This document shows positions 1 through 64,000 of a stretch of DNA of 64,000 nucleotides, in pieces; position 1 is the first letter of the stretch, and each line of letters opens with the position of its first letter. The notes under the pieces are model-generated. The model saw nothing but the letters and a program-made list of their open reading frames with translations. It was not told the origin of the DNA and made no database searches. The DNA comes from Desulfurivibrionaceae bacterium (GTDB lineage: Bacteria; Desulfobacterota; Desulfobulbia; Desulfobulbales; UBA5123): contig JAQYVW010000006.1 of NCBI GenBank assembly GCA_030145325.1, forward strand, positions 1 through 64,000, in the 5' to 3' direction. The position numbers and the translations under genes were made by a program.

Positions 1-54
1 CGTTTTTTTTGCTAGTGGATTCATTGGGGTTCTTTCTGACCTGTCTGGTGGTAG

Positions 55-84
55 CCATCTTGATGGTTAATATCATCAAGATGG
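55..84. other. Inverted repeat downstream of the 535-aa gene
   Basis: An 11-bp perfect inverted repeat (arms 55-65 and 74-84, 8-base loop) lies just past the stop of the minus-strand gene that ends at 99. It has no good T-tract on the minus strand, so it is at best a weak terminator or 3'-end hairpin. Nothing coding is visible in bases 1-98. Confidence 0.4.
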
Positions 85-98
85 CAAAGGTTTTTGAC

Positions 99-1706
99 TC
101 ATTCTGTCAGCACCTTCCGGCAGGCGGTGGCGAAATCTTCGGGGAAGTGGCCGTTAATGAAGCGAAGTTGCGCTTCGCTGAACGCGCCCATGGAGTAGGG
201 AAGTTTTGGCATCAGGGCGTAAAGGAGTCGTTGGTCGGGGTCTTCGCTGTCGACTCTTTTGGCGAACTCGATGCTGGTCACCATCCTGGCCCCCAGTCTC
301 GCCAGTACCTGCTGGCCGATGAGGAGGGCGCGGTCGAGGCTGGCCCTGGTTCTGGTTTCGGCTTCAAGGATATTGCCCACCTGGTTCTTGGTCATGATTT
401 GTAGTTCCCATTGCGAGGTCTGGGCCTTGGGGACAAAGAGCATTACCTGTTCGTCTTCATGGATAATCAAGCTTTTTTCTCGGTCGGTTCGGCCATCCAT
501 TCGTTCATTGTTGTTGATTGCGGCCAGATAGGTGGCAAAAAAATGTTTGCCGGTTTCTTGGTGGTATCGTTTGCCGAAGTCGGCAACGAGATCGCCGCAT
601 CCGAATGATGGAACCATCCCAGCTATTTCGCTGCCGCTGTGCCAGCCTTCCACTTCCCCTGGTAGCATGGCGAATTGCTGGTGGATTTGCTGGTGTGAGG
701 CGTGCAAGCGATAGCCGCTGGCGGCAAAATCATAGCCGTAGTTCCAGCCCCAAAGGGTCGCGGTGAAGGGAAGTTTTTTTACCTTTGGTTGGGTAAGTAC
801 TTTGGTGACCTGTTGGCGCAGATTTTCAAGTTCCACTACGCTTGAAAGGTGTTTTCGGGGTGGCAGTTCCAGCCCCAGTAATTCCGCAAAGCGGGCATAG
901 GTTCGTTGGTAGTACAGATGGCGCATGCCGGTGATGTCGGTTGGGGAAAGATCCAGGCTGCGGTAGCGCACCGCGTCGTGGGCCATGTTGGCAGCGTAGT
1001 GGCCCCAAGGGATATAGCTGTTGGCACGGAGATATTCGAAGACGTGGCTGTTGCCTTTGCGGTATTCACCGATGACCGCGCTGTTGCCTTGAGCGCCGGG
1101 GTTTAGCACCATCACCTGCTTGTAGCTGTCCGGCAGGTGGATGTTATTGGCTACGGTTTCAAAGAGATCGTGGTGGTGGATCACCGGTGGTGTTCTCTCT
1201 CCCTGTTGCCCATAGCGAATGCCGGTGGGTTGGTTGTGCTGGTTATGAATAAATTCGCAACTCATTTCCGCGAGCTTGATGAGGTCTGCCGGGTCCGTGG
1301 AGGTGGCGGCCAGGGAAAGAAGAACCGGCTCTGGGAGTTTGCTAAAGACGGCCTCGGCAGCCACCTCGCCCATGGCTTCGGAGAGGGTTTGGCTCATGGA
1401 CACCGGTTTGGGCGTTGGCAGTCGGATTCTTTGCGGCTCTTCGGCGCTGGCCTGGGCCCATGAATGGCAGATAAAAGTAGCGCCCCTGAAGGGCAGCGGG
1501 TTGGCGATCTCGTAGATGGGGTCGGCATCGGTTATGGTAAGATCCCCGGATGGAAAATTTTGTTGATTGGTAAGTGGGTGGTTGTCGGTAACTTTCCCCA
1601 GTTGCAAGGGGAAGTCATTTTCTCTGAAGTTCGCAATGGAATAGGTCGGGCGGTGGAGACCGAAAACAAAGCGGCCAGAGGGGTGGACGGAGCTTTTTAG
1701 CGACAT
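99..1706 (-). CDS. Unrecognised 535-aa protein, C-terminus vaguely HIT/GalT-like
   Basis: This is a long intact reading frame that I do not recognise with certainty. The product looks soluble, with no signal peptide or membrane segment, and is rich in His, Trp and Tyr. The C-terminal third, around the stretch VPKAQTSQWELQIM, loosely resembles the HIT/galactose-1-phosphate uridylyltransferase fold, where a Trp-Glu pair and a following helix are typical. No clear HxHxH catalytic motif is present, so I do not assign an activity. The gene is transcribed leftward, is followed by an inverted repeat at 55-84, and stands apart from its upstream neighbour, whose terminator lies at 1819-1857. It is probably monocistronic. 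A nucleotide-sugar or nucleotide-binding role is only a guess. Confidence 0.65.
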   Translation of the reverse strand: MSLKSSVHPSGRFVFGLHRPTYSIANFRENDFPLQLGKVTDNHPLTNQQNFPSGDLTITDADPIYEIANPLPFRGATFICHSWAQASAEEPQRIRLPTPKPVSMSQTLSEAMGEVAAEAVFSKLPEPVLLSLAATSTDPADLIKLAEMSCEFIHNQHNQPTGIRYGQQGERTPPVIHHHDLFETVANNIHLPDSYKQVMVLNPGAQGNSAVIGEYRKGNSHVFEYLRANSYIPWGHYAANMAHDAVRYRSLDLSPTDITGMRHLYYQRTYARFAELLGLELPPRKHLSSVVELENLRQQVTKVLTQPKVKKLPFTATLWGWNYGYDFAASGYRLHASHQQIHQQFAMLPGEVEGWHSGSEIAGMVPSFGCGDLVADFGKRYHQETGKHFFATYLAAINNNERMDGRTDREKSLIIHEDEQVMLFVPKAQTSQWELQIMTKNQVGNILEAETRTRASLDRALLIGQQVLARLGARMVTSIEFAKRVDSEDPDQRLLYALMPKLPYSMGAFSEAQLRFINGHFPEDFATACRKVLTE

Positions 1707-1818
1707 GACTGTTTTTCCTTGGTGGCAAGGGACGAGAAAGAATTTCTGGTTAAGGAAAAGCTATAAGAAAGTTCGGCCTGAATATCAAAGGAATTATCCC
1801 TGGGTTGCTGCTGACTAT

Positions 1819-1857
1819 AAAAAAAATGGTCGTGACGAATGGATGATCGTCACGACC
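1819..1857 (-). terminator. Rho-independent terminator of the RRM gene
   Basis: A perfect 11-bp inverted repeat (1828-1838 and 1847-1857, loop 1839-1846) is followed, in the minus-strand sense, by eight T residues (the A run at 1819-1826). It lies 60 bases beyond the stop of the RRM gene and should end its transcript. Confidence 0.85.
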
Positions 1858-1916
1858 GTGGGCTGACAGTAGGGATGTAAGGGGGATGCGACCCGAAGTG
1901 TTAGTAAATTAATGAA

Positions 1917-2198
1917 TTATTCGGTTTTGTAGCGTGGGCGATTGGCTGGCCGCCATGTTCTGGTGCTGTCCTCGCTCACAGTCAAAATATGATCGCCGTA
2001 GCGTCGTTGGTTGAGGGTGGAGATGGCGTGTTTCGCGGCTAGATCGTCCATGTCGATGAAGCCGAAGCCGCGCTGCCTGCCGGTCTTGCGGTCAACAATC
2101 AAGATAACTTCGTGGACTGGGCCTTGGTTTGCAAACAGGCGGCGCAGGTCGTTGGCGCTTGAGTTTTGGGGAAGGTTGCCGACATAGAGCCTTTTCAT
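1917..2198 (-). CDS. RRM-type RNA-binding protein (cold-shock Rbp family)
   Basis: A small single-domain RNA recognition motif protein of about 93 aa. The RNP2-like strand (KRLYVGNLP) sits at the N-terminus and the RNP1-like strand (GFGFIDM) in the middle, followed by the usual basic tail. Bacterial proteins of this type bind single-stranded RNA, and several are cold induced. An in-frame ATG at 2216 would add six residues, but a GAAGGAGA Shine-Dalgarno lies 5 bases before the ATG at 2198 and the conserved beta-strand begins right there, so 2198 is taken as the start. A strong terminator follows. The 5' region is long and AT-rich, which would suit a structured leader, though none is demonstrated. 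Confidence 0.9.
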   Translation of the reverse strand: MKRLYVGNLPQNSSANDLRRLFANQGPVHEVILIVDRKTGRQRGFGFIDMDDLAAKHAISTLNQRRYGDHILTVSEDSTRTWRPANRPRYKTE

Positions 2199-2216
2199 GG
2201 AGTCTCCTTCGCGCAT

Positions 2217-2601
2217 GCTCTGTCTGGCTAGCCTATGTGGTGGGGCCAGTTAAAGCATCTCAGATGTGATTTAGCTTTCTTTATCCAAAATTGTATCACA
2301 GCGATTGAGCGCCAGACAAGGCGGTTTTGCATTCATCCTTGTTTCTGTTCTCTGCTTTTTTTGTAACTAATTGATATTGCACTGGGATGAGCAATGTATT
2401 TTTTTTACGCAATTTTTAAATCAGCGCAGCTGGAAAAAGTTTCGAGACGGTTCTATTGTGAAAAAAGGGGGGGGAGGGGGGGGACACCCTATATCGAGGG
2501 TATAAGCGTTGTCTCAGCGTGTTGTCAAAAGATTGCCTTCAGTGCGCTGCAGAGCGGTTTTGCGGTGTCAGCTTGGTTGTAAAGGTACTTGGTGACAGAC
2601 A
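2217..2601. other. Intergenic region with G8-A-G8 tract
   Basis: No gene is visible here. It separates the SNF2 helicase stop from the RRM gene start, both on the minus strand. The notable element is 2467-2483, two runs of eight G separated by one A on the plus strand. This could form a G-quadruplex or be prone to slippage. No convincing hairpin terminator for the helicase gene is seen. Confidence 0.6.
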
Positions 2602-5600
2602 CTAGGTAGGTTTTGAGGCACTGGCGGTGGGGCTGTCCCATTGCAGGAGCTCGATCAACTCATCGCGGCTTAGCCGTTTGATAACGGCATCGTCGTCTTC
2701 CCGGACCAAGTGTTGGGCCAGGTTTCTTTTCTGCTCAATGATTTGATGGATCTTTTCTTCAAGGGTGCCGGTGGTAATCAGTTTAAAGGTCTGTACCACG
2801 TGTCGTTGGCCCATGCGGTGGACGCGGGAGGTGGCCTGATCCTCGCGGGCAGCGTTCCACCAGCGGTCATAATGGATAACTGCCTGGGCGGCAGTGAGAT
2901 CAACGCCTACGCCACCGGCTAACAGGCTGGCGCAGAAGACCTTGCAGTTGGGGTCGCTGTTGAAGCGGCTGATCATCTGTTCTCGTTTTTTTAGAGGCAT
3001 GCTGCCGCGCAGGTAGCAGTAATCAATTTCTCTGCGGTCGAGATGATCCTCAATGATGTCCAGCATCCTCGTATAATGGCTGAAAACCACCACCTTCATA
3101 TTTGAGGCCAAACATTCGTCCAGCAGTTCCACAAACAGTTCCCATTTGCCGCTCCGGTAATTTTTGGTGTTGTCGGCGTTGGCCAACAGGGCCGGGTGGT
3201 CGCAGATCTGTTTCAGATAGCTGATCACCGCCAGAACCTCCATGTAGGCCGGTTTCTTGCCGGTGGAGTCGTCAAACCCGGAGATAAGGGCGCGGCCACG
3301 TTGTTCGACGATTTCACGGTACAGGGCAACTTGATCCTCGGAAAGTTCGCAGGTGCGGATGTCTTCAATGACATCGGGCAGTTCTTTCAGCACTTGCGGT
3401 TTGGCGCGCCGGAGCAGGAATGGCTGGATCAGACGGGCCAGGCGGTCGCGTTGCTTATTGTCGTTTCTTTCCTCGATGGGTTGAGTGTATTGCTTGTTGA
3501 AGTTGGCGTCAGTGCCGAGCAAGCCGGGCAAGCAAAGATCGAAGATGGATTTCAGGTCGTTGGTGGAGTTTTCCAGTGGGGTGCCGGTGAGGCCCAAGGT
3601 CACTCGGCCATGGAGACGGCGCGCTGCTTTGTACATCTCGGTTTTTTTGTTCTTGAGATGCTGTACTTCGTCGAGGACGATGATGTCGAAATCAAGTTTG
3701 GCAAAGAACTTGGCATCGCGGCGAACCACGCCATAGGTGGTAATAATCAGGTTATGGTCGTTGGCCTCGGTAAGATCGCGTCTGGCTCCATGGTAAACAT
3801 GGTAATCCAGTTCTGGATAAAAATTGCGGGTCTTGTCCACCCAGTGGGAGACCACGGTGGCGGGGCAGATTACCAGGAAGCGGCCACCGTTCTTTCGTTC
3901 CATTTGCACGGCCTGGAGAAGGGCAAGGGCCTGGTGGGTTTTGCCCAGCCCCATGTCGTCAGCGAGGATGCCGCCCATCCGGTATTGATAGAGGTTAAAC
4001 AGCCAGGCCAGGCCATTGCGTTGGTAGTCGCGCAGGTGCTTCGGGATCACCGGCAGTTGCCGGGGGTTTTGCCATGCTTCGGTGTCCAGCAGGGATGAGA
4101 AGGCTTCGGCTTGGTTTTGGGACGGATCGGTGTTTTTTACATCGCCGATCAGGGAGGAGAGCATCAATAACTCTGGTCGGGAGAGGCGTACCCCTTGCGG
4201 TGCTCCGTCTTCGTCGTTCCAGATCCGGTCTTCATTCAGTTCATGTAGCCAGGAGAGGGGGCCGTCGTCCAGTTGCATCCAGTTGTTGGCGGTGGTGGCG
4301 AATTTTTTACCCTTGCGGCGGGCGAGGAGCAGTTCGGCAAGGGAGATACCGTCGTTGCCGAAGCCGTAAGTTCCGGCCAGGTAACACCAGTCGTCGTCCA
4401 TGCGGCTATGGGAGATGTTGAGGCTCTCCGGCATGGTTTTGATGGCTAGGTGTTTCAGGTTCGATTCGATCTCGTTTTCATCGGCGTTCAATGCCTGCTT
4501 GTGCATCTCCAAAAAAGCCGGCACGTTATCGGTGTTGATGGTGGTGATGTCAAGGGGGGCGTCGCTCAAGGTGTTGTCGGAGCTCTGTTCCTGAACCGCG
4601 ATAAACCCCAGTTCCGCGAGGTGGTAATAGCTGCCGTAGCGACAAGGCTCCAGTTCCTTGCGGGAGATAATGGTGCCATCGTCGCAGCGCAGGCATGATT
4701 CAATGTGCAGGTCGGTATTGTCGTCAAGGGTGGCTTTGGTAAGGGCCGGTAACTCCTTTGGCGGCTGGGCGAGGCCTAGGCGGCAGAGGCTGTCCAGGAC
4801 GTCTGGAGTTCTGGCGCGGGGCAGAGCCAGTGAAAAAATATTGTTGTCGTCTGTGTCGTGGGCGGTGAGCGAAAATAGGGTGTTGTCCGCTGGCCCTTCA
4901 AGGCGAAAGTGTGGTAACGGGTCGGTCAGGGTAAAAGAGGTGGCCAGCCAGCTCCAGAAGCTTGCGGCTCGTTCAGCACTGGGAAGGGGGGTGGTGATGA
5001 GGGTTTCTTCGTCAGCTTCTTCCGGGGCGGCCAGTTTGGTAAGATTTATATGTAGTTTGCGTAAATGGGTGGTGGCGGCGGTTGCTTTTGGTTGCTTTTT
5101 TTTAGGCAGCAGTGAGCCGAAAAGGGCTGCGCATTCTTTCATCCTGTGGTCGCTTAATCGCCAGGACACGCTGCGGAAATCACTATCGGTGGATAGTTGC
5201 CAGTGGTCGTTGTCGCGCTGGATGGTGAGGTCGGTGGGCGGGTTGACTCCGTACATGTCGAAGAGGATGTCGGTGGCCATTTGCCAGGGTGAGTCCGGGA
5301 GCTGAAAAGGGATGGGTTGCAACTGTTGGCTGTGGTCAGGGGGCAGCATGGCCAAGGCCAGGGCTGCAGCATGGTGGCAGAGTGACCGGTGGCCTCGGGA
5401 ACGGCCACATAGTAGGCAGTTGACCCGCTCGATGGTGAAGGAGGTTGCGGAGCGGCTTGATTCGGCAAAGCGGATCAGGATCTGGTTGAATCTGCCCTTT
5501 TCCATAAACAAGCCGCCCACCGCCTGTTGTTGGATTATGATATTTCTGATGCCACCTTGCTCAAGGAATTCTTGGCCCGCACGCAGGGTTGCCATGGTAA

Positions 5601-6189
5601 ACCAGGGAGCCAGAAGAAGGCGGGCGGCAAGGTCTTGGTCTGTTTCAGCAAGGCTCGGGGTCGGTGCACCGCTGGCTGGTTGGTTGACCAGAAAAAGAAA
5701 ATCAAAGAGGTGGATGATAAAGGGGCCCAGTTGGCCGGAGCCGATGGCGGCGGTGGGTAACTGGTCGAGGGGAAGGGCCAGTATGTCGCCGATGGTGACG
5801 GCTTTGAGTTTTTCTGCGGCCTGATGAAAGGGCAGGGGCAGTAGCAGGTCTCGGATGGAGGCGGCGAGAAGTTCTTTCGGAGCCATGAATGGCTCGCCGT
5901 TGACACCGGCAATGGCGTCGGTGACGGTTTTTTGCTCTGCCTCGGGTTGAAAATGAAGAATGGTTGCCCGGTCAATAACCGGGTGGCCCAGCATGGTGCA
6001 GGTTATGGCAAGGATTTGATCCTCAAGTTCTACCTGGTCGGCGCGGCGGGCGGTGAGGCGACCGGCCAGAGCGGCGCGGAACATTTCGCTGACGGTGGTA
6101 AAGCGCATTGCCGCCAGTTTGTCCAGGGTGTCGGCGGCAAGGGGCAGCAGGTCGAGAGGGCCATTGAGGATTTGTTGTCTAAGTTGCAT
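2602..6189 (-). CDS. SWIM zinc finger plus SNF2-family DEAD/DEAH helicase
   Basis: A 1195-aa Swi2/Snf2 ATPase, an ATP-driven DNA translocase. Roughly residues 255-280 hold a SWIM-type zinc finger (CLLC, then C-H). The ATPase core begins near residue 735 with Walker A (DDMGLGKT), followed by the motif II variant DEVQ, the LTGTPLEN motif III region, and a C-terminal helicase lobe ending in the SNF2 signature around HYDRWWNAAREDQATSRVHR and MGQ. Bacterial proteins of this layout (RapA/HepA-like in a loose sense) remodel protein-nucleic acid complexes; the exact partner is unknown. It is divergent from recC across a 247-bp intergenic region, so both promoters lie there. Its closeness to recCBD suggests, but does not prove, a role in DNA repair. 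Confidence 0.9.
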   Translation of the reverse strand: MQLRQQILNGPLDLLPLAADTLDKLAAMRFTTVSEMFRAALAGRLTARRADQVELEDQILAITCTMLGHPVIDRATILHFQPEAEQKTVTDAIAGVNGEPFMAPKELLAASIRDLLLPLPFHQAAEKLKAVTIGDILALPLDQLPTAAIGSGQLGPFIIHLFDFLFLVNQPASGAPTPSLAETDQDLAARLLLAPWFTMATLRAGQEFLEQGGIRNIIIQQQAVGGLFMEKGRFNQILIRFAESSRSATSFTIERVNCLLCGRSRGHRSLCHHAAALALAMLPPDHSQQLQPIPFQLPDSPWQMATDILFDMYGVNPPTDLTIQRDNDHWQLSTDSDFRSVSWRLSDHRMKECAALFGSLLPKKKQPKATAATTHLRKLHINLTKLAAPEEADEETLITTPLPSAERAASFWSWLATSFTLTDPLPHFRLEGPADNTLFSLTAHDTDDNNIFSLALPRARTPDVLDSLCRLGLAQPPKELPALTKATLDDNTDLHIESCLRCDDGTIISRKELEPCRYGSYYHLAELGFIAVQEQSSDNTLSDAPLDITTINTDNVPAFLEMHKQALNADENEIESNLKHLAIKTMPESLNISHSRMDDDWCYLAGTYGFGNDGISLAELLLARRKGKKFATTANNWMQLDDGPLSWLHELNEDRIWNDEDGAPQGVRLSRPELLMLSSLIGDVKNTDPSQNQAEAFSSLLDTEAWQNPRQLPVIPKHLRDYQRNGLAWLFNLYQYRMGGILADDMGLGKTHQALALLQAVQMERKNGGRFLVICPATVVSHWVDKTRNFYPELDYHVYHGARRDLTEANDHNLIITTYGVVRRDAKFFAKLDFDIIVLDEVQHLKNKKTEMYKAARRLHGRVTLGLTGTPLENSTNDLKSIFDLCLPGLLGTDANFNKQYTQPIEERNDNKQRDRLARLIQPFLLRRAKPQVLKELPDVIEDIRTCELSEDQVALYREIVEQRGRALISGFDDSTGKKPAYMEVLAVISYLKQICDHPALLANADNTKNYRSGKWELFVELLDECLASNMKVVVFSHYTRMLDIIEDHLDRREIDYCYLRGSMPLKKREQMISRFNSDPNCKVFCASLLAGGVGVDLTAAQAVIHYDRWWNAAREDQATSRVHRMGQRHVVQTFKLITTGTLEEKIHQIIEQKRNLAQHLVREDDDAVIKRLSRDELIELLQWDSPTASASKPT

Positions 6190-6367
6190 GGGTAGCAGTC
6201 GATTTCTCCACTTTTTCTCTTGATTAAGGAACCGACCAGTCTACTGCGACTCCTTCGTCACCGCAATAGTTTTCAGGTAATTGTTATGGGCTGTGCCTTG
6301 AGCGTAGAGTTTTAAATTGCAGGTTTTAAGGGGCGGAAATTTCTGGTATTTGATATCTTTATATTTC

Positions 6368-6409
6368 CTGCCTGCCAGAGAGAGAAGTTTTTTTCAGGCA
6401 GTTTTTTTT
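6368..6409 (+). terminator. Terminator-like hairpin in the recC leader
   Basis: A 7-bp stem (6368-6374 with 6395-6401) is followed by eight T residues (6402-6409) in the plus-strand sense, ending 27 bases before the recC ATG. No plus-strand gene lies upstream for it to terminate. It may be an attenuator in the recCBD leader or a barrier to stray transcription. The loop is long (20 bases), so the call is moderate. Confidence 0.5.
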
Positions 6410-6436
6410 ATGAAAACTTAAAATTGATCCCCTCCT

Positions 6437-9400
6437 ATGCCCCTAATCCTCCATAGCGGTAATCGTTTGGAATTGCTGGCCGATGCTTTGGCAACGCTCA
6501 CCTCGACGGAACCGTTGCCCCCTTTCGCGCCGGAAACGGTTATCGTCCAGAGCCGGGGGATGGCTCGCTGGTTGGCCCTTGAGTTGGCCCAACGGCAGGG
6601 GGTATGCGCCAACCTCACATGTCCTTTCCCTGCCACCTTTGTCTGGCAACTATTCGGAGCCCTTGCTAAGCCCGTGGCCAGTTCTTCTCCCTTTGAGGGC
6701 GATGGCTTGCTTTGGGCGGTGATGGATCGCTTACCGGCACTGGTGGAGCAGCCAGTCTTTGCGCCGCTGAAAAATTATCTCGCCGTGGACGCGCAACCTC
6801 TGCGGCGGTATCAACTGGCGGCCCGGATCGCCGACACCTTTGACCAGTATCTGATCTACCGGCCCGACTGGCTTAAACGTTGGGAGGCGGGTGAGGATGA
6901 GCACTGGCAGGCCGCGCTCTGGCGGTCGTTGCATGAGCGTTATGGTGATGAGCATCGCGCCAATCTCCTCTTTGACCTGTTGGCCTCGGTTGACGATTCT
7001 TTCATGAAGAGGGCCGGGTTGCCCACCCGTCTCTCCCTTTTTGGGATTCCGGCCTTGCCTCTGGCTCATTTCGATGTTTTTGCTCGTCTTGCTGAAAAGA
7101 TCGACATCCATATTTTTCTCCTCAACCCTTGTCGGACGCTGTGGGATGATCTGGTCAGTAGCCGGGAAAAAGCGAAGATCACCCTCCGTAACGTGGCGAA
7201 GATACCGGATGTGGAGGGCCTTTACTACGAGGTTGGTAACGAGTTGCTCACCTCGCTGGGCAAGCTGGGGCAGGATTTCCAGCGGTTGATTCACAGTTAT
7301 GACTGCCATGAGGAAACCTGTTTTGCCGCCCCTGGTCATGGTACGCTGCTGGCCGCAGTGCAGAGCGATATACTTGCGGGTCTTGACCGGGGCGGCGAAG
7401 ATCGTTTGGCGGTGGCGGCGGATGACCGCTCCATTGTTGTTCACGCCGCCCACAGCCCCATGCGCGAGGTTGAGATCCTTCACGATCAGTTATTGGCCCT
7501 CTTTGACCGGGACGATACCCTTAAACCCCGCGATGTGCTGGTGATGGCCGCTGATATCGCTGCTTATGCCCCCTATGTGGAAGCGGTTTTTTCCATCCCC
7601 GAAGATGAAAATTTAAGGATTCCGTTCAGCATTGCCGACCGCAGTGAGGGGGAAACCAGCCCGGTAATTCGCCCCTTTCTTGAGTTGTTGGGGATGGTGG
7701 GTTCAAGGCTGGCGGTGGGGCAGGTGATGGCCTTGCTGGAAAGTGGGCCGGTGCGACAGCGCTTTGCCATCGGCGAAGACGAGTTGCCCTCCATCCGCGC
7801 TTGGTTGCGCGATACCAACATCCATTGGGGGATCGATTCTGCCCATCGTGACGGTCTGGGGCTGGGTGATGATCAGCAGGGGACCTGGCTGGCCGGTCTT
7901 GATCGCTTATTGCTTGGTTACGCTCTGCCCGGCGGCAACCGTAATTTCTTTGCCGATATCCTTCCCTATGACGAGATTGAAGGCGGGATGGCCGGGTTGC
8001 TGGGTCGTTTTAGCGCTTTTTTGCAGGAAGTGTTCCGGGTGATGGCGGATTTTGCGGTTCCTCGGCCCCTGGCGGCCTGGCGTGATGAGTTGCTGGCGCT
8101 GGCGGCGCGGTTTCTCGCCGAGGATGATGCCTTTGAGTCTGACCTGCAACTCTTGCGCGATGGGTTTCATAACCTTGCTCAAGGCGGGGTTGCCGCTGCC
8201 TATGCTGAACCGGTGGCGGTGGAGGCGGTGAGAGCTCATCTCGCTTCCGGTTTCACCGGGCGCAGCCGGGAAGGGCGGTTCTTGAGCGGGCAGGTGACCT
8301 TCTGTCAGATGGTGCCCATGCGTAGTATCCCCTTCAAAGTTATTTGTCTGCTGGGTATGGATGATGGTGTTTTCCCGCGTATCGATCGCAATACCGGTTT
8401 TGATTTGATGGACGATGATTTCAGGATCGGCGACCGCTCCCGCCGCGATGATGACCGCTACCTCTTTTTGGAAGCGTTGCTCTCAGCTCGGGACTGTTTT
8501 TATCTTAGCTATGTTGGTCAATCTATCCGCGACAACAGCAAGCGGCCCCCCTCGGTGGTGGTGAGCAGGCTCATGGAGGTGGTTGAGCGCGGCTTTTCTT
8601 TTGCGGATGGATCGGCGGAGGAGAACCTGGTCACCCATCATCCCTTGCAGCCCTTTAGCCCTGAATATTTTGCTGCCCATGGCTCCTTGGTTTCTTACTC
8701 GCAACTCAATCACCGCCTTGCCGATACCGCCATCGGGCGTGAGCCCTGGCCAGGTATCTTTGCCGGTTATGCGCCGGAAGTTGAGGTTGAGCAGGTCACC
8801 CTTGCCATTGATGAGTTTGTCTGGTTCTTTGCCAATCCGGCGCGGTTTCTCCTCCAGCGGCGTTTTGGCTTATTGCTGGCTGATCACGAGGATGAGTTGG
8901 TTGATCGGGAGTTGTTCAGCCTTAACAGCCTTGAGCGCTACCGCTTGCGGGATGATCTGGTGGCGGCGTTGCTGGTTGACGAGAATCCTGCCGAACTGGG
9001 CCGGGTGCATCGGGCCTTGGGCGATATCCCGGCTGGAACCTACGGTGATCTTGATTTCGCAGCCATGGCCGAGGAGGCCCAAGAGTTTGCCGGTCGTTTA
9101 CAAAAGTTGCGTGGTGATGATGCCGAACCCGTAGAGCTGGCGGTGGATCTTGATCTTGGCCGGGTGCGGTTACAGGGAACCCTCGTTGTTTATCCCTCCG
9201 GCCAGTATCTCCATCGCCCCACCAAAGCTGCCAACATGAGTCTTCGTGACACCATGCACCACTGGATTTTGCACCTCTTGCTGAATGTGGCGGGAGATGC
9301 GCCGTCGCCGCAGACCTGGTTTGTCTGTAATGACAAGGAGGTTGGCTACGGGGCGGTGGCGGATGCTCTCGCGCATTTGCAGCAGCTTGTCCACTGGTAT

Positions 9401-9703
9401 CTTCGCGGCCAGGCCGCACCCTTGCCGCTGTTGCCCAAAGCATCCATGGCTTTTGCGAAGAAGTTGTGGGCCGGAAAGAAGGCTAAGGAGTTACCCGAGG
9501 CGTTGCGGGAGGCGTTCAAGATTTGGCGTGAGGGTGGTTTCCTTGGCGAACCGGAAATGGCTGACCCCTGGTTGCGGGTAGCCTTTGGGGAAACAGATCC
9601 CATGGCTGGGCCTGATTTTATGGCGGTGGCGGAATTGTTGCAAGCTCCCCTTGCACTGCGTGACCAGAATCTCGTCCCTGCTAACGGGGAGGATGGCCCA
9701 TGA
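6437..9703 (+). CDS. recC: Exodeoxyribonuclease V subunit gamma (RecC)
   Basis: RecC of the RecBCD helicase-nuclease, which processes double-strand ends and recognises Chi. At 1088 aa it is close to the family length (about 1120 in E. coli). Typical features are the N-terminal VQSRGMARWL block near residue 35 and the internal GMDDGVFPR motif region, within an inactivated SF1 helicase fold that scans for Chi. The stop overlaps the recB start by four bases (ATGA), implying translational coupling. Shine-Dalgarno sequence before the ATG at 6437 is poor, and a terminator-like hairpin lies just upstream, so expression may be deliberately low. The order recC-recB-recD forms one operon. Confidence 0.95.
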   Translation: MPLILHSGNRLELLADALATLTSTEPLPPFAPETVIVQSRGMARWLALELAQRQGVCANLTCPFPATFVWQLFGALAKPVASSSPFEGDGLLWAVMDRLPALVEQPVFAPLKNYLAVDAQPLRRYQLAARIADTFDQYLIYRPDWLKRWEAGEDEHWQAALWRSLHERYGDEHRANLLFDLLASVDDSFMKRAGLPTRLSLFGIPALPLAHFDVFARLAEKIDIHIFLLNPCRTLWDDLVSSREKAKITLRNVAKIPDVEGLYYEVGNELLTSLGKLGQDFQRLIHSYDCHEETCFAAPGHGTLLAAVQSDILAGLDRGGEDRLAVAADDRSIVVHAAHSPMREVEILHDQLLALFDRDDTLKPRDVLVMAADIAAYAPYVEAVFSIPEDENLRIPFSIADRSEGETSPVIRPFLELLGMVGSRLAVGQVMALLESGPVRQRFAIGEDELPSIRAWLRDTNIHWGIDSAHRDGLGLGDDQQGTWLAGLDRLLLGYALPGGNRNFFADILPYDEIEGGMAGLLGRFSAFLQEVFRVMADFAVPRPLAAWRDELLALAARFLAEDDAFESDLQLLRDGFHNLAQGGVAAAYAEPVAVEAVRAHLASGFTGRSREGRFLSGQVTFCQMVPMRSIPFKVICLLGMDDGVFPRIDRNTGFDLMDDDFRIGDRSRRDDDRYLFLEALLSARDCFYLSYVGQSIRDNSKRPPSVVVSRLMEVVERGFSFADGSAEENLVTHHPLQPFSPEYFAAHGSLVSYSQLNHRLADTAIGREPWPGIFAGYAPEVEVEQVTLAIDEFVWFFANPARFLLQRRFGLLLADHEDELVDRELFSLNSLERYRLRDDLVAALLVDENPAELGRVHRALGDIPAGTYGDLDFAAMAEEAQEFAGRLQKLRGDDAEPVELAVDLDLGRVRLQGTLVVYPSGQYLHRPTKAANMSLRDTMHHWILHLLLNVAGDAPSPQTWFVCNDKEVGYGAVADALAHLQQLVHWYLRGQAAPLPLLPKASMAFAKKLWAGKKAKELPEALREAFKIWREGGFLGEPEMADPWLRVAFGETDPMAGPDFMAVAELLQAPLALRDQNLVPANGEDGP

Positions 9704-12700
9704 GTAAAATGATCCCCCTTGATCCGCAGACCACGCCGCTGGCGGGCGCCCACCTTATTGAGGCCAGCGCCGGCACCGGCAAGACCTATACCATCACCTC
9801 GCTCTATCTGCGGCTGCTCCTGGAGGGTGAATTGTTGCCGGAGGAGATCCTGGTGGTCACCTTCACCGAGGCCGCCACCAAGGAGTTGGCTGAGCGGATC
9901 CGGGTTCGTTTGCGGGATTGCCTAAGCGTTTTTGAGGGTGCAGAAAGTGCCGATCCCTTTCTTCTTCATCTCGCCGAGAAGTTTCGGGGCCATGCTGTGG
10001 CCCACGCCGCCCTGGTCAACGGTATCCGTTCCATGGATCTGGCCGCCATTTATACCATTCACGGTTTTTGTCGGCGGGTGCTGGAAGAGTGCGCCTTTGA
10101 GTCCGGAACCCTTTTTGAAACCGAATTTCTCCACAACGACACCGACCTCCTCCAGCAGGTGATCGACGATTACTGGCGCACCCGTTCTCCGCAGTGGTCA
10201 GAACTTTTTATTACTTATCTGCACCAGATTGGTTGCCATAGCGACAGCCTCTTTGTCGAGCTGCGGGAGCCGATCGGGCGGGCGGCAAACCATGGCCTGG
10301 AGTCTCTGTTGTTGCCGGTGGCTGCCGAAAGCACGGTCATGGACGGGGCGGGGCTGGTGACCTTGATGGATCTCTGGCAGGAGCAGCGGGAGGAGATTGT
10401 TATTCTCCTCAGCGATAAAGCCCTCAGCCAGGCCAAGGATAATTACAAGCCGGTTAATGTTGCGGTGTGGAGCGCGTCTTTGGATCGCTACCGAGTGGAT
10501 AAGTCGGCACCCTTGCCGTTGTTGGCCCTGCAAAAGTTTTCCGCCGCCGCCCTTTTGCAGGCCACCAAGAAGAATAAAAAAACCCCGCAGCACATGTTTT
10601 TTGATCTGGCCCAGCGGTTACTGGTCAGCCTTGATCAGGCCCATCAGGCTTTACGGTGCGAGGTGATCGAATACGCGGGGCAGGAATTGCCGGTGCGGAA
10701 GCGCGAACAGGGGGTGCTGACCTTCGATGATCTGCTCCTTAATGTCCGGCAGGGGTTAGCTGGTCCTGCCGGTGCGGAGATGGCGACGCGATTGCGCAAA
10801 CGATTCCCGGTCGCCCTTATTGATGAATTTCAGGATACCGATCCGGTGCAGTTCGCTATCTTTCACCGGATCTACCATCAAACGCAAAAGAGCGCGATGT
10901 TTCTCATCGGTGACCCCAAGCAGGCGATTTATAGCTTCCGGGGTGCGGATATCTTCACCTACCTTGCTGCCGCCGCTGCCACCGATAACCGCTACACCTT
11001 GGAAACCAACTACCGTTCGGAGCCGGAGCTGATCGCGGCTCTCAATCATCTCTTCACCATGGGCGGTGAATCTAGAGCGCCCTTCGTTTTTGCGGAGATT
11101 GACTATCTGCCGGTGCGAGCTGCGGCCAAGGAGCATACCTTCTTACGTAGCGATGATGACCTTGCCCCGCTCACCATCTGGCAGTTTGCTGAGGCCGGTA
11201 ACCGTGATGAGGCCAAGGAGCGGATCGCCAAGGGTTTGGCAACGGAGATCGGGCGCTTATTGCTGGCGGGTCGGGCCGGGACGGCCATGGTGGGTGAGCA
11301 GCCCCTGGTGGCCGCTGATCTGGCGGTTTTGGTGCGTAGTCATCGTGATGGCGAGATTGTTCGCGCTGCCTTGCAGGCAAGCAATATCCGTTCAGTGATC
11401 TATAGTCAGGATTCGGTCTTTGCGGCCAAGGACGCCTGGGAGTTGCAATTGGTCTTAAGCGCGGCCCATGATCCCTGGAATCAGCGGCGGCTGAAGACTG
11501 CTCTGGCTTCGTCTTTACTTGGTTGGGATGCTACCGGCCTTGTCCGTTTGGAGGAGGACGAGCATCTCTGGGAAGAGATCATTGATCGTTTCACCACCTA
11601 TCAACGGTTGTGGCGGGAGCAGGGCTTTGCCACCATGCTCCGGGAGCTGTTGCAGCGCGAGAAGGTTAAAGAACGGCTGGCCGGGGAGCGCGACAGCGAG
11701 CGGCGGCTCACCAATCTGCGCCATCTTATGGAGTTGTTGCAGGGCGCGGTGCATGATGAGGGGTTAGGGCCAGCCGAACTCTTCGCCTGGCTCAGCAAGC
11801 GGCGGCGACAGGCCGGGCGGATGGGTGATGATGAGCAGTTGCGCCTTGATAGTGACCGTCATCTGGTCAAGATCGTCACCGTACATAAGTCCAAGGGGTT
11901 GGAGTACCCGGTGGTTTTTTGTCCCTTCCTTTGGGAGGGGAGCCCGGTGGTGCGGGGCAACAGCAAGTCGCCGGTGAGTTTCCATGATCGGGAAGGCAAA
12001 CTGGTCATGGACCTTGGCAGCGAGTTGTTGGAGTCGCATAAACAGCAACAGCAGACCGAGGCCCTGGCCGAGGATCTGCGCTTGCTCTACGTGGCTCTAA
12101 CCCGAGCCCAGCACCGTTGTTATTGTTGCTGGGGGCGGGTGAAGACCAGTCGGGAGGATATCTCCGCCACCTCGCCCTTGGGGTATCTCCTGCATCCGCT
12201 GGCGGTGGAACCAGATTCCGGCCTGATCCCGGCCTTGCAGGCGTATTTCAAGGATCTTGATGAAGATGAGGTCTTGGCGCCCTTGACAGAACTGGTAGCC
12301 AGGGCGGGAGGGGCGGTGGCGGTGCGTCCCTTGCCGGTATCGGCAGAGGTGGTTGTGGTTGCCGAGGAAGAGCGTGCGCCCCTGGTCGCCCCAGCTACTT
12401 TTGGCCGCAGGCTGGCCGCTGACTGGGGTATCCGCAGCTTTTCGGCTCTGACTCGGGGGGCTGATTCGCACGGGGCGGTTATTGATGATGAGTTTTCGCC
12501 CGCATCGGTAAGCCAGGTGGGTGACGAGGAGGCGGGGCGCTCCATCTTCTCCTTCCCACGCGGGGCCAGGGCTGGAACCTGTCTTCATGCCATTTTTGAA
12601 GAGCTTGATTTCACAGATGTGCGTTCGCTGGCAGCAGAGCAATTGGTGCAGGAATCCCTGCGACGGTACGGCTTTGAAGAATCATGGGGTGAGGTGGTTG

Positions 12701-13302
12701 TTGATGCCCTGGCCGATATTGTCGCCACCCCCCTTGATCCCGAAGAACCGGAGTTGCATCTTGCCCGGATTGCCGTGGATCAGCGGTTAAACGAGATGGA
12801 GTTTCACTATCCCCTGGCCAAGGTAACCCCAGCTGGATTGCAGCGGGTTTTTGCTGCTCATCGCAGCGATCTGGTTATTGATGATTTGCCCGAGCGGGTG
12901 GGCAGCCTGCTTTTCAGCCCCGGTAAGGGCTTTATGAAAGGGTTTGTCGATCTGATCTTTGTTTGGCAAGGTCGCTATTATATCGCTGATTACAAGTCTA
13001 ATCATCTTGGTGATGAGCTTACTTGTTACGGTCAACCGCAACTGACCAGGGCGGTGACTGATGCCCATTATGCCTTGCAATACCATATCTATACTGTGGC
13101 CCTGCACCGGCATCTCAAGATCCGGCTGGGCGCAGGGTATGATTACGACACCCAGATGGGCGGCTCCTATTACCTTTTCTTGCGGGGGATGAATCCTGCC
13201 GTTGGGCCGGGCCATGGCGTTTTCCGCGAGCGGCCAAGTCGAGCGTTGATCGAAGCGCTGGATGCGTATCTTGCCACCGGTGAAGAGGGAGGGGGGCGCT
13301 GA
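9700..13302 (+). CDS. recB: Exodeoxyribonuclease V subunit beta (RecB)
   Basis: RecB is the 3'-5' SF1A helicase and the nuclease of RecBCD. The 1200-aa product has Walker A (ASAGTGKT) near residue 23, motif II DEFQDTD near residue 375, a VTVHKSKGLEYP motif V region, and a C-terminal RecB-family nuclease domain with the metal-binding GFVDLIF and the catalytic DYKS near residue 1100. All key residues look intact. It starts inside the recC stop (ATGA overlap at 9700-9703), and its own TGA shares one base with the recD ATG at 13302, so the three subunits are translationally coupled. Confidence 0.97.
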   Translation: MSKMIPLDPQTTPLAGAHLIEASAGTGKTYTITSLYLRLLLEGELLPEEILVVTFTEAATKELAERIRVRLRDCLSVFEGAESADPFLLHLAEKFRGHAVAHAALVNGIRSMDLAAIYTIHGFCRRVLEECAFESGTLFETEFLHNDTDLLQQVIDDYWRTRSPQWSELFITYLHQIGCHSDSLFVELREPIGRAANHGLESLLLPVAAESTVMDGAGLVTLMDLWQEQREEIVILLSDKALSQAKDNYKPVNVAVWSASLDRYRVDKSAPLPLLALQKFSAAALLQATKKNKKTPQHMFFDLAQRLLVSLDQAHQALRCEVIEYAGQELPVRKREQGVLTFDDLLLNVRQGLAGPAGAEMATRLRKRFPVALIDEFQDTDPVQFAIFHRIYHQTQKSAMFLIGDPKQAIYSFRGADIFTYLAAAAATDNRYTLETNYRSEPELIAALNHLFTMGGESRAPFVFAEIDYLPVRAAAKEHTFLRSDDDLAPLTIWQFAEAGNRDEAKERIAKGLATEIGRLLLAGRAGTAMVGEQPLVAADLAVLVRSHRDGEIVRAALQASNIRSVIYSQDSVFAAKDAWELQLVLSAAHDPWNQRRLKTALASSLLGWDATGLVRLEEDEHLWEEIIDRFTTYQRLWREQGFATMLRELLQREKVKERLAGERDSERRLTNLRHLMELLQGAVHDEGLGPAELFAWLSKRRRQAGRMGDDEQLRLDSDRHLVKIVTVHKSKGLEYPVVFCPFLWEGSPVVRGNSKSPVSFHDREGKLVMDLGSELLESHKQQQQTEALAEDLRLLYVALTRAQHRCYCCWGRVKTSREDISATSPLGYLLHPLAVEPDSGLIPALQAYFKDLDEDEVLAPLTELVARAGGAVAVRPLPVSAEVVVVAEEERAPLVAPATFGRRLAADWGIRSFSALTRGADSHGAVIDDEFSPASVSQVGDEEAGRSIFSFPRGARAGTCLHAIFEELDFTDVRSLAAEQLVQESLRRYGFEESWGEVVVDALADIVATPLDPEEPELHLARIAVDQRLNEMEFHYPLAKVTPAGLQRVFAAHRSDLVIDDLPERVGSLLFSPGKGFMKGFVDLIFVWQGRYYIADYKSNHLGDELTCYGQPQLTRAVTDAHYALQYHIYTVALHRHLKIRLGAGYDYDTQMGGSYYLFLRGMNPAVGPGHGVFRERPSRALIEALDAYLATGEEGGGR

Positions 13303-15134
13303 TGAGTATGGGGGTGGAAATGTTACTGGCCGCGCAACAGCAAGGGGTCTTCTCTGACCTGGAGTTAGCCTTTGTTCGTTTTGTCGCACGGGTAGAGTCC
13401 AACGCCAGCGAGGGGTTGCTGGTGGCAGCGGCCCTGGCGGTGCGAGCCACCCGGCAGGGCAATGTCTGTGTTGCGCTTGATGAGGTGGCTGGAAACGAGT
13501 TGTTTGTCGACGATGACAGCGGCTACACCCTGCCTGAATTTTCCACCTGGTCAGGTGAATTACAGAAAAGCACGGTGGTGGGTGAGCCGGGAGAATTTTG
13601 CCCCCTGATCCTTGATGGGACGCGGCTCTACCTGCACCGTTATTGGCAATATGAGCAGGATTTTGCCAAGGGGTTGCAGGGGCTGGGGCAAGGCTTGTTG
13701 CCGGTGGATAATGAACGGCTGCAACCGGCGCTGGCGCAACTGTTTCCAGGTCAGGAGGAAGGTGTTCTCGACTGCCAACGGCTGGCGGCCACGGTGGCGG
13801 CGTATCGAAACCTCTGCATCATCTCCGGTGGCCCTGGCACTGGCAAGACCTATACGGTGGTGAAGCTTCTCGCCCTCTTGCAGGAACTGGCTGCGCCGGA
13901 AAGTCTGCGCATCGGTTTGGTCGCCCCCACCGGCAAGGCGGCGGGGCGGTTGCAGGAGTCCATCCGGGCCGCCAAGGGGCAGCTTGATCTCTCGGCGGAG
14001 ATCCTGGCCCGAATCCCTGAAGAGACCGCCACCATTCATCGTTTGTTGGGAGCACGAATGGGTTCGCCCTATTTTCGTCATCACCGGCAAAATCCGCTTC
14101 CCCTTGATCTGCTGGTGGTGGACGAGGCCTCCATGATCGATCTGGCTCTGATCGCCAAGCTGGTTGATGCCCTGCCCAAAAATGCCCGGCTGGTGCTGTT
14201 GGGTGATAAGGATCAGTTGGCCTCGGTGGAGGCCGGTTCGGTGCTGGGTGATATCTGTAGTGGTAAGGATAATAACGGTTTCAGTGAAGAATTCGCGGCC
14301 CGGTTGGCCAGGGGAGGATTCGTCGGGTTGCCAACGGGTATTGGCGGCTCATTGGCGGATTCCATCGTTCTTCTCGAAAAGAGCTACCGCTTTGATACCG
14401 CTGGTTCCATCGGCAAGTTGGCGCAGGCAGTGAACGCTGGTGACAGCGAGGCTACGACTGCAATCCTTCGAGACCGAGAACATGGCGACCTTGCCCTGCA
14501 CGGCTGGCAGGAGGAAGGGAGTCTTGCCCAGCTTAAGGAAACAGCCCGAGCAGGGTTTGCCGCCTATCTCGCGGCCACCAATCCGCAGGAAGCCTTGACC
14601 GCCTTCAACCGTTTTCGCATCCTCTGCGCCCATCGGCGTGGCCGGTTCGGAGTTGAGGGGATGAACGAATGGGTGGAAGGAGTGCTGGCCGAGGCAGGGT
14701 TGATCAGCCGTGATTCGTACTGGTATCGAGGCCGCCCGGTGATGATCACCCGTAATCATCCGGTGCTGCATCTTTATAACGGCGACATCGGCATCACCAT
14801 GTCTGACGAGTCCGGGCGTTTGCGGGTGTTCTTCGCCGGGGCGGATGGCGGGGTGCGTTCCTTTGCTCCGGCGAGAATCCCCGAGCATGAAACCGCCTTT
14901 GCGGTCACTGTCCACAAGAGCCAGGGCTCCGAGTTTGAGTCGGTGGCCCTGCTGTTGCCGGAAAAACCCTCGCCGGTTCTGAGCCGCGAGCTTGTCTACA
15001 CCGCCATCACCCGGGCCAAAAAGAGATTTTCACTCTGGGGTGACGAGCCGATCCTGCGTGCCGCCATCGCTAAAAGGGTGAGTCGGGCCAGTGGGTTGCG
15101 GGAGTTATTGTGGGGTGAGGGGGCATTGGGTTGA
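13302..15134 (+). CDS. recD: Exodeoxyribonuclease V subunit alpha (RecD)
   Basis: RecD is the 5'-3' SF1B helicase of RecBCD, 610 aa as in E. coli (608). Walker A (GGPGTGKT) is near residue 180 and Walker B (VVDEASMID) near residue 275. The C-terminal motif (TVHKSQGSEF) and the arginine-finger region (YTAITRAKK) are present. Its start codon shares a base with the recB stop. It is the last gene of the recCBD operon; a weak hairpin with a T-run follows at about 15244-15271. Confidence 0.96.
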   Translation: MSMGVEMLLAAQQQGVFSDLELAFVRFVARVESNASEGLLVAAALAVRATRQGNVCVALDEVAGNELFVDDDSGYTLPEFSTWSGELQKSTVVGEPGEFCPLILDGTRLYLHRYWQYEQDFAKGLQGLGQGLLPVDNERLQPALAQLFPGQEEGVLDCQRLAATVAAYRNLCIISGGPGTGKTYTVVKLLALLQELAAPESLRIGLVAPTGKAAGRLQESIRAAKGQLDLSAEILARIPEETATIHRLLGARMGSPYFRHHRQNPLPLDLLVVDEASMIDLALIAKLVDALPKNARLVLLGDKDQLASVEAGSVLGDICSGKDNNGFSEEFAARLARGGFVGLPTGIGGSLADSIVLLEKSYRFDTAGSIGKLAQAVNAGDSEATTAILRDREHGDLALHGWQEEGSLAQLKETARAGFAAYLAATNPQEALTAFNRFRILCAHRRGRFGVEGMNEWVEGVLAEAGLISRDSYWYRGRPVMITRNHPVLHLYNGDIGITMSDESGRLRVFFAGADGGVRSFAPARIPEHETAFAVTVHKSQGSEFESVALLLPEKPSPVLSRELVYTAITRAKKRFSLWGDEPILRAAIAKRVSRASGLRELLWGEGALG

Positions 15135-15486
15135 CAAAGATGGGTAGTTGTGGGAAGAAAAAATTAAATGATGTTCAGGTGTTTGTGTTGTGTTGGGAAT
15201 AAAAATACTATTTGTGTAACCCACCTTGCGCAGTGTGTATTTAACACCTTTTCTTGTTGGGTGTGTTTTTTACCCCACAGGTGGGTAACTGCCTAGGTGA
15301 AATTTCTTTCTGCTGATTTTCTCTGTATTCCCCTAATATTACGTCTTTTGCGCCGTCTGCGGGCGTTGGCTGGTTTTCTGGTGGGTGTTGGCGTATTATT
15401 TGCATTAAATGGCTTCGAGTTTGATATTATTGAAAAAAGAACAACAGTGGCTTTGTTCAATTTCACTCAAAGGACAGCTGAAAATT
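15135..15486. other. recD-lpxC intergenic region
   Basis: There is no gene here. A short stem (15244-15248 with 15260-15264) followed by GTTTTTT could be a weak recD terminator. A near-perfect inverted repeat around GTAACCCACCT (about 15217-15227) and AGGTGGGTAAC (about 15279-15289) encloses it. The lpxC promoter must lie in this region. An in-frame ATG at 15409 has no ribosome site and is not used as the lpxC start. Confidence 0.45.
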
Positions 15487-16467
15487 ATGGAACTATTCCA
15501 ATATACCATTCGCAAGAAAGTCAGCCTTGCTGGCATTGGTCTTCATTCTGGGGAGCCGGTTAATTTGACCATTAAGCCCGCTGCCGTTGATACCGGGATT
15601 CGTTTTGTTCGTTTGGATCTGGGGCAAGAGCCATCGGTGCCCGCTTTCATGAACAGAGTTGTTGATACCAGTCTTGCCACCACCATTGCTGAAGATGATG
15701 CCGCTGTTTCAACCACCGAGCATCTGCTTGGCGCGCTGGCCGGTCTTGGCGTTGATAATGCCGTGGTTGAGCTTGATGGCGCTGAGGTGCCGATTATGGA
15801 TGGCAGCGCCGGGCCGTTTGTGCATCTCCTTAAAAAAGTGCATCGTCGCCGCCAGAAGGCTCCCAAGCGGGTTCTTAAGATTATCAAAGAGATCGTTTGT
15901 CGTGACGGGGACAAGATGATTCGGGTTCTTCCCTATGATGGTCTGAAGGTCACTTGTGAAATTGATTTCGCCCATGATTTGATTGGTAAGCAGGTTTACG
16001 CCATCGATGTTAATCCCAAGCGTTTTGCTAAGGAAATTGCTACCGCCCGCACCTTTGGCTTTATGGATGAAGTGAAAAAGTTGAAGGAACATGGTTATGC
16101 CCTTGGCGGCTCCCTGGATAATGCAGTGGTGGTTGATCAGCTTGGGGTGCTCAATAAAGACGGGTTACGTTTTGCCGATGAGTTTGTTCGTCACAAGGTT
16201 CTTGATCTGATTGGCGACTTGGCTTTGCTTGGTTGTCCGTTGATGGGGCATGTGATTGCCAGCAAGGCCGGGCATGCTCAACATCTGCGGATGATGCAGG
16301 CCATCGCCAATAACCCCGACTGCTGGCAGTTTGTTCGTTTGGAACAGGCGGATGATGATACTGTTTTGGAGCGGGTTATCACCACTACCAAGGCTGCCGG
16401 CAACAAGATCATGCCTTTTCTGGTTCCGCCTGCCCCACCGTTTGCTGCTGGAGCTTGCCTGGCCTGA
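15487..16467 (+). CDS. lpxC: UDP-3-O-acyl-N-acetylglucosamine deacetylase (LpxC)
   Basis: LpxC is the zinc deacetylase that commits UDP-GlcNAc to lipid A synthesis in the cytoplasm. The 326-aa product has the zinc-binding STTEHLLGAL segment near residue 78, the DGSAGPF motif, and the C-terminal HKVLDLIGDLAL plus H of SKAGHAQH that complete the active site. The start at 15487 is chosen because AAAGGA lies about 10 bases upstream and the family N-terminus (QYTIRKKVSLAGIGLHSG) begins there; a longer frame from 15409 adds 26 residues without homology. A strong terminator follows directly, so lpxC is probably expressed alone. It shows the cell makes lipopolysaccharide. Confidence 0.97.
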   Translation: MELFQYTIRKKVSLAGIGLHSGEPVNLTIKPAAVDTGIRFVRLDLGQEPSVPAFMNRVVDTSLATTIAEDDAAVSTTEHLLGALAGLGVDNAVVELDGAEVPIMDGSAGPFVHLLKKVHRRRQKAPKRVLKIIKEIVCRDGDKMIRVLPYDGLKVTCEIDFAHDLIGKQVYAIDVNPKRFAKEIATARTFGFMDEVKKLKEHGYALGGSLDNAVVVDQLGVLNKDGLRFADEFVRHKVLDLIGDLALLGCPLMGHVIASKAGHAQHLRMMQAIANNPDCWQFVRLEQADDDTVLERVITTTKAAGNKIMPFLVPPAPPFAAGACLA

Positions 16468-16506
16468 AAATATCTTCCAGTTCTTCAATAAATTAGTATC
16501 TCCAAA

Positions 16507-16539
16507 GCCATGGGCCTTCACTGCCCATGGCTTTTTTTT
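16507..16539 (+). terminator. lpxC terminator
   Basis: A 9-bp perfect GC-rich stem (16507-16515 with 16523-16531, 7-base loop) is followed by eight T residues. It lies 39 bases past the lpxC stop and is a textbook intrinsic terminator. Confidence 0.93.
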
Positions 16540-16679
16540 GTGCAAATAGGTAGCGAAGTGATGGGCAGAGCAATATAATGGGCCGCTTGGCAAGGTCATG
16601 TTTTGGGAGGGAAGGTTAGAAGCGTTTCAGTTCAGCAGCGGAATGTTTGCTGTTGTCGTTGCTATATAAGGAGAAAGTG

Positions 16680-17519
16680 ATGAGTGTGGCAGGGAAGATA
16701 GGTTTTGTTGGCGGTGGCTTGATGGCCGAAGCCTTGATCAAGGGAATCTTGCAGGCCGAGCTGTTGCCTGCCGACCAGGTTATGGCTGCTGATCCGGCGG
16801 CGGCACGTTGTGAGCTCTTGCGTGATCGTTATGGGATTACGGTTTACCCTGATGCCAGCTCAATGCTCGGCCAATGCGATATAGTTGTTCTTGCGGTCAA
16901 GCCGCAGGTGATGGGAGTGGTGCTTGATTCCATTGTCGATGTTGTTAATGATGGTCACCTGGTTGTCTCCATCGCTGCCGGGGTTACCATCTCTTTTATT
17001 GAGAGTAATCTTGCTGGTACCGGTTGCCGGGTAATCAGGGTGATGCCCAATACCCCGGCCATTGTGCAAGAGGCTGCGTCCGCCTTGAGCGCAGGGGCGC
17101 GGGCGACTGCTGCCGATATGACCATGGCGCAGAGTATCTTTGATGCCATTGGTCAGAGCGTGGTGGTTGATGAAACGTACCTTGATGCGGTCACCGGCTT
17201 AAGCGGCAGCGGCCCGGCTTATGTCTTTTCCTTTATTGAGGCGTTGGTTGATGCTGGGGTCAAGGTGGGTTTGGCTCGTCCCATTGCCGAAAAGCTTGCT
17301 TTGCAGACCATTTTAGGTTCCGTGAAGCTGGCCATGGACTCCGGCGACCATCCCGCCCAGTTGCGGGCCATGGTCACCTCGCCTGGTGGCACCACCATTG
17401 CCGGTCTGCATGTTTTGGAGCGGGCCGGAATGCAGGGAATCATCATGGATGCGGTGGAGGCTGCAACCCTGCGTTCCCAGCAATTGGGCGCGTCAGGTAG
17501 CAAAGAGGATAAAAAGTAA
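16680..17519 (+). CDS. proC: Pyrroline-5-carboxylate reductase (ProC)
   Basis: ProC makes the last step of proline synthesis, the NAD(P)H reduction of pyrroline-5-carboxylate. The 279-aa product has the N-terminal dinucleotide-binding loop GFVGGGLMAEALIKG, the RVMPNTPA motif, and the C-terminal dimerisation signature LSGSGPAYVF with VTSPGGTT. The start at 16680 has TAAGGAGA 5 bases upstream; an upstream in-frame ATG at 16647 would add eleven non-conserved residues. nadK starts 5 bases after the stop, so the two form an operon. Confidence 0.96.
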   Translation: MSVAGKIGFVGGGLMAEALIKGILQAELLPADQVMAADPAAARCELLRDRYGITVYPDASSMLGQCDIVVLAVKPQVMGVVLDSIVDVVNDGHLVVSIAAGVTISFIESNLAGTGCRVIRVMPNTPAIVQEAASALSAGARATAADMTMAQSIFDAIGQSVVVDETYLDAVTGLSGSGPAYVFSFIEALVDAGVKVGLARPIAEKLALQTILGSVKLAMDSGDHPAQLRAMVTSPGGTTIAGLHVLERAGMQGIIMDAVEAATLRSQQLGASGSKEDKK

Positions 17520-17524
17520 GCAGC

Positions 17525-18385
17525 ATGAATATTCGCAAAGTCGGCATCGTCCTCAAGAAGGAATCTTCAGAGCCGCAAAGAATCGGTGCGGAACTGGTTG
17601 ATTGGTTTTCCCGGCGCTCGGTGGCAACGGTGGTTGATGAGATCACCGCTGATATGGATATGGTGGTGATCCTCGGCGGAGATGGCACCTTGCTGCATGT
17701 TGCTGATCAGGCCAGCCAGTTCGGGATTCCGGTGGTGGGGGTTAACATGGGAGACCTTGGTTTTTTGACCGAGGTGGCGGTTGACGAGCGCTATGAGGTT
17801 TTAGAGTCCATTCTTGCCGGGGCGGTCAATATTGAGGAGCGGATGATGCTTAAATCTCGTCTGCGTCGTGGCGACGAGACCAGTGCCTGGCATTATGTAT
17901 TGAATGACGTGGTGATCAGCAAGGGGAGTATTGATCGGCTGGTTCGTCTCAGCACCTGGGCTGATCATGAATATATCACCACCTATAAGGCTGATGGATT
18001 GATATTTTCAGCGGCCACCGGTTCCACCGCCTATAACCTTTCTGCTGGCGGTCCTCTGGTTCATCCGGCTTTGCGGGCGATTTTGGTGACGCCCATTTGT
18101 CCATTTATGTTGGAGAGTAGGCCGGTGCTGCTGCCATCGTCCATGCATCTTTGCACCAGGCTTGCCGGTGATGCTGGCGAAGTTAAGGTGATTGTCGATG
18201 GTCGTTTTGCTTGGGAGATGAAGAAGGATGATCAGCTTGAAGTGCAAGCTGCGGAAAAACCGTTGCGGTTGATCGGTTCGCCCTGTAAAGGGTATTTTGA
18301 GATTTTACGAAACAAACTCAACTGGGGTGGCCGCGCCGATGGTACGGATGCTGGTGGTTGTTGCGGTGATTCTTCTTCCCAGTAG
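17525..18385 (+). CDS. nadK: NAD kinase
   Basis: NadK phosphorylates NAD to NADP in the cytoplasm. The 286-aa product carries the diagnostic GGDGTLLHVA (near residue 52), NMGDLGFLTE, and the C-terminal ATGSTAYNLSAGGPLVHP segment. It follows proC by 5 bases, so its supply of NADP cofactor is co-transcribed with an NADPH-using reductase. A bidirectional terminator lies downstream at 18432-18471. Confidence 0.95.
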   Translation: MNIRKVGIVLKKESSEPQRIGAELVDWFSRRSVATVVDEITADMDMVVILGGDGTLLHVADQASQFGIPVVGVNMGDLGFLTEVAVDERYEVLESILAGAVNIEERMMLKSRLRRGDETSAWHYVLNDVVISKGSIDRLVRLSTWADHEYITTYKADGLIFSAATGSTAYNLSAGGPLVHPALRAILVTPICPFMLESRPVLLPSSMHLCTRLAGDAGEVKVIVDGRFAWEMKKDDQLEVQAAEKPLRLIGSPCKGYFEILRNKLNWGGRADGTDAGGCCGDSSSQ

Positions 18386-18431
18386 AACGTTTTGATCTCT
18401 GCCTGTTTTGTGTTTTGCTCGGTGCTCACAC

Positions 18432-18471
18432 AAAAAAGCGTTCATCGTGCTATCACGATGAACGCTTTTTT
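18432..18471. terminator. Bidirectional terminator between nadK and the YtxH gene
   Basis: An 18-bp perfect inverted repeat (18432-18449 and 18454-18471, 4-base loop) starts with A6 and ends with T6, so it works as an intrinsic terminator from both sides for the convergent nadK and YtxH transcripts. Confidence 0.95.
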
Positions 18472-18494
18472 GTTGGCTGGTCAGTGGTGTTTCT

Positions 18495-18881
18495 TTACTC
18501 ATCTTCGCTAATAGATTCTGCCAGGGACTCACGTTCCTTTTTCATTGCGTCCCGTCCAGCCTCAATGGCCGCGTTCAGAGCTTGTTTCTTGTCATCAAGG
18601 AAGTGTTTTCCTTCGTCAACCATGTCTGTGCCTCGGTTAATCATCTCCCGCCCCCGTTCAATCATTTCACGGCCCTTGTCAGCTATGGCGGTGCCACGAT
18701 CTTTCAGGTCGTCCGGGAGGTAGTCGGCCCTTTCGCGGAGATCATCGCCGAACTCGATGAGTCTTTCGCGGGTCTCCCGCCCGGAACGAGGAGCAAGGAG
18801 CAGGGCGGCGGTGGCGCCAAGGATCGCACCGGTGAGAAAGGTGAAAGCTGAGCTGGTATTGCAGGAATTGTCTCTATGCAT
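18495..18881 (-). CDS. YtxH-domain protein with helical repeats
   Basis: A 128-aa protein with one N-terminal glycine/alanine-rich membrane segment (FLTGAILGATAALLLAP) followed by the YtxH signature SGRETRERL. The rest is a charged amphipathic helical tail built of short repeats (REMIERGREMINRGTDM). Proteins of this kind are stress-associated envelope proteins of unknown mechanism. An AGGAGG site lies 6 bases before the ATG and overlaps the stop of the upstream DUF948 gene (10-base gap), so the two are co-translated; both are membrane anchored and may work together. Confidence 0.85.
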   Translation of the reverse strand: MHRDNSCNTSSAFTFLTGAILGATAALLLAPRSGRETRERLIEFGDDLRERADYLPDDLKDRGTAIADKGREMIERGREMINRGTDMVDEGKHFLDDKKQALNAAIEAGRDAMKKERESLAESISEDE

Positions 18882-18891
18882 GGAAAACCTC

Positions 18892-19281
18892 CTAACGTGA
18901 CCTTTGTGGTCGAGTAAAAAAATACATGAACGCCTTAAGTCCGGCGCTTAAAGCGCCGACTTCGGTGATAATCGGCGCTGTAGATTCTCTGAGTAGTTTG
19001 CTGGTATGGAGGATGATATCCCCTGATTTTTCCAGTGAGTTAAGAAAGTCATCGGTCTGATCCATTTTGTCGTTTACGGACGCTGATAGATCCTTAATTT
19101 CATTGGCGGCGGCAGTAAGGGCCGAAGAGAGGGGGGGGATTTCCTTGTGCAGCGAACTAAGCATAAGGTCAGCCTGCTTGAGGGTCTGGCGGAGTTGGAC
19201 CAGAACCGGAATCAGAATGACGGCGATTCCGCCCAAGCTGATCGCCGCGATAATAATGAATATATCAATGGATGATATCAC
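18892..19281 (-). CDS. DUF948-type membrane protein
   Basis: About 130 aa with one N-terminal transmembrane helix (IDIFIIIAAISLGGIAVILIPVLV) followed by a long coiled-coil-like helix. This is the layout of DUF948 proteins, which commonly neighbour YtxH genes. The start is taken as the GTG at 19281 because AAAGGAG lies 8 bases upstream; the longer frame from 19332 would place charged residues and a poor context before the membrane helix. Function is unknown; an envelope stress role is inferred from the pair. The upstream gene on the same strand is the NtrC-type regulator. Confidence 0.8.
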   Translation of the reverse strand: MISSIDIFIIIAAISLGGIAVILIPVLVQLRQTLKQADLMLSSLHKEIPPLSSALTAAANEIKDLSASVNDKMDQTDDFLNSLEKSGDIILHTSKLLRESTAPIITEVGALSAGLKAFMYFFTRPQRSR

Positions 19282-19382
19282 GAGTTGAACTCCTTTCTGG
19301 GGTGATTTGTAAACTCTTTCTAACCATAGCAAATATCATCATCAGCAGCAAGAACGCCTGTGCTGATTGTCGCCTGCGGGGG

Positions 19383-20768
19383 TTATTTTTTTTGAATTTT
19401 GTATTTTTTCATTTTGTATTGCAAAAGGCTCTTGGTGATTCCTAGGCTTTCGGCCGCTCTTGTTTGCACATTCGCAGCTTTTTTAAGGGCGGCGCAAATG
19501 GCTTTCTTTTCAATGGTTTCAAGTAGGTCGGGAAGGCGAGTGTCCGTTGCGACCAGGCGGTCAAAATTAATTTCAGCCCCAGTTTGCAGGTGCTGCTTGG
19601 TTGGGGCGTGGTCAGGCTGGACATCCGCTATCTCGATGCGACCGTTTGCACATAGGATGGCGGCGCGTTCGATGGTGTTTTCCAGTTCGCGAATATTGCC
19701 TTCCCATGGGAGGTTGCCCAGAAAACGTTGGGCTTCCGAGGTGATGCTAAGATCCGGGCGATCCAGTCTTTCGGCGAATTTGCTGACAAAGTGGGCGGTG
19801 AGCAGGGGCAGGTCGTCCAGTCGTTCCCGTAGTGGCGGCAGGTGGATGTTCAGCACATTAAGTCGGTAGTAAAGGTCTTCCCGGAAGTTGCCTTTTTCCA
19901 CTTCTGCTTTGAGGTCTTTGTTGGTGGCGGCCAGGATTCTTAAGTCAACGGTGATTGTTTTGCTGCCTCCCACTCGTTCAAAGGTTTTTTCCTGAATGGC
20001 ACGGAGTAGTTTGGCTTGCAGTGGCGGCGGCATCTCGCCCATTTCGTCAAGGAAGATGGTGCCGGTGTCGGCCAGCTCGAAACGGCCCTTGCGGAGAGCT
20101 ACGGCACCGGTGAAAGCGCCTTTTTCGTGGCCGAATAATTCACTTTCCAGCAGCGCTTCGGGAAGGGCCGCGCAATTGATAGAGATAAACGGCGCGTCTC
20201 GGCGTGGGCTGTTGAAGTGGACGGCGCGGGCGACAAGTTCCTTGCCAGTGCCGGACTCGCCGGTGATCAAGACTGAGGTGGTGGTGGGGCCAACCTTTTC
20301 GATCAGTCGGTAAATTTCCAGCAAGCGTTTGTTGCGGCCAATCATATTGGCAAAGCCGTAGCGGGATTGCACTTCATCGCGCAGGCGAACATTCTCCCGG
20401 AGCAGGGAGTAGTGTTCCACCGCTTTATTGATATTGAGGAGCAGTTCGTCGTTGTTGAATGGTTTGGTCAGGTAGTTGAAGGCTCCGGCCTTCATGGCGG
20501 CCACTGCCGGTTCCACCTCGCCGAAAGCGGTGATCATGATAATCGGTAGATCTGCGTTGTATGCCTTGATTTCCTTAAGGAGGGTCATTCCGTCCATGCC
20601 CGGCATCCGCATGTCGGTGATGACCAGTTCAAGGTCGGTGCTTTTGACGATCTTTAGCCCGTCCTCGCCGCAATTGGCGGTAAAGACCTCAAAGTCTTCA
20701 TCGCGTAACAGTTCGGAGAGGACAATAAGATAGTTCGGTTCGTCGTCGACAACCAGGATCGTATGCAT
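19383..20768 (-). CDS. NtrC-family sigma-54-dependent response regulator
   Basis: A 461-aa transcription activator. Residues 1-120 are a receiver domain with the phospho-acceptor in VITDMRMPG (about Asp52). The central AAA+ domain has Walker A GESGTGKE (near 170), the sigma-54-contacting GAFTGA loop and Walker B GTIFLDEMGEM. The C-terminus is a Fis-type helix-turn-helix (AAESLGITKSLLQYKMKK). No histidine kinase gene is adjacent, so the cognate sensor is elsewhere. It lies 101 bases upstream of the DUF948/YtxH pair on the same strand, which makes that pair a plausible target or partner. Confidence 0.95.
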   Translation of the reverse strand: MHTILVVDDEPNYLIVLSELLRDEDFEVFTANCGEDGLKIVKSTDLELVITDMRMPGMDGMTLLKEIKAYNADLPIIMITAFGEVEPAVAAMKAGAFNYLTKPFNNDELLLNINKAVEHYSLLRENVRLRDEVQSRYGFANMIGRNKRLLEIYRLIEKVGPTTTSVLITGESGTGKELVARAVHFNSPRRDAPFISINCAALPEALLESELFGHEKGAFTGAVALRKGRFELADTGTIFLDEMGEMPPPLQAKLLRAIQEKTFERVGGSKTITVDLRILAATNKDLKAEVEKGNFREDLYYRLNVLNIHLPPLRERLDDLPLLTAHFVSKFAERLDRPDLSITSEAQRFLGNLPWEGNIRELENTIERAAILCANGRIEIADVQPDHAPTKQHLQTGAEINFDRLVATDTRLPDLLETIEKKAICAALKKAANVQTRAAESLGITKSLLQYKMKKYKIQKK

Positions 20769-20899
20769 GGATTTATTCTTATGGGGCTGACGGTAGAAAT
20801 TATGGTTAGTTTGGAACCCACCTTACTCCCATGCCATGATTGCTCTGCATAGGCAAAAAGGTGACAGGTTTGGTCCGATTAGCGAGTAGTTGCCAGGTT

Positions 20900-21313
20900 T
20901 TAGTGGGCAAGTTGGCCGATGATGGCATTGATCCGGTCCAGTTTGGCGGCAGTGGCATCCACCGCTGCCACTAGCTCCGACAAATCCTCAATGGGTTTGA
21001 AAAAGATGTCGGAGGCTCCGTAGCGAAAGGCGTCCAAGGTGTTGCTAATGGTGATGTCGCCGGTGATCATCAGAACTTGAATCATCCCGTTGTAGTTCTT
21101 TATTTTGCGAAGCAGGGTGAGCCCATCCATTTTTGGCATGACGATGTCGCTGATGACGATATGGAACTGCTCATCCTCAATCATCTTATAGGCTTTGAGT
21201 GGGTCGGCAACCGTGGTTGTTTCGTATGCGGTGTTGGCAAAAACTTCGCCCAGTTTGTAGAGGATACTTTTCGAATCGTCAACAATGAGAAGTTTGTAGT
21301 GGCGTGTTTGCAT
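20900..21313 (-). CDS. Single-domain response regulator
   Basis: A 137-aa CheY-like receiver with the acidic pair VDD near residue 12, the phospho-acceptor Asp56 in VISDIVMPKMDG, the switch Thr in LMITGD, and a Lys in FFKPI. There is no output domain, only a short C-terminal helix. It lies 131 bases upstream of the NtrC-type regulator on the same strand and may act in a phosphorelay with it. Target unknown. Confidence 0.9.
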   Translation of the reverse strand: MQTRHYKLLIVDDSKSILYKLGEVFANTAYETTTVADPLKAYKMIEDEQFHIVISDIVMPKMDGLTLLRKIKNYNGMIQVLMITGDITISNTLDAFRYGASDIFFKPIEDLSELVAAVDATAAKLDRINAIIGQLAH

Positions 21314-21447
21314 TGGTAATGTCCATTGTCGTGATGGTTAACTTTGCCCTGTAATCCTACCCTATTTTTATCTCCTCATGGAGAAAAAACTTCAACAAGG
21401 TGGGGCGATCTTCTGCTAATTTCGTTGCTGGTCAAGGGAAAAAAGTA

Positions 21448-22281
21448 TCAGCTTTTATCCTTGATGGCGGCAAGAAGTTCATATGGGATTGGTGGCTCTT
21501 TGGGGGGGCCGCCCAGCTTGATATGTGGTTTGCCGTCCCCGTGGAAATCACTGCCGCCGCTGAACATGAGCTCTAAATCTTGCCCAAGGTGCAGGAGAGT
21601 TTTAAATGTTTTAGGGGTATGGGCTGGATAGTGAAGTTCAAGGCCAGCCAGTCCCATTCCTTTCAGGTCGGCGAGGAGTTGTGGCGCAGCTTGTAGTTTG
21701 CGATCATTTGCTGCCGGGTGGGCTAGAAAAGCCAGGCCGCCGGCATCCTTGATCATGGTGATGGCTGCCGCCGCTTCCATGCGATAGCATTGCACATAGG
21801 CGGCAGTGCCGCGGCGGAGCAAACGGGCAAAGGCCTGATCCATGGTTTTGACGATTTTTTTGGCAATCAGCAAGCGAGCAATATGTGGTCTGCCCACCTG
21901 TCCTGGGGTCGGTGGGATTTCGTTGATGTCGATGGCGAAGCCAAGTTCCCGTAGTTTTGCGAAAATGCTAAGGTTGCGTTGGTGGCGAGCATCTTGTAGC
22001 ACCCGCAATCGTTGTTGTAGTAAGTTGTCTTCTGGGTTGAAGTTGTAGCCCAGGATGTGTAAGGCGTGGTCGTTGTGTCCGGCGCTTACTTCAACCCCAG
22101 GGATAACCTCTAAACCCAGGGTGTGACCGTGGCTCATGGCCTCATCTATGCCGGCGGTGGTGTCGTGGTCGGTTAAGGCGATGGCGCTTAATCCTTCCCG
22201 GTGGGCCAGTTCAACGAGTTTTGCGGGAGAGTTGGTGCCGTCAGAGTACGTTGAGTGAATATGCAGGTCAATACCGTTCAT
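21448..22281 (-). CDS. PHP-domain metal-dependent phosphoesterase
   Basis: About 277 aa of the PHP family (YciV/RnmAMP-related), with the metal-binding motifs DLHIHSTYSDG at the N-terminus, ALTDHDT, EVSAGHNDHALH, and a C-terminal GGSDFHGD. Relatives remove phosphates from 3',5'-bisphosphates or degrade short RNA 5' to 3'; the exact substrate cannot be read here. The start is set at the ATG at 22281 directly before the conserved motif; the reading frame is open up to 22494, but that extension is low-complexity and would overlap the pilT start. Confidence 0.88.
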   Translation of the reverse strand: MNGIDLHIHSTYSDGTNSPAKLVELAHREGLSAIALTDHDTTAGIDEAMSHGHTLGLEVIPGVEVSAGHNDHALHILGYNFNPEDNLLQQRLRVLQDARHQRNLSIFAKLRELGFAIDINEIPPTPGQVGRPHIARLLIAKKIVKTMDQAFARLLRRGTAAYVQCYRMEAAAAITMIKDAGGLAFLAHPAANDRKLQAAPQLLADLKGMGLAGLELHYPAHTPKTFKTLLHLGQDLELMFSGGSDFHGDGKPHIKLGGPPKEPPIPYELLAAIKDKS

Positions 22282-22487
22282 GGCGGTCAATGTAGCTTGT
22301 TCCGGGCCGGAGGGCAAGGGGAGTGACGGCGGTGACGGGCCATGGCGGTTATTTATTTTCGGGTTTTGTTTTTTCGGTATAATTCTATATGATAGAAGAG
22401 CTAGTGGTAATGCGGTTAGGAGAGGTGTCCGTGTCTTGATGATTTTGGCGCGGTTTTTTAGTGGATCATAATGGCTGGAGGTAACGA

Positions 22488-23570
22488 ATGGCACAAATAG
22501 ATGCCTTTTTTAAATTGATGAATGAGCAGGGCGCTTCCGATTTGCATATGGTCTCCGGTCAGCAACCAATATTGCGAATCCGGGGTGAGATGGAGCGGGT
22601 GAAGTATAAAACTCTGGAAAGTGATGACCTGAAGGCGATGCTCTACGAGATTGTCGCCGAGGATAAGGTCAAACTGTTCGAGGAGACCGGGGATGTTGAT
22701 TTTGGTTACGAGATCCCTGGCCTGGCCCGATATCGTGGCAACCTTTTTATGCAGAAATATGGCATTGCCGCTGTCTTTCGTGAGATTCCCAGTGATATTC
22801 TTTCCTGTGAGCAGTTGGGTCTGCCCAAGGTGATCAGAAAGCTTGCCAGTCTGCCTAAAGGGATGGTGCTGGTCACCGGTCCCACCGGTAGTGGTAAGTC
22901 AACCACCCTGGCGGCCATTGTCGATGAGGTTAATAAGACTCGTAAGGATCATATCCTCACCATTGAGGATCCCATCGAGTTTGTTCATAAGAGTCAGAGT
23001 TGTATCGTCAACCATCGTGAGGTGGGAACCCATACCGAGAGCTTTGCTTCTGCCCTGCGTGGTGCCTTGCGTGAGGATCCCGATATCATTCTGGTGGGCG
23101 AAATGCGAGACCTTGAGACCATTGCCCTGGCCATGGAAGCAGCCATGACTGGTCATCTTGTTTTCGGCACCTTGCATACCTTGAATGCCATGAAAACCGT
23201 GGATCGGATTATCGAAATTTTTCCGGCTAATCAGCAGGCCCAGGTTCGCTCTACCCTGGCCGATTCTCTGAAGGCGGTTGTTTCTCAGAATCTCTTTAAG
23301 CGGGTTGATGTTAAGGGGCGTTGCGCGGCCCTGGAGATCCTTATCGCTACCCCGGCGGTGCGAAACCTGATTCGGGAAGGTAAAACCTACCAGATTGCCT
23401 CTTCCATGCAGACCGGTAAGAAGTACGGGATGCAGACCTTGGATGATGCGATCTTGGAGGTGTTGGAAAAGGGGTGGATTTCGCCGGATGATGCCTATAT
23501 TAACTGTATTGAGAAGGCGAAATTCGTTTCCTATCTTAAGACTCCTCCCACCGATTTTACCGACATTTGA
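22488..23570 (+). CDS. pilT: Type IV pilus retraction ATPase (PilT)
   Basis: A 360-aa hexameric secretion ATPase powering pilus retraction at the inner membrane. It has Walker A GPTGSGKS near residue 130, the Asp box (ILTIEDPIEF), Walker B (ILVGEMRD), the His box (HLVFGTLHT) and the PilT-specific AVRNLIREGK motif near residue 288. An AGGTAACG context precedes the ATG. It is convergent with comEC, with the two stop codons directly abutting. Pilus retraction and ComEC together suggest a DNA uptake route; no other pilus genes are in this window. Confidence 0.93.
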   Translation: MAQIDAFFKLMNEQGASDLHMVSGQQPILRIRGEMERVKYKTLESDDLKAMLYEIVAEDKVKLFEETGDVDFGYEIPGLARYRGNLFMQKYGIAAVFREIPSDILSCEQLGLPKVIRKLASLPKGMVLVTGPTGSGKSTTLAAIVDEVNKTRKDHILTIEDPIEFVHKSQSCIVNHREVGTHTESFASALRGALREDPDIILVGEMRDLETIALAMEAAMTGHLVFGTLHTLNAMKTVDRIIEIFPANQQAQVRSTLADSLKAVVSQNLFKRVDVKGRCAALEILIATPAVRNLIREGKTYQIASSMQTGKKYGMQTLDDAILEVLEKGWISPDDAYINCIEKAKFVSYLKTPPTDFTDI

Positions 23571-26096
23571 TTATTGCTTAGATGGTTTGCTGGTGTTTGT
23601 GGTCAGTTTAATGCCGTCAGTTATAAAGGTAACGGTGCCGTTCTTGGCGGTATCCAATACTGTGGCGCCGGTGCGTTGCCATTTCTGTACCGCGCTCTCC
23701 TCGGCCATGCCGCCGGGACGTAAGGTTCCGGCGGAGACCACGATATAATCAGGGGTGACAGCCTTCATCAGGCTGTCACTCAATGAACCGCTGCTGCCAT
23801 GATGGGGCGCCAGTAGTATATCCGAATCAATCCCGTCCGCCCCTTGCACCATCTTCCTCTCTGTTTCTGCATCAATGTCCCCTGGGAAAAGAAATGATCG
23901 TTGCTGGTAAGTAAGGCGCAGGACCAAGCTGTGGCGGTTAGTTTCGGCTCCAGACTCGTTTGTGTTTGGCGGCCCAAGATGGGATGCGGGTAGTGGCGAA
24001 GATTTGAGGTTGTAAAGTCTGGTTTGCTGGTCGGTGTAGAGGGTTTGCTGTGGGGATGGGGTTTTGACCGCAACCCCGAGATCTCGTGCTTCGTGTAACA
24101 GCCTTTGGTAGTCCGGGGCCGATGATGGCAAACCATTGATCCACAAGGTGGTTGGTTTGAAGTTGCGGAGAATAAAAGGTAAGCCGTTATAGTGATCGGC
24201 ATGGGGATGGCTGATCACCACTGCTTCCAGTCGGCTCAGGTAGCGACTCCATAGGAATGGGGCGATGATTCGTTCTCCGACATCGAACTGTTTGCCGCTG
24301 TAACTGCCGCCGTCGATGAGGATAGCGCGGTGGTGAGGAAGTTCCAGCACGGTGGCGCTGCCCTGTCCCACATCAAGGATATCCACGCGCAAGGTGGTAT
24401 TTTTGGCTGCGAGAGCTGAATTCCAGACAAAGGTGCCCATCAGGGTGAGGAGGGTGGTTACGGTGAGCGGTTTTGCCAGGCTGAAGCGGTGCCGTTGGCT
24501 GAAGGCGAGCAAGGTGAGATAGTAGAGAGATATCTGGGTTGGTGTTAGGGCTGGGAGTCGAAAGGAGGCAAAGGGCAGGGCGGCAAGGGAGTTGCTCAGG
24601 AAGAGGGCGCTGTGCAACCCTAAGCTGCCCAGGTGGAAAAGTTTGCTTGCCAGCCACGGGGAAAGGGGGAGGAGCAGGCAGGCAAAGAGACCGGTGGTGA
24701 GAGCCCAGACGCAGAGAAAGGGCTCAATGAGCAGAGTGGAGATTGGGCTCAAGGTGGAAAAGCGATTGAAGTGCAGGAGAAGTAGGGGGGTAACGCCAAC
24801 GGTGGCAGCTGTTGAAACCGCGAGGCTGGCCAGAAGCCAGTTGCGAAGTTTGTGAATGGTGGATTGTTTATGGTTGGGCTGGGGAGTGAGGATGTTTCTG
24901 AGCTGCGGATAAAGAATGGTGATGGCAAGAACAGCGGTGAAGGATAGTTGAAATGAGGCGGTATGGATAAGAATTGGTTTCCAGGTCAAGAGTAGGAGCG
25001 CGGCAATGGCGATATTGATGGGGATGGACCACTGGCGGTCAAAGAGGATGGCCATCAGAAAGACGGTGGTCATTACCAGAGCTCGAACCGCCGGGGTTTG
25101 AAAGCCAGCCAGGAGTGCATAGGAAAAAAGTGGCAGGATGGCGAGGAGGGCGGCGATTTTCCAGATCGGCAGGTAGAGTGGCAGGCGAGGGGGAATCTTG
25201 AGCAGCCAGGCGGCGAGGAAGGTGCTCAGGAAAGCGATAATTCCCATGTGGGTGCCGGAGATGGCCAGGAGATGGATGCAGCCACTGGCGGTGAAGTTTT
25301 CGATGATTACCGGGTTTACCGCCGAGCGGTCACCAAGGAGGAGCGCCCGGTAGAGAGAGCTGGTGGGTTCCTCCAGGGTTTGTTCCAGAAAGGAGCTGAC
25401 CCGGTATCGTAGTCGATTCGGGAGGTAGCGGAGCTGTGAGAAGGGGGTGGCGGGTTGTGGTTGATATAATTTATGCACCAGGGCGGGCGAGCTTATCCAG
25501 CCGGTGATCCAGATATCCTTTTCGGCCAGGTATTTACGGTAGTCAAATCCTCCCGGGGTTAGAACGTCACGCGGGCGTTTGAGGATCGATCTGGCCACAA
25601 GGCGGTCACCCGGTTCGATATTATTTTGCAATGGATCGGCCATGGTCAGCAGAATGGTGCCATGGGTTGGGATAATGGTGCCGTTGGGGAAGATCAGTTG
25701 TTCGGCGGCGATCTTGAATCGGCAGCGGTCAGCGGCAAGGGAAGGCATTTCAGTAAGAAGTCCGGCCACGCTAACCTCGCTACGGGTTTTAATTTGATTA
25801 TACATATGAGTGGGCGAGGTCGGCGGTTGTGAAGATGGGGTGGCGCGGATGATGCCGAGGATGAAGAACAGGGGGATGAGAAGGGTAAAGGCCAAGAGTT
25901 GTTTTTGATTCCGGAAACTAGACAAGATAGCGATGGCGGTGATGATGATGGTGAGCCATAAAAACGGTGGTGGTAATGCGGTGGCAAGGCTGGCAGAGAA
26001 GAAGGTGCCAGTGGCGAAAGCGATCACCGCCGGGACAAGGTTTGCCAGTATTGATGGGGGCGGATTTTCTCTGGCTGCAACAGGTTGGCAGGCCAT
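23571..26096 (-). CDS. comEC: ComEC/Rec2 DNA internalisation channel
   Basis: An 841-aa polytopic inner-membrane protein. N-terminal hydrophobic segments and a DUF4131-like part are followed by the competence domain (signature LLAISGTHMGI near residue 265), many membrane helices, and a C-terminal metallo-beta-lactamase-like domain (DVGQGSATVLELP, then HPHADHYNG near residue 635). ComEC carries single-stranded DNA into the cytoplasm, and the terminal domain is thought to degrade one strand. The ATG at 26096 lacks a Shine-Dalgarno and lies 8 bases beyond the rpoD terminator T-tract, so expression may depend on read-through or on a different start. Its stop abuts that of pilT. Confidence 0.93.
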   Translation of the reverse strand: MACQPVAARENPPPSILANLVPAVIAFATGTFFSASLATALPPPFLWLTIIITAIAILSSFRNQKQLLAFTLLIPLFFILGIIRATPSSQPPTSPTHMYNQIKTRSEVSVAGLLTEMPSLAADRCRFKIAAEQLIFPNGTIIPTHGTILLTMADPLQNNIEPGDRLVARSILKRPRDVLTPGGFDYRKYLAEKDIWITGWISSPALVHKLYQPQPATPFSQLRYLPNRLRYRVSSFLEQTLEEPTSSLYRALLLGDRSAVNPVIIENFTASGCIHLLAISGTHMGIIAFLSTFLAAWLLKIPPRLPLYLPIWKIAALLAILPLFSYALLAGFQTPAVRALVMTTVFLMAILFDRQWSIPINIAIAALLLLTWKPILIHTASFQLSFTAVLAITILYPQLRNILTPQPNHKQSTIHKLRNWLLASLAVSTAATVGVTPLLLLHFNRFSTLSPISTLLIEPFLCVWALTTGLFACLLLPLSPWLASKLFHLGSLGLHSALFLSNSLAALPFASFRLPALTPTQISLYYLTLLAFSQRHRFSLAKPLTVTTLLTLMGTFVWNSALAAKNTTLRVDILDVGQGSATVLELPHHRAILIDGGSYSGKQFDVGERIIAPFLWSRYLSRLEAVVISHPHADHYNGLPFILRNFKPTTLWINGLPSSAPDYQRLLHEARDLGVAVKTPSPQQTLYTDQQTRLYNLKSSPLPASHLGPPNTNESGAETNRHSLVLRLTYQQRSFLFPGDIDAETERKMVQGADGIDSDILLAPHHGSSGSLSDSLMKAVTPDYIVVSAGTLRPGGMAEESAVQKWQRTGATVLDTAKNGTVTFITDGIKLTTNTSKPSKQ

Positions 26097-26103
26097 GGCG
26101 TTT

Positions 26104-26131
26104 AAAAAAGCCCCGCCATGGTGGGCGGGGC
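26104..26131 (-). terminator. Terminator of the sigma factor gene
   Basis: An 8-bp all-GC stem (26110-26117 with 26124-26131, 6-base loop) is followed on the minus strand by six T residues (A run at 26104-26109). It ends transcription from the sigma factor gene just before the comEC start. Confidence 0.9.
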
Positions 26132-26157
26132 GATGGATAGTATTGGCGACAAGATGT

Positions 26158-27468
26158 TTAGTCGAGGAAGTGTTTCAATTTTTCCCGGCGGCTGGAATGG
26201 CGGAGACGGTTAAGGGCCTTCTTTTCGATTTGGCGAATCCGTTCGCGGGAAACATTGAATCGTTTGCCTATCTCTTCCAGGGTGTATTCGGCGTCTTCGC
26301 CGATCCCGAAGCGTAAGCGGATGATTTTTTCCTCGCGAGGGCTTAACGTCTCAAGGATGCCCTTGACCCGGTCGCTCAGTTCGTTATTTTTTACCGCTTC
26401 GTAAGGAGAAATAGATTCCTGATTTTCAAGGAAATCTCCCAAGGTGCTGTCGTCATCGCCAACCGGGGTCTCAAGGGAGATTGGTTCACGAGAAGCCTCC
26501 AGGATGGCAAGGATCTTGTCCATGGGCAGGCCGGTTTTATCGGAGATCTCAATGGGCGTCGGTTCGCGCCCAAGTTCCTTGAGCAACGAATAAAAGGCCT
26601 TGAAAAACTGGCTGCGCAGTTCCAGGAAGTGAACTGGTAGGCGAATGGTTCGGGTCTTGTCCAAAATGGCACGGGTGATGGCCTGACGGATCCACCAGCT
26701 GGCATAGGTGCTAAATTTGTTGCCCTTGGTGTAGTCAAACCGAAAAACCGCCCGCATCAGGCCTAGGTTGCCTTCCTGGATCAGGTCGGCCAAGGTCAGT
26801 CCTTGGTGCATGTAACGTTTGGCAATACTGACCACCAAGCGCAGGTTCGCCTTGATCATGGAGTCTTTGGCGGCTTCAATGGAAATGGTGTAGATGCTAA
26901 TCTTATGATGCATCTCAACGAGCTTGGCCTGGTCGGGATGTTTCTGGCTGGCGTCACGAACCTGCCGACGCATATAGTTGAGGTGTTGTTTTTTAGGCTT
27001 GAGGGTGGGGTCGCGCCGCTCCCATAAGGCAATTCTTTCCACCAGGTCGGCAAGCTCTTGCACGTCGGTAGGGTTTGTGCGAATGGCGAGGATGATTGCT
27101 TCAAACCCCTGGCGGATGGTTTTGCTGTATTTTTCTTCCTCTTCAGGGGTGAGAAGGTCGAAGCGACCCATCTCACGCAGGTAGGTGGTGGTGGTTTCCT
27201 CAACATCCGGGCTTTCGTTGGCTACTTTCTTGCCGTTGTTAGCTTTTTTGGATGTTCCCTCGTCCTTGTTTTGCGAATCATCGTCATCGGAGCTGCTTTT
27301 TGTTTTGGTAACAACCTCAATGTCGTTTTCCGACAGAAAATCAAAAATTGCTTCGATGGTCTCTGGATTCTTGACTTCTTCGGGGATCAGATCGTTAAGG
27401 GTAGCAAAGCTAATGCTGCCGGAATCTGCACTTATCTCGAGGATTCTGGCGTTTATTTTTTTGGGCAC
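26158..27468 (-). CDS. RpoD-family sigma-70 factor
   Basis: A 436-aa primary-type sigma factor. A short acidic, lysine-rich N-terminal part (residues about 55-85) replaces the long region 1.1/non-conserved region of E. coli RpoD. Region 1.2 (TYLREMG) follows, then regions 2.1-2.4 (ADLIQEGNLGLMRAV, KFSTYASWWIRQAITRAI) and region 4 (LTLEEIGKRFNVSRERIRQIE-like). The start is GTG at 27468 with GAGGA upstream. Regions 3.0-3.2 are unusual: after RLPVHF the sequence reads LELRSQFFKAFYSLLKELG. That and the modest length leave open whether this is the housekeeping sigma or a close RpoS-like paralogue, so I give no gene symbol. Confidence 0.88.
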   Translation of the reverse strand: MPKKINARILEISADSGSISFATLNDLIPEEVKNPETIEAIFDFLSENDIEVVTKTKSSSDDDDSQNKDEGTSKKANNGKKVANESPDVEETTTTYLREMGRFDLLTPEEEEKYSKTIRQGFEAIILAIRTNPTDVQELADLVERIALWERRDPTLKPKKQHLNYMRRQVRDASQKHPDQAKLVEMHHKISIYTISIEAAKDSMIKANLRLVVSIAKRYMHQGLTLADLIQEGNLGLMRAVFRFDYTKGNKFSTYASWWIRQAITRAILDKTRTIRLPVHFLELRSQFFKAFYSLLKELGREPTPIEISDKTGLPMDKILAILEASREPISLETPVGDDDSTLGDFLENQESISPYEAVKNNELSDRVKGILETLSPREEKIIRLRFGIGEDAEYTLEEIGKRFNVSRERIRQIEKKALNRLRHSSRREKLKHFLD

Positions 27469-27776
27469 GTATGTATTCCTCTTTTCTGAAAAGGAGTAAG
27501 GATAAGTGTTATTTTATAGAATTTGAATCGTGGAACATATAAAATCTTATCGCTTGATGCAAGAGAAAAAGAGTAAAGTTTTTGGTTTTTGTGCTAATCT
27601 TTCATGAAATTAGATTGTTATCTTACTCATTGGAGTTTGGCCTATTTTTGAATGGGTTCCGTACCCTTTTACATCTTAAGGGAGACCGGTAGCCGAAAGC
27701 AAGGTGTTTGGTTAATTGTCTGTGGTCATGGCGAGGCCGGTCAGGCTTGTCTTAAAACTGTTTTTAGGGGAAAATT
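27469..27776. other. Divergent promoter region between the sigma factor gene and malQ
   Basis: 308 bases with no gene. The sigma factor Shine-Dalgarno (GAGGA on the minus strand) is near 27476-27482 and the malQ ribosome site (AGGGG) near 27767-27771. The AT-rich middle must hold both promoters; I see no hairpin or operator that I would name. Confidence 0.5.
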
Positions 27777-29285
27777 GTGGACGAATTACGCAGTAGTGGG
27801 GTGCTGATGCATATCAGCTCCCTTCCTAGTGGTTATGGTATCGGTGATCTTGGTGCTGGTGCCCGTACTTTTGTAGATTTCTTGGCTGCGGCTGGGCAAT
27901 GTCACTGGCAGTTTCTCCCCATTGGTCCTTGTAGCCGGGTTTTTGATAGTTCTCCCTACATGAGTCTTTCCGCCTTTGCCGGCAATCCGTTGCTGGTTGA
28001 TCCCGAGCAGCTTGTCAAGGAAGGGCTGTTGTCTGTGGATGACTTGCGAGATCGGCCCGAAATGTCAGAGTATTCGGTTGATTTTGACAAGGTGATTCCA
28101 TATAAAACCGCGCTCTTGCGGCAGGCATATGTGAATTTTAAGCAGCAGGATCAGGGTGGTTTCAGCGGCTTTTGCCAAGATGAAGCATCCTGGCTTGATG
28201 ATTACGCCTTATTTATGGCGATTAGGAATGAGCAGCAGCAGGAGGCATGGTGTTGTTGGCCTAGCAACCTCGCTGCCCGTGAGGAACAGGCTTTGGCTAG
28301 CAGTCGGCAGCGGTTGGCCGATGAGATAGGTTATCATCAATTCGTTCAATACTGTTTTTCCCGGCAGTGGTTAGCGTTGCGCGAATATGCCACCCCACGA
28401 GGGATTTCCTTGGTAGGTGATATCCCGATCTACGTTAGCCTCGATAGTGCCGATGTCTGGGCGCATCCCCATTGTTTCAGGCTTGATAGTTCCTTTCAGC
28501 CGACCCATGTGGCTGGGGTGCCGCCTGATTATTTCAGTGCTACCGGTCAGCGCTGGGGTAATCCCCTCTATGCGTGGGAGGGTGGTAACGGCCAAGTGAA
28601 CCATAGGTTATATGATTGGTGGCGGCAGCGGTTTCGGCATATCTTTGCCACCGTGGATATCGTGCGAATTGATCATTTCCGAGGCTTTGAGGCGTTTTGG
28701 GAAATTCCTGCCGATGAGGAGACAGCGATCAATGGTCGGTGGGTCAAGGGACCGGGTAAGCCGTTTTTCGATGCCATGATGACGTCGATTGGTGAGTTGT
28801 CCATAATTGCTGAGGATCTCGGAGTTATCACTCCCGAGGTAGAAAAGCTTCGCGACGAACTAGGATTTCCCGGCATGAAGGTGTTGCAATTCGCTTTTGA
28901 TTCTGATGCCGATAATTTGTATCTGCCGCATAATTATCGGGACAGCAACTGTGTTGTCTATACCGGTACCCATGACAATGATACCACTTTGGGCTGGTTT
29001 TTTAGTCCGGAGGTGGCGGCAGAAGCCAAGGTGCGAGCCTGTCGGTACGCCCATGGCAGCGGTGGCGAGGTGCCTTGGGATTTCTTGCGCATGGCTTTGG
29101 GCTCGGTGGCGCAAACGGCAATTATCCCCATGCAGGATGTACTTGGTTTCGGCACTGATTGCCGGATGAACACGCCCAGTACCTGTGAGGGCAACTGGCG
29201 TTGGCGTTGTGCCGAACGTTTTCTGACCGATGCTCTTGCCGCGCGACTGCGGGATGAAACCTGCTTTTATGGCCGGTGTCGTTAA
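27777..29285 (+). CDS. malQ: 4-alpha-glucanotransferase (amylomaltase)
   Basis: MalQ (GH77) moves alpha-1,4-glucan segments between oligosaccharides or glycogen. The 502-aa product matches the usual length. It has the N-terminal GVLMHISSLPS and GIGDLG motifs, the nucleophile region VRIDHFRGFEAFWEIP, the acid/base Glu in IAEDLGVITPEV, and the third carboxylate in YTGTHDNDTT. The start is GTG at 27777 with AGGGGAAAATT before it. It stands alone; a flavoprotein gene follows after 27 bases and may be co-transcribed. Confidence 0.95.
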   Translation: MDELRSSGVLMHISSLPSGYGIGDLGAGARTFVDFLAAAGQCHWQFLPIGPCSRVFDSSPYMSLSAFAGNPLLVDPEQLVKEGLLSVDDLRDRPEMSEYSVDFDKVIPYKTALLRQAYVNFKQQDQGGFSGFCQDEASWLDDYALFMAIRNEQQQEAWCCWPSNLAAREEQALASSRQRLADEIGYHQFVQYCFSRQWLALREYATPRGISLVGDIPIYVSLDSADVWAHPHCFRLDSSFQPTHVAGVPPDYFSATGQRWGNPLYAWEGGNGQVNHRLYDWWRQRFRHIFATVDIVRIDHFRGFEAFWEIPADEETAINGRWVKGPGKPFFDAMMTSIGELSIIAEDLGVITPEVEKLRDELGFPGMKVLQFAFDSDADNLYLPHNYRDSNCVVYTGTHDNDTTLGWFFSPEVAAEAKVRACRYAHGSGGEVPWDFLRMALGSVAQTAIIPMQDVLGFGTDCRMNTPSTCEGNWRWRCAERFLTDALAARLRDETCFYGRCR

Positions 29286-29312
29286 TCATTTAATGAAGAA
29301 AGAGGGTGTTCC

Positions 29313-29885
29313 ATGAAGATACTGGCGCTGCTGGGTAGCCCGAGGAAGGGGGGGAATACGGAAGTTCTGCTGAACAGCGTCCTGCAAGGGGTAAAGGCGG
29401 CAGGCGGTGAGGTGGAGTTGGTTAATCTCTGTGAACTCAATATTCTGCCCTGTATTAACTGTGGTGGCTGTGATGAAACCGGTAGCTGTGTTCTCGAAGA
29501 TGAGATGACCCCGTTGTACAATAAGCTTATTGCCGCTGATCGGGTAATTTTGGCGGCGCCGATCTATTTTTATGGCGTGCCAGCCCAAGCCAAGGCTTTT
29601 ATTGATCGCGTGCAGGCCCTCTGGAATTACAAGCGACTGTTGCAACTAGAAGGAGACTGGCAAGATGATCCCCAGCGCAAGGGGTTCCTGGTCTCGGTGG
29701 CTGCTACCCACGGGAAAAGGGTGTTCGAGGGCGCGATTCTAACCATGAAGTATGCCTGTGATGGGATCGGCATTGCCTATGGTGGTGAGTTTGTGGTGCG
29801 TGGGATTGAAGGTCTCGGCGAGATGGTGAAAGCTGACGAAGAAATGGAGAAGGCAGTGGCGGCGGGGAAGGGTTTCATGGCCTGA
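29313..29885 (+). CDS. Iron-sulfur flavoprotein / NAD(P)H-dependent FMN reductase family
   Basis: A 190-aa flavodoxin-fold protein. The N-terminal phosphate loop GSPRKGGNT binds FMN, and a compact cysteine motif (Cys47, Cys50, Cys53, Cys59) fits the [4Fe-4S] site of Isf-type iron-sulfur flavoproteins of anaerobes, which pass electrons or reduce oxygen and quinone-like compounds. The central API-YFYGVPAQAKAFIDR segment is the usual FMN isoalloxazine contact. A good ribosome site (AGAGGGTGTTCC) precedes the ATG. The substrate cannot be told. It is the last core gene before the tRNA-borne island. Confidence 0.88.
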   Translation: MKILALLGSPRKGGNTEVLLNSVLQGVKAAGGEVELVNLCELNILPCINCGGCDETGSCVLEDEMTPLYNKLIAADRVILAAPIYFYGVPAQAKAFIDRVQALWNYKRLLQLEGDWQDDPQRKGFLVSVAATHGKRVFEGAILTMKYACDGIGIAYGGEFVVRGIEGLGEMVKADEEMEKAVAAGKGFMA

Positions 29886-29900
29886 TGGGTAAATATAGAC

Positions 29901-29929
29901 TTGACAACCCAGCCCGCATCATATAAATA
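29901..29929 (+). promoter_or_regulatory. Sigma-70 promoter of the tRNA-Glu gene
   Basis: A perfect TTGACA -35 (29901-29906) is followed by a TATAAA/TAAATA -10 region at 29922-29929 and a GC-rich GCCC discriminator, just upstream of the tRNA at 29946. This is the usual layout of a stringently controlled stable-RNA promoter. Confidence 0.8.
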
Positions 29930-29945
29930 AGCCCTACAATTTCGT

Positions 29946-30021
29946 GGCCCCATCGTCTAGTGGCCTAGGACTCCGGCCTCTCACGCCGGCAACGGGGGTT
30001 CGAGTCCCCCTGGGGTCACCA
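29946..30021 (+). tRNA. tRNA-Glu (anticodon CTC)
   Basis: A 76-nt cloverleaf: acceptor stem 29946-29952 pairs with 30011-30017 (one G-T pair), followed by the anticodon stem CCGGC/GCCGG with a CTCTCAC loop giving anticodon CTC, a T-arm GGGGG-TTCGAGT-CCCCC, and an encoded ACCA end. The 3' part of the gene lies within the 81-bp repeat that marks the integration site of the island. Confidence 0.95.
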
Positions 30022-30057
30022 CGAAATACATTCAAGGGAATCAGTCATTTATGGCTG
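29977..30057. repeat. attL: left 81-bp direct repeat of the island
   Basis: These 81 bases run from the tRNA-Glu anticodon loop through CCA and into the tRNA terminator, and recur without a mismatch at 52832-52912. The next base differs (G here, A at the right copy), then identity resumes for a few bases. This is the classic footprint of integrase-mediated insertion into a tRNA 3' end. The integrase frame ends inside this repeat. Confidence 0.95.
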
Positions 30058-30070
30058 GTTCCCTTTTTTT
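30034..30070 (+). terminator. tRNA-Glu terminator (within attL)
   Basis: An 11-bp stem (30034-30044 with 30055-30065, one T-G pair) is followed by a T run to 30070. In the right repeat copy (52889 onward) the same stem is perfectly paired, because the base that differs between the copies falls in the stem. Confidence 0.85.
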
Positions 30071-31107
30071 GTTTGGTGCTGGTTTTACCCTTCGGTGGTT
30101 CTGAGTCTTGGGCAGAACATGCAAGGCTGGTCGCAATGACTCGATCCGGCGAATATACCTTTCGGTTGTGGAAAGGTTTTTGTGTCGCAGAATCGTTTGA
30201 ATGTCGATCATTGCTACCCCACCCTTGGCAAGGATGCTGGCCGTTAAGTGCCGGACACCGTGGACGCCGAAGTATTTAACCCCGGCCCGTTTGCACAAGC
30301 TTTGCATCCAGTGGAGACGGTACAGATACGGCTGCTTGGTTTCCGGGTTAACGAAAACCCATTGACTGTCTTGTTCTTCCTGCTTGAGAAAGAGCAGGGC
30401 GTCATAAAGGTCATCGGTCATCGGCAACCACGCCTCTTCCCATGAGCCATCCTTGGTCTTCCTCGTGTGCAGCCGTGCCCTTGTGCCAGCGAAATCCACG
30501 TCTTCCCACTTGAGCCGGAACAGTTCTGACCGCCGCGCCGCCAGGTGCAAGTAAGTCAGCAGCATCACCCGGTCTTGATCGTTCAGGCAAGCGTCATAGG
30601 CCGCCCAGAAATCCTTTTCCGGGGGGACATACCGCCGATGGCGCGTTTCCGGGAACTTTTCGACCAGGCAAGGGTTGGGTTTGTTCTGGGGAAGCCGTTA
30701 ATATACTTAACGCCCCAAGTCCAACCCGCTGCAAGGTTCTTGCGATCCTTATTGGCACCGTTTCCCGACCTTTCGTCGTTCTGGCGTTGCAAATGCGCCA
30801 AAATGTCACCGGGGGTCAGACTGTCAATGTCCTTGCCCTGGTTAAAGGTCTTGAAAAAACGCTTGAAGACCGTGACCTTTTCGTCATAGGTCTTTGCCGC
30901 AAATCTTGACTTTGCGTAGTCGAGATAGCGAATGGCCCATTCACCCAAAGAGACCGTGACTGTCAACGAGACAACCTTCTTCCTCTGTTCTGCCTCCCAT
31001 GCTACAGCTTCTTTCTTGGTGGCAAAGCTCTTTCTCGTAGCTCTGCCGTTGAGCATTACTTGTCCCGTCCATTTTTTGGACGAGTTGTCTTTGCGCTTGT
31101 ATGGCAC
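30041..31107 (-). pseudogene. Tyrosine site-specific integrase, split by a frameshift
   Basis: Phage-type integrase in two frames. The N-terminal part (arm-binding and core-binding domains, start GTG at 31107 with AAAGGAGG 6 bases upstream) runs to a stop at 30583. The catalytic part continues in the -1 frame from about 30676 to the stop at 30041, with the catalytic Arg in AARRSELFRLKW, the HGVRH box and the nucleophile Tyr in STTERYIRR. One base appears lost near 30675-30682; inserting one A in the coding strand restores NPNPCLVEKF. The site also reads A-AAC-CCA, a -1 slippery pattern, so programmed frameshifting is possible. The stop lies inside attL. It presumably inserted the island at tRNA-Glu; whether it is still active is uncertain. 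Confidence 0.85.
30676..30682 (-). other. Candidate -1 frameshift heptamer in the integrase
   Basis: On the coding (minus) strand the bases read A-AAC-CCA in the zero frame, matching the X-XXY-YYZ form of -1 slippery sites. A -1 slip here joins the two integrase halves in frame exactly where alignment to the family requires it. No test of a downstream stimulatory structure was possible by eye. Confidence 0.4.
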
Positions 31108-31267
31108 GTTCAACCTCCTTTTCAAAGAAGAGGATTTTGCGTGGCCCCAAGCGCACACCGCCTAACTCAGCATAGTACTTGCGCACGAAACGCACGTCAA
31201 CATGGAGTAATGCGGCCATATCTTTTGGCGTAAAGGCTTGACCAAGTGTTTTACTGATAGGTTCCAT
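30941..31267 (-). CDS. Small HTH (excisionase/AlpA-like) protein
   Basis: The first 56 residues look like a MerR/excisionase-type winged helix (TPKDMAALLHVDVRFVRKYY, then GVRLGPRKILFF). The rest of the 108-aa frame overlaps the integrase start by 167 bases in another frame and probably carries little function. The position directly before the integrase and the fold fit a directionality factor or regulator of integrase. The overlap could also mean a lost stop codon. No good Shine-Dalgarno precedes the ATG at 31267. Confidence 0.6.
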   Translation of the reverse strand: MEPISKTLGQAFTPKDMAALLHVDVRFVRKYYAELGGVRLGPRKILFFEKEVERAIQAQRQLVQKMDGTSNAQRQSYEKELCHQERSCSMGGRTEEEGCLVDSHGLFG

Positions 31268-31300
31268 ATCGGGGCCGTGGGATTTGTATATTTATTGCTT

Positions 31301-32350
31301 TTACGGTTTTGGGTACTTAATTGGCGTCGGTTTGTGGCTAGGCTTCTCGGTCATTGGTTTGGAAGCCGTGTGCTTTACAGGGCTAGAGGCAGTAACTTTC
31401 ACAAGTTTCACGCCACCTCTGCTTTGATTCCGTGTGCCGTAAAATTGCTGAGTCCGGTCAACTGAATGCCCTAGTGCTTGTGCGATTTCTTCCGGGGTGA
31501 GATATTCCTTCAAGTCAGCTCCGAATTGGTGCCGGTAGCTGTAAGGAGAAACAATATATTTGCGACGTGGCCAGGTGTGTTTAGAGTGGCGGCGCACAGC
31601 TTCTGAGAGGTTCTTTCCGCTGGAAATTTTGACTTCGATTTTGTTTTCAACGCAATGGGATAGTTCAGAGAGCAGGAATTTGGCTTCCGGCGTAGTTGGT
31701 TCAATGATTAGAACCCTTTCTTGTTGACCATGCGTACCTTTATATGTCTTGGAGCCTAGTATTTCTAAGATCAGGTTGCCTTCATTATCTTTGTATACAT
31801 GAACGCCTTTCTCCAGTTCAGATGGGCGGCATCCAGAGCAGGACAAAACAGCAATTGCTAAGCGATACGTTGATTTTTTTGGTAAGGCTTCCCAAATTTG
31901 TTTTTGCCAGTCGGCAGGCAAACTTCCTAGTCCTTTCCTTTTTCCGTTGGATTTTGGCGATTTACCTTCTTTTGTCCATCTGCATTTCTCTCCATTTTTG
32001 AGTCGTACTTTTGCTGGATCATATGGGTAGCGTTCGAGGATGTTAAGGTGGTATTGGAGTGTTGACATATCTTGAATCCAATCTGTCTCTTTTGCTTTTT
32101 GTAATTTATTGATGTGGCGTAAGTATTCGATGATGGCGACACGGGTAGACTGAATCAGGGCGGCTCGATAAAAATAATAAGTTCTTTTTGTGTTCGCAAT
32201 TTCCTCCGGCCATAGATTCCTTTCACTCATTCTTTTCACAGCTTGGCTATACTTTTCCTGAGTTGACTCGCTGGGAAATTTGCAGCCTTTTATTTGATTC
32301 CTCGCTTTTACTATCATGTCAAATGCTGCTAGTAATTTCTTGTCTACCAT
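31301..32350 (-). CDS. Second tyrosine recombinase/integrase
   Basis: A 349-aa phage-integrase-like protein, unlike the first one in sequence. It has the catalytic Arg in SGCRPSELEKG, Tyr-Arg-His in SYRHQFGADL, His in LGHSVD, and the nucleophile Tyr in RTQQFYGTR, so all key residues appear present. A lysine/proline-rich tail follows. The start at 32350 has AGGAGG 7 bases upstream; the frame is open to 32401. It could be the active recombinase of this element or belong to a nested one. It lies on the same strand as, and 34 bases upstream of, the HTH gene. Confidence 0.88.
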   Translation of the reverse strand: MVDKKLLAAFDMIVKARNQIKGCKFPSESTQEKYSQAVKRMSERNLWPEEIANTKRTYYFYRAALIQSTRVAIIEYLRHINKLQKAKETDWIQDMSTLQYHLNILERYPYDPAKVRLKNGEKCRWTKEGKSPKSNGKRKGLGSLPADWQKQIWEALPKKSTYRLAIAVLSCSGCRPSELEKGVHVYKDNEGNLILEILGSKTYKGTHGQQERVLIIEPTTPEAKFLLSELSHCVENKIEVKISSGKNLSEAVRRHSKHTWPRRKYIVSPYSYRHQFGADLKEYLTPEEIAQALGHSVDRTQQFYGTRNQSRGGVKLVKVTASSPVKHTASKPMTEKPSHKPTPIKYPKP

Positions 32351-32602
32351 GATGCACCTCCTGTCTGGAGTGTGAGGCATTTTTTTTGGGATGTACAGCA
32401 TTTTTTATCGTGTAATATCAGCTATTTCTATGCAATGTATCGTTTATAGAAATTTTGGGATAGGTTTGGCTTAGGGCGTTGATATTAGGATTAGGCTACG
32501 CCTATGGAGGGTGTTTTTGATTGTTAGGGTGTGGGTGCTATAATTTGGCTGAAAAAAAATTTGCCACGGTAATTTTTTTTGACTGAAAACAGTTTGGATT
32601 TG

Positions 32603-32658
32603 AGAAAAAAATAAAAAAAGGCCAGCTTCCCCTCAAAATATAGAGGTCAGCTGGCCTT
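32603..32658 (-). terminator. Terminator after the 162-aa gene
   Basis: A 10-bp perfect stem (32618-32627 with 32649-32658, 21-base loop with some inner pairing) is followed on the minus strand by a long T-rich run (A-rich 32604-32619). It lies 24 bases past the stop at 32683. Confidence 0.85.
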
Positions 32659-32682
32659 GGGAAATCAATAGCGCATCAACGT

Positions 32683-33171
32683 TTATTCGCGAACGGTACC
32701 CGAGATAAAATCGAAATAACCTTGTAACTTTTCTCTGCAATCATAGGTAACTTTGGTGTGGCATACTGTTTCTCGGCTATCCTCTAGAATGTTGCTGATA
32801 TCGGCAGGGTCATAGTTAAGGAGACCGCTTTTTCGGCCGGTAAACTCACCCATAATGTTCATTGTATAGTTTATGAAACACCGGATGAAATCCTCAGAGT
32901 CATCCTCTTCGTCATCTGTGACCCCATCCTGTTCCATTTCTACCTTATAGCTCTGTACGTTGGTGACTAAATTGCATAATTTTGGTGCGCAAACGGTGAG
33001 TTGTCTCACTCGTTTGATATTGCTCAAGGGATGTTGTAGAAGCGGAATGAGTCGATAAAATTCGTTCGCAAGTTTATCCAGCAAGTCGTCCGGGATGTTG
33101 CAGGGGAGAAAGTCTAGATCTGTGTTGTCGCAGCCGTCGTCCGTCTTTTGCATGATGTGGTCTGTTTCCAT
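32683..33171 (-). CDS. Unknown acidic 162-aa island protein
   Basis: I do not recognise this family. The product is acidic, cysteine-containing (C14, C25 and further ones), predicted soluble and largely helical, with an acidic patch DDEEDDSEDF in the middle. An AAGGAGG site stands 8 bases before the ATG. It is divergent from the CI-like repressor, with operator-like repeats between them, so it is probably repressed in the resident state and could be an excision, replication or anti-repressor function. It has its own terminator. Confidence 0.75.
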   Translation of the reverse strand: METDHIMQKTDDGCDNTDLDFLPCNIPDDLLDKLANEFYRLIPLLQHPLSNIKRVRQLTVCAPKLCNLVTNVQSYKVEMEQDGVTDDEEDDSEDFIRCFINYTMNIMGEFTGRKSGLLNYDPADISNILEDSRETVCHTKVTYDCREKLQGYFDFISGTVRE

Positions 33172-33188
33172 TGTATTTCCTCCTTGTT

Positions 33189-33295
33189 GTTCGTTTTTTG
33201 ATCGTTACCGTCGTAATTGCTAACTTGGCTTGACTTTATGTTCGTTTTTTGAATAATATTGAACTTCTGCTGCTATGTTAATTCAATAAACGAAC
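33189..33295. promoter_or_regulatory. Three operator-like repeats between repressor and unknown gene
   Basis: The 13-mer GTTCGTTTTTTGA occurs at 33189-33201 and again at 33240-33252 in the same orientation; a third copy with one change is inverted at 33283-33295. They lie exactly in the divergent promoter region of the CI-like repressor. The first covers the leader of the 162-aa gene and the third lies just before the repressor ATG, as expected for a lambda-like operator set controlling both directions. Confidence 0.75.
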
Positions 33296-33303
33296 CGGTG
33301 TCA

Positions 33304-33930
33304 ATGGGAAATATTCAAAAAATGAACGATTTTATTCGTGAGATAAGGAATGGAATTGCCCTGAAGGGGATGTCTCAGGCTCAATTTGCTGATGCTATAG
33401 GCTTTTCGAAGGGGTTGGTGAGTGATGTTCTTAACGAAAAAGTTAAGCCATCTAAAAGGTTTGTTCGTTTGTCGAATTCGTTTTTTGAATCACTAGGGGA
33501 GGGTGGGGCTCCAAGTCAAGGAGCTAGCAGTGCTTCTGAGGTACCCGTTTTGTCGTGGAGTCAGTCATTGAAATTGGCTGAAGGTTATGAATTTTCGGAT
33601 TTGGGTGATGTTTCAGAATTGATTCGGGTGCCTTCTGAGTGCAGCAGGGGTGCCTTCGCTCTTCGAGTCGAAGATGATACAATGTTTCCTGAATTTTCTG
33701 ACGGGGAGATTATCGTTGTCGAACCTTACGTAACGACCTGTACTGGTTGTTTCGTTGTAGCGAGGGTTGGTTGGGATAGTGCAACTACTTTTAAGCAGTT
33801 GATTTTAGATGGCGGGAGAACCTTTCTTAAACCGTATAATGAACGATATCCCATATTGGATGTGTCAGATACTTCATGTCAAATTATTGGGGTGGTTATT
33901 GCGAAGATGAAGCGTTATAATTTGAAATGA
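33304..33930 (+). CDS. CI-like repressor: XRE HTH plus S24/LexA-like domain
   Basis: About 208 aa. The N-terminal XRE-type helix-turn-helix (MSQAQFADAIGFSKGLVSDVL) is followed by a linker and a C-terminal S24-like fold (ALRVEDDTMFPEFSDGEIIVVEP, usually S-M-x-P in active autoproteases). Here the Ser of the dyad is replaced (DDTMFPEF has Thr), while Lys in TFKQLIL is kept. Self-cleavage may thus be weakened, or Thr may serve. Upstream TTG or GTG starts in the same frame are possible but would overlap the third operator; ATG 33304 is preferred. It probably keeps the island quiet. Confidence 0.85.
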   Translation: MGNIQKMNDFIREIRNGIALKGMSQAQFADAIGFSKGLVSDVLNEKVKPSKRFVRLSNSFFESLGEGGAPSQGASSASEVPVLSWSQSLKLAEGYEFSDLGDVSELIRVPSECSRGAFALRVEDDTMFPEFSDGEIIVVEPYVTTCTGCFVVARVGWDSATTFKQLILDGGRTFLKPYNERYPILDVSDTSCQIIGVVIAKMKRYNLK

Positions 33931-34437
33931 AGTCCTGGTATTGTCGTCAAAAATTTTAGGGAGGTATGTTGACTCACAGCATTCAACATTGGAGGATGTC
34001 AACTATCAAACTCGAACTTTTTTACTTGTGTCTAATTCGATAATTCCACAATGATACGCCCTTAGCGTCACGATCTGTTTGTAAACAAATAATTTAATAA
34101 AGTGTCCATGGAATTACCACCCAAATTTTTTTCACCCATTCTGCGGATGGAACCATAGCACCCCCCCCCCCCCCCAGGCAAACAATATACAACCTCTGGT
34201 TTATGTGAAGAATTGGCAGTAATACAATCAGGTTGTCAGGTATAATAAAAAGAGGTAATCAGATGGCAAGATGGTATCGTTATTACCGATAAAGTTCTGC
34301 TTTTCTCCCTACTTCTAATCGGTAACTTGCATCGAGCCACGATAGGAACTTAAGAACAAGGCAACATGAACTACAGCTTTATTAAAAATATTTTTGACTA
34401 GTATAAAATATTTAAATTTTGATTGTCGTGAAATGAT
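33931..34437. other. Intergenic region with C15 homopolymer upstream of the Roco gene
   Basis: 507 AT-rich bases without a believable gene. A run of 15 C (34161-34175) is the outstanding element, 262 bases before the Roco start. A GTTGAC/GTCAAC inverted pair occurs near 33968 and 34000, the same core found in the repeats at 38392 and 52104. A TTGACT at 34394 could be a -35 box. No terminator-grade hairpin is evident after the repressor. Confidence 0.55.
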
Positions 34438-37400
34438 ATGAAAAAAGTTGATAATAAAAGGATTACTAGACACATTGGTCTTTCCTACGCCTACACCTAT
34501 ATAAGGCAATGTATAGTATCTGGTAGTTGGTTTCTAAATTTGAACAACCTCCTCTTGGAAGAACTTCCAGAAATTATTAGTGAATGCAAAACGGTTAAGT
34601 GTTTGTTCTTGGGCTCATATTATTATGATGGAAGTATCTATGACATAAAATATGACGAAAAAAATGATGAGTACAGTAATAATTTTACAGAAATTCCAAA
34701 GCAAATAGGGAAATTAACGGGACTGGAAGTACTTTACATTGATAATAATAAAATTGAAAACTTGTCTGGCATCGAGGAGCTCAAAAACTTAAAAAGATTA
34801 AACGCGTCTAGTAATCGAATTTCCAACGTTAAGGAGTTGCAAAGTTTATCTTTTCTTTCAAGTTTAAATTTAAACAATAATAAAATTTCTCATGTTCGAG
34901 ATGTTATCTCAATATCATCATTAAAGCATTTATCCCTTAATAATAATTCGATTGCTAGTGTCCAGGGAATATCAAGCATAACGAATTTGGCTAAGCTGGA
35001 GCTGGCTTACAATAATATTGAAAACTTTATTGATTTTGCTGACGAAAATGGGGAATTCCCAAAAGCCTTGATTTCCATTACTGGAAATAAATTAAATATA
35101 TCGCATGATTACATAACATTTTCACATTCAGTCCTGTCGGCTCAGATAACTAAATGTTTACAAAATTACTTAATACTTAAAAAGAGGATAGGTGAGAATA
35201 AGAAAACTAAAAAACCTTATTTGAATTTAAACAATATGTCCTTAACTGGGTTGCCTATTGAGTTGGGTGAGCTAAAGCATCTAAAGCAACTTTTTATAGG
35301 TTCATGCTACTTTAATGAAGAAACTTGTAGCATTGAAAATGCTTATTCAAAAAACAGAAATAGAATGGCGTCAATTCCAAGAATAATAGGTGAATTGGCA
35401 AACCTAGAAGTTTTGTATGTAGATAATAATCAAATTACATCAGTTGATTTGGTTGGGTATGGAAGTAACATAGTAGAGCTTAATTTAAATTTCAATAAAA
35501 TTAATAAAATAAAATTGGTTGGAAATTTTAAAAAACTAAAAAGGCTTTATTTTTGCAACAACAAGATTGATTCGTTGGGCTGGCTGGAATCTGTTAGTGA
35601 TGTTGAGGTTGTTGATATATCTGAAAACTTAATTGAAGACGTCGAGATAGTAGGTAAATTGAAAAAACTAAAGTCTATTAAGATCTCGTGTAACAAGTTG
35701 AAAAATGTAACTATTGATGGTGTTGATAGTTGCAAAAGTATTGAATTGATGGACTGCAATATACAGAATCTTTCTGTGTGTTCATCTGCAATGCTTAAGG
35801 TAATAAGGTTGGAATTTTCTGAAGTTAGAAATCTTATGCTTGTGGATTTAGAAGAAATAACTGACTTGAATCTAGTTAATATTGGCCTGCGTCGAATACA
35901 TCTTGAAAATCTGCCTGGATTGAAAACTTTAAATATTTCCGAAAACTATATCTCTTCTGTTGAAAATTTGATCGACTTGCCTCGGCTCGCTTCTTTGAAT
36001 GCTAGAGACAACCGGCTGTCAAGCATAAGTAATTTTTTTAAGTTCATTGGAGAGAGCAACAACTTAAAAAAATTATATCTAGCCGGAAATAGAATAAGGG
36101 ACATTGAGCCATCCCTGATAGCTGAATGGAATTGCATAAACACTTTAAGTTCATATGTCGCAGCCCTCTCGAAGGGTGAAGAGAGTAATACGGCTGCAAA
36201 GCTTATTGTAATTGGCAACACTACGGCAGGCAAAACATCCCTCTGTAACTTCCTTGTGGATGGCACCTATCGGCCAGGTCAGGCATCTACGCACGGAATT
36301 AATAATTTAGAGCTTGTGATAGATGATGTAGTCGATGGTGAGGATTTAAATGTTTCTATATGGGATTTCGGTGGGCAGGAGTATTACCATGCAACGCATC
36401 ACCTATTCATGAGTAACAATGCGGTATATGTTCTTGTATGGGAAAAGGATACAAACACAAATGGATTTATTGATGGCGAAATTTCTCTTTCTGGTTCAAA
36501 CGAAAAAACGGTGATAAGTATTGAGCACTTTCACTATGAGTACTGGCTTGATAGGGCAAGAACTTATGCGCCAGGAAGCCCGATAATTTTATCCCAGAAC
36601 AAAATTGACATTCAGAATGTAGAGCCAATCCCTGAGTCAACTTGTCTCGAGTATCAACTAAACACTTCTCATATTTTACCAATAAGCATCCAAGGTGTTT
36701 CGTGCGGTAATGAAAACTATGTGATCAAGTACGAGGATTTCAAGTATAACCTTTTATCTCTTTTGAAAAAATCAGCAACTAAATTTCGAATAGGTAAGTA
36801 TTGGCTGCTTGTCAAAAAATCAATTATTGAGATGCGGAAAAACTTATCATTTATCACATATGATGAGTTTTGCAAAAAATGCTTAAAAATTGACAGTACA
36901 ATGGATCAGCTGGAAATTGAAACTCTTGCAAAGTATCTTCATGAAACTGGTGTTATATTACACTATGTAAATACGGAAAGTCTAAGAAGTGTTGTGTTCA
37001 CGGATCCTGTGTGGGTATGTAAAATTATTTATGAAATTTTAAACAGAGACGTGCTCGATAATGAAGGTGAATTTACAATTAAAGATGTTCGAAAGTCAGT
37101 GACTGGACATAGTTTGTCCAGTCAACTTGTTGGTTTAATGCTTAACTTTGAGCTTGTTTTCAAGGCCCCATATGATAGTCATACTTACATTGCACCTCAG
37201 TATTTATCTGAATCATATGAGATTTATTCACCTATGTACAGAAATGCCATTTCTAATCATATATCAGAATTAACAACAATAGCTTTTGTTTTAAAATTCA
37301 AGAAATTCCTGGCAAAAAGCATAGTTGTTAAGTTTATGTCTCAGTATGGCAAATATGTTGAGGCGCCTACTTTTTGGAAACATGGTATAATCTTCAGGGT

Positions 37401-38208
37401 TGAAAATGTTAATGTATATGTAAAGTTCCTTTTTTTGGAGAGAAAGGTACTTGTATTTTCTAATAATGTTGGCAGCAGAAGCCGGGTTGTTGGGAAGGTG
37501 TATGAGTATTTCAAAGAGTTGTCTGTGAATAACAGAAACCTGTATGTTTCTGTTAATAATTTAGATTTTGTAAATACTGTACAGCTGCAAAAAGATGTCG
37601 AGTCAGGGTATAAAGAAATGCGTTCTGAGGATAATCAGATCTGTTCTGTTGAAGATTTTAAGCATCTTTTTGATAGAAATTTAAGTAGTGATGTCGAGGT
37701 ATTTGTTTCATATGCCAAGACAGATAAGGATTTTTTTGATGTTTTTTACAATAAGTTTACTGAAATAGCAGAGTATTCAGAGGGATTTGAGTTTAATATT
37801 TGGTGTGATAGGGGAATTGATGCAGGTTCGAACTGGCACCAGCAAATTCAAGAAAATTTGCATAAATGCCGTGTGGCAATATTTCTTGTAAGTAATTCTT
37901 TTATGGCTTCTGATTATATAAAAAATGAAGAGTTTAATCGATTTATTGCAAGAATGAGAAATGATAGATGTTTTTTTATTCCGATTTCTTTTGTCCCTTG
38001 CAGGTATACCCAATGGCCTGAGCTAACACAAAAACAATTTTATAAACCAGATGGAGGCAAGTACGGGAAGTCGGAAGTAGAAAATTTTACTTTTTCACAT
38101 CTTGTTGAATTTGATAATAATAGGAAGCCAAAGCCTAATCCATTTATCGATCAATACATCATAGACTTAATTGATAATATCGAAACATTGTTAAGCAAAG
38201 TTCATTAG
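34438..38208 (+). CDS. LRR-ROC-COR-TIR (Roco) protein, putative immune sensor-effector
   Basis: A 1256-aa protein. Residues 30-560 are leucine-rich repeats (LxxLxLxxNxI pattern). A ROC GTPase follows, with P-loop GNTTAGKTS near 590, G3 DFGGQEYYH near 642 and an NKID-type G4 (SQNKID) near 720, and then a COR-like region. Residues about 1084-1240 form a TIR domain (VFVSYAKTDKDFF) with a candidate catalytic Glu in IKNEEFNRF. Roco proteins are GTP-controlled switches, LRRs sense, and TIR domains commonly hydrolyse NAD, so an abortive-infection role is inferred. The gene is far more AT-rich than its neighbours, a sign of transfer. No Shine-Dalgarno is seen at the ATG. Confidence 0.9.
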   Translation: MKKVDNKRITRHIGLSYAYTYIRQCIVSGSWFLNLNNLLLEELPEIISECKTVKCLFLGSYYYDGSIYDIKYDEKNDEYSNNFTEIPKQIGKLTGLEVLYIDNNKIENLSGIEELKNLKRLNASSNRISNVKELQSLSFLSSLNLNNNKISHVRDVISISSLKHLSLNNNSIASVQGISSITNLAKLELAYNNIENFIDFADENGEFPKALISITGNKLNISHDYITFSHSVLSAQITKCLQNYLILKKRIGENKKTKKPYLNLNNMSLTGLPIELGELKHLKQLFIGSCYFNEETCSIENAYSKNRNRMASIPRIIGELANLEVLYVDNNQITSVDLVGYGSNIVELNLNFNKINKIKLVGNFKKLKRLYFCNNKIDSLGWLESVSDVEVVDISENLIEDVEIVGKLKKLKSIKISCNKLKNVTIDGVDSCKSIELMDCNIQNLSVCSSAMLKVIRLEFSEVRNLMLVDLEEITDLNLVNIGLRRIHLENLPGLKTLNISENYISSVENLIDLPRLASLNARDNRLSSISNFFKFIGESNNLKKLYLAGNRIRDIEPSLIAEWNCINTLSSYVAALSKGEESNTAAKLIVIGNTTAGKTSLCNFLVDGTYRPGQASTHGINNLELVIDDVVDGEDLNVSIWDFGGQEYYHATHHLFMSNNAVYVLVWEKDTNTNGFIDGEISLSGSNEKTVISIEHFHYEYWLDRARTYAPGSPIILSQNKIDIQNVEPIPESTCLEYQLNTSHILPISIQGVSCGNENYVIKYEDFKYNLLSLLKKSATKFRIGKYWLLVKKSIIEMRKNLSFITYDEFCKKCLKIDSTMDQLEIETLAKYLHETGVILHYVNTESLRSVVFTDPVWVCKIIYEILNRDVLDNEGEFTIKDVRKSVTGHSLSSQLVGLMLNFELVFKAPYDSHTYIAPQYLSESYEIYSPMYRNAISNHISELTTIAFVLKFKKFLAKSIVVKFMSQYGKYVEAPTFWKHGIIFRVENVNVYVKFLFLERKVLVFSNNVGSRSRVVGKVYEYFKELSVNNRNLYVSVNNLDFVNTVQLQKDVESGYKEMRSEDNQICSVEDFKHLFDRNLSSDVEVFVSYAKTDKDFFDVFYNKFTEIAEYSEGFEFNIWCDRGIDAGSNWHQQIQENLHKCRVAIFLVSNSFMASDYIKNEEFNRFIARMRNDRCFFIPISFVPCRYTQWPELTQKQFYKPDGGKYGKSEVENFTFSHLVEFDNNRKPKPNPFIDQYIIDLIDNIETLLSKVH

Positions 38209-38515
38209 AGAAAAGAAGAACCAACCATAGTATGTTCTGTCATTCCAATGATGTTAATTGAAAACGTATTTTACGTTTTGGAGTGCCCAGCCCTGATAGT
38301 AAAGTGTTAGCCATCCGCGCTACTCTCAATTATTTTTTGAGCAAAAAAAAAGGGGTCAAGTCCGTTTTTGGTTTTTGTTTGGTTCGAAAAGGTCAACATA
38401 TTCCCAAACATCCTGGACAAAATGCTAGGGAGATTTGTTGACCTTTTTTTAATTACGCAAACATTAATTTGTCAAGCCTGATAATCACAAGATTATCGGC
38501 CCCGCAGTCAGTGTT
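38209..38515. other. Convergent intergenic region with several inverted repeats
   Basis: There is no gene here. A stem AAAACGT/ACGTTTT near 38262-38280 may end the Roco transcript. A 12-bp perfect inverted repeat (38387-38398 and 38436-38447) is followed by T residues and could act as a plus-strand terminator. A GATAATC/GATTATC stem (38480-38486, 38491-38497) lies next to the stop of the minus-strand gene. Confidence 0.55.
38392..38411. repeat. Left copy of a ~20-bp repeat flanking the defence block
   Basis: The sequence GTCAACATATTCCCAAACAT recurs, with one change and one inserted base, at 52104-52124 in the same orientation. The two copies lie about 105 and 90 bases outside the minus-strand gene block 38516-52015. 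Each copy is also one arm of an inverted repeat. Confidence 0.5.
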
Positions 38516-41323
38516 TTATTCCAATATCTTGTCGTCTTTGCCGGTTTGGAGTTCTAGTGCGCGGCTCATGAGATCGAATGCACGATCCGTTTCTCCAAGT
38601 TTCTTGAGAATTTCAGACATATTCCGCATTGCCATGATTGTATTGGGGTGTGTCTCGCCCAGTTGGTCTGAAAGATTGGCAAGGGTTTTCTCCATTAAAT
38701 TTCTTGCACCATCGAGATCCCCGAGTTTGCTGAGTACACTTGCAAGGTTGTTCATAGATGTAAGTGTGTCTGGGTGCTTCTCGCCGAGTACCCGGCTCCT
38801 GGCTTCCAGGGTTTTTTTCTGGAGCGCCCTAGCGCCATTGAGGTCGCCCTGTGCCTTGAGGGTACTGGCCAGGTTGTTCATGGATGTAAGTGTGTCTGGG
38901 TGCTCCTCGCCGAGTACCCGGTTCATGATTTCTAGGGTTTTTTCCTGGAGCTCCCTGGCACCATTGAGGTTTCCCTGTGTCTTAAGGGTACTGGCCAGGT
39001 TGTTCATGGATGAGAGTATGTCCGGGTGCTCCTCACCGAGAACCCTGATACTGACTTCTAAGGTTTTTTCGTTGAGCGCCCTGGCACCATTGAGTTCGCC
39101 CTGTGCCATGAGGGTACTGGCCAGGTTGTTCATGGATGCGAGTGTGTTCGGGTGCTCCTCACCGAGTACCCGGTTCCTGACTTCTAAGGTTTTTTCGTTA
39201 AGCGTCCTGGCACCATTGAGTTCGCCCTGTGCCATGAGAATATTGGCCAGGTTGCTCATGGATGAAAGTGTGTCCGGGTGCTCCTCACCGAGTACCCGGT
39301 TCCTGATTTCTAGGGTTTTTTTCTGGAGTGCCCTGGCACCATTGAGTTCGCCCTGTGCCATGAGGGTACTGGCCAGGTTGCTCATGGATGTGAGTGTGCC
39401 CGGGTGCTCCTCACCGAGTACTCGGATACAGATTCCCAGGTTTTTTTCCTGGAGCTCCCTGGCACCATTGAGGTCTCCCTGTGTCTTAAGGGTATTGGCT
39501 AGGTTGCTCATGGATGCAAGTGTGTCCGGGTGCTCCTCACCGAGTACTCGGATACAGATTTTCAGGGTTTTTTCCTGGAGCGCCCTGGCCCCATTGGGTT
39601 CGCCCTGTGCCATGAGGGTACTGGCCAGGTTGTTCATGGATGAGAGTATGTCCGGGTGCTCCTCACCGAGTACCCGGTTCCTGACTTCTAAGGTTTTTTC
39701 GTTGAGCGCCCTGGCACCATTGAGGTCGCCCAGTTCCTTAAGGGTACTGGCCAGGTTGCCCATGGATGAGAGTGTGCTCGGGTGCTCCTCACCGAGTACC
39801 CTGATCCTGATTTCTAGGGTTTTTTTCTGGAGCTCCCTGGCACCATTTAGTTCGCCCTGTGCCATGAGGGTACTGGCCAGGTTGTTCATAGATGTGAGTG
39901 TGGACGGGTGCTCCTTGCCGAAGCAAGATGCAAAATGGCATCGGCTTTCCTCAAGCAAGCGTTTGGCGAGTGAGTAGTCGCCAAACGCATTGCATAGATT
40001 CCCCGCTTTGCCAAGGACTGTGGCGATCTGTGCCGAGTCGGTATCCTTGTTGGTAGATTCCATTAATGATTGGGCAAGGGCGGATGCGGACTGTCGTGCC
40101 TTTGGGTAAGCCGCTTCGACTACGGTTAGGATCGCCTGTGATACGAGGTTGAACATAATTTGCGGAGTCTTATGTTCAATTAATGCATTGGCGGTTCGGA
40201 GAGCTGCTTGAATGTCCCCGTTTTGTGTCGTGGTGGTGACCTTCTCACAGCGTTGCTTGATCTCTGCCTCCAGCCTTACCTCTGCCAGAGATTCCCACGG
40301 CGCTTGTAGTTCGTCCAGTCGCTCCTTGAGGGCTTCGTAGCGACTACTGAGGGAGATGGCTGATCCTCCTTCTTCCAACATTACTGCAATTGGTTCGCCG
40401 TAAGCATAATCCGGTATGTGGTGCAGCATCACCTGATCAAAGTACTCTTTGAGGGTGGTTCTTGAGCGGATATGTATCTCATCGAACAGCCTTTCAAATA
40501 ATGGCTGATACCCCTCTACTCTTTCCGTCAGGGACAAGGAAGGTTCGCTTGGCAAGCCGTGACGCCAGGCCGAGAGCAGTTGAGGTCGCGCCAAGTCGAT
40601 GCGGGAGGGTAGTGGGAAGACGGTGAGGGGGCGACCGTCTGGGGATGCCTTACGGTAGTTGACGGCCTTGTGCACAAGTTCCTTTACTCCGCTTAGGCTC
40701 TGCTGGTTGGGGGTGAAGACCACCACCAGCTTATCGGGTAGTACCATTGTGCAGATGCCGCTTGTGTCGCTCATGCCGGTTCGTGAATCCACCAGGATAT
40801 AATCGAACCGCTGACGCAGGAAATCCGCAAAGCCTGTAAATAGGCCCGGAGCTTTGCGAAACAAATTTTCCCATTGGAATTGAACCACGCGACGGGCATA
40901 GTCACTGTCGAATCGTCCCGCTTTCATGATTGCCAGGCCTTGAACAGAGGTTGGCAAAAGAAAGCGCTCAAGGTCCATGGCCTTCAGCGTCTCGCATACT
41001 TGACGACGGTTGGCGACAAAGTCATGCGGATCGTATTGGGAACGGGTAGCGTTTAAATCCGTTAAGAGATCCAGGCAGCCGGGTGTAACATCGAATCGAT
41101 TTTCAGCTTCCTTGGTGAGATAGGGCCTAAGGTAGCGATGCAGGCCAGGGGCTTCGAAATCCCAATCTATGGCAAGAACGCGTGGTGTTTGGTTGTTGTC
41201 TCTTTCTGAGTCGTTATAGCCCAACAAGCAGGCGATGTTGGCCAGCGCCATGGTCCTGCCCGTACCGCCCTTGTAAGAGTAGAAGGTGATGATCTGGCCG
41301 AGTTTATTTGTATTCATTCGCAT
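38516..41323 (-). CDS. KGGTGRT-variant ParA/MinD-like ATPase fused to TPR repeats
   Basis: About 935 aa. The N-terminus (QIITFYSYKGGTGRTMALAN) holds a deviant Walker A of the ParA/MinD class, KGGTGRT, and a second acidic motif in IDWDFEAPGLHRYL. This combination is known from the TPR protein of FxSxx-COOH gene clusters and from other conflict systems. Residues about 475-930 are eleven 42-residue kinesin-light-chain-like TPR units (consensus RVLGEEHPDTLSSMNNLAS). The start is placed at the ATG at 41323, 5 bases after the TIR gene stop; the frame is open to 41353. Together with the TIR gene it forms a sensor/effector pair, probably recruiting partners via the TPR array. Confidence 0.85.
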   Translation of the reverse strand: MRMNTNKLGQIITFYSYKGGTGRTMALANIACLLGYNDSERDNNQTPRVLAIDWDFEAPGLHRYLRPYLTKEAENRFDVTPGCLDLLTDLNATRSQYDPHDFVANRRQVCETLKAMDLERFLLPTSVQGLAIMKAGRFDSDYARRVVQFQWENLFRKAPGLFTGFADFLRQRFDYILVDSRTGMSDTSGICTMVLPDKLVVVFTPNQQSLSGVKELVHKAVNYRKASPDGRPLTVFPLPSRIDLARPQLLSAWRHGLPSEPSLSLTERVEGYQPLFERLFDEIHIRSRTTLKEYFDQVMLHHIPDYAYGEPIAVMLEEGGSAISLSSRYEALKERLDELQAPWESLAEVRLEAEIKQRCEKVTTTTQNGDIQAALRTANALIEHKTPQIMFNLVSQAILTVVEAAYPKARQSASALAQSLMESTNKDTDSAQIATVLGKAGNLCNAFGDYSLAKRLLEESRCHFASCFGKEHPSTLTSMNNLASTLMAQGELNGARELQKKTLEIRIRVLGEEHPSTLSSMGNLASTLKELGDLNGARALNEKTLEVRNRVLGEEHPDILSSMNNLASTLMAQGEPNGARALQEKTLKICIRVLGEEHPDTLASMSNLANTLKTQGDLNGARELQEKNLGICIRVLGEEHPGTLTSMSNLASTLMAQGELNGARALQKKTLEIRNRVLGEEHPDTLSSMSNLANILMAQGELNGARTLNEKTLEVRNRVLGEEHPNTLASMNNLASTLMAQGELNGARALNEKTLEVSIRVLGEEHPDILSSMNNLASTLKTQGNLNGARELQEKTLEIMNRVLGEEHPDTLTSMNNLASTLKAQGDLNGARALQKKTLEARSRVLGEKHPDTLTSMNNLASVLSKLGDLDGARNLMEKTLANLSDQLGETHPNTIMAMRNMSEILKKLGETDRAFDLMSRALELQTGKDDKILE
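38560..39925 (-). repeat. 126-bp tandem repeats encoding TPR units
   Basis: About eleven head-to-tail copies of a 126-bp unit, each giving one 42-aa TPR, in the 3' half of the ATPase gene. Units are highly similar at the DNA level (for example repeated CTCCTCACCGAGTACCCGG on the plus strand). Copy number could change by slippage or recombination. A long antisense open frame here is a by-product of the repeats. Confidence 0.9.
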
Positions 41324-41327
41324 CAGC

Positions 41328-41957
41328 TTAATGACCAGGCATGGGGGTAACACACATTGGAGCGACGCTTTCCAGCCACGGCCTTATGGATTCCAGAACA
41401 GGAAAATGAAAGTTGCTACAGTCGTCATTTAACATTCCAGCATTTTGTAGGACACGGTAGCGATCAAAAATTTGCTTCGCCAACTCATTAAGTCGGCCTT
41501 GGCAATCCTTTTCTTCGAAGTCGGCTTCCACAGTAATGTGGTCAAAATTTTCGCAAGTTCGATTGGATCTGATTTCCTCCGGCAAGCAGTCGAGACCGCG
41601 AAAGACCACCGGGAAGATTAACCCCTTGTTTCGTAGGTCATCTATCGTCTGTCCCAGGTGATGTTCCTCCAATTTGAGCATCGCTTGGTATTCTAATGCA
41701 CAGTATGGGTTGCATGGATCGAAATGGAGAGGAGAGTAAAACATCACCATGCAAGCACTGCGGCAAAGTTCGAATGCCAACTTTTCGTTGAAATGGTCGC
41801 CGACGTTGAGTCCTTTTTCGTCAAAAAAGACCGGCATGTTCGGCAACCACCACCCCAGTTGTTTCTTGAGTTGTCGCACAAAGGCCAACACGAATTGGTG
41901 AGCATCCGGGTCGCCGGTATGGCGGTAGCTGATAAAGCACGCATTAACATGTTCCAT
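41328..41957 (-). CDS. Stand-alone TIR-domain protein
   Basis: A 209-aa protein that is mostly a TIR domain. Strand A is ACFISYRHTGD, the BB-loop region carries VFFDEKGLNVGDHF, and the candidate catalytic Glu sits in NPYCALEYQAML. A short C-terminal extension follows. It resembles the toll/interleukin-type partner of KGGxGR-ATPase proteins (FxsC-like). The ATPase-TPR gene starts within a few bases of its stop, so the two are an operon pair. Probable NAD-consuming or nucleotide-signal-making effector; the activity is inferred from the fold. Confidence 0.85.
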   Translation of the reverse strand: MEHVNACFISYRHTGDPDAHQFVLAFVRQLKKQLGWWLPNMPVFFDEKGLNVGDHFNEKLAFELCRSACMVMFYSPLHFDPCNPYCALEYQAMLKLEEHHLGQTIDDLRNKGLIFPVVFRGLDCLPEEIRSNRTCENFDHITVEADFEEKDCQGRLNELAKQIFDRYRVLQNAGMLNDDCSNFHFPVLESIRPWLESVAPMCVTPMPGH

Positions 41958-42117
41958 ATTTTACCTTTGAGCTGTTATTGCAAGATTTACAACATGTTGG
42001 CGGCAGACCCGCGACGATTGTGAGTCAGGGGGAAACATAGCATATGCATCCACGGTTTGGAAGATATACTCCGTGTGGTAATTCGTTGGATGAGTTTATT
42101 GCCGTCGCGTCACTCTT

Positions 42118-43653
42118 TTAATCTTTTGATGCCGAAGGTGCAGTTTTCACCGCTTCCGCAATGGGGCCGAGCAACACCCCCTCGTTTACCTGTTCTGTAA
42201 TTAGGGCGCGATGGTGCACGGCAAAAAGATCCCACTGTCGATTAAAAACTGGTGAACCGGAGCTGCCGCCCTCGGTTGGGCTGCGGTAATGAACATAGGG
42301 CGGATCATAACCGGTAAGGTCGTTGTTGTATATTGATGCCGCCAATTCGCCACCCTTGGGGTGGCCGATGATATAGATTCTCTGTGGCTTTCCGCCGACC
42401 TGCGCCAACGCAGGATTATAAGGCGATGGTTGTAGGGGTGTTGCTCCCTCTGGCGGGTGCTCCATGCGGAGTATGGTTACGTCGAGTTGCGTTCGGGGAG
42501 AGGTGAATAGTAGTTCTCCCAAGGCGGCTTTGGGGCGGCCGGGGAGGCGAGTGAACTCTGCCTCTGCCGTATTCGGGTCAAGTGGGGCCTGATCCGACGG
42601 GTTAACGCTGAGCACATGGGAATTGGTTACAAACACCGGGGCATCACCCCAGTCAGCTCGCAGGCTTGAACCTTGAACAAGAAATCCGGTTCCGTAAGAG
42701 GCGCCGGAGGCTGAGTCAGACATGCGTGCTATCGCTAGGCAACGTTTCTGCAGTGTATCAAACCACTGAAGATGGATGAGTCCCTCGGCACCATACACGG
42801 CCTGAAAACCACTAGGGTCTAGTATCTGAGAGCCGGTCGGTTCAAGAGTGGCTCCTTCGCACTGCAACAGCGCATATTCCAAAACCGGCAGCAGCTTTCC
42901 TCCCTCCGGGGTGTCGTCAAGGCACCACACTTCTTTCATTTGGCGCAGGGTGCTGGCGATTTCGAAGGCATCGGTGTCTGGATGTTTGACATACTTACCC
43001 GTCCATTCCAACGCAGTATCCCAGTCCCCGATGGCCATGGATGCCTCCATGGCTGTTCCGTAATCCCAGACTCCGGTGGCGCCTTTCATTTCTATGTCGT
43101 TGAGGATGGTGCGAGCGATTTCTTGAACATTCAAGTTTATCCCGGTCGCCATACCGTCTTGGTCAGCCCTGGCTAGCAATGCGGCGACGTTGATTCCGTG
43201 CCAGCGGTAATCACCGCGTTGTTCCTGCCAGTCTGGCAGGTAAGCGACTAGTGCCTGTTTGAGATTGTCTGAGCCACCTTCGTTGACGTAGAGTTGTTTG
43301 TACGCACGTCCGATCAGGCCGCGGGTTTCTGGTCCTTCATGCGGGTCATCGGCCACCTCGTTCACTAAATCTTTGAGATCTTGCAATGCTTCGTGGATGA
43401 AGTTTTGATCTAATAATGACTGGGCTCTTTGTCGGCGGATCACTGGTGCCTGGAGGCCGGAATGGATGAAAGAGTCTGCCGTCTGTTTCATCTCGGCAAA
43501 TCGACGTTTACGTCGGAGTAAGCTGAGAATCATTCTGGCTTGGTCATCCCCGAAAGCTCTTGGGTCAATTTGTTGGGTGAGGTGTTGCACATCGGTGTAA
43601 CGGTATTCATTCAAGGCGGCTTTTAGAGTTGGTATGAATTCCTCTGGCTTCAT
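42118..43653 (-). CDS. TPR-S domain plus trypsin-like serine protease
   Basis: A 511-aa protein. Residues 1-270 are helical TPR-S-like repeats, including ETRGLIGRAYKQLY, which is matched by ERQGLIGGRYKKLA in the protein at 44745. The C-terminal half is a trypsin fold with the triad His in NSHVL (about 344), Asp in QLDVTIL (about 391) and Ser in GGSSGSPVF (about 466). The start at 43653 has GAGGAGG upstream and its A is shared with the TAA stop of the hydrolase gene; a longer frame to 43746 is rejected. Such proteases in bacterial conflict loci are thought to cut a partner or a cell target once the sensor is triggered. No signal peptide, so cytoplasmic. Confidence 0.88.
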   Translation of the reverse strand: MKPEEFIPTLKAALNEYRYTDVQHLTQQIDPRAFGDDQARMILSLLRRKRRFAEMKQTADSFIHSGLQAPVIRRQRAQSLLDQNFIHEALQDLKDLVNEVADDPHEGPETRGLIGRAYKQLYVNEGGSDNLKQALVAYLPDWQEQRGDYRWHGINVAALLARADQDGMATGINLNVQEIARTILNDIEMKGATGVWDYGTAMEASMAIGDWDTALEWTGKYVKHPDTDAFEIASTLRQMKEVWCLDDTPEGGKLLPVLEYALLQCEGATLEPTGSQILDPSGFQAVYGAEGLIHLQWFDTLQKRCLAIARMSDSASGASYGTGFLVQGSSLRADWGDAPVFVTNSHVLSVNPSDQAPLDPNTAEAEFTRLPGRPKAALGELLFTSPRTQLDVTILRMEHPPEGATPLQPSPYNPALAQVGGKPQRIYIIGHPKGGELAASIYNNDLTGYDPPYVHYRSPTEGGSSGSPVFNRQWDLFAVHHRALITEQVNEGVLLGPIAEAVKTAPSASKD

Positions 43654-44531
43654 TATGCCTCCTCTCGTTTGCACAGTTGCCGGAGATGCCGACGTAACAG
43701 GGGGCCCTGTAGATATTTGGTGGCTGAGTGTCGCCAGGTGCCCCAATTTCCCTCCTCGATATCAATGACTGTTTTTTGTCCGTTTTTGCGGAAATCGTTG
43801 GCGAGTCTCGGGTCTAGGCCTGCGACTATATCCAAACGGTCATAGACGTTGACCCAGTTCCCCTGAAGTTTTGCTGGGTAACCGTTGCTCCGTGACCAGT
43901 TCAGTCGATCCTGAATTTCGTCCAATCCAAGCGGGCTGCCAAGGGTAAGTAGTCCCGTCATTGGTGGGCAGGCCGGGACATCGGTTAATACGTCATAGGC
44001 GATAAATGATCCTTGGCTATGTCCTACAAGGACGCATTGGCTATCTGGAGGTATGCTGGCGAGCACCCGGTTGCGGATGATGTCCCGGATGCCATTGATG
44101 TTGAAGAGATAATCATGGGTTTCGCGTAGAAAATGTTCCAGCATTCGCTGTTTAATAGGCCAGGGTATAGGTATCCGTTCATAGCTTGGCGTGGTGTCAT
44201 CGACTGGTGCTTCTGGGTATGCTGTCTCATTGTCTGGAAAACGTTTTCGCATGGCCGCAAGCCAAGCGTTTGCACTGAGTGATAATTCTGTGGCTACCGC
44301 TTGTTCGAGTTCATTGGCGCGACTCTCATACTCTGCTGCCAGCAGCGGGGTGTCGTAGAAGAGATCCGCCCAGTAGACAAAAGAGGTGGTGACACCGACT
44401 GCCTCGGGATCAAACCCATTGTCACTATCCACCGGTTTGGCCAAGGCATCCAGCCAGATACGGCGCAGGTCATCGGGGGCTGGTTTGTTCGCCAGTCCAT
44501 GAATGAAGGTGATGTGAACTTTATCGGTCAT
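43653..44531 (-). CDS. Alpha/beta hydrolase (lipase/esterase-like)
   Basis: A 292-aa alpha/beta-hydrolase fold protein. It begins with an oxyanion-type FIHGLANKP strand, has the nucleophile elbow GHSQG near residue 170, and likely Asp and His in DRLDIVAGLD and TWRHSATKYL. No signal peptide. Start at ATG 44531 with AGGCG upstream; the in-frame ATG at 44546 is also possible. The stop overlaps the protease start, so it is tightly linked with the TPR-S/trypsin gene. In defence loci, hydrolases like this can attack membrane lipids, but the substrate here is unknown. Confidence 0.85.
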   Translation of the reverse strand: MTDKVHITFIHGLANKPAPDDLRRIWLDALAKPVDSDNGFDPEAVGVTTSFVYWADLFYDTPLLAAEYESRANELEQAVATELSLSANAWLAAMRKRFPDNETAYPEAPVDDTTPSYERIPIPWPIKQRMLEHFLRETHDYLFNINGIRDIIRNRVLASIPPDSQCVLVGHSQGSFIAYDVLTDVPACPPMTGLLTLGSPLGLDEIQDRLNWSRSNGYPAKLQGNWVNVYDRLDIVAGLDPRLANDFRKNGQKTVIDIEEGNWGTWRHSATKYLQGPLLRRHLRQLCKREEA

Positions 44532-44744
44532 GTTGTCACGCCTCATTTGTTAAGTTGTTCTGTCTTGTTTGTTAGAGAGCTATCAACCTCTGCTGTCCAG
44601 TCTAGTGATCTGTCACGCCGCTTTCGTAATCGTCGCGCGCTTTCCTGGTGAATGTCCAAGATCTTTTTAGGTTGCCTGATCGTTTGTCGAGGCGTTTGGG
44701 GGGCCTATCTTTTGGTGGTTTTGTACTCGGATTTTATCCGGTGA

Positions 44745-46097
44745 CTATAAAAGCGTTCGTAGTTCGGCGAGCAGGGCGGTCAGTTCCCGTTGTGTGGTCG
44801 GGGCTGCGGCCTGGCGTACGCTTCTTTCTAGATCGGCGATGGTGGTGTCTAGTTTCCAGGCTGCCGGGCCTTCCCGGCTTACCTCTTTGGCCCAATGTTT
44901 AGCAGCCGTCGCATCGCCGGCATCAAAGGCCATGCCCAGGAGGGTGGGTTTAAGCCATTCATCTTGTTGATTGTGCTCCTTGGCCCGTTCGCAGGCTAAG
45001 AGGGCGATTCGGGCCGTAAGTGCTGCCTTGTCGGCATCCCCTTCCTCGTTGCGCTCGCGGTAGAGGCGGGGCAGGTTGCAGGTAGGGTAGTAATCGTTCA
45101 GGTCAAGACTCATCCCGCGTTCGTAGTGGTCAATGGCTTGATCCAGGTAGCCTCGGTGGTGTTGCGGGTTGCCCTCCTTCAGGGCCTGGGTGGCAAGTTT
45201 TTTGTAGCGGCCACCGATCAGCCCCTGCCGTTCCGAGCTGTCGCCGCTGCGCTGGATCAATTCCGTAAGGGCGGCAATGGCGGCCAGGTTGTCGCCGGTT
45301 TTGGCTCGGGCGAGACAGCGTTGTTCCTTGATCAACTCAAGTTCCTGGATATCACCGGGCAAGGCATCGATATAGTCGATGGCTTCCTGCCAACCCGCGC
45401 AGTCGCGGAGCAGCATCACCATTTCCAGGGCTACCGACCGGGTCATGGGGACGGTGGCGGGAAGTTCCTCTTGCAGGGCCAAGGCCAGGCGTCGGCCTTG
45501 ATCGCGATCCGGGGAGAGCCGTGCCTCGCGGACTCGGGTCTGGAAGGCGGAAAGGCGGGTGAGTTGTTCCTTGATGGCGTTGGCGCGGTTCGGATCGACC
45601 TTGGCGGGATCCGGGAAGCCGGGGATAACTTGGTAGATGGGCGAGTCGCCTCGGGCAAGTTCGTGGAGCCCGGCCCGCAATGCCGCAGTGATTGCGACTG
45701 CCGAGGCGTCGGTGACAATGCCCTCGGCAAGGGGATAGGTGAGTCGCCGCATCTGATCCACATCAAAGAGGGGGCGAGACCAGTCAGCGCCGATGAGCAC
45801 ACAGCCGTTGCGCTTGCAGGCGTGGCGGATGCCGACCTCGTAGTAAACGTTGCCGTTGGGGATGGTCATGTCGGCAATGACCAGATCCGAGAAGTAGAGG
45901 CGTTCGAGCATCTCATGGATGATCAACGCTCCCACATCCTGATCGGCACGAACCGGTTCATAGCCCAGTTCACTGATGAGTGGTGCCAGAGCCTTGTTCC
46001 ACAGGGCATCAAAGTCAATTTTCTCCGGTGCCTTGGCGACCGGTGGTAGTACCTCCTTGATGCCGAAGGGCATGACCATGAAGCAGACGGGTTTCAT
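44745..46097 (-). CDS. Deoxyribosyltransferase-like (NDT/TIR-like) domain plus TPR-S
   Basis: A 450-aa two-domain protein. The N-terminal 130 residues (CFMVMPFG, then LVIADMTIPNGNVYYEVGIRHA) have the fold signatures of nucleoside 2-deoxyribosyltransferase-like domains that occur in nucleotide-signal and defence systems. Residues 160-450 are TPR-S/TRAFs-binding-type helical repeats, including ERQGLIGGRYKKLA. A GAGGA site precedes the ATG by about 11 bases. It may sense or hydrolyse a nucleotide derivative and pass the signal to the TPR-S protease two genes on; this is an inference. A 213-base gap separates it from the hydrolase gene. Confidence 0.8.
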   Translation of the reverse strand: MKPVCFMVMPFGIKEVLPPVAKAPEKIDFDALWNKALAPLISELGYEPVRADQDVGALIIHEMLERLYFSDLVIADMTIPNGNVYYEVGIRHACKRNGCVLIGADWSRPLFDVDQMRRLTYPLAEGIVTDASAVAITAALRAGLHELARGDSPIYQVIPGFPDPAKVDPNRANAIKEQLTRLSAFQTRVREARLSPDRDQGRRLALALQEELPATVPMTRSVALEMVMLLRDCAGWQEAIDYIDALPGDIQELELIKEQRCLARAKTGDNLAAIAALTELIQRSGDSSERQGLIGGRYKKLATQALKEGNPQHHRGYLDQAIDHYERGMSLDLNDYYPTCNLPRLYRERNEEGDADKAALTARIALLACERAKEHNQQDEWLKPTLLGMAFDAGDATAAKHWAKEVSREGPAAWKLDTTIADLERSVRQAAAPTTQRELTALLAELRTLL

Positions 46098-46163
46098 TGC
46101 TGGTTTATTCCTCGTTGAAAAGTGGATGGGGTAGGCATGGGGGCGGAAGGGTCATGGTTGGCT

Positions 46164-49100
46164 CTAAGGGGCAGGTCGAGTCATTTTTAGTGAGGATAGT
46201 AAGGATAGTATGTAGTCACGAATCCGGCTCTGGTCAGCCCCAAGGTCGGCAGGATCGCAATCATACAGCCAGATGAGATGATGAGTAAGTACTTCGCCAA
46301 CGGTCGGGTCTTCCTGTTTTAATAAGATATTAAACAGGTTCCAGGCAGAGCTTGTCGAATCCGGGTGTTCCTTGCCGAGTATCCTGTTGCTGACTTCCAG
46401 CGTTTTTTCTAGGAGCGTCCTTGCCCCGGCGAGATCGCCCTGTTCTTGGAGAGTTACAGCCAAATTGTCCATGGATTGGAGGGTGTCCGGGTGTTCCTCA
46501 CCGCGTACCCTGATGCTGATTTCCAGTGCTTTTTCCTCAAGCGTCCTTGCCCCGGTGAGATCGCCCTGTGTTTTGAGTGTTAAACCCAGGTTGTTCATGG
46601 CGGTGATGGTGTCCGGGTGTTCCTCGCCGAGTACCCTGATTCTGACTTCCAGCGCTTTTTCCTCAAACGTCCTTGCCTCAGCGAGATCGCCTTGTGCCCG
46701 GAGGGTTGCAGCCAGGTTGTTCATGGCGGTGAGGGTGTCCGGGTGGTCCTCGTCGCGTACCCTGATGCTGACTTCCAGCGCTTTTTCCTGGAGCATCCTT
46801 GCTCCGGTGAGATCGCCAAGTGCTTTGAGGGTTCCAGCCAGATTGTTCATGGCGGCCAGGGTGTCCGGGTGTTCCTCGCCGCGTACCCTGATGCTGACTT
46901 CCAGCGCTTTTTCCTCAAGCGTCCTTGCTCCGGTGAGATCGCCCTGTGCAGAGAGGGTTATAGCCAGGTTGTTCATGGATTTGAGGGTGTCCGGGTGGTC
47001 CTCGCCGAGTACCCTGATGCTGGCTTCCAGCGATATTTTCAGGAGCGTCCTTGCCCCGGCGAGATCGCCCTGTGCTTTGAGTGTTAAACCCAGGTTGTTC
47101 ATGGTGGTGAGGGTTTGCGGGTGTTCTTCGCCAAGGACCCTGATGCTGACTTCCAGCGCTTTTTCCTCAAACGTCCTTGCCCCAGCATGATCGCCCTGTG
47201 CTCTGAGGGTTGCAGCTAGGTTGTTCATAGCGGAGAGGGTGTCCGGGTGTTCCTCGCCGCGTACCCTGGTGTTGACTTCCAGCGCTTTTTCCTCAAACGT
47301 CCTTGCCCCAGCGAGATCGCCCTGTGCGCTGAGGGTATTCGCCAGTTCGCTCATGGATTTGAGGGTGCCCGGGTGTTCCTCGCCGAGAACCCTGGTGCAG
47401 AATTCCACCGTTTTTTCGTTGAGAGCCCTAGCTGTGGAGTAGCTGCCACGAATATAATCATAGTGACCAATGCTTAAGGCAAGAAGAACCGACCAGCTCC
47501 GGTCGTCAGCAGTGTCCTTGTAAAGATGGCGCCCATGTTCCACCTCCCTGGCCAGATCGGCATGGTTGCGGATGTCGGAAACGGAAACTACATCTAATGT
47601 TCCACTGAGCACTTCGATGGCAGCTCTCCTCAGACACTTGACCCGTTCCGGGGCTTGATCGTGGAAGCGTACGGTTCTGGTGATGAGGAGATGGACGGTC
47701 TGGCTTTGTTCGCCGGGGTGGTTTTCGGCCAAGGAGAGTTTGGCGGCCTGGTCAGCGGCAAGCAGGGCACGGGTGTTTGCTTGTTCCTCTGGCTGGTCAT
47801 CCGCCTTGGCAAAGACCCAACTTACCAGGCGGCGAGGTATGGGGGCGGTGGCCAGGCAGGCAGCGAGCCGCAGGTAATCGCGACCCGGTTCGTCCAGAAG
47901 GTCTATGCTCTGCAAAAAGGTAGCGGCGATATTCTTTTTATGGCCGTTGGGTAACTGACTGCCCAGTTGGGCCGCAAGTTCCAAGACGTCGTTATCCTTG
48001 GTATCCAGTTTAGCCAGAAACTCCGAGTATCCCATCTGTTGGGCGGCACCACCGGCAACGTCAACAGCCAGGGCGTGGCGGCCCAACCGGCTGATGGCGA
48101 TCTCACGGGCCAGCTGTTCTTCTTCATCGTTCACAGGGGCTTGGCCCTCGGTTCGGTGGGAGAGGAAAAGTTGCAGGGCCTCATCCGGCTCCAGCACATC
48201 CAGATCCAGGCGGTCTTGCTCGGTACCGTATTTGCGGCTGCGGGTGGTAATAATGGTCTTGCCAAAGGTGTCGGGTGCATGCCAGGCCCGCACCATTTCC
48301 ATGGTTAACTCCGAGGCGAGATCATCCACTACCCAGAGGAAGGGTAGTCCTTTTCCCCGTAATTTTCGTCTAATTTGCCCCTCCAGTTCGGGCAGGGGCA
48401 ACCCCTGCCCGCTGATCTCCAACCGTTGAGCGATGTCGCGGAAGGCGCTCTCTCGGATCATCTCCTGTTCTGCGGCTGTCCTTTTGGTATCATTGGAATC
48501 CTGACCACGGCCACGCAGCCAGAAGATGCCGCCGGGATATGCCGCCCCGAAGCGGAGGGCGTATTCCTCTGTCAGGAGTGATTTGCCCTGGCCACCCATT
48601 CCCGACACCTGGGCCTGGTCAGGATTCCCTGCGCGGCCTGAGATAATGGCATTTTCCCCTTCATGCAACCGGCTGTGTAGATCCCATAGTTCGGGAAGCC
48701 GACCCACGAAACGGCTGCTGCCGCTGATCTGGGCTCCATGTTGTGGTGTAGCGGTGACTGGCAAAATAGCGCCAAGGCAGTCTGTCACTTTAGCGAGGTG
48801 GGTGGCGATGCGGTGGGCTAGCTCGGTCGAGTCCAAGTCGCCGGAGAGAAAACGTTTGTCGCGTAGAGAAAGTGGCTGGATGTGGTCAACTTTATCTTCC
48901 GGGTTTATCACCAGAATTCGGGTAGCCGATCCTCTTGCCTGATCTGCGGCAATGTAAGCTGCGGTCAACTCCATCTGACAGGGTCGGGATTGGGGATAAT
49001 CTTTCGAGTACCAAGCGAGGAATGCCTTCGAACCGGCAAGCCCCTCACTGATTTCTTCGGTTATGGGGGCAAAGTCGTCAATCGCGTCCTCATCGAACCA

Positions 49101-49193
49101 GACCGATAGCCCCAGATCGCGCAGGGCCTGAATCAGGGGTTTGACCCGGTCGCCATCCAGATGATGGTAACTCACGAATAAATCGTAGGACAT
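46164..49193 (-). CDS. TIR-STAND(NB-ARC)-TPR protein, bacterial NLR-like
   Basis: A 1009-aa protein with the architecture of plant and animal NLRs. Residues 1-135 are a TIR domain (YDLFVSYHHLDGD, with Glu75 in CQMELTAAY in the catalytic position). A STAND/NB-ARC ATPase has Walker A GMGGQGKS at about 198-205, Walker B LWVVDDL near 285 and a TTRSRK sensor motif. Nine 42-residue kinesin-light-chain-like TPR units end the protein. The start at 49193 has GAGGAG 8 bases upstream. It follows the small TIR gene by a few bases. Likely a ligand-triggered NAD-depleting effector; the ligand is unknown, with the TPR array the probable sensor. Confidence 0.92.
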   Translation of the reverse strand: MSYDLFVSYHHLDGDRVKPLIQALRDLGLSVWFDEDAIDDFAPITEEISEGLAGSKAFLAWYSKDYPQSRPCQMELTAAYIAADQARGSATRILVINPEDKVDHIQPLSLRDKRFLSGDLDSTELAHRIATHLAKVTDCLGAILPVTATPQHGAQISGSSRFVGRLPELWDLHSRLHEGENAIISGRAGNPDQAQVSGMGGQGKSLLTEEYALRFGAAYPGGIFWLRGRGQDSNDTKRTAAEQEMIRESAFRDIAQRLEISGQGLPLPELEGQIRRKLRGKGLPFLWVVDDLASELTMEMVRAWHAPDTFGKTIITTRSRKYGTEQDRLDLDVLEPDEALQLFLSHRTEGQAPVNDEEEQLAREIAISRLGRHALAVDVAGGAAQQMGYSEFLAKLDTKDNDVLELAAQLGSQLPNGHKKNIAATFLQSIDLLDEPGRDYLRLAACLATAPIPRRLVSWVFAKADDQPEEQANTRALLAADQAAKLSLAENHPGEQSQTVHLLITRTVRFHDQAPERVKCLRRAAIEVLSGTLDVVSVSDIRNHADLAREVEHGRHLYKDTADDRSWSVLLALSIGHYDYIRGSYSTARALNEKTVEFCTRVLGEEHPGTLKSMSELANTLSAQGDLAGARTFEEKALEVNTRVRGEEHPDTLSAMNNLAATLRAQGDHAGARTFEEKALEVSIRVLGEEHPQTLTTMNNLGLTLKAQGDLAGARTLLKISLEASIRVLGEDHPDTLKSMNNLAITLSAQGDLTGARTLEEKALEVSIRVRGEEHPDTLAAMNNLAGTLKALGDLTGARMLQEKALEVSIRVRDEDHPDTLTAMNNLAATLRAQGDLAEARTFEEKALEVRIRVLGEEHPDTITAMNNLGLTLKTQGDLTGARTLEEKALEISIRVRGEEHPDTLQSMDNLAVTLQEQGDLAGARTLLEKTLEVSNRILGKEHPDSTSSAWNLFNILLKQEDPTVGEVLTHHLIWLYDCDPADLGADQSRIRDYILSLLSSLKMTRPAP
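46320..47440 (-). repeat. 126-bp tandem repeats encoding TPR units (TIR-STAND gene)
   Basis: About nine tandem copies of a 126-bp unit. The encoded consensus (RVLGEEHPDTL, MNNLA, AQGDLAGAR) is nearly the same as in the array at 38560-39925, 7 kb away on the same strand, which points to a recent common source or gene conversion between the two genes. Confidence 0.9.
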
Positions 49194-49217
49194 GATCGTT
49201 CTCCTCACTGAAAATCG

Positions 49218-49718
49218 TTAGCGATTCTTGCTGGCCTCCTCGATGGCCTTTGGCAATGTTTCATGGCCCCACTTAAAGCTCTTACAACCATTTTCAGTCA
49301 GCGCCCGTGGCAATATCTTGGGAGGAGAATCACCCTTGTAGACCCCGATCACCCCTTTGCCCCGCTTCAGACTCTCTTCGATCTCCCAGTTGACCCACTG
49401 ACTTTTCGCGCTATGCTCGCTAAGGTAAACGGCTGTTACCGAGGCCCTGTCGATCTTCTCCCGAATCTGGCGCTTGATGTAATCGGCGTTAGTGCTGTCG
49501 AATGCGTCTTTAACCGAGTGATCGTCAAAATTCAGCGGCGTCTTATCGTTCTTTGCCTGGCCGCGTAAGAGGTTCACCTCGTTGAGATCTTCGTAAGCAA
49601 AGCTGATGAAAACATGTCGGCTTGTGTCGGTGGCAGCGCTGGTAAGCTTTTTCTTGGCACTTTCTTCCAGACGCGTAAGGTCGGCATGTGAAATTCCTCC
49701 TCCCGAGTGTCCGCCCAT
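49218..49718 (-). CDS. ThsB-like (DUF1863) TIR protein with Gly-rich N-terminus
   Basis: A 166-aa protein. Residues 34-130 are a MTH538/DUF1863-type TIR fold (RHVFISFAYED, then SQWVNWEIEESLKRGKGVIGVY with the likely catalytic Glu112), the class that includes ThsB of Thoeris, which makes a cyclic ADP-ribose signal from NAD. The start is ATG 49718: GAGGAGGGG lies directly upstream and the QueC stop is 1 base before it. This gives the unusual N-terminus MGGHSGGGISHADLTR. A longer frame to 49790 overlaps QueC and is rejected. Coupling to QueC and the Gly-rich end make it a candidate substrate of the QueC-like enzyme. Confidence 0.85.
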   Translation of the reverse strand: MGGHSGGGISHADLTRLEESAKKKLTSAATDTSRHVFISFAYEDLNEVNLLRGQAKNDKTPLNFDDHSVKDAFDSTNADYIKRQIREKIDRASVTAVYLSEHSAKSQWVNWEIEESLKRGKGVIGVYKGDSPPKILPRALTENGCKSFKWGHETLPKAIEEASKNR

Positions 49719-49719
49719 A

Positions 49720-50313
49720 TCACCCCTCCTCGTCATTGACGAATTCAAGACATGAAATGCACCGGCCGCAGGGTTGCGCGGTGCCGGCATGACAGGAGTA
49801 CGTCCCTTCGATTCCTTTTTTCCGAGCCAGCCTCAACACATCGGCCTTGCTGAATTCCGATAGCGGTGTAAGCACTTTGATCGGTTTGGCGAGAGCAGTC
49901 TGGATGGTGGATTCCGCCTGCCTGATGAAGTCGTTGCGCTGGTCGGGAAAGAGGCTGAATCGCTCGGCAAGGAGGCCGATTGCCACCCCGTCCGCCTCCA
50001 CCTGATGGGCGTATGCGCTGCCCATTAGAAGGAACAAGAGGTTGCGGCCAGGGGTGAACGCGTGAGTCTTGACGTCCAAATCTGGCGTGGTAAGGCCGGA
50101 GCGAATCACCTGGCCGAATCCGGAGAGATCCATCCTGGTGGGGTTGGGCAGGTCAAGACGATCATGAACACGCTGACAACTCTCCCATTCCTGTGTGGCG
50201 GCGCGTTGTCCGTAGTCAATGAACAAGGGGAATACCTCGGCACCTTCTTCTCGGGCCATTACGCCAACCAAGGTAGAATCAAGGCCTCCTGAGACCAGGT
50301 TCACCAGGCTCAT
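49720..50313 (-). CDS. QueC-like 7-cyano-7-deazaguanine synthase family protein
   Basis: A 197-aa PP-loop ATPase. SGGLDST (residues 8-14) is the ATP-pyrophosphatase loop, and Cys174, Cys182, Cys185 and Cys188 make the QueC zinc site. It starts inside the stop of the OGG-like gene (ATGA overlap, 50310-50313). True QueC turns carboxydeazaguanine into preQ0. In the company of TGT- and OGG-like genes, as in type IV CBASS, QueC-like proteins serve immunity rather than tRNA modification, and recent work (recalled, not checked) reports that they attach a deazaguanine to a protein N-terminus. No other queuosine pathway genes lie nearby, which favours the immune role. Confidence 0.88.
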   Translation of the reverse strand: MSLVNLVSGGLDSTLVGVMAREEGAEVFPLFIDYGQRAATQEWESCQRVHDRLDLPNPTRMDLSGFGQVIRSGLTTPDLDVKTHAFTPGRNLLFLLMGSAYAHQVEADGVAIGLLAERFSLFPDQRNDFIRQAESTIQTALAKPIKVLTPLSEFSKADVLRLARKKGIEGTYSCHAGTAQPCGRCISCLEFVNDEEG

Positions 50314-51026
50314 ATCAACGCTTCTCTTTTGGCCACGCGCATTGTTACCCACATGGCCAGATCTAGGCTGCCCACTGCATGGCCGAATTCTGTTGCCAAT
50401 CGTTGGAATTCATCTTCGATACGCTCATAGCCAGACAGCCGCGACAAGGTGCCGGGCCGGGGGGCAATACCGCGTGCCATACGCAGGTAGTCGAGGACAT
50501 GGGTGTCGAGTACCGCAAGCTCTGAACAGAAGCCGATCCGTCTCAAAAAGAGACTCGCCTGTTTCGGGCCGAAGCCCCAGACCATCTTGATTAATATTTT
50601 GCGTGCATCACGAGCCGAAGGGGCAGAGGAAAGGATTCGATGTAGCGATGTTCCTTGTTCGCGCATCGTGGCTACGGTTTTGGCAAGTAAAGAGGCAAGG
50701 CGGTTCTTGAAACGCGGTCTCATGGTTCGTTTTTTGCCGTTCACCTTCACTGTCAGGGGGGTAGAAAACGAGGCTACTAACTTTGTTTCATAAACCGATT
50801 GCCAGTTGTCGCCATACTGATCATGCCGTAACAATCCTTGTTGTCGAAGTCGTTCCGCCGTTGCCACCGAAACCTCGTAAATCATTTGGCTGCCGAAAAT
50901 ACAAGTTGCCGCTTCTTGTAGTAATTCTTCTTCAGTTAGTCGGTGCCACGCAGTGTCCGGGCTGCTGGTTGCTTCGGCCTCGGAACAGAGTTCTTTTATT
51001 GTTTGGTTAATCAGCGCGAGCGTCAT
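50310..51026 (-). CDS. OGG/HhH-GPD-like DNA glycosylase
   Basis: A 238-aa helix-hairpin-helix glycosylase-like protein. The HhH hairpin with the candidate catalytic Lys is in VWGFGPKQASLFLRRIG, and the conserved Asp follows in AVLDTHVLDYL, as in 8-oxoguanine glycosylases of the OGG2/AGOG type. The start at 51026 overlaps the TGT-like stop (ATGA) and has GGAAGGAG upstream; a longer frame to 51098 is not supported. Its place between TGT- and QueC-like genes mirrors the accessory set of type IV CBASS. It may bind or remove a deazaguanine-like base rather than act in ordinary base excision repair. Confidence 0.85.
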   Translation of the reverse strand: MTLALINQTIKELCSEAEATSSPDTAWHRLTEEELLQEAATCIFGSQMIYEVSVATAERLRQQGLLRHDQYGDNWQSVYETKLVASFSTPLTVKVNGKKRTMRPRFKNRLASLLAKTVATMREQGTSLHRILSSAPSARDARKILIKMVWGFGPKQASLFLRRIGFCSELAVLDTHVLDYLRMARGIAPRPGTLSRLSGYERIEDEFQRLATEFGHAVGSLDLAMWVTMRVAKREALI

Positions 51027-52015
51027 ACGGATGACTCCTTCCAGCCCAATGCTTCGGTGCAGTGGGCGAAGATGCGTGGTTGGAAATTGGCACGGCAAAA
51101 TTTAACGCCATTGCCGTGATGAATGTCGCTTCGCAGCCGGGCAAGCCAGTCGGTATAGAAGTCAAGGTTGTGGGCGAGGGTGCTGGTCTGGAAGCCGACC
51201 CCCATCTCGTCCCATTTGGATTGGGCTTTGAAAAAATCCACTTGGGTAGAATGGAACAGAAAACCTGTCTCGTAGTCAACGACTGTTTGGCACCACTCCA
51301 ACCCATCGTAGCTGTCGGCACCGGCAAGGGAGTAGATTGCGATGGAAAGTGGATTGCCGGTCCCCAAGAGGTGGAGACCGACGTATCGCCCCAGGTTGTT
51401 CAATGACTGGCGGATAGCCTTGACAGTCTGCGCCCGTGCAAAGATCCCATCCCCCAATCGACGTTCGGGTACTGCGAGCATGGCAACACCGGAAATTTCC
51501 GCAACCTCACGACAAAGGGACGGTAAGTCGTCGGGTGCCCCGTGGATGATTGGAATGAGCGTTGTTGAGGTGGCAACCGCCTGGTCTTTTCCCCACCGCT
51601 CAATTACGAGTTTCACATGTGCATCGTGGTTGTCTGGGGGTGATTGTTCGTCGAAACAGAAGGCGAGCGAGCTGGGAAATTGTTGTAAGGTCCGGTGGAA
51701 ATGGTCTTGTTGCCAAGCGGCTTGAGTATTGTGCCAGTAGCTCTCGTAGTTGCCTGAATCCATCAGCACTATATTGCCGGCATCGGTAGCCTTGTGAAGT
51801 AGGGCAAGGATCATTTCCTGATCGGCTTCTTCAGCGTGCGCAAGATCATAAGCGGAAACAAGGAATTGCTTGTTCTGGGCAGTGAGAGCAGCCAGCAGTT
51901 TTATGTACTCCACTGGTGGGAGGTTGGTTTTGATTGAGGATACAGAAGGAAAAAAAATTGGCAGGTCGAGGTCGACATTGCCAAGTGAAAGTCGTTTCGG
52001 ACGGGGTGCGGACAT
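51023..52015 (-). CDS. TGT-like (tRNA-guanine transglycosylase family) protein
   Basis: A 330-aa TIM-barrel protein of the TGT/DpdA superfamily. The base-binding Asp86 is in LMDSGNYESYW, a second acidic motif is CFDEQSPP, and the nucleophile-type Asp is in ADSYDGLEWC after HLLGTGNPLS. The C-terminal CxCxxC zinc site of true tRNA transglycosylases is absent, as in DNA- or protein-directed relatives. AAAGGA precedes the ATG at 52015. It is the first gene of the minus-strand defence operon, ATGA-coupled to the OGG-like gene. The function is probably recognition or exchange of a deazaguanine on a non-tRNA target. Confidence 0.85.
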   Translation of the reverse strand: MSAPRPKRLSLGNVDLDLPIFFPSVSSIKTNLPPVEYIKLLAALTAQNKQFLVSAYDLAHAEEADQEMILALLHKATDAGNIVLMDSGNYESYWHNTQAAWQQDHFHRTLQQFPSSLAFCFDEQSPPDNHDAHVKLVIERWGKDQAVATSTTLIPIIHGAPDDLPSLCREVAEISGVAMLAVPERRLGDGIFARAQTVKAIRQSLNNLGRYVGLHLLGTGNPLSIAIYSLAGADSYDGLEWCQTVVDYETGFLFHSTQVDFFKAQSKWDEMGVGFQTSTLAHNLDFYTDWLARLRSDIHHGNGVKFCRANFQPRIFAHCTEALGWKESSV

Positions 52016-52103
52016 TATGTTTTCCTTTCAATGGTCATGTTGAATGGTGAGTAGTGATATCGTCATGAGGATAAATTTTTGTGGTTTATTGTGGGACACA
52101 ACA

Positions 52104-52124
52104 GTCAACATATTTCCAAAACAT
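52104..52124. repeat. Right copy of the ~20-bp repeat flanking the defence block
   Basis: This matches 38392-38411 in the same orientation with one substitution and one extra A. It also forms an inverted repeat with the TTGACTGT that follows (52126-52133). It lies about 90 bases upstream of the TGT-like start, so it may instead be an operator of the operon. Confidence 0.5.
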
Positions 52125-52549
52125 ATTGACTGTATTCGCTAAACCCCAGCTTTGCTATCGCCTCGGGATTCATCCTCTATTTTCTCTCGAATTATCTTTG
52201 CTTTCTCATTTGTCCCACCAAATAGATGTTGCGTCTTGGTTGGAATTTACTGAATGCTATCTTCCGCCTTAGGGGCGGCCGCGTTGATCATGGTAATCAA
52301 ACTACACCTTGTTAGGAAGGTGTGCCAAATAAAAACGAATTAAAACATCGGAAAACGGTTTCTTGAGAATAAAATGATCTGGATTGTCGTGGTTATAGTT
52401 TGGACTACAAAGGGAGTTGTTTTTTTATTGATCACTGATTGATTCAGGTATCTTTTAAAGAAAATGTATTTGATGGGGTAGCTTGTGGTTCTGGTTAAAA
52501 CTAACGTTTTTCATCAGTTAAAAAAAGCTTAACTAATGAACACCAGAAT

Positions 52550-52581
52550 ATTGTTCCACTTTTTTGAGACCGTGGAACAAT
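52550..52581. other. 10-bp perfect inverted repeat
   Basis: Arms 52550-52559 and 52572-52581 (ATTGTTCCAC and its complement) flank a 12-base loop that begins with T6. It has no T-tract after the second arm in either direction and is more like a protein-binding site than a terminator. Confidence 0.5.
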
Positions 52582-52728
52582 GTGTAGGGTCGTCAGGATC
52601 GGGTGTGTAGCCATGGTGGGATAGTGTGTTAGGATAGGTTAGGGCGTCAGGTTGGATTGTCTCGGATTCATACCATGGCAAGTTTAGTGTGATAGCGTCG
52701 GTAAGAATTCGACAACTTGAAGTTCACT

Positions 52729-52768
52729 GGTGGTACTTTCGGTGGTTTTTCTGGTGGTTTCTGGTGGT
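52729..52768. repeat. Phased GGTGGT motifs near attR
   Basis: GGTGGT occurs at 52729, 52741, 52753 and 52763, that is at 12-, 12- and 10-base steps, about one helical turn apart. Their place 60-100 bases inside the right repeat fits arm-type integrase or excisionase sites. Confidence 0.45.
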
Positions 52769-52831
52769 CGTTAACGTTTATTAATGTTTTTTAAGTGGCT
52801 GAAATAATAGGCAATGTGCGCTTCCGGGTGT

Positions 52832-52912
52832 CCTCTCACGCCGGCAACGGGGGTTCGAGTCCCCCTGGGGTCACCACGAAATACATTCAAGGGAATCAGT
52901 CATTTATGGCTG
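52832..52912. repeat. attR: right 81-bp direct repeat with tRNA-Glu 3' fragment
   Basis: Identical to 29977-30057. It contains the 3' part of tRNA-Glu (anticodon loop to CCA) and the start of its terminator; the 5' part of the tRNA is missing here, so this is not a functional tRNA gene. The following terminator stem is perfectly paired, whereas the left copy has a T-G pair. Confidence 0.95.
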
Positions 52913-52942
52913 ATTCCCTTTTTTTTGTTTGCTGCTCCGTCT

Positions 52943-53068
52943 CCACGTGAGCCGGAACAGTTCAGCCCGGTGAGCCGCCAAGTACAAGTCCGTCAGCAGC
53001 ACCATCCGGTCTCTATCGTTCAGGCAGGCGTCAAAGACGGCCCAGAAATCCTTTTCCGGGTGGGATCG
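52943..53068 (-). pseudogene. Remnant of a second, related integrase
   Basis: A reading frame of about 42 residues (PEKDFWAVFDACLNDRDRM, then LYLAAHRAELFRLTW) matches the region around the catalytic Arg of the island integrase (PPEKDFWAAYDACLNDQDRV, LHLAARRSELFRLKW) with clear divergence. Everything before and after it is gone; the frame runs straight into the att repeat. This is a scar of another element that once used the same tRNA site, left outside the present island. Confidence 0.85.
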
Positions 53069-53141
53069 TCTTGGCAGTGTAAAAAAAACTTGTTGGGAGC
53101 CCATTTCTCTGATGGTGTTCAATACTTTTTAACCTGGATCT

Positions 53142-53249
53142 TTAAAGGCCGGGGATGCCGATTGGGCCAGGTAAGTCCGGGATGCCGCATCCGGCAATAG
53201 CGATGGCGGTGATGGTGATAATAAGAAGGTTGAGAATCTTCATGTTCAT
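53142..53249 (-). CDS. Tiny lipoprotein (35 aa)
   Basis: A short frame starts at ATG 53249 (or 53243), with AAGGA 8 bases upstream. It encodes a hydrophobic signal segment (KILNLLIITITAIAI) ending in a lipobox AIAGC with Cys21, followed by a short Pro/Gly tail (GIPDLPGPIGIPGL). This is the usual form of very small envelope lipoproteins of unknown role. It lies between the integrase remnant and trpB, so it may be core or the leftover of the older element. Confidence 0.7.
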   Translation of the reverse strand: MNMKILNLLIITITAIAIAGCGIPDLPGPIGIPGL

Positions 53250-53539
53250 AATAATTGTCCTTAGTGTTTGGTTTTGTTTAGTCGACTGAGGCGATATTTA
53301 TATCTAGCAGATTTTAAGAAAGAGTTGTCTGAAAAAATAGCATGGCTAAGTTCATTGAAGAATTGCTTACTCTGTTTTTTTAACTAATCATAAGTTTTCT
53401 TGTTGATAGTTCTTGTTGTTTGTTTTCTGTGTAGCTATTTTGCTATTTGGTGAACTGGCGGGGTCGCGGTGGCGAGGAAAACGGCGACCTGATAGGTGAT
53501 TTTTTTGCTCCATCGTTATAGGAGAATGAGGATATTTCA

Positions 53540-54739
53540 ATGACCATTGAGTTTGCAGAGATGCCGGATGCGGAAGGATATTTCGGAGAATATGGTGGTC
53601 AGGTTATTCCGCCGGAATTAAAGGCAGTGATGGATGATATCAATGTTGCTTACGATGAGGTACGGAAAACCCAAGCCTTCCAGGATGAGTTAGCGGAGTT
53701 GTATACCCACTATGTCGGTAGGCCAAGCCCGATTTTTTATGCTAGAAGGCTTTCTGAAAAAATCGGCGGGGCGCGGATTTTCCTGAAGCGCGAGGATCTT
53801 AATCATACCGGCGCCCACAAGATTAACCACTGCCTGGGTGAGGCGTTGTTGGCCAAACATATGGGCAAGAAAAAGGTGCTGGCGGAAACCGGTGCTGGTC
53901 AGCATGGCGTTGCCTTGGCCACCGCCTGTGCCCTGGTTGGCATCCCTTGTGAAATCCACATGGGTGAGGTGGATATAAAGAAGGAGCATCCCAACGTCAC
54001 CAAGATGAAGATCCTCGGTTGTGATTTGATCCCGGTTTCGCGTGGCACCAAGACGCTGAAGGATGCGGTGGATAGCGCTTTTGATGAGTATCTGCGTGAT
54101 CCGGTAAATTTTCTCTATGCCATCGGCTCGGTGGTGGGGCCCCACCCCTTCCCAAGGATGGTTCGGGATTTTCAAAGTATAGTCGGCAAGGAGGCGCGGG
54201 CTCAGTTTTGGGAGCGTGAGCAGCAGTTGCCGACAGTGGTCACGGCCTGTGTGGGCGGTGGTTCCAATGCTATCGGCATTTTTACCGAGTTCTTGCCGGA
54301 CGAAGAGGTACGGCTTATCGGGGTTGAGCCTGCCGGTCTGGGTCTTGATACCCCTGATCATGCCGCCACCCTTACCTTGGGGGTGAAGGGCGCGATTCAT
54401 GGTTTTAAATGTTATAATTTGCAGGATGAGAAGGGCAATCCGCTGGCGGTCTATTCCATTGCCTCCGGCCTTGATTATCCTGGTGTTGGCCCGCAGCATT
54501 CTTACCTGAAAGATCATGGTCGGGTAACCTATGAGACCGTGGATGATAAGGAATGTCTGGATGCTTTTATTACTCTTTCGCGTACCGAAGGAATAATTCC
54601 GGCCCTGGAAAGCGCTCACGCCGTGGCCTATGCCATGCGCCTCGGCAAGGGGATGTCGGCGGCGGAGACGATACTGATTAATCTTTCCGGCCGTGGTGAC
54701 AAGGATGCAGATTTTGTCGCTGAAAAACTGGGATTGTAA
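53540..54739 (+). CDS. trpB: Tryptophan synthase beta chain
   Basis: TrpB condenses indole with serine using pyridoxal phosphate. The 399-aa product has the PLP lysine in [15 protein letters not shown], the [11 protein letters not shown] loop, the phosphate-binding GGGSNAIG and the C-terminal [12 protein letters not shown] sites precede the ATG at 53540. No trpA or other trp gene is adjacent in this window, and the gene has its own terminator, so it is expressed alone. Confidence 0.97.
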
Positions 54740-54766
54740 CCGTAGGTTTAGCGGGAGTTGAACGGA

Positions 54767-54805
54767 AACGGGGAAAGGGGCGGATGTCTCGTTCCCCGTT
54801 TTTTT
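54767..54805 (+). terminator. trpB terminator
   Basis: A 9-bp stem (54767-54775 with 54792-54800) encloses a 16-base loop and is followed by a T run to 54805. It lies 28 bases past the trpB stop. Confidence 0.88.
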
Positions 54806-55029
54806 GTTATTGCCAGCCCCAAAGTTCTATGCTAGATTGCGGCGTTGACCATTGATGTGGGGCATGTGTCAATTTGAAACCCGACTCCTTTTCGCCCCCA
54901 TTCCGCACTTTCTTCCAGCTGTTCTGAGTTGGGGAGAATATCAAGTTTTCATCATGGTTAATGTTATTTGTTTGCAGTGAAAGACAACGGTACATCTGTG
55001 CCTGAAAAACTTTGCCAGAGAGGTGTCCC

Positions 55030-56478
55030 TTGGAACAACAAAAGAAGATACTGGTAGCGAACCGAGGCGAAATTGCCCTGCGGATCATCCGTGCTATTCA
55101 GGAACTTGGTCATGTTGCGGTCGCGATTTACGAGACCCCGGATTCAGAGGCGTTGCATATTCGTACTGCCGATGAGGCGATCCACATCGGTGATGGGCCG
55201 CGTTGTGATTACCTTAATATCGAAAAGGTTGTTGCCGCCGCCAAAAAGTCCAAGGCGGATGCTGTTCATCCCGGTTATGGCTTTCTGGCTGAGAATCCAG
55301 ATTTCGCCAAAGCCTGTGAAGAGGCAGGGATTGCCTTTATTGGTCCCAAGTCTGAGGTGATTCAGTCCTTGGGTGACAAGGTTACTGCCCGCAGGATTAT
55401 GAAGGATGCCGGGATTCCCATGGTCCCCGGCACTCAGAACCTTCCTGCCGGAGATGCCGGCATGGAAGAAGCCTTGGCATTTGCTTCCAAATACGGCTAT
55501 CCAATCATGCTGAAGGCCACCGCCGGTGGTGGCGGACGCGGCATTCGTCGGGTGGAGAATGAAAAGCAGTTGCGTGCCGAACTGCCAGCCGCCCGTTCCG
55601 AGGCCATGGCCGCTTTCAATAGTGACAACGTCTACATTGAAAAGGTGGTTATCAATCCCAAGCATGTCGAGGTGCAGATCATTGCCGACAATCATGGCAA
55701 TGTCGTTCATCTCGGGACCCGTGATTGCTCCATCCAGCGTCGGAACCAGAAACTGGTTGAGATCGCCCCTTCCTTGATTAAGGATCAGGATCTTCTCGAC
55801 AGTATCTGCGATACAGCGGTTAAGGCCGCCACCGCTGCCAACTACACCAATGCCGGCACCGTCGAGTTCCTGGTTGATAAGGACATGAATTACTTCTTCA
55901 TGGAGATCAACACCCGCTTGCAGGTGGAGCACACCGTTACCGAGATGGTCACCGGTATCGACATTGTCCGTACCCAAATTAAACTCGCTTTCGGCAAGCC
56001 ACTGGCTTTTGGGCAGGATGATGTGCAGCTTCGGGGCCACGCCATTGAGATGCGGATCAACGCTGAGGATCCCCAGAACAACTTCATGCCCGAGGGCGGC
56101 AAGACCGTTTCCGTTTATCGCTCGCCGGGTGGTTACGGAGTGCGCCTTGACGGTTTTGTTTACCAGGGCTTTACCATCCCCGAGGTGTATGATTCACTGT
56201 TGGTAAAATTGACGGTACATGGTTTTAGCTGGAATGAAACCGTTGATCGGTTGCGGCGTTGCTTGTCCAATTACGTTATTGTCGGTCCAAAGACCACCGT
56301 CCCCTTCTACCTTAATTTGGTCAGCGACCCGGATTTTAAGCGGGGTGACTTTGATACCTCCTTCCTTGAAACCCATACCCATCTTCTTGATTACACGGAA
56401 GGGTCCAACGAAGGCAATAAGCTGGCCCGGTTGATCGCCGAGATCCACCATAAAAAGGAAAATCCCTACGCTATTTAA
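55030..56478 (+). CDS. Biotin carboxylase subunit (pyruvate carboxylase subunit A / AccC-like)
   Basis: An ATP-grasp biotin carboxylase of about 482 aa. The N-terminus KKILVANRGEIALRI, the glycine-rich ATP loop KATAGGGGRGIRRV, the catalytic block GTRDCSIQRRNQKLVE and EINTRLQVEHTVTE are all present. The start is most likely TTG at 55030, with AGAGG 6 bases upstream; another TTG at 55012 is in frame but poorer. It carries no biotin domain of its own. The gene 119 bases downstream supplies the carboxyltransferase and biotin domain, so the pair likely makes oxaloacetate from pyruvate. AccC of fatty acid synthesis is an alternative. Confidence 0.9.
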   Translation: MEQQKKILVANRGEIALRIIRAIQELGHVAVAIYETPDSEALHIRTADEAIHIGDGPRCDYLNIEKVVAAAKKSKADAVHPGYGFLAENPDFAKACEEAGIAFIGPKSEVIQSLGDKVTARRIMKDAGIPMVPGTQNLPAGDAGMEEALAFASKYGYPIMLKATAGGGGRGIRRVENEKQLRAELPAARSEAMAAFNSDNVYIEKVVINPKHVEVQIIADNHGNVVHLGTRDCSIQRRNQKLVEIAPSLIKDQDLLDSICDTAVKAATAANYTNAGTVEFLVDKDMNYFFMEINTRLQVEHTVTEMVTGIDIVRTQIKLAFGKPLAFGQDDVQLRGHAIEMRINAEDPQNNFMPEGGKTVSVYRSPGGYGVRLDGFVYQGFTIPEVYDSLLVKLTVHGFSWNETVDRLRRCLSNYVIVGPKTTVPFYLNLVSDPDFKRGDFDTSFLETHTHLLDYTEGSNEGNKLARLIAEIHHKKENPYAI

Positions 56479-56597
56479 GGGGTCGGCTACACGAGGCAAA
56501 TTGGCGCGGTTTCCAGGTGGGGGATCGGGCTTGATGAATACGAAACACCATTTGCCGGCCTTTTCGTAGGTCGGTAAACGATGATAAAGGAGTTACC

Positions 56598-58514
56598 ATG
56601 GAACGTATCGTTCACGGCATGGAAGTTTCCAAGGCCATCAAGATTCTTCGGGGGCGGGAAGAGAACGGCTATTATGTCACCAACACCGCTCGCGATCTTT
56701 CTCAGTCTGATTTCAAGAACCGGATTCTCTTGCATACCGATTTGCTGGCTGCGCCTTCGCGTGAGAAGGCAAACTACTTCTCTCTGGAGATTACCGGCGG
56801 GGCATCCATCCATGTTGATATTCTCAGAAAGCAGGTGGATCCCTTCCTGAAGCTCGAATTGTTGCGGGAGAAGATGCCCAACACCATGTTTCAGACCCTC
56901 TGCCGGGGGATCAACCTCTTTGGTTATCGCCCCTATCCGCAGAATGTCATCCGTTACGTGGTTAGCGAGTTTGCCAAGTATGTCGATGTTTGGCGTGTGT
57001 TTGACTTCATGAACCATGTTCCCAACATGCAGGCTGTTTTTGAAGAGGTGCAGAAGGCGGGTAAGATTCTTGAGCCTTGTATCTGTTTCTCCACCGGTCC
57101 TGAGCATACTAACGAATATTATGTCAAGAAGGTTGGCGAGTTGCAGGATGTCACCGGTGATGAGATCATCCTTTGCATCAAGAACCACGGTGGTCTTGGC
57201 ACTCCGAAACGCATCGGAGAGTTGGTTGACGCCATCATGCAGAAGTACCCGGAGATGGTTATCCATTATCACGGTCACAATACCGATGGTAACGATGTTG
57301 GTCGTATTGAGGCGGCGGTGCTGAACGGCGCCGCAATCGTTGATGCCGCTGATCACGAGTTTACCGGTTATTACGGCCCGGCGCCGATCCTCTCGGTGGT
57401 TCATACCCTGAAGGATCATGGTAAAGTCGCCATCGGTCTTGATGAAGAGGCGGTGATGGAAACTTCCGAGGTGTTGCGCGACGAGCGGCCCCATTACGAG
57501 TTTTTTGAGTCACAGTTCAAGGGTTTCGATCCCACTGTGCAGGTGCACAAGCTTCCCGGCGGCGCCACTGGTTCCAGTTTCGAGCAGGCGGTAAAGGGCG
57601 GCTTCCTTGATAAGATGCCGGAGATCTTGAAAGATGAGTTGCCAAAGGTGCAGAAAGAGCTTGGTAACTACTGGTCGGTAACTCCCGGTTCGCAGATTCT
57701 TTGGACCACCGCCGTCAGTAATGTCCAGGGCGGTGATCGTTATGGTAACTGTTCTGGTGATTTGAAGAACTTGCTCCTGGGTAAATACGGGCCTTTCCCG
57801 TTCTATTCTCCGCCTGATTGGATCTATGAGAAGGCTTTCGGTTCCGACTGGAAGGCGATCCTTGAGAAAGATGGCGGCATGGATGAGATCGAGGATATGG
57901 ATATTGAGCAGGAGCGTAAGGCACTGGCCGAGAAGATAGGCGTTGAGCCCACCGACCAGCAGTTGGTGACCTACCTGCAACATCCTGTGGATGCGGTTAA
58001 CTTCTTTAAGTTTGAGGAGAAATTTGGCCGCACCTATGTTTTACCGCCAGCCATCTTTTTCCGCACCGGCGGCTTTAAGCTTGGTGAGACCTTGAACTTT
58101 AGGGATCACGAGGGCAAGGAGCATGTCATCGAGATCGGTCCGCAGCAGAAGAACGAGGATGCCGAGTGGAACGTCTACCTGAACGTTGACCATCATCAAC
58201 GAGTCTACGTATTTGAAGACGAGGCTGCCTCTGCGGCAGGTACGGCCAAGGTGCCGGAGCTTTCCAAGCAGGAGATCGAAGCGTTGGCCAAGGACGGCGA
58301 TATTCGCGCTCCTTTTGGCGCCAATGTCTACGAGATCAGCGTTAAGGTTGGTGATGAGGTTGCGGTTGGTGATCCGTTGGTGGTTCTTGAAGCGATGAAG
58401 ATGCAGACCCCGGTGGAAAGTCCGGTGGCTGGCAAGGTTGAGGAGATCAGCGCTTCGGTTGGTGATGCAGCTAAGCCTGGCGTTAAATTACTCAGGATCG
58501 CCAAGGCTGAATAA
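56598..58514 (+). CDS. Carboxyltransferase plus biotin carrier (pyruvate carboxylase subunit B-like)
   Basis: A 638-aa protein. The N-terminal TIM-barrel carboxyltransferase carries ARDLSQS (metal Asp), CIKNHGGLG (the Lys normally carboxylated) and HYHGHNTDG (metal His pair and Thr). A PYC-type linker region follows, and a C-terminal biotinyl domain has the lysine in VLEAMKMQTPV near residue 600. Several positions differ from standard pyruvate carboxylase or oxaloacetate decarboxylase alpha: IKDMAG is IKNHGG and HTHDTSG is HGHNTDG. The substrate is therefore probably pyruvate but not certain. AAAGGAG precedes the ATG. It ends at a strong terminator, forming an operon with the biotin carboxylase gene. 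Confidence 0.88.
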   Translation: MERIVHGMEVSKAIKILRGREENGYYVTNTARDLSQSDFKNRILLHTDLLAAPSREKANYFSLEITGGASIHVDILRKQVDPFLKLELLREKMPNTMFQTLCRGINLFGYRPYPQNVIRYVVSEFAKYVDVWRVFDFMNHVPNMQAVFEEVQKAGKILEPCICFSTGPEHTNEYYVKKVGELQDVTGDEIILCIKNHGGLGTPKRIGELVDAIMQKYPEMVIHYHGHNTDGNDVGRIEAAVLNGAAIVDAADHEFTGYYGPAPILSVVHTLKDHGKVAIGLDEEAVMETSEVLRDERPHYEFFESQFKGFDPTVQVHKLPGGATGSSFEQAVKGGFLDKMPEILKDELPKVQKELGNYWSVTPGSQILWTTAVSNVQGGDRYGNCSGDLKNLLLGKYGPFPFYSPPDWIYEKAFGSDWKAILEKDGGMDEIEDMDIEQERKALAEKIGVEPTDQQLVTYLQHPVDAVNFFKFEEKFGRTYVLPPAIFFRTGGFKLGETLNFRDHEGKEHVIEIGPQQKNEDAEWNVYLNVDHHQRVYVFEDEAASAAGTAKVPELSKQEIEALAKDGDIRAPFGANVYEISVKVGDEVAVGDPLVVLEAMKMQTPVESPVAGKVEEISASVGDAAKPGVKLLRIAKAE

Positions 58515-58561
58515 TTTATAAAGCTTGCCCAGGTTAACCCGCCTGTTTTGCAATGATTGGG

Positions 58562-58601
58562 AAAGGATCGAAGTCCATTAGGGATTTCGATCCTTTTTTT
58601 T
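58562..58601 (+). terminator. Terminator of the carboxylase operon
   Basis: An 11-bp stem (58562-58572 with 58586-58596, 13-base loop) ends in a T run to 58601. It lies 48 bases past the subunit B stop. Confidence 0.9.
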
Positions 58602-59293
58602 GTTCAGGTGGCGGTAAGGTCGGCCATGACCTGAACGGTGATCAATATGTCGTACCAGTCAGGGTCTTTTCTTAATGTTGCCAAGGAAGCGCGGATCTCG
58701 GTAATGACCTTAACCTCAGAGGCAAGTTTCTGGAGAGGATATTGGCAGAGGTGGGTAGTGGATTCTTAGTTGTCAGTAAAGGTGCCTTGCTGTTAGGCTA
58801 GTGGAGGCACAGGTCGCAACACGCCTTAGTTTTGGTGGCCCGATGATCTGTTTGCCCCCCTCACAAAAGCATGGAATAAAATTCTGAGGGTAATGAATCT
58901 TTAAACTCTGAAAATGAGCAGCATTTTTTTTGGTCCTGGGGTATTACTTGATCCTGTTAACTAATTTTAGTATTTAAATGAGAATCGCTTCTGTTTTGTT
59001 TGCTATGTTATCTTCTGATTCCATGTGGTTACTGATTGTTTTGTTGTCTGTGAAGTGATAAAGTCCCGGCGGCTTTATTGGGTGTATTGTTTTGTCAGGT
59101 TTAAGGTGGGGGAATATTTATATTATTAGAGGTTTGACTTGGTTGTGACTCCTACGATAGGGTAAATAAAGATAACTAAGGAGCATGTCGGAGGCATGTT
59201 TTCTTTGCGCATTTCCCTCCCCGCCCCACCCTCATAAAGGGCTCTGGTTTCGGTAGAGAAAAGCATGAATAAAAAAAGTTTAAGGAGGAGAGT
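58602..59293. other. Intergenic region before the binding-protein gene
   Basis: About 690 bases. Apart from the possible gene fragment at 58604-58765 (minus), nothing coding is convincing. The AT-rich part from 58880 on probably holds the promoter and a long leader for the binding-protein gene, with its AAGGAGGAG ribosome site at 59281-59289. Confidence 0.5.
58604..58765 (-). pseudogene. Possible gene fragment, 53 codons
   Basis: A stop-to-stop minus-strand frame has coding-like composition (LQKLASEVKVITEIRASLA, then TLRKDPDWYDILITVQVMADL) but no usable start codon or ribosome site. It may be the 3' end of a decayed gene. I do not recognise the family. Confidence 0.3.
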
Positions 59294-60565
59294 ATGAACA
59301 AAAAGTGGATGAGCTGTTTGTCCGGAATTGCAGTGGCTGTAGGTATGGTTTTTCTATTACAGGCTGTGCCCGTTTCTGCCGGTACGGTTACCGTGGGCAT
59401 GAATTATCCGAAAACCGGCCCGTATTCCGTGCAGGGGCTTGACCAGTGGCGCGCTGCCAATCTCGCCGTTGAAGAGATTAACGCCGCAGGCGGCATCATG
59501 GGAGACCAGGTCAAAATCGCCTGGCGTGATTCCATGTCTAAGCCTGCCCTTGCCACCACCAATGTCGCTGAGTTGATAGACAAGGAAGGGGCCAAGATGG
59601 TCTTTGGCGGTTCCTCAAGTGGCGTTGCCATTGCCGCCGGTAAGGTTTGTAATGCCAAGAATATTCCTTTCTTCGGTACTTTGACCTATTCCACAGCCAC
59701 CACCGGTAAGGCCGGATTGAAGACCACCTTCCGGGAGTGCAGCGATTCCCTGATGGCTGCGAACGCCATCGGTGATTATCTTAAAAAACATTATTCCGGT
59801 AAAAAATATTTCTATATCACCGCCGACTATACTTGGGGTTGGACCACTGAAGAGGCGGTACGTAATCTGACCGGGACCACCAATACCGCTACGCATAAGA
59901 TGACTAAAACGCCTTTCCCCGGAGCCTCAGAGAAGGACTTCAAAAAGGCCTTGAATTTTGCCAAGCTCGTCAAGCCTGATGTCCTTGTTCTTGTCTTGTT
60001 TGGCAAGGATATGTCCACTGCGGTGCGGATCGCCACTTCCATGGGCATGAAGGGTAGTATGCAGATCATTGTTCCCAACCTGACCTTGGGCATGGCCGAT
60101 GGCGCTGGTCCCAAGGTAATGGAAGGAGTGGTTGGTACCTTGCCTTGGTCGTGGCAGGTTCCTTACAAATATAACTATCCCCGGGGCAAACAATTTGTCG
60201 AGGCTTTCGCTGCCAAGTATGGCCGTTATCCTTCCACCTCAGGGGCCAGCGCTTACACCATTCTCTATGAATACAAGGCGGCCGTTGAAAGGGCAAAATC
60301 CTTTGCTACTGCCGCAGTGGTCAAAACCCTGGAAGGACATAAATATACCTTCCTGAAGGATCAGCAAACTTGGCGTGCTTTTGATCATCAGTCGGTGCAG
60401 ACCATGTATGCTGTTCGTTGTAAACCCCATGCCCAGGTGTTGAAGGACAAGCTTAAACTTGATTACTTCGAGATTATCAACACCATGCCTGGAGATAAAG
60501 CCGCGATTTCCCTTGCGGACTGGCAGGCGGCTCGGAAGGCGGCTGGGGTGCCTGAGCATCTGTGA
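59294..60565 (+). CDS. Liv-type ABC transporter substrate-binding protein
   Basis: A 423-aa periplasmic binding protein of the branched-chain amino acid/urea/amide type. A signal peptide (MNKKWMSCLSGIAVAVGMVF, cleavage about VSA-G) is followed by the Peripla_BP_6 fold: MNYPKTGPYSVQG, AVEEINAAGGIMG and FGGSSSGVA ligand-site blocks. A strong AAGGAGGAG lies just before the ATG. No permease or ATPase genes follow; instead the next gene is a chemoreceptor about 100 bases on. It may therefore serve chemotaxis or share a transporter encoded elsewhere. The ligand cannot be read. Confidence 0.93.
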   Translation: MNKKWMSCLSGIAVAVGMVFLLQAVPVSAGTVTVGMNYPKTGPYSVQGLDQWRAANLAVEEINAAGGIMGDQVKIAWRDSMSKPALATTNVAELIDKEGAKMVFGGSSSGVAIAAGKVCNAKNIPFFGTLTYSTATTGKAGLKTTFRECSDSLMAANAIGDYLKKHYSGKKYFYITADYTWGWTTEEAVRNLTGTTNTATHKMTKTPFPGASEKDFKKALNFAKLVKPDVLVLVLFGKDMSTAVRIATSMGMKGSMQIIVPNLTLGMADGAGPKVMEGVVGTLPWSWQVPYKYNYPRGKQFVEAFAAKYGRYPSTSGASAYTILYEYKAAVERAKSFATAAVVKTLEGHKYTFLKDQQTWRAFDHQSVQTMYAVRCKPHAQVLKDKLKLDYFEIINTMPGDKAAISLADWQAARKAAGVPEHL

Positions 60566-60666
60566 GATTTTCACTTGAACCGCTTGCTGGTTGACGGTTC
60601 GTTTGCTACGAATAGGATTACGGCTTCTGGTCGGAGGTCGTAATCCTTGTATTTCTGGAGATACTG

Positions 60667-62544
60667 ATGAGTTTGTTCCGTTGGAGTTCATTAAAAATTG
60701 GTAAAAAGATTCTCATCGGTTCGATGCTTTCCATCTTGCCGATGATTGTCATTGTGCTTGTCTCAGCCAACGGTCTTAAGAATGGTTCCGTGACTAATAG
60801 CGGTACCGTGATGCGCCTTGTTGCCGAAAACAGCGCTGACACCTTTAACCGTTCATTGGTGGAGCTTTCCAGTATATTTAAGAATTGGACCAAGGAAGAC
60901 GTTTATGGCATGTCCATAGAGTTTCAGGCCTTGGCTGAGTTGAAAACTGATCTGGTGGTCAAGCTGCAAGGAGCGCCTGGCTTCTGTACGATGTTTTTGA
61001 CCGATAGTAATGGAAAGATATTGATCAACGCCGATGATAATCTTGATATTAAAGGCAAGGTCTTTTCTTTTACCTCTTCTGCTGGCGAAGATGGCCGTAG
61101 CGTACAGTTGGTAAAAAACCCGTTTATGCCTGGCGTGGATGGTGGCTCGGATGGTGGTTCGGAGTCTTATCTTTTTAGTTTTGCAACCAAGGATTCCGAC
61201 GGTAAGCCTAACGGTTTTTTGCACGCTTTTGTCGATTGTGCAAGGCTACATCTGTTAATCGAGGGAATGAATGACGAGTTGATTAGCGACGGGTTTCCTG
61301 ACGCTGCATCAATGATTGTCGATTTGAATCAAAAAACGGTATTCGTCGGTTCAGACCTCGCGACAATTGGAAAACCATTGCAGAATCAAGATTTGCTGCA
61401 ATGGCTTAAGTCCGGCAAGGCTGGCGGGCTTGGTAAACTTGCCAACGAATACATAACTTTTTCTTACCTCCTTGATCCTGCCTTGTTGAGTGCAGGTAAT
61501 CATGAACCCGCAGCCTCCACGGTGGTTATTGCTTCGGTGGTTCCCCGAGATAATGTAATGGACAAGGTGCGCTCAGTTATAACCGTTGCCCTGGTGATTG
61601 GTCTTATTGGCGCGGTGGTGGTGGTGGTGGTTTCCTTGCTCATTGGCAGAACGATTACTGCGCCCCTTAAGAACATGGTTGAAACCGTTAATGTAATTGC
61701 CGAAGGTGATCTCACTAGAAGGCTTAATTTGAATCGGCGCGATGAGATTGGTGAGGTTGCTGAGGCAGTTGATACCATGAGCCGAAAAATGAGTGAAGCT
61801 GTTGGTCGTTCCACCTCTATTTCTCGAATTTTGGAGAGTTCTGCTGGCGATCAGGCCGCCTCTCTAGAAGAGACCGCAGCCTCTCTTGAAGAGATGTCAG
61901 CGATGACTAGGCAAAATGCTGAAAATGCCAATTCTGCCAATACTCTGATGATTAACACTAACAAAGTCAGCCAGGACGCGGATAGCTCGATGGTGGAATT
62001 GATTACCTCCATGAAGGATATTGCTCAGTCCAGCCAAGAGACCCAGAAGATCGTCCAGACCATTGACGGGATAGCTTTTCAGACTAACCTGTTGGCCTTG
62101 AATGCGGCGGTGGAAGCGGCTCGAGCCGGTGAAGCAGGCGCAGGGTTTGCAGTGGTAGCCGATGAGGTTCGTAGCCTTGCCAAGCGTGCAGCCGAAGCCT
62201 CGCAGAATACCGCCAGCCTTATTGATGACACGGTGACCAAGGTTAACGCCGGAGTTACTCTTGTTGAAAAAACCAGTAAGGGCTTCGGTGAGGTAAATGA
62301 GAGTAATGGCAAGGTCGGTACTCTGTTGCAAGAGATTTCCACCGCCTCCTCTGAACAGGCCAACGGCATTTCCCAAATTAACACCACGGTCAGCGACATG
62401 GATAGGGTTACCCAGGAAAATGCTCAACATGCCGAAGAGCTTGCGGCAAGTATGGCTATTTTTCAAATTGATGAGACCGCGGTGAAGGCAGATACGGGTT
62501 CTCGATATGAATCGTCCCAGCGGCCACAGTTGTTGGAGGAGTAA
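60667..62544 (+). CDS. Methyl-accepting chemotaxis protein
   Basis: A 625-aa chemoreceptor. An N-terminal membrane helix (ILIGSMLSILPMIVIVLVSA) and a second one near residues 300-325 enclose a periplasmic Cache-like sensor of about 260 residues. HAMP follows (TAPLKNMVETVNVIAEGDL), then a long coiled-coil signalling domain with the hairpin tip (IDGIAFQTNLLALNAAVEAA). GGAG is 7 bases before the ATG. It follows the binding-protein gene by 101 bases with no terminator seen between, so the two may be co-transcribed. No cheW or pentapeptide CheR tether is seen. Confidence 0.95.
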   Translation: MSLFRWSSLKIGKKILIGSMLSILPMIVIVLVSANGLKNGSVTNSGTVMRLVAENSADTFNRSLVELSSIFKNWTKEDVYGMSIEFQALAELKTDLVVKLQGAPGFCTMFLTDSNGKILINADDNLDIKGKVFSFTSSAGEDGRSVQLVKNPFMPGVDGGSDGGSESYLFSFATKDSDGKPNGFLHAFVDCARLHLLIEGMNDELISDGFPDAASMIVDLNQKTVFVGSDLATIGKPLQNQDLLQWLKSGKAGGLGKLANEYITFSYLLDPALLSAGNHEPAASTVVIASVVPRDNVMDKVRSVITVALVIGLIGAVVVVVVSLLIGRTITAPLKNMVETVNVIAEGDLTRRLNLNRRDEIGEVAEAVDTMSRKMSEAVGRSTSISRILESSAGDQAASLEETAASLEEMSAMTRQNAENANSANTLMINTNKVSQDADSSMVELITSMKDIAQSSQETQKIVQTIDGIAFQTNLLALNAAVEAARAGEAGAGFAVVADEVRSLAKRAAEASQNTASLIDDTVTKVNAGVTLVEKTSKGFGEVNESNGKVGTLLQEISTASSEQANGISQINTTVSDMDRVTQENAQHAEELAASMAIFQIDETAVKADTGSRYESSQRPQLLEE

Positions 62545-62720
62545 ATCTGTTCAGCCGCAAGCTAGTCTTGGCTAAGCGCATCGCTTCATTGGTGATGGTG
62601 CCCCTTGGTGGGCAGAAGAATACTGTGGACAGGAGGAACGAATTGTTTTTTTCTGTCAACCGTGTTATAAGTGGCCGATAGCGTGTAGTAACTGTTTGTT
62701 GTCAACAATCATCAAAATAC

Positions 62721-62763
62721 ACCGCACAATCCTCAAGGGCTTGAGGACGTGCGGTTTTTTTTT
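62721..62763 (+). terminator. Terminator after the chemoreceptor gene
   Basis: A long hairpin with outer stem ACCGCAC/GTGCGGT and inner stem CCTCAA/TTGAGG (62721-62755) is followed by T9 to 62763. It lies 177 bases past the receptor stop and before the DEAD-box gene. Confidence 0.9.
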
Positions 62764-62898
62764 GCTGAGAACTGATAATTTTTGGGTCCATTATTTGTTG
62801 TTTGGGCCTGTTTTGCTCGGACAATGGCGTTTGCCGTTGGCGTTGGGTTACCGGCACGGTTGGCCTGCCCGAGACATTTTTTTTGAGAGATAATTTGT

Positions 62899-64000
62899 AT
62901 GGCTTCATTTGAGGAACTTGGCGTAGGCGGGGAAATTCTGCAAGGACTAGAGGCGTTGGGCTTTACCGCGCCGACCCCCATTCAGGAGAAGGTTATTCCC
63001 GCTCTTCTGCAACAGTCTCGTGATGTGGTCGGCCTGGCCCAGACCGGTACTGGCAAGACGGCGGCCTTCGGTATTCCTCTCTTGCAGTTGTGTGATCCTG
63101 CTGCCAAAAAAACCCAAGGGTTGGTGTTATGTCCAACTCGTGAATTGTGTGTGCAGGTGGCCCGCGACATGGCTTCTTTTGGAAAATTTGTTAAAGGAGT
63201 CAAGGTCAGGGCTGTTTATGGCGGGGCCAGGATTGATGTACAGATCAAGGAGTTGCGGCAAGGTGCGCATATTGTCGTTGCCACGCCTGGTCGTTTGCAC
63301 GATCTTATTCGACGTAGGGCTGTGGATATTTCAGCCTTACGGCTGGTTGTCCTTGATGAAGCAGATGAGATGTTGCAGATGGGGTTTCAAGATGAGCTAA
63401 ACGCCATCCTTGCCCAGACTCCGGCCACTAAGAATACCCTGCTTTTTTCCGCCACCATGCCCAAATCGGTTTCCTCCATAGCCCGTAAATATATGTCCGA
63501 GCCGTTGGAAATTACGGTGGGTCAGCGTAATGCTGGGTCTGAAAACATTCGCCATCTTTGTTATATGGTTCATGCCAAGGATCGATACGCTGCCTTGCGG
63601 AGAATTGTTGACGTTAATCCCAACATGTATGCCATTATCTTTTGCCGTACCCGCCAGGAGGTTAAGGATGTGGCCGGGAAGCTCATTCATGAGGGATATA
63701 GTGCTGATACCCTGCACGGTGAACTTTCCCAGAGCCAGCGGGATTATGTCATGAATAACTTCCGGCAAAAAAATATACAGATTTTGGTTGCCACTGATGT
63801 GGCGGCACGAGGATTGGATGTCAACGACCTCACCCACGTGATCAACTACAACCTGCCCGATGATATGGCCAACTATACCCACCGTAGCGGGCGCACCGGG
63901 CGGGCTGGCAAGACCGGCGTTTCCATCGTTATTATCAATATGCGTGAGAAGTATTTGGTTCGTGCCATTGAGAGTAAGCTGAAGCGCAAGTTTGAGGAGC
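62899..64000 (+). CDS. DEAD-box RNA helicase (3' end outside the window)
   Basis: The frame opens at ATG 62899 and runs off the window after 367 codons. It has the Q motif FTAPTPIQ, motif I AQTGTGKT, Ia PTRELCVQ, Ib TPGRLHDL, II VLDEADEM, III FSATMP, IV IIFCRT, V ATDVAARGLDV and VI HRSGRTGRAG, so both RecA-like lobes are complete. DEAD-box proteins unwind short RNA duplexes in ribosome assembly and RNA decay. The missing C-terminus decides whether it is DeaD/CsdA-like (with an RNA-binding tail) or RhlE-like. Ribosome site weak (GAGAGATAATTTGT). Confidence 0.95.
   Translation, partial: MASFEELGVGGEILQGLEALGFTAPTPIQEKVIPALLQQSRDVVGLAQTGTGKTAAFGIPLLQLCDPAAKKTQGLVLCPTRELCVQVARDMASFGKFVKGVKVRAVYGGARIDVQIKELRQGAHIVVATPGRLHDLIRRRAVDISALRLVVLDEADEMLQMGFQDELNAILAQTPATKNTLLFSATMPKSVSSIARKYMSEPLEITVGQRNAGSENIRHLCYMVHAKDRYAALRRIVDVNPNMYAIIFCRTRQEVKDVAGKLIHEGYSADTLHGELSQSQRDYVMNNFRQKNIQILVATDVAARGLDVNDLTHVINYNLPDDMANYTHRSGRTGRAGKTGVSIVIINMREKYLVRAIESKLKRKFEE

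Follow-up and report, generated by a model that had tools for sequence, protein, structure and literature searches.

Two described bacterial defence systems rely on QueC-family enzymes, type IV CBASS and qatABCD, and these are the only ones named in a 2026 survey of the QueC family (PMC13329287). Type IV CBASS carries cap9-11 (PMC10002423), which encode a QueC (Cap9), a TGT (Cap10) and an OGG (Cap11) protein that accompany a CD-NTase and an effector. Cap9 joins 7-carboxy-7-deazaguanine to the glycine that removal of Met exposes in the MGGS motif of the CD-NTase, and a G2D substitution in this motif blocks both modification and defence (PMC13279940). Cap10 binds the modified CD-NTase N-terminus (PMC11996544). 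In qatABCD, the glycine of the QatB MGTS motif and the QatB tail are likewise essential (PMC13279940). PubMed Central full text yielded no QueC-based defence beyond these two systems, nor any account of the gene set described below, which to the preliminary description looked like an undescribed defence type; an earlier mention elsewhere is possible.

A four-gene operon of TGT-like, OGG-like, QueC-like and TIR proteins

The window, by which we mean the whole 64,000-nucleotide stretch that was analyzed (contig JAQYVW010000006.1 of a Desulfurivibrionaceae bacterium), contains a four-gene operon on the minus strand, 52015-49218, with the following features:

52015-51023, minus strand: TGT-like protein, 330 aa, Cap10-like putative reader of the modified tail (Pfam, PDB, AlphaFold)
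51026-50310, minus strand: OGG-like HhH glycosylase, 238 aa, Cap11-like (Ogg-HhH)
50313-49720, minus strand: QueC-like ligase, 197 aa, Cap9-like (Pfam QueC, PDB, tree, motifs)
49718-49218, minus strand: ThsB-like TIR protein, 166 aa, presumed deazaguanylation substrate and core enzyme (ThsB_TIR)
49695-49718, minus strand: codons of the MGGHSGGG tail of the TIR protein, Gly2 being the presumed acceptor after Met1 removal

As the preliminary description had stated, the four genes are coupled: the OGG-like start overlaps the TGT stop (ATGA), the QueC-like start lies in a second ATGA overlap, and a 1-nt gap separates the QueC TGA from the TIR start. A longer listed reading frame for the TIR protein starts at 49790, inside QueC; we took 49718 as the start because it fits both the operon and its relatives. 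Read from there, MGGHSGGGISHADLTRLEESAKKKL precedes the TIR domain. Promoter and terminator matches at the operon were at chance level only.

Pfam domain matches back the identities first assigned to all four proteins, with E-values of 1.1e-41 for QueC, 5.7e-22 for ThsB_TIR, 2.5e-21 for Ogg-HhH and 6e-6 for TGT, the last just short of Pfam's cut-off. The PADLOC TGT and QueC models also match the operon proteins (1e-25 and 4e-26, about 88-90 bits), whereas a true type IV CBASS set scores 330 and 242 bits with the same models. The operon thus has the QueC-, TGT- and OGG-like ancillary proteins of type IV CBASS, at scores well below those of true members.

The nucleobase proteins are related to, and distinct from, those of type IV CBASS

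Cap10 (9ntn, 8.6e-7) is the sole PDB sequence match of the window's TGT-like protein. A 50-row profile of the TGT family matched Cap10 at 7.4e-19; the next match was an archaeal TGT (2e-4), and bacterial TGTs were not matched. In an alignment with the host's own TGT, the catalytic Asp86 and Asp237 are matched and invariant, and, as in Cap10, a deletion has taken out the zinc cysteines; the absence of these CxCxxC ligands bears out the earlier claim that the tRNA zinc site is lacking. The AlphaFold model (pLDDT of 95) has the TGT/Cap10 fold, and a fold search with it returned similar E-values and TM-scores for Cap10 and tRNA TGT. Its sequence profile, nearer to Cap10 than to tRNA TGT, and the lost zinc site place the protein in the Cap10 subfamily. 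The OGG-like protein keeps its catalytic Lys155 and Asp174, and the motifs GPKQAS and LDxHV are conserved in 80 related loci.

Across 83 loci, SGGxDS, FPDQ, RN and CH...CGxCxxC (four Cys) are near-invariant in the QueC-like protein, which therefore retains the aromatic-P-D base-binding motif together with the ATP and Zn motifs. It thus has the ATP-, Zn- and deazaguanine-binding residues of QueC-dependent N-terminal protein modification (NDG mechanism). FPDQ stands where Cap9 has YxDC. Against the PDB, the protein matched QueC at 4e-22 and Cap9 at 1e-13, and it is 31% identical to the Cap9 of L002, a true type IV CBASS locus. In a phylogenetic tree, 42 QueCs of TIR operons form one clade (support 99/95) apart from Cap9 and from genomic QueC. 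Both the QueC and the TGT of the operon are only remotely related to Cap9 and Cap10. Given this distance, and the stronger match of the QueC to canonical QueC than to Cap9, the base that is joined could be a different one.

Canonical QueC, TGT and QueD genes are present on other contigs of the host. Those of the operon are therefore additional copies, and the host has at least part of the deazaguanine pathway. The operon enzymes share folds and core catalytic residues with the QueC and Tgt of queuosine synthesis; they differ from them as second copies beside housekeeping genes, with a TGT that has lost its zinc site and a QueC that is shorter and belongs to a separate clade.

The TIR protein carries an MGG tail like that of type IV CBASS CD-NTases

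The decisive feature, missed by the earlier reader, is the N-terminal tail of the TIR protein. In 81 of 83 loci, the TIR encoded after QueC starts with MGG and a Gly/Ser-rich tail; one MAG and one broken gene depart from this pattern. Because our choice of TIR starts favored MGG, the identical procedure was run on QueC and OGG starts as a control; it gave MGG in none of 81 QueCs after OGG and none of 84 OGGs after TGT. Of 871 neighboring open reading frames, 12 start with MGG, including one operon TIR and one CBASS CD-NTase. MGG is missing from every other ThsB-like TIR in the loci, the one listed for L050 being the operon TIR itself. The MGG-tailed CD-NTases of three true type IV CBASS loci begin MGGSGGGYYGGG (L002), MGGSGGGFFSNSDITKELREAEAQ (L095) and MGGGGGKSSG (L121), to which operon TIR tails, such as MGGSSGGGLFSSDIKSLEDKVKQRL in L020, bear a close likeness. 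The tail is a low-confidence region of the structure model, and the operon thus has a partner with the N-terminal glycine motif and flexible tail of the NDG mechanism. In the TIR domain, the catalytic Glu112 is invariant (53 aligned rows), and the structures nearest to the model are the Bacillus cereus TIR 8fz9 and ThsB.

The TIR protein occupies the position of the CD-NTase and bears its MGG tail, which makes it the most likely core enzyme to be modified. We consider it likely from these sequence comparisons that the TIR takes the place of the CD-NTase as the deazaguanylated immune enzyme of a conserved defence-type operon. A different chemistry would be implied if the QueC-like enzyme conjugated something other than a deazaguanine, as is suspected for QatC, or if the TGT- and OGG-like proteins transferred and excised deazaguanine in nucleic acid, with the TIR responding as effector to phage nucleic acid that bears the base. 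The chemistry of QatC is itself unsettled (PMC13279940), and both catalytic Asp residues of the TGT and the catalytic Lys and Asp of the OGG are kept, which favors such a scheme. However, the aromatic and Asp base-recognition motif that QatC has lost is present in the operon QueC, and the nucleic-acid version leaves the invariant MGG tail unexplained and sits poorly with a TGT whose zinc knuckle is gone, as in Cap10. We regard this explanation, in either form, as unlikely.

The operon and its host genome lack a detectable CD-NTase

Cyclase models matched none of the operon and island proteins scanned. The SMODS profile (PF18144) found nothing in the whole host genome (97.8% complete), although it rang in control genomes, and SMODS was not found in 41 of 50 genomes bearing a related operon; these results hold for CD-NTases as covered by PF18144, other nucleotidyltransferases lying outside its coverage. 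The earlier claim that the set has no CD-NTase thus stands, and the CD-NTase of type IV CBASS is absent from both operon and genome by this search.

TIR domains are known CBASS effectors. The locus could accordingly be read as a cryptic type IV CBASS in which the TIR is an ordinary effector and the CD-NTase lies elsewhere or has been lost, all the more as the nucleobase module is identical in kind. The absence of SMODS from the host and most carrier genomes, the MGG-tailed TIR that stands where the CD-NTase would and the separate QueC clade all speak against this, and we reject it as largely refuted and highly improbable. The preliminary description had proposed that the nucleobase set is re-used with a TIR effector; the re-use of the set without a CD-NTase is upheld, but the TIR is probably more than an effector that the set serves. 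The operon cannot be counted as CBASS, having no CD-NTase, but by its sequence features it probably works like the nucleobase branch of CBASS.

Comparison with type IV CBASS, qatABCD and Thoeris

In common with type IV CBASS, the operon has the QueC/TGT/OGG module, a TGT lacking the zinc site and an MGG N-terminal tail on the core enzyme, and many TIR loci, like L121, have a 2TM-type protein adjoining the operon. In L121, a small 2TM-like protein (3037-3543, minus strand) is encoded upstream of Cap9, parallel to the placement of SLATT upstream of TGT in TIR loci. The differences are that the core enzyme is a ThsB-like TIR rather than a CD-NTase, that the gene order is TGT-OGG-QueC-TIR as opposed to QueC-Cap10-CdnD in the three comparators, that the QueC forms its own clade and that OGG is near-universal in TIR operons and not seen in the three comparators.

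The likeness to qatABCD consists of a QueC-family enzyme and a partner with an N-terminal Met-Gly and a long disordered tail. QatC, however, is larger and has lost the aromatic/Asp base-recognition pair, QatB is not a TIR protein, and a KAP ATPase and a TatD nuclease stand in place of TGT and OGG. The QatC model matched the operon at an E-value of only 0.0099, and there is no KAP or TatD gene beside the window operon. The operon shares with Thoeris (ThsB TIR and ThsA) a ThsB-type TIR with its catalytic Glu, possibly a maker of an NAD-derived signal. Known Thoeris, in contrast, has neither the nucleobase module nor the MGG tail, and no ThsA partner (Sir2/SLOG or TM-Macro) was found among the neighboring window proteins scanned.

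The operon is conserved across many phyla

Scans recovered 85 related loci from many phyla. A search with a four-row TGT alignment over one genome per species, which picked loci by TGT alone and not by OGG, QueC or TIR, gave 79 loci in Pseudomonadota, Acidobacteriota, Planctomycetota, Nitrospirota, Chlorobiota, Bacteroidota, Bacillota, Gemmatimonadota, Thermodesulfobacteriota, Latescibacterota, Poribacteria, Methylomirabilota and a contig binned as archaeal; many of these loci are metagenome bins, and single taxon assignments may be wrong. The alignment scan also found the operon on one contig of a viral collection (L087); neither scanning viral contigs with a single sequence nor tblastn of phages gave a match. 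By tblastn of plasmids, 13 rhizobial plasmids carry a related operon; in those inspected, the first gene encodes a TGT with a TIR fused to its N-terminus, and OGG, QueC and TIR come after it. One such locus lies on the Agrobacterium Ti plasmid pTiCFBP4996 (L006), and several Rhizobium plasmids with the operon are typed conjugative.

The order TGT-OGG-QueC-TIR holds in nearly all loci not truncated by contig ends; L010 and L029 are without OGG, and L050 and L075 have frame lesions. Dozens of loci from many phyla repeat this gene set and order, which places the association far beyond chance. Of 395 sampled genomes of the host phylum, two carry the set, the genome of the window among them, and one carries type IV CBASS; in the plasmid sample, the TIR operon occurs on 13 plasmids and type IV CBASS on one. 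In this sample, the TIR operon is no rarer than type IV CBASS.

In 40 of 41 TIR-TGT fusions, the fused TIR retains a catalytic Glu of its own. According to a quick TGT tree, which has long outgroup branches and was used solely for this point, the TIR-TGT fusion was gained (or lost) once. L030, L032 and L038 have a second, separate ThsB-like TIR gene flanked by SLATT and TGT, an arrangement from which the fusion may have arisen.

Neighboring genes supply candidate effectors

In most loci, the operon is accompanied by a SLATT 2TM effector or a TPR-S protein. In 57 of 84 loci, a SLATT gene (Pfam 'SMODS and SLOG-associating 2TM effector') is no more than 4 kb away, and it often immediately precedes TGT; a TPR-S/TRAFs-binding protein cluster is found in 42 loci, the window included. 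The window has no SLATT neighbor, and its effector is therefore uncertain. Downstream of the operon, the following genes are present:

46164-49193, minus strand: TIR-NB-ARC-TPR (STAND) protein (Pfam TIR_2, NB-ARC, TPR), not a conserved member
44745-46097, minus strand: TPR-S/TRAFs-binding protein, recurrent partner (family profile E-value of 4.7e-109; TPR-S 2.5e-17)
43653-44546, minus strand: alpha/beta hydrolase, paired with the protease beside the operon in L065, L069, L071 and L072
42118-43746, minus strand: trypsin-like protease with TPR-S, recurring in the same four loci

The ATG of the TIR-NB-ARC-TPR gene, at 49193, lies 24 nt past the TIR stop, so the transcription unit may exceed four genes. 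Other TIR-type immune genes occur nearby. An LRR-Roc-COR-TIR protein of 1256 aa (34438-38208, plus strand) is encoded in a low-GC stretch (0.37-0.42, compared with about 0.52-0.57 around it). Within 38516-41957, a further TIR gene (41957-41328, minus strand) overlaps a gene for a TPR-repeat protein (41353-38516, minus strand), and the two are likely a separate two-gene TIR/TPR unit.

In 37 loci of the fusion clade (L003-L007, L046-L087), a PfkB-like gene, whose Pfam match is confined to the C-terminal kinase part, lies directly upstream of the TIR-TGT fusion. These genes may be related to the published PfkB-linked QueC cluster 4, which has been called purine salvage (PMC13329287); the cluster 4 motif CH(x)5CxxCxGCxK has no exact match in the window's QueC. 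Such neighbors would suit a metabolic operon for nucleobase salvage or tRNA modification, in which the TIR domain is incidental. Yet hosts keep a separate canonical QueC and TGT, the TGT of the operon is without its zinc site, the catalytic Glu of the TIR is invariant, and the neighbors are otherwise SLATT, TIR, TPR-S and HsdM genes, type I methylase (HsdM-like) genes being nearby in 19 loci. We give a metabolic role very little credence.

A proposed mechanism for TIR deazaguanylation

By homology with type IV CBASS, the deazaguanylated TIR would arise as follows. After removal of Met1, the QueC-like enzyme would use ATP to join 7-carboxy-7-deazaguanine, supplied by the host's queuosine pathway, to Gly2 in the disordered MGG tail of the TIR, and the TGT-like protein without a zinc site would bind the base-tagged tail, as Cap10 does. 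The later steps are more tentative. The tag may arm the TIR or hold it until infection, whereupon the TIR might consume NAD+ or make a nucleotide signal. A partner could then perform the toxic step, and the gene neighborhoods make the effector more likely to be a SLATT 2TM protein, or a TPR-S or second-TIR protein such as the TIR fused to TGT. The OGG-like glycosylase would probably bind or clip the deazaguanine base, or else sense nucleic acid. The model predicts a Gly2 adduct, binding by the TGT-like protein and loss of function in a G2D variant.

We also lean toward a broader reading, namely that N-terminal deazaguanylation is a portable immune tag. The QueC/TGT/OGG module would be joined to either a CD-NTase or a TIR, enzymes that share only a grafted MGG tail; the TIR version would be a cyclic-nucleotide-independent system that spans many phyla, and in one large clade its tag reader would be fused to a TIR. 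The operon suggests a branch of bacterial antiviral immunity that has not been described before. If this is correct, protein deazaguanylation, shown in one immune system and suspected in a second, would extend to TIR enzymes, and the MGG tail would be a transferable tag through which the same nucleobase machinery controls unrelated immune enzymes.

What the first reader, a model, noticed from the sequence alone, without database searches (positions are those of the whole stretch)
49670..49718. Gly-rich N-terminus of the TIR protein as possible target of the QueC-like enzyme
The ribosome site fixes the start so that the TIR protein begins MGGHSGGGISHADLTR, a flexible glycine-rich tail before the fold. 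Removal of Met would expose Gly2. QueC-like immune enzymes have been reported (from memory) to attach a deazaguanine to partner N-termini, and the TIR gene follows QueC by one base.
Basis: inference. Interest (0 to 1): 0.75.

Follow-up and report, generated by a model that had tools for sequence, protein, structure and literature searches.

The report
Glycine-tailed TIR paired with QueC-like enzyme
A bacterial immune-type protein of the TIR family carries a conserved glycine-rich tail and is encoded right after an enzyme whose cousins glue a modified guanine onto exactly such tails, which points to an undescribed kind of TIR immune system controlled by that chemical tag.

Summary
The TIR gene (49218-49718, minus) begins MGGHSGGGISHADLTR, with AGGAGG six bases upstream and one base after the QueC-like stop. 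Of 86 loci examined, 84 hold QueC followed by this TIR. A Shine-Dalgarno rule gives an MGG start in 81 of 82 scored; the other one, and two read by hand, also have MGG. All four Gly codons are used. Controls: 4 of 568 other ORFs start MGG; 0 of 36 other TIR ORFs in these loci; 0 of 14 elsewhere. The upstream TGT-like protein is structurally nearest to Cap10, solved bound to a deazaguanylated N-terminus (Z 26.4, next 23.4). Two type IV CBASS cyclases carry a similar tail, but no cyclase was found here. Best reading: a deazaguanylation-type system in which a ThsB-like TIR replaces the CBASS cyclase. The chemistry and any phage defence are untested. Ten searches found no paper describing it; the key Science 2025 paper could not be read.

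The parts
49671..49718 (-). Gly-rich N-terminal tail of the TIR protein (MGGHSGGGISHADLTR), proposed acceptor Gly2 after Met removal
   Evidence: MGG in 84 of 84 QueC-TIR pairs; residues 1-10 low confidence in the model
49218..49718 (-). ThsB-like TIR protein, 166 aa; Glu112 invariant in an alignment of 43
   Evidence: PF08937 E 5.7e-22; PADLOC ThsB; structural neighbours 8fz9 and ThsB; alignment A8
49725..49730 (-). Shine-Dalgarno sequence AGGAGG for the TIR gene, inside the 3' end of the QueC-like gene
49720..50313 (-). QueC-like enzyme (Cap9-like role proposed), 197 aa, ATP-loop and zinc motifs kept; FPDQ in place of YxDC and CH in place of CE
   Evidence: PF06508 E 1.1e-41; PADLOC QueC; Cap9 9nto_B; motifs across 84
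50310..51026 (-). Ogg-type HhH glycosylase-like protein, 238 aa, overlaps QueC by 4 bases; role unknown
   Evidence: PF22175 E 2.5e-21; GPKQ[AS] and [IL]DxH[VI] motifs in 84 of 84
51023..52015 (-). Cap10-like TGT-family protein, 330 aa, proposed reader of the modified tail; overlaps HhH by 4 bases
   Evidence: PADLOC TGT E 1.4e-25; 9ntn_A phmmer E 8.6e-7; best Z 26.4 to 9ntn_A
46164..49193 (-). TIR-NB-ARC-TPR protein starting 24 bases after the TIR stop; candidate effector or sensor of this copy of the cassette
   Evidence: Pfam TIR_2, NB-ARC, TPR
44745..46097 (-). TPR-S protein; TPR-S profile hits in 43 of 83 cassette loci
   Evidence: PF20308 E 2.5e-17
43653..44546 (-). alpha/beta-hydrolase-like protein (Pfam match below cut-off); homologues follow the cassette, with the protease, in L040, L061, L062
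42118..43656 (-). TPR-S plus trypsin-like peptidase protein, candidate effector
   Evidence: PF13365, PF20308
29977..30057 (+). left copy of an 81-base exact direct repeat, including the 3' end of tRNA-Glu (29946-30021)
52832..52912 (+). right copy of the 81-base repeat; the two copies bound a ~22.9 kb stretch that holds the cassette

Best explanation
This is a deazaguanylation-type cassette, Cap10-like TGT / HhH / QueC / TIR, in which a ThsB-like TIR enzyme takes the place of the type IV CBASS cyclase. Met aminopeptidase exposes Gly2 of the TIR (established rule for small second residues; inferred here). The QueC-like enzyme activates 7-carboxy-7-deazaguanine (CDG) with ATP and joins it by an amide to that glycine (inferred from Cap9). 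The Cap10-like protein, whose closest solved relative is a TGT remodelled to hold such an N-terminus, binds the modified tail and licenses or restrains the TIR (inferred). In 46 of 83 loci the Cap10-like protein is itself fused to a second TIR domain, so reading the mark would bring two TIR domains together, which is how many TIR NADases switch on (recalled). On infection the TIR would make an NAD-derived signal or deplete NAD, with a linked effector (SLATT membrane protein, TPR-S protease, TIR-NB-ARC) carrying out the response. Shown here: gene order, conserved tail, intact catalytic motifs, Cap10-like fold (predicted). Inferred: every chemical and signalling step, and the defence role.
For:: 84 of 86 loci have QueC followed by this TIR; MGG in 84 of 84 (81 of 82 by the SD rule alone; L076 has MGG as an alternative ATG; L079 and L090 read by hand); all four Gly codons used at Gly2 and Gly3 in 81 distinct sequences. 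TIR cores diverge to 40% identity and fall into 21 clusters at 70%. TIRs not beside QueC lack MGG (0 of 36 and 0 of 14). SGGxDS, RN, nucleobase-side Asp, Lys153 and zinc Cys kept. TGT-like protein matches PADLOC's TGT model, and Cap10 best among solved structures; two type IV CBASS cyclases begin MGGGGGKSS and MGGSGGGFFSNSDI, the latter close to L010's MGGGSGGGLFSSDI although the folds are unrelated; the solved CdnD has SGGSFGSGFDPRDI near its start; many stand-alone-TGT cassettes have a SLATT (DUF4231) gene just upstream, and the Pseudanabaena type IV CBASS locus has a SLATT-like gene (below cut-off) after its cyclase; published precedent; the genome has a separate canonical-type queC, a QueD-family gene and tgt, so the cassette copies are extra.
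Against: No chemistry was measured. The QueC-like proteins form their own branch (97/94), not inside the Cap9 or canonical branches, so homologous function is an extrapolation; long branches make the deep joins unsure. In the nucleobase-side motif Tyr is Phe in 83 of 84 and Cys is Gln in 84 of 84, so the base could differ. By Foldseek E-value ordinary TGTs rank above Cap10. The window copy lacks the SLATT or PfkB partner common elsewhere, so its effector is unclear. L024 keeps a QueC remnant without a TIR. Nothing tested here shows phage defence. QueE, which makes CDG, was not looked for.
Confidence: 0.8

Rival explanations
1. The QueC-like enzyme modifies the TIR N-terminus, but with a different acid or a further-processed 7-deazapurine, not plain CDG.
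For: The nucleobase-side motif is changed from YxDC to FPDQ and CE to CH in the cassette proteins (against the Cap9 motifs); the clade is separate from Cap9; QatC is also thought to make a possibly distinct product; PfkB profile hits lie in 39 of 83 loci and an Ogg-like gene in all 84 pairs.
Against: The Asp of the motif, the ATP loop, the RN pair, Lys153 and the zinc cysteines are kept, and the predicted fold of the TGT-like protein is nearest the one solved with the CDG-derived mark.
Confidence: 0.13
2. The tail only docks in the QueC and TGT proteins; the three form a complex and no covalent bond is made.
For: In QatBC the tail sits in the QueC-type active site and the chemical product has not been found.
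Against: ATP-loop and zinc residues are conserved across 84, more than docking needs; invariance of Gly2 fits an acceptor amine; Cap9 does conjugate.
Confidence: 0.05
3. The cassette QueC and TGT act on nucleic acid (a tRNA or DNA deazaguanine pathway), and the TIR beside them is an ordinary Thoeris-like NADase with a generic linker.
For: QueC, TGT and Ogg-type proteins belong to nucleic-acid-modification or repair families by Pfam.
Against: A canonical-type queC and a tgt are present elsewhere in the genome; other TIRs lack the MGG start; the TGT model is nearest Cap10 by Z; a similar tail occurs in two CBASS cyclases.
Confidence: 0.02

Closest known systems
Type IV CBASS (Cap9 QueC-like, Cap10 TGT-like, CD-NTase; PMC11996544, abstract read)
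   Same: QueC-family enzyme beside a TGT-family protein and a partner with a Gly-rich N-terminus (MGG in the two cyclases seen); a SLATT-like gene (below cut-off) in one CBASS locus (L111) as in many cassettes
   Different: partner is a TIR, not a CD-NTase (no CD-NTase hit in 86 loci or the window); QueC on its own branch; Cap10-like protein fused to TIR in 46 of 83 loci
qatABCD (PMC13279940; abstract, passages and discussion read)
   Same: QueC-family enzyme with a partner whose N-terminal glycine motif (MGTS) is needed for defence
   Different: QatC is about 20 kDa larger with extensions, and has threonines for the nucleobase residues; QatB is a different protein; QatC profile matches here only at E 0.0099
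Thoeris (ThsB TIR)
   Same: TIR domain of the ThsB type (PF08937) with the Glu position kept
   Different: Gly tail and linked QueC, TGT and HhH genes; no ThsA-type domain among the eight window proteins scanned
Canonical queuosine pathway QueC and Tgt
   Same: same Pfam families (TGT just under its cut-off)
   Different: separate QueC branch, TGT model nearest Cap10 by Z, next to a TIR; canonical-type copies elsewhere in the genome

Membership tests
Type IV CBASS | CD-NTase (cyclase) in the operon | tested here: not met
   profile of two type IV cyclases: no hit at E 0.01 in ORFs of 60+ codons of 86 loci nor of the whole window
Type IV CBASS | QueC-like Cap9 | tested here: inconclusive
   PADLOC QueC E 4e-26, Cap9 9nto_B E 1.3e-13, but own branch apart from the two Cap9 rows
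Type IV CBASS | TGT-like Cap10 | tested here: met
   PADLOC TGT E 1.4e-25 (that this model is the CBASS one is recalled); 9ntn_A top with Z 26.4, next 23.4
Deazaguanylation systems (works like) | partner with N-terminal Gly on a flexible tail | tested here: met
   MGG 84 of 84; residues 1-10 pLDDT 51
Deazaguanylation systems (works like) | covalent 7-deazaguanine on that Gly | not testable with these tools
   needs mass spectrometry
Thoeris | ThsB TIR protein | tested here: met
   PF08937 E 5.7e-22 over its cut-off; ThsB among structural matches
Thoeris | ThsA partner (SIR2-SLOG or macro-TM; recalled) | tested here: inconclusive
   no such domain among the eight window proteins scanned; other loci not scanned for it
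qatABCD | QatC-type extended QueC | tested here: not met
   197 aa; QatC profile E 0.0099, 12.8 bits
qatABCD | QatA ATPase and QatD TatD nuclease | tested here: not met
   neither domain among the eight scanned window proteins

The most novel reading that the evidence does not exclude
A third class of deazaguanylation immunity, widespread in bacteria, in which the tagged protein is a TIR signalling enzyme. The Cap10-like reader is often itself fused to a TIR domain, so a nucleobase mark on one TIR drives pairing with a second TIR: a covalent base tag used as a switch for TIR assembly.
Probability: 0.5. Interest if true: 0.92.

Novelty: new variant of a known kind. Interest (0 to 1): 0.85.

Why it matters
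Protein deazaguanylation is a newly found modification, shown in one setting (type IV CBASS) and proposed in another (Qat). A conserved, codon-independent MGG tail on QueC-paired TIR proteins, with a Cap10-like reader, would add a third substrate of an unrelated fold, suggest that the tag is a portable control module, and give a testable answer to how a ThsB-like TIR is switched on or held off. It also yields a search rule: QueC-family gene followed by an MGG protein.

Tried and rejected
Other start codons: the upstream in-frame ATGs in the window (-71, -17) have weaker Shine-Dalgarno scores. Chance or local composition: rejected by 4 of 568 control ORFs and by use of all four Gly codons. A trait of TIR proteins in general: rejected by 0 of 36 and 0 of 14. 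Type IV CBASS with an overlooked cyclase: rejected, no CD-NTase hit.

Led nowhere: viral scans for type IV CBASS and a phage search gave no comparator, so the CBASS tails rest on two loci (L005, L111) plus the solved CdnD. Alignment A3 contained a mistyped six-base row and was not used. My first Asp pattern for the HhH protein was wrong (0 of 84); the corrected pattern gave 84 of 84. Integrase: of two ORFs by the left repeat one has a Pfam match below cut-off and one none, so they are only candidate recombinases. A complex prediction (QueC with TIR with TGT) could not be run. Rfam found nothing at 51900-53600. Most plasmid TIR hits outside the cassette were not opened; one was (L109).

Rows dropped or special: the genome scan kept the best 80 of 111 relatives, so 31 were never seen. 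No QueC-TIR pair: L088 (only HhH found) and L024. L024 comes from the same assembly as L017, shares 1,224 bases with it at 99.9%, and its QueC breaks off mid-gene into other sequence with no TIR found; whether that is an assembly join or a real break is not decided. L017's TIR is cut by the contig end. L090 was missed by my distance filter and L079 is frame-broken, both read by hand; L076's best-scored start was not MGG. L030 is the same place as L010; L009 was fetched but not counted. The TIR start rule adds a point for ATG and breaks ties towards the QueC stop; the 568-ORF control breaks them upstream. Fusion and neighbour counts are over 83 loci, some cut by contig ends, and count hits anywhere in the fetched flanks.

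Literature: ten searches listed no paper on QueC-TIR cassettes; I judged most listed papers by title and start of abstract. Seen: the held text of PMC11996544 (abstract only); passages and discussion of PMC13279940; passages and two sections of PMC13329287; term finds in PMC10952713 (one passage), PMC7159879 and PMC9503650 (no occurrence). The Science 2025 paper (PMC13044698) is not held and was not read, so it may already mention this association.

Full report
WHAT IS THERE. On the minus strand four genes overlap or abut: a TGT-family gene (51023-52015), an Ogg-type HhH gene (50310-51026, 4-base overlap), a QueC-family gene (49720-50313, 4-base overlap) and a ThsB-type TIR gene (49218-49718), one base after the QueC stop. 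The TIR protein starts MGGHSGGGISHADLTR, with AGGAGG six bases upstream. In the AlphaFold model residues 1-10 are low-confidence (mean pLDDT 51), followed by a helix 11-30 and the TIR fold from residue 34.

I looked for homologous loci with the HhH protein, which is independent of both the TIR and its tail. A scan of the genome collection found 111 relatives and kept the best 80; a viral scan gave one. With the window, three plasmid loci and one genome locus first found through the Cap10-like gene this makes 86. Profile searches show HhH, QueC and TIR in that order in 84 of 86, with the TGT-like gene upstream in 83 of the 84. The exceptions are L088, where only the HhH protein was found, and L024, where QueC breaks off mid-gene and no TIR was found. 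A rule based on Shine-Dalgarno strength chose an MGG start in 81 of the 82 loci it could score. The exception, L076, has MGG as an alternative ATG. L090 (missed by a distance filter) and L079 (frame-broken further on) were read by hand and also start MGG. So Gly2 and Gly3 are present in 84 of 84. All four Gly codons occur at both positions in 81 distinct sequences (Gly2: GGC 42, GGT 24, GGA 13, GGG 2), so selection is on the protein. Residues 2-9 hold five to eight Gly or Ser in every case. Among 81 TIR cores compared, the lowest identity is 40%, the median 54%, and they fall into 21 clusters at 70%.

CONTROLS. By nearly the same rule, 38 of 568 other ORFs in these loci start MG and 4 start MGG. 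Of 37 other TIR ORFs in the same loci none has an MGG at any candidate start in the first 80 codons; one of the 37 is a fragment of a cassette TIR, so 36. Of 15 TIR rows in 12 further loci, 14 have none; the fifteenth, L101, is 51% identical to the window TIR, lies at the edge of a contig, and does have MGGGGGGG. Most of these control TIRs begin directly at the fold, for example MPKRVFISF and, as annotated, MPTRRVFIS. The genome loci among them are short (about 3-4 kb), so a distant QueC could have been missed.

THE ENZYMES. In all 84 QueC-like proteins SGGxDS (one residue masked in L035), Q of YGQ, RN, the Asp of PDQ, Lys153 and the four zinc cysteines are kept. They differ from Cap9's published YxDC and CE motifs (PMC13329287) by FPDQ and CH. 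In a tree of 91 sequences the 81 cassette rows form one branch (97/94) apart from 2 Cap9 and 7 canonical rows; long branches make deeper joins unsure. The TGT-like protein matches PADLOC's TGT model at E 1.4e-25 but falls just under Pfam's TGT cut-off. Its model (pLDDT 92.5) is nearest to 9ntn_A, Cap10 in complex with NDG-modified CdnD: Z 26.4 over 292 residues, next 23.4. By Foldseek E-value ordinary TGTs rank above it; of the 50 rows shown 9ntn_A has the highest target-normalised TM-score, 0.69. The HhH protein keeps the motifs that I take for its catalytic Lys and Asp (recalled) in 84 of 84; its role is unknown. The own genome has a second, canonical-type queC, a QueD-family gene and a tgt elsewhere; QueE was not searched.

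A SIMILAR TAIL ON AN UNRELATED PROTEIN. Two type IV CBASS loci met during the search have cyclases starting MGGGGGKSSGSRP (L005) and MGGSGGGFFSNSDITKELREAE (L111). The latter resembles the TIR start MGGGSGGGLFSSDIRSLEDK of L010. The solved CdnD aligns with SGGSFGSGFDPRDI near its start. Qat's QatB has MGTS. TIR and cyclase folds are unrelated; what they share is the QueC and TGT partners. The sample is small: two cyclases and one solved chain. No cyclase was found in any of the 86 loci or the window.

ARCHITECTURE. In 46 of 83 loci the TGT-like protein carries an N-terminal TIR domain; PfkB hits lie in 39, TPR-S hits in 43, and SLATT profiles hit in 33 and 38 loci (two overlapping profiles) (domain names). 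The stand-alone TGT form usually has a SLATT gene just upstream. The window copy has neither SLATT nor PfkB; instead a TIR-NB-ARC-TPR gene starts 24 bases after the TIR, followed by TPR-S, hydrolase-like and TPR-S-protease genes, the last two also seen after the cassette in L040, L061 and L062. Hosts by record title span Proteobacteria, Acidobacteria, Planctomycetota, Nitrospira, Chlorobiaceae, Bacteroidia, Clostridiales and others, plus single MAG contigs labelled Micrarchaeota and Paceibacterota, which may be mis-binned. The cassette is not common in the window's own phylum: 2 of 395 genomes (the own one and G213) had a close Cap10-like match.

MOBILE SETTING. An 81-base exact repeat, including the 3' end of tRNA-Glu, lies at 29977-30057 and 52832-52912. 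The ~22.9 kb between holds the cassette, an LRR-Roc-COR-TIR protein, a further TIR, TPR proteins and an S24-type repressor. I read this as a tRNA-Glu genomic island rich in TIR proteins; no integrase was confirmed.

MECHANISM AND CONFIDENCE. Best reading (0.8): the QueC-like enzyme conjugates a 7-deazaguanine to Gly2 of the TIR, and the Cap10-like protein reads it. That the base is CDG itself, that the mark activates rather than restrains, and that the system fights phage are inferences. A changed base (0.13), docking only (0.05) and unrelated nucleic-acid work (0.02) are the rivals.

NOVELTY. It looks like type IV CBASS deazaguanylation but is not type IV CBASS, since the defining cyclase was not found. 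Ten searches of the held library listed no paper on QueC-TIR cassettes, and a term search of the two family papers found no 'TIR' in their main text. The Science 2025 paper could not be read.

Noticed in passing
29977-30057 and 52832-52912: 81-base exact direct repeat including the 3' end of tRNA-Glu (29946-30021); bounds a ~22.9 kb stretch that contains the cassette
   Followed up: partly
30583-31158 and 31301-32401 (minus): two ORFs next to the left repeat that read to me like pieces of recombinases/integrases; one weak Arm-DNA-binding match below cut-off, the other no Pfam match
   Followed up: partly
34438-38208 (+): large LRR-Roc-COR protein with a C-terminal TIR domain between the repeats
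   Followed up: no
38516-41353 and 41328-41957 (minus): TPR-array protein with an AAA_31-like (ParA-type) N-terminal part, and a further TIR protein overlapping it
   Followed up: no
L006 6596-7999 and 45 further loci: TIR domain fused to the Cap10-like TGT protein in 46 of 83 loci; a Glu in the dEL motif of the fused TIR is conserved in at least 90% of 46 rows
   Followed up: partly
L006 5348-6529; L110 3661-5609: PfkB kinase genes linked to the cassette; on a Neotabrizicola plasmid a gene annotated nucleoside 2-deoxyribosyltransferase precedes a different QueC, which recalls Cluster 4 of PMC13329287
   Followed up: no
L079 8240-8672; L058 4463-4970; L035 6929-7710; L024 1423-1917: broken copies: TIR genes in L079 and L058, HhH gene in L035, QueC in L024 (real decay or assembly error not decided)
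   Followed up: no
L109 4513-5465: archaeal plasmid (Natronomonas) DUF4231 (SLATT-type) plus TIR pair; no QueC annotated or found in the stretch, and no Gly tail
   Followed up: no
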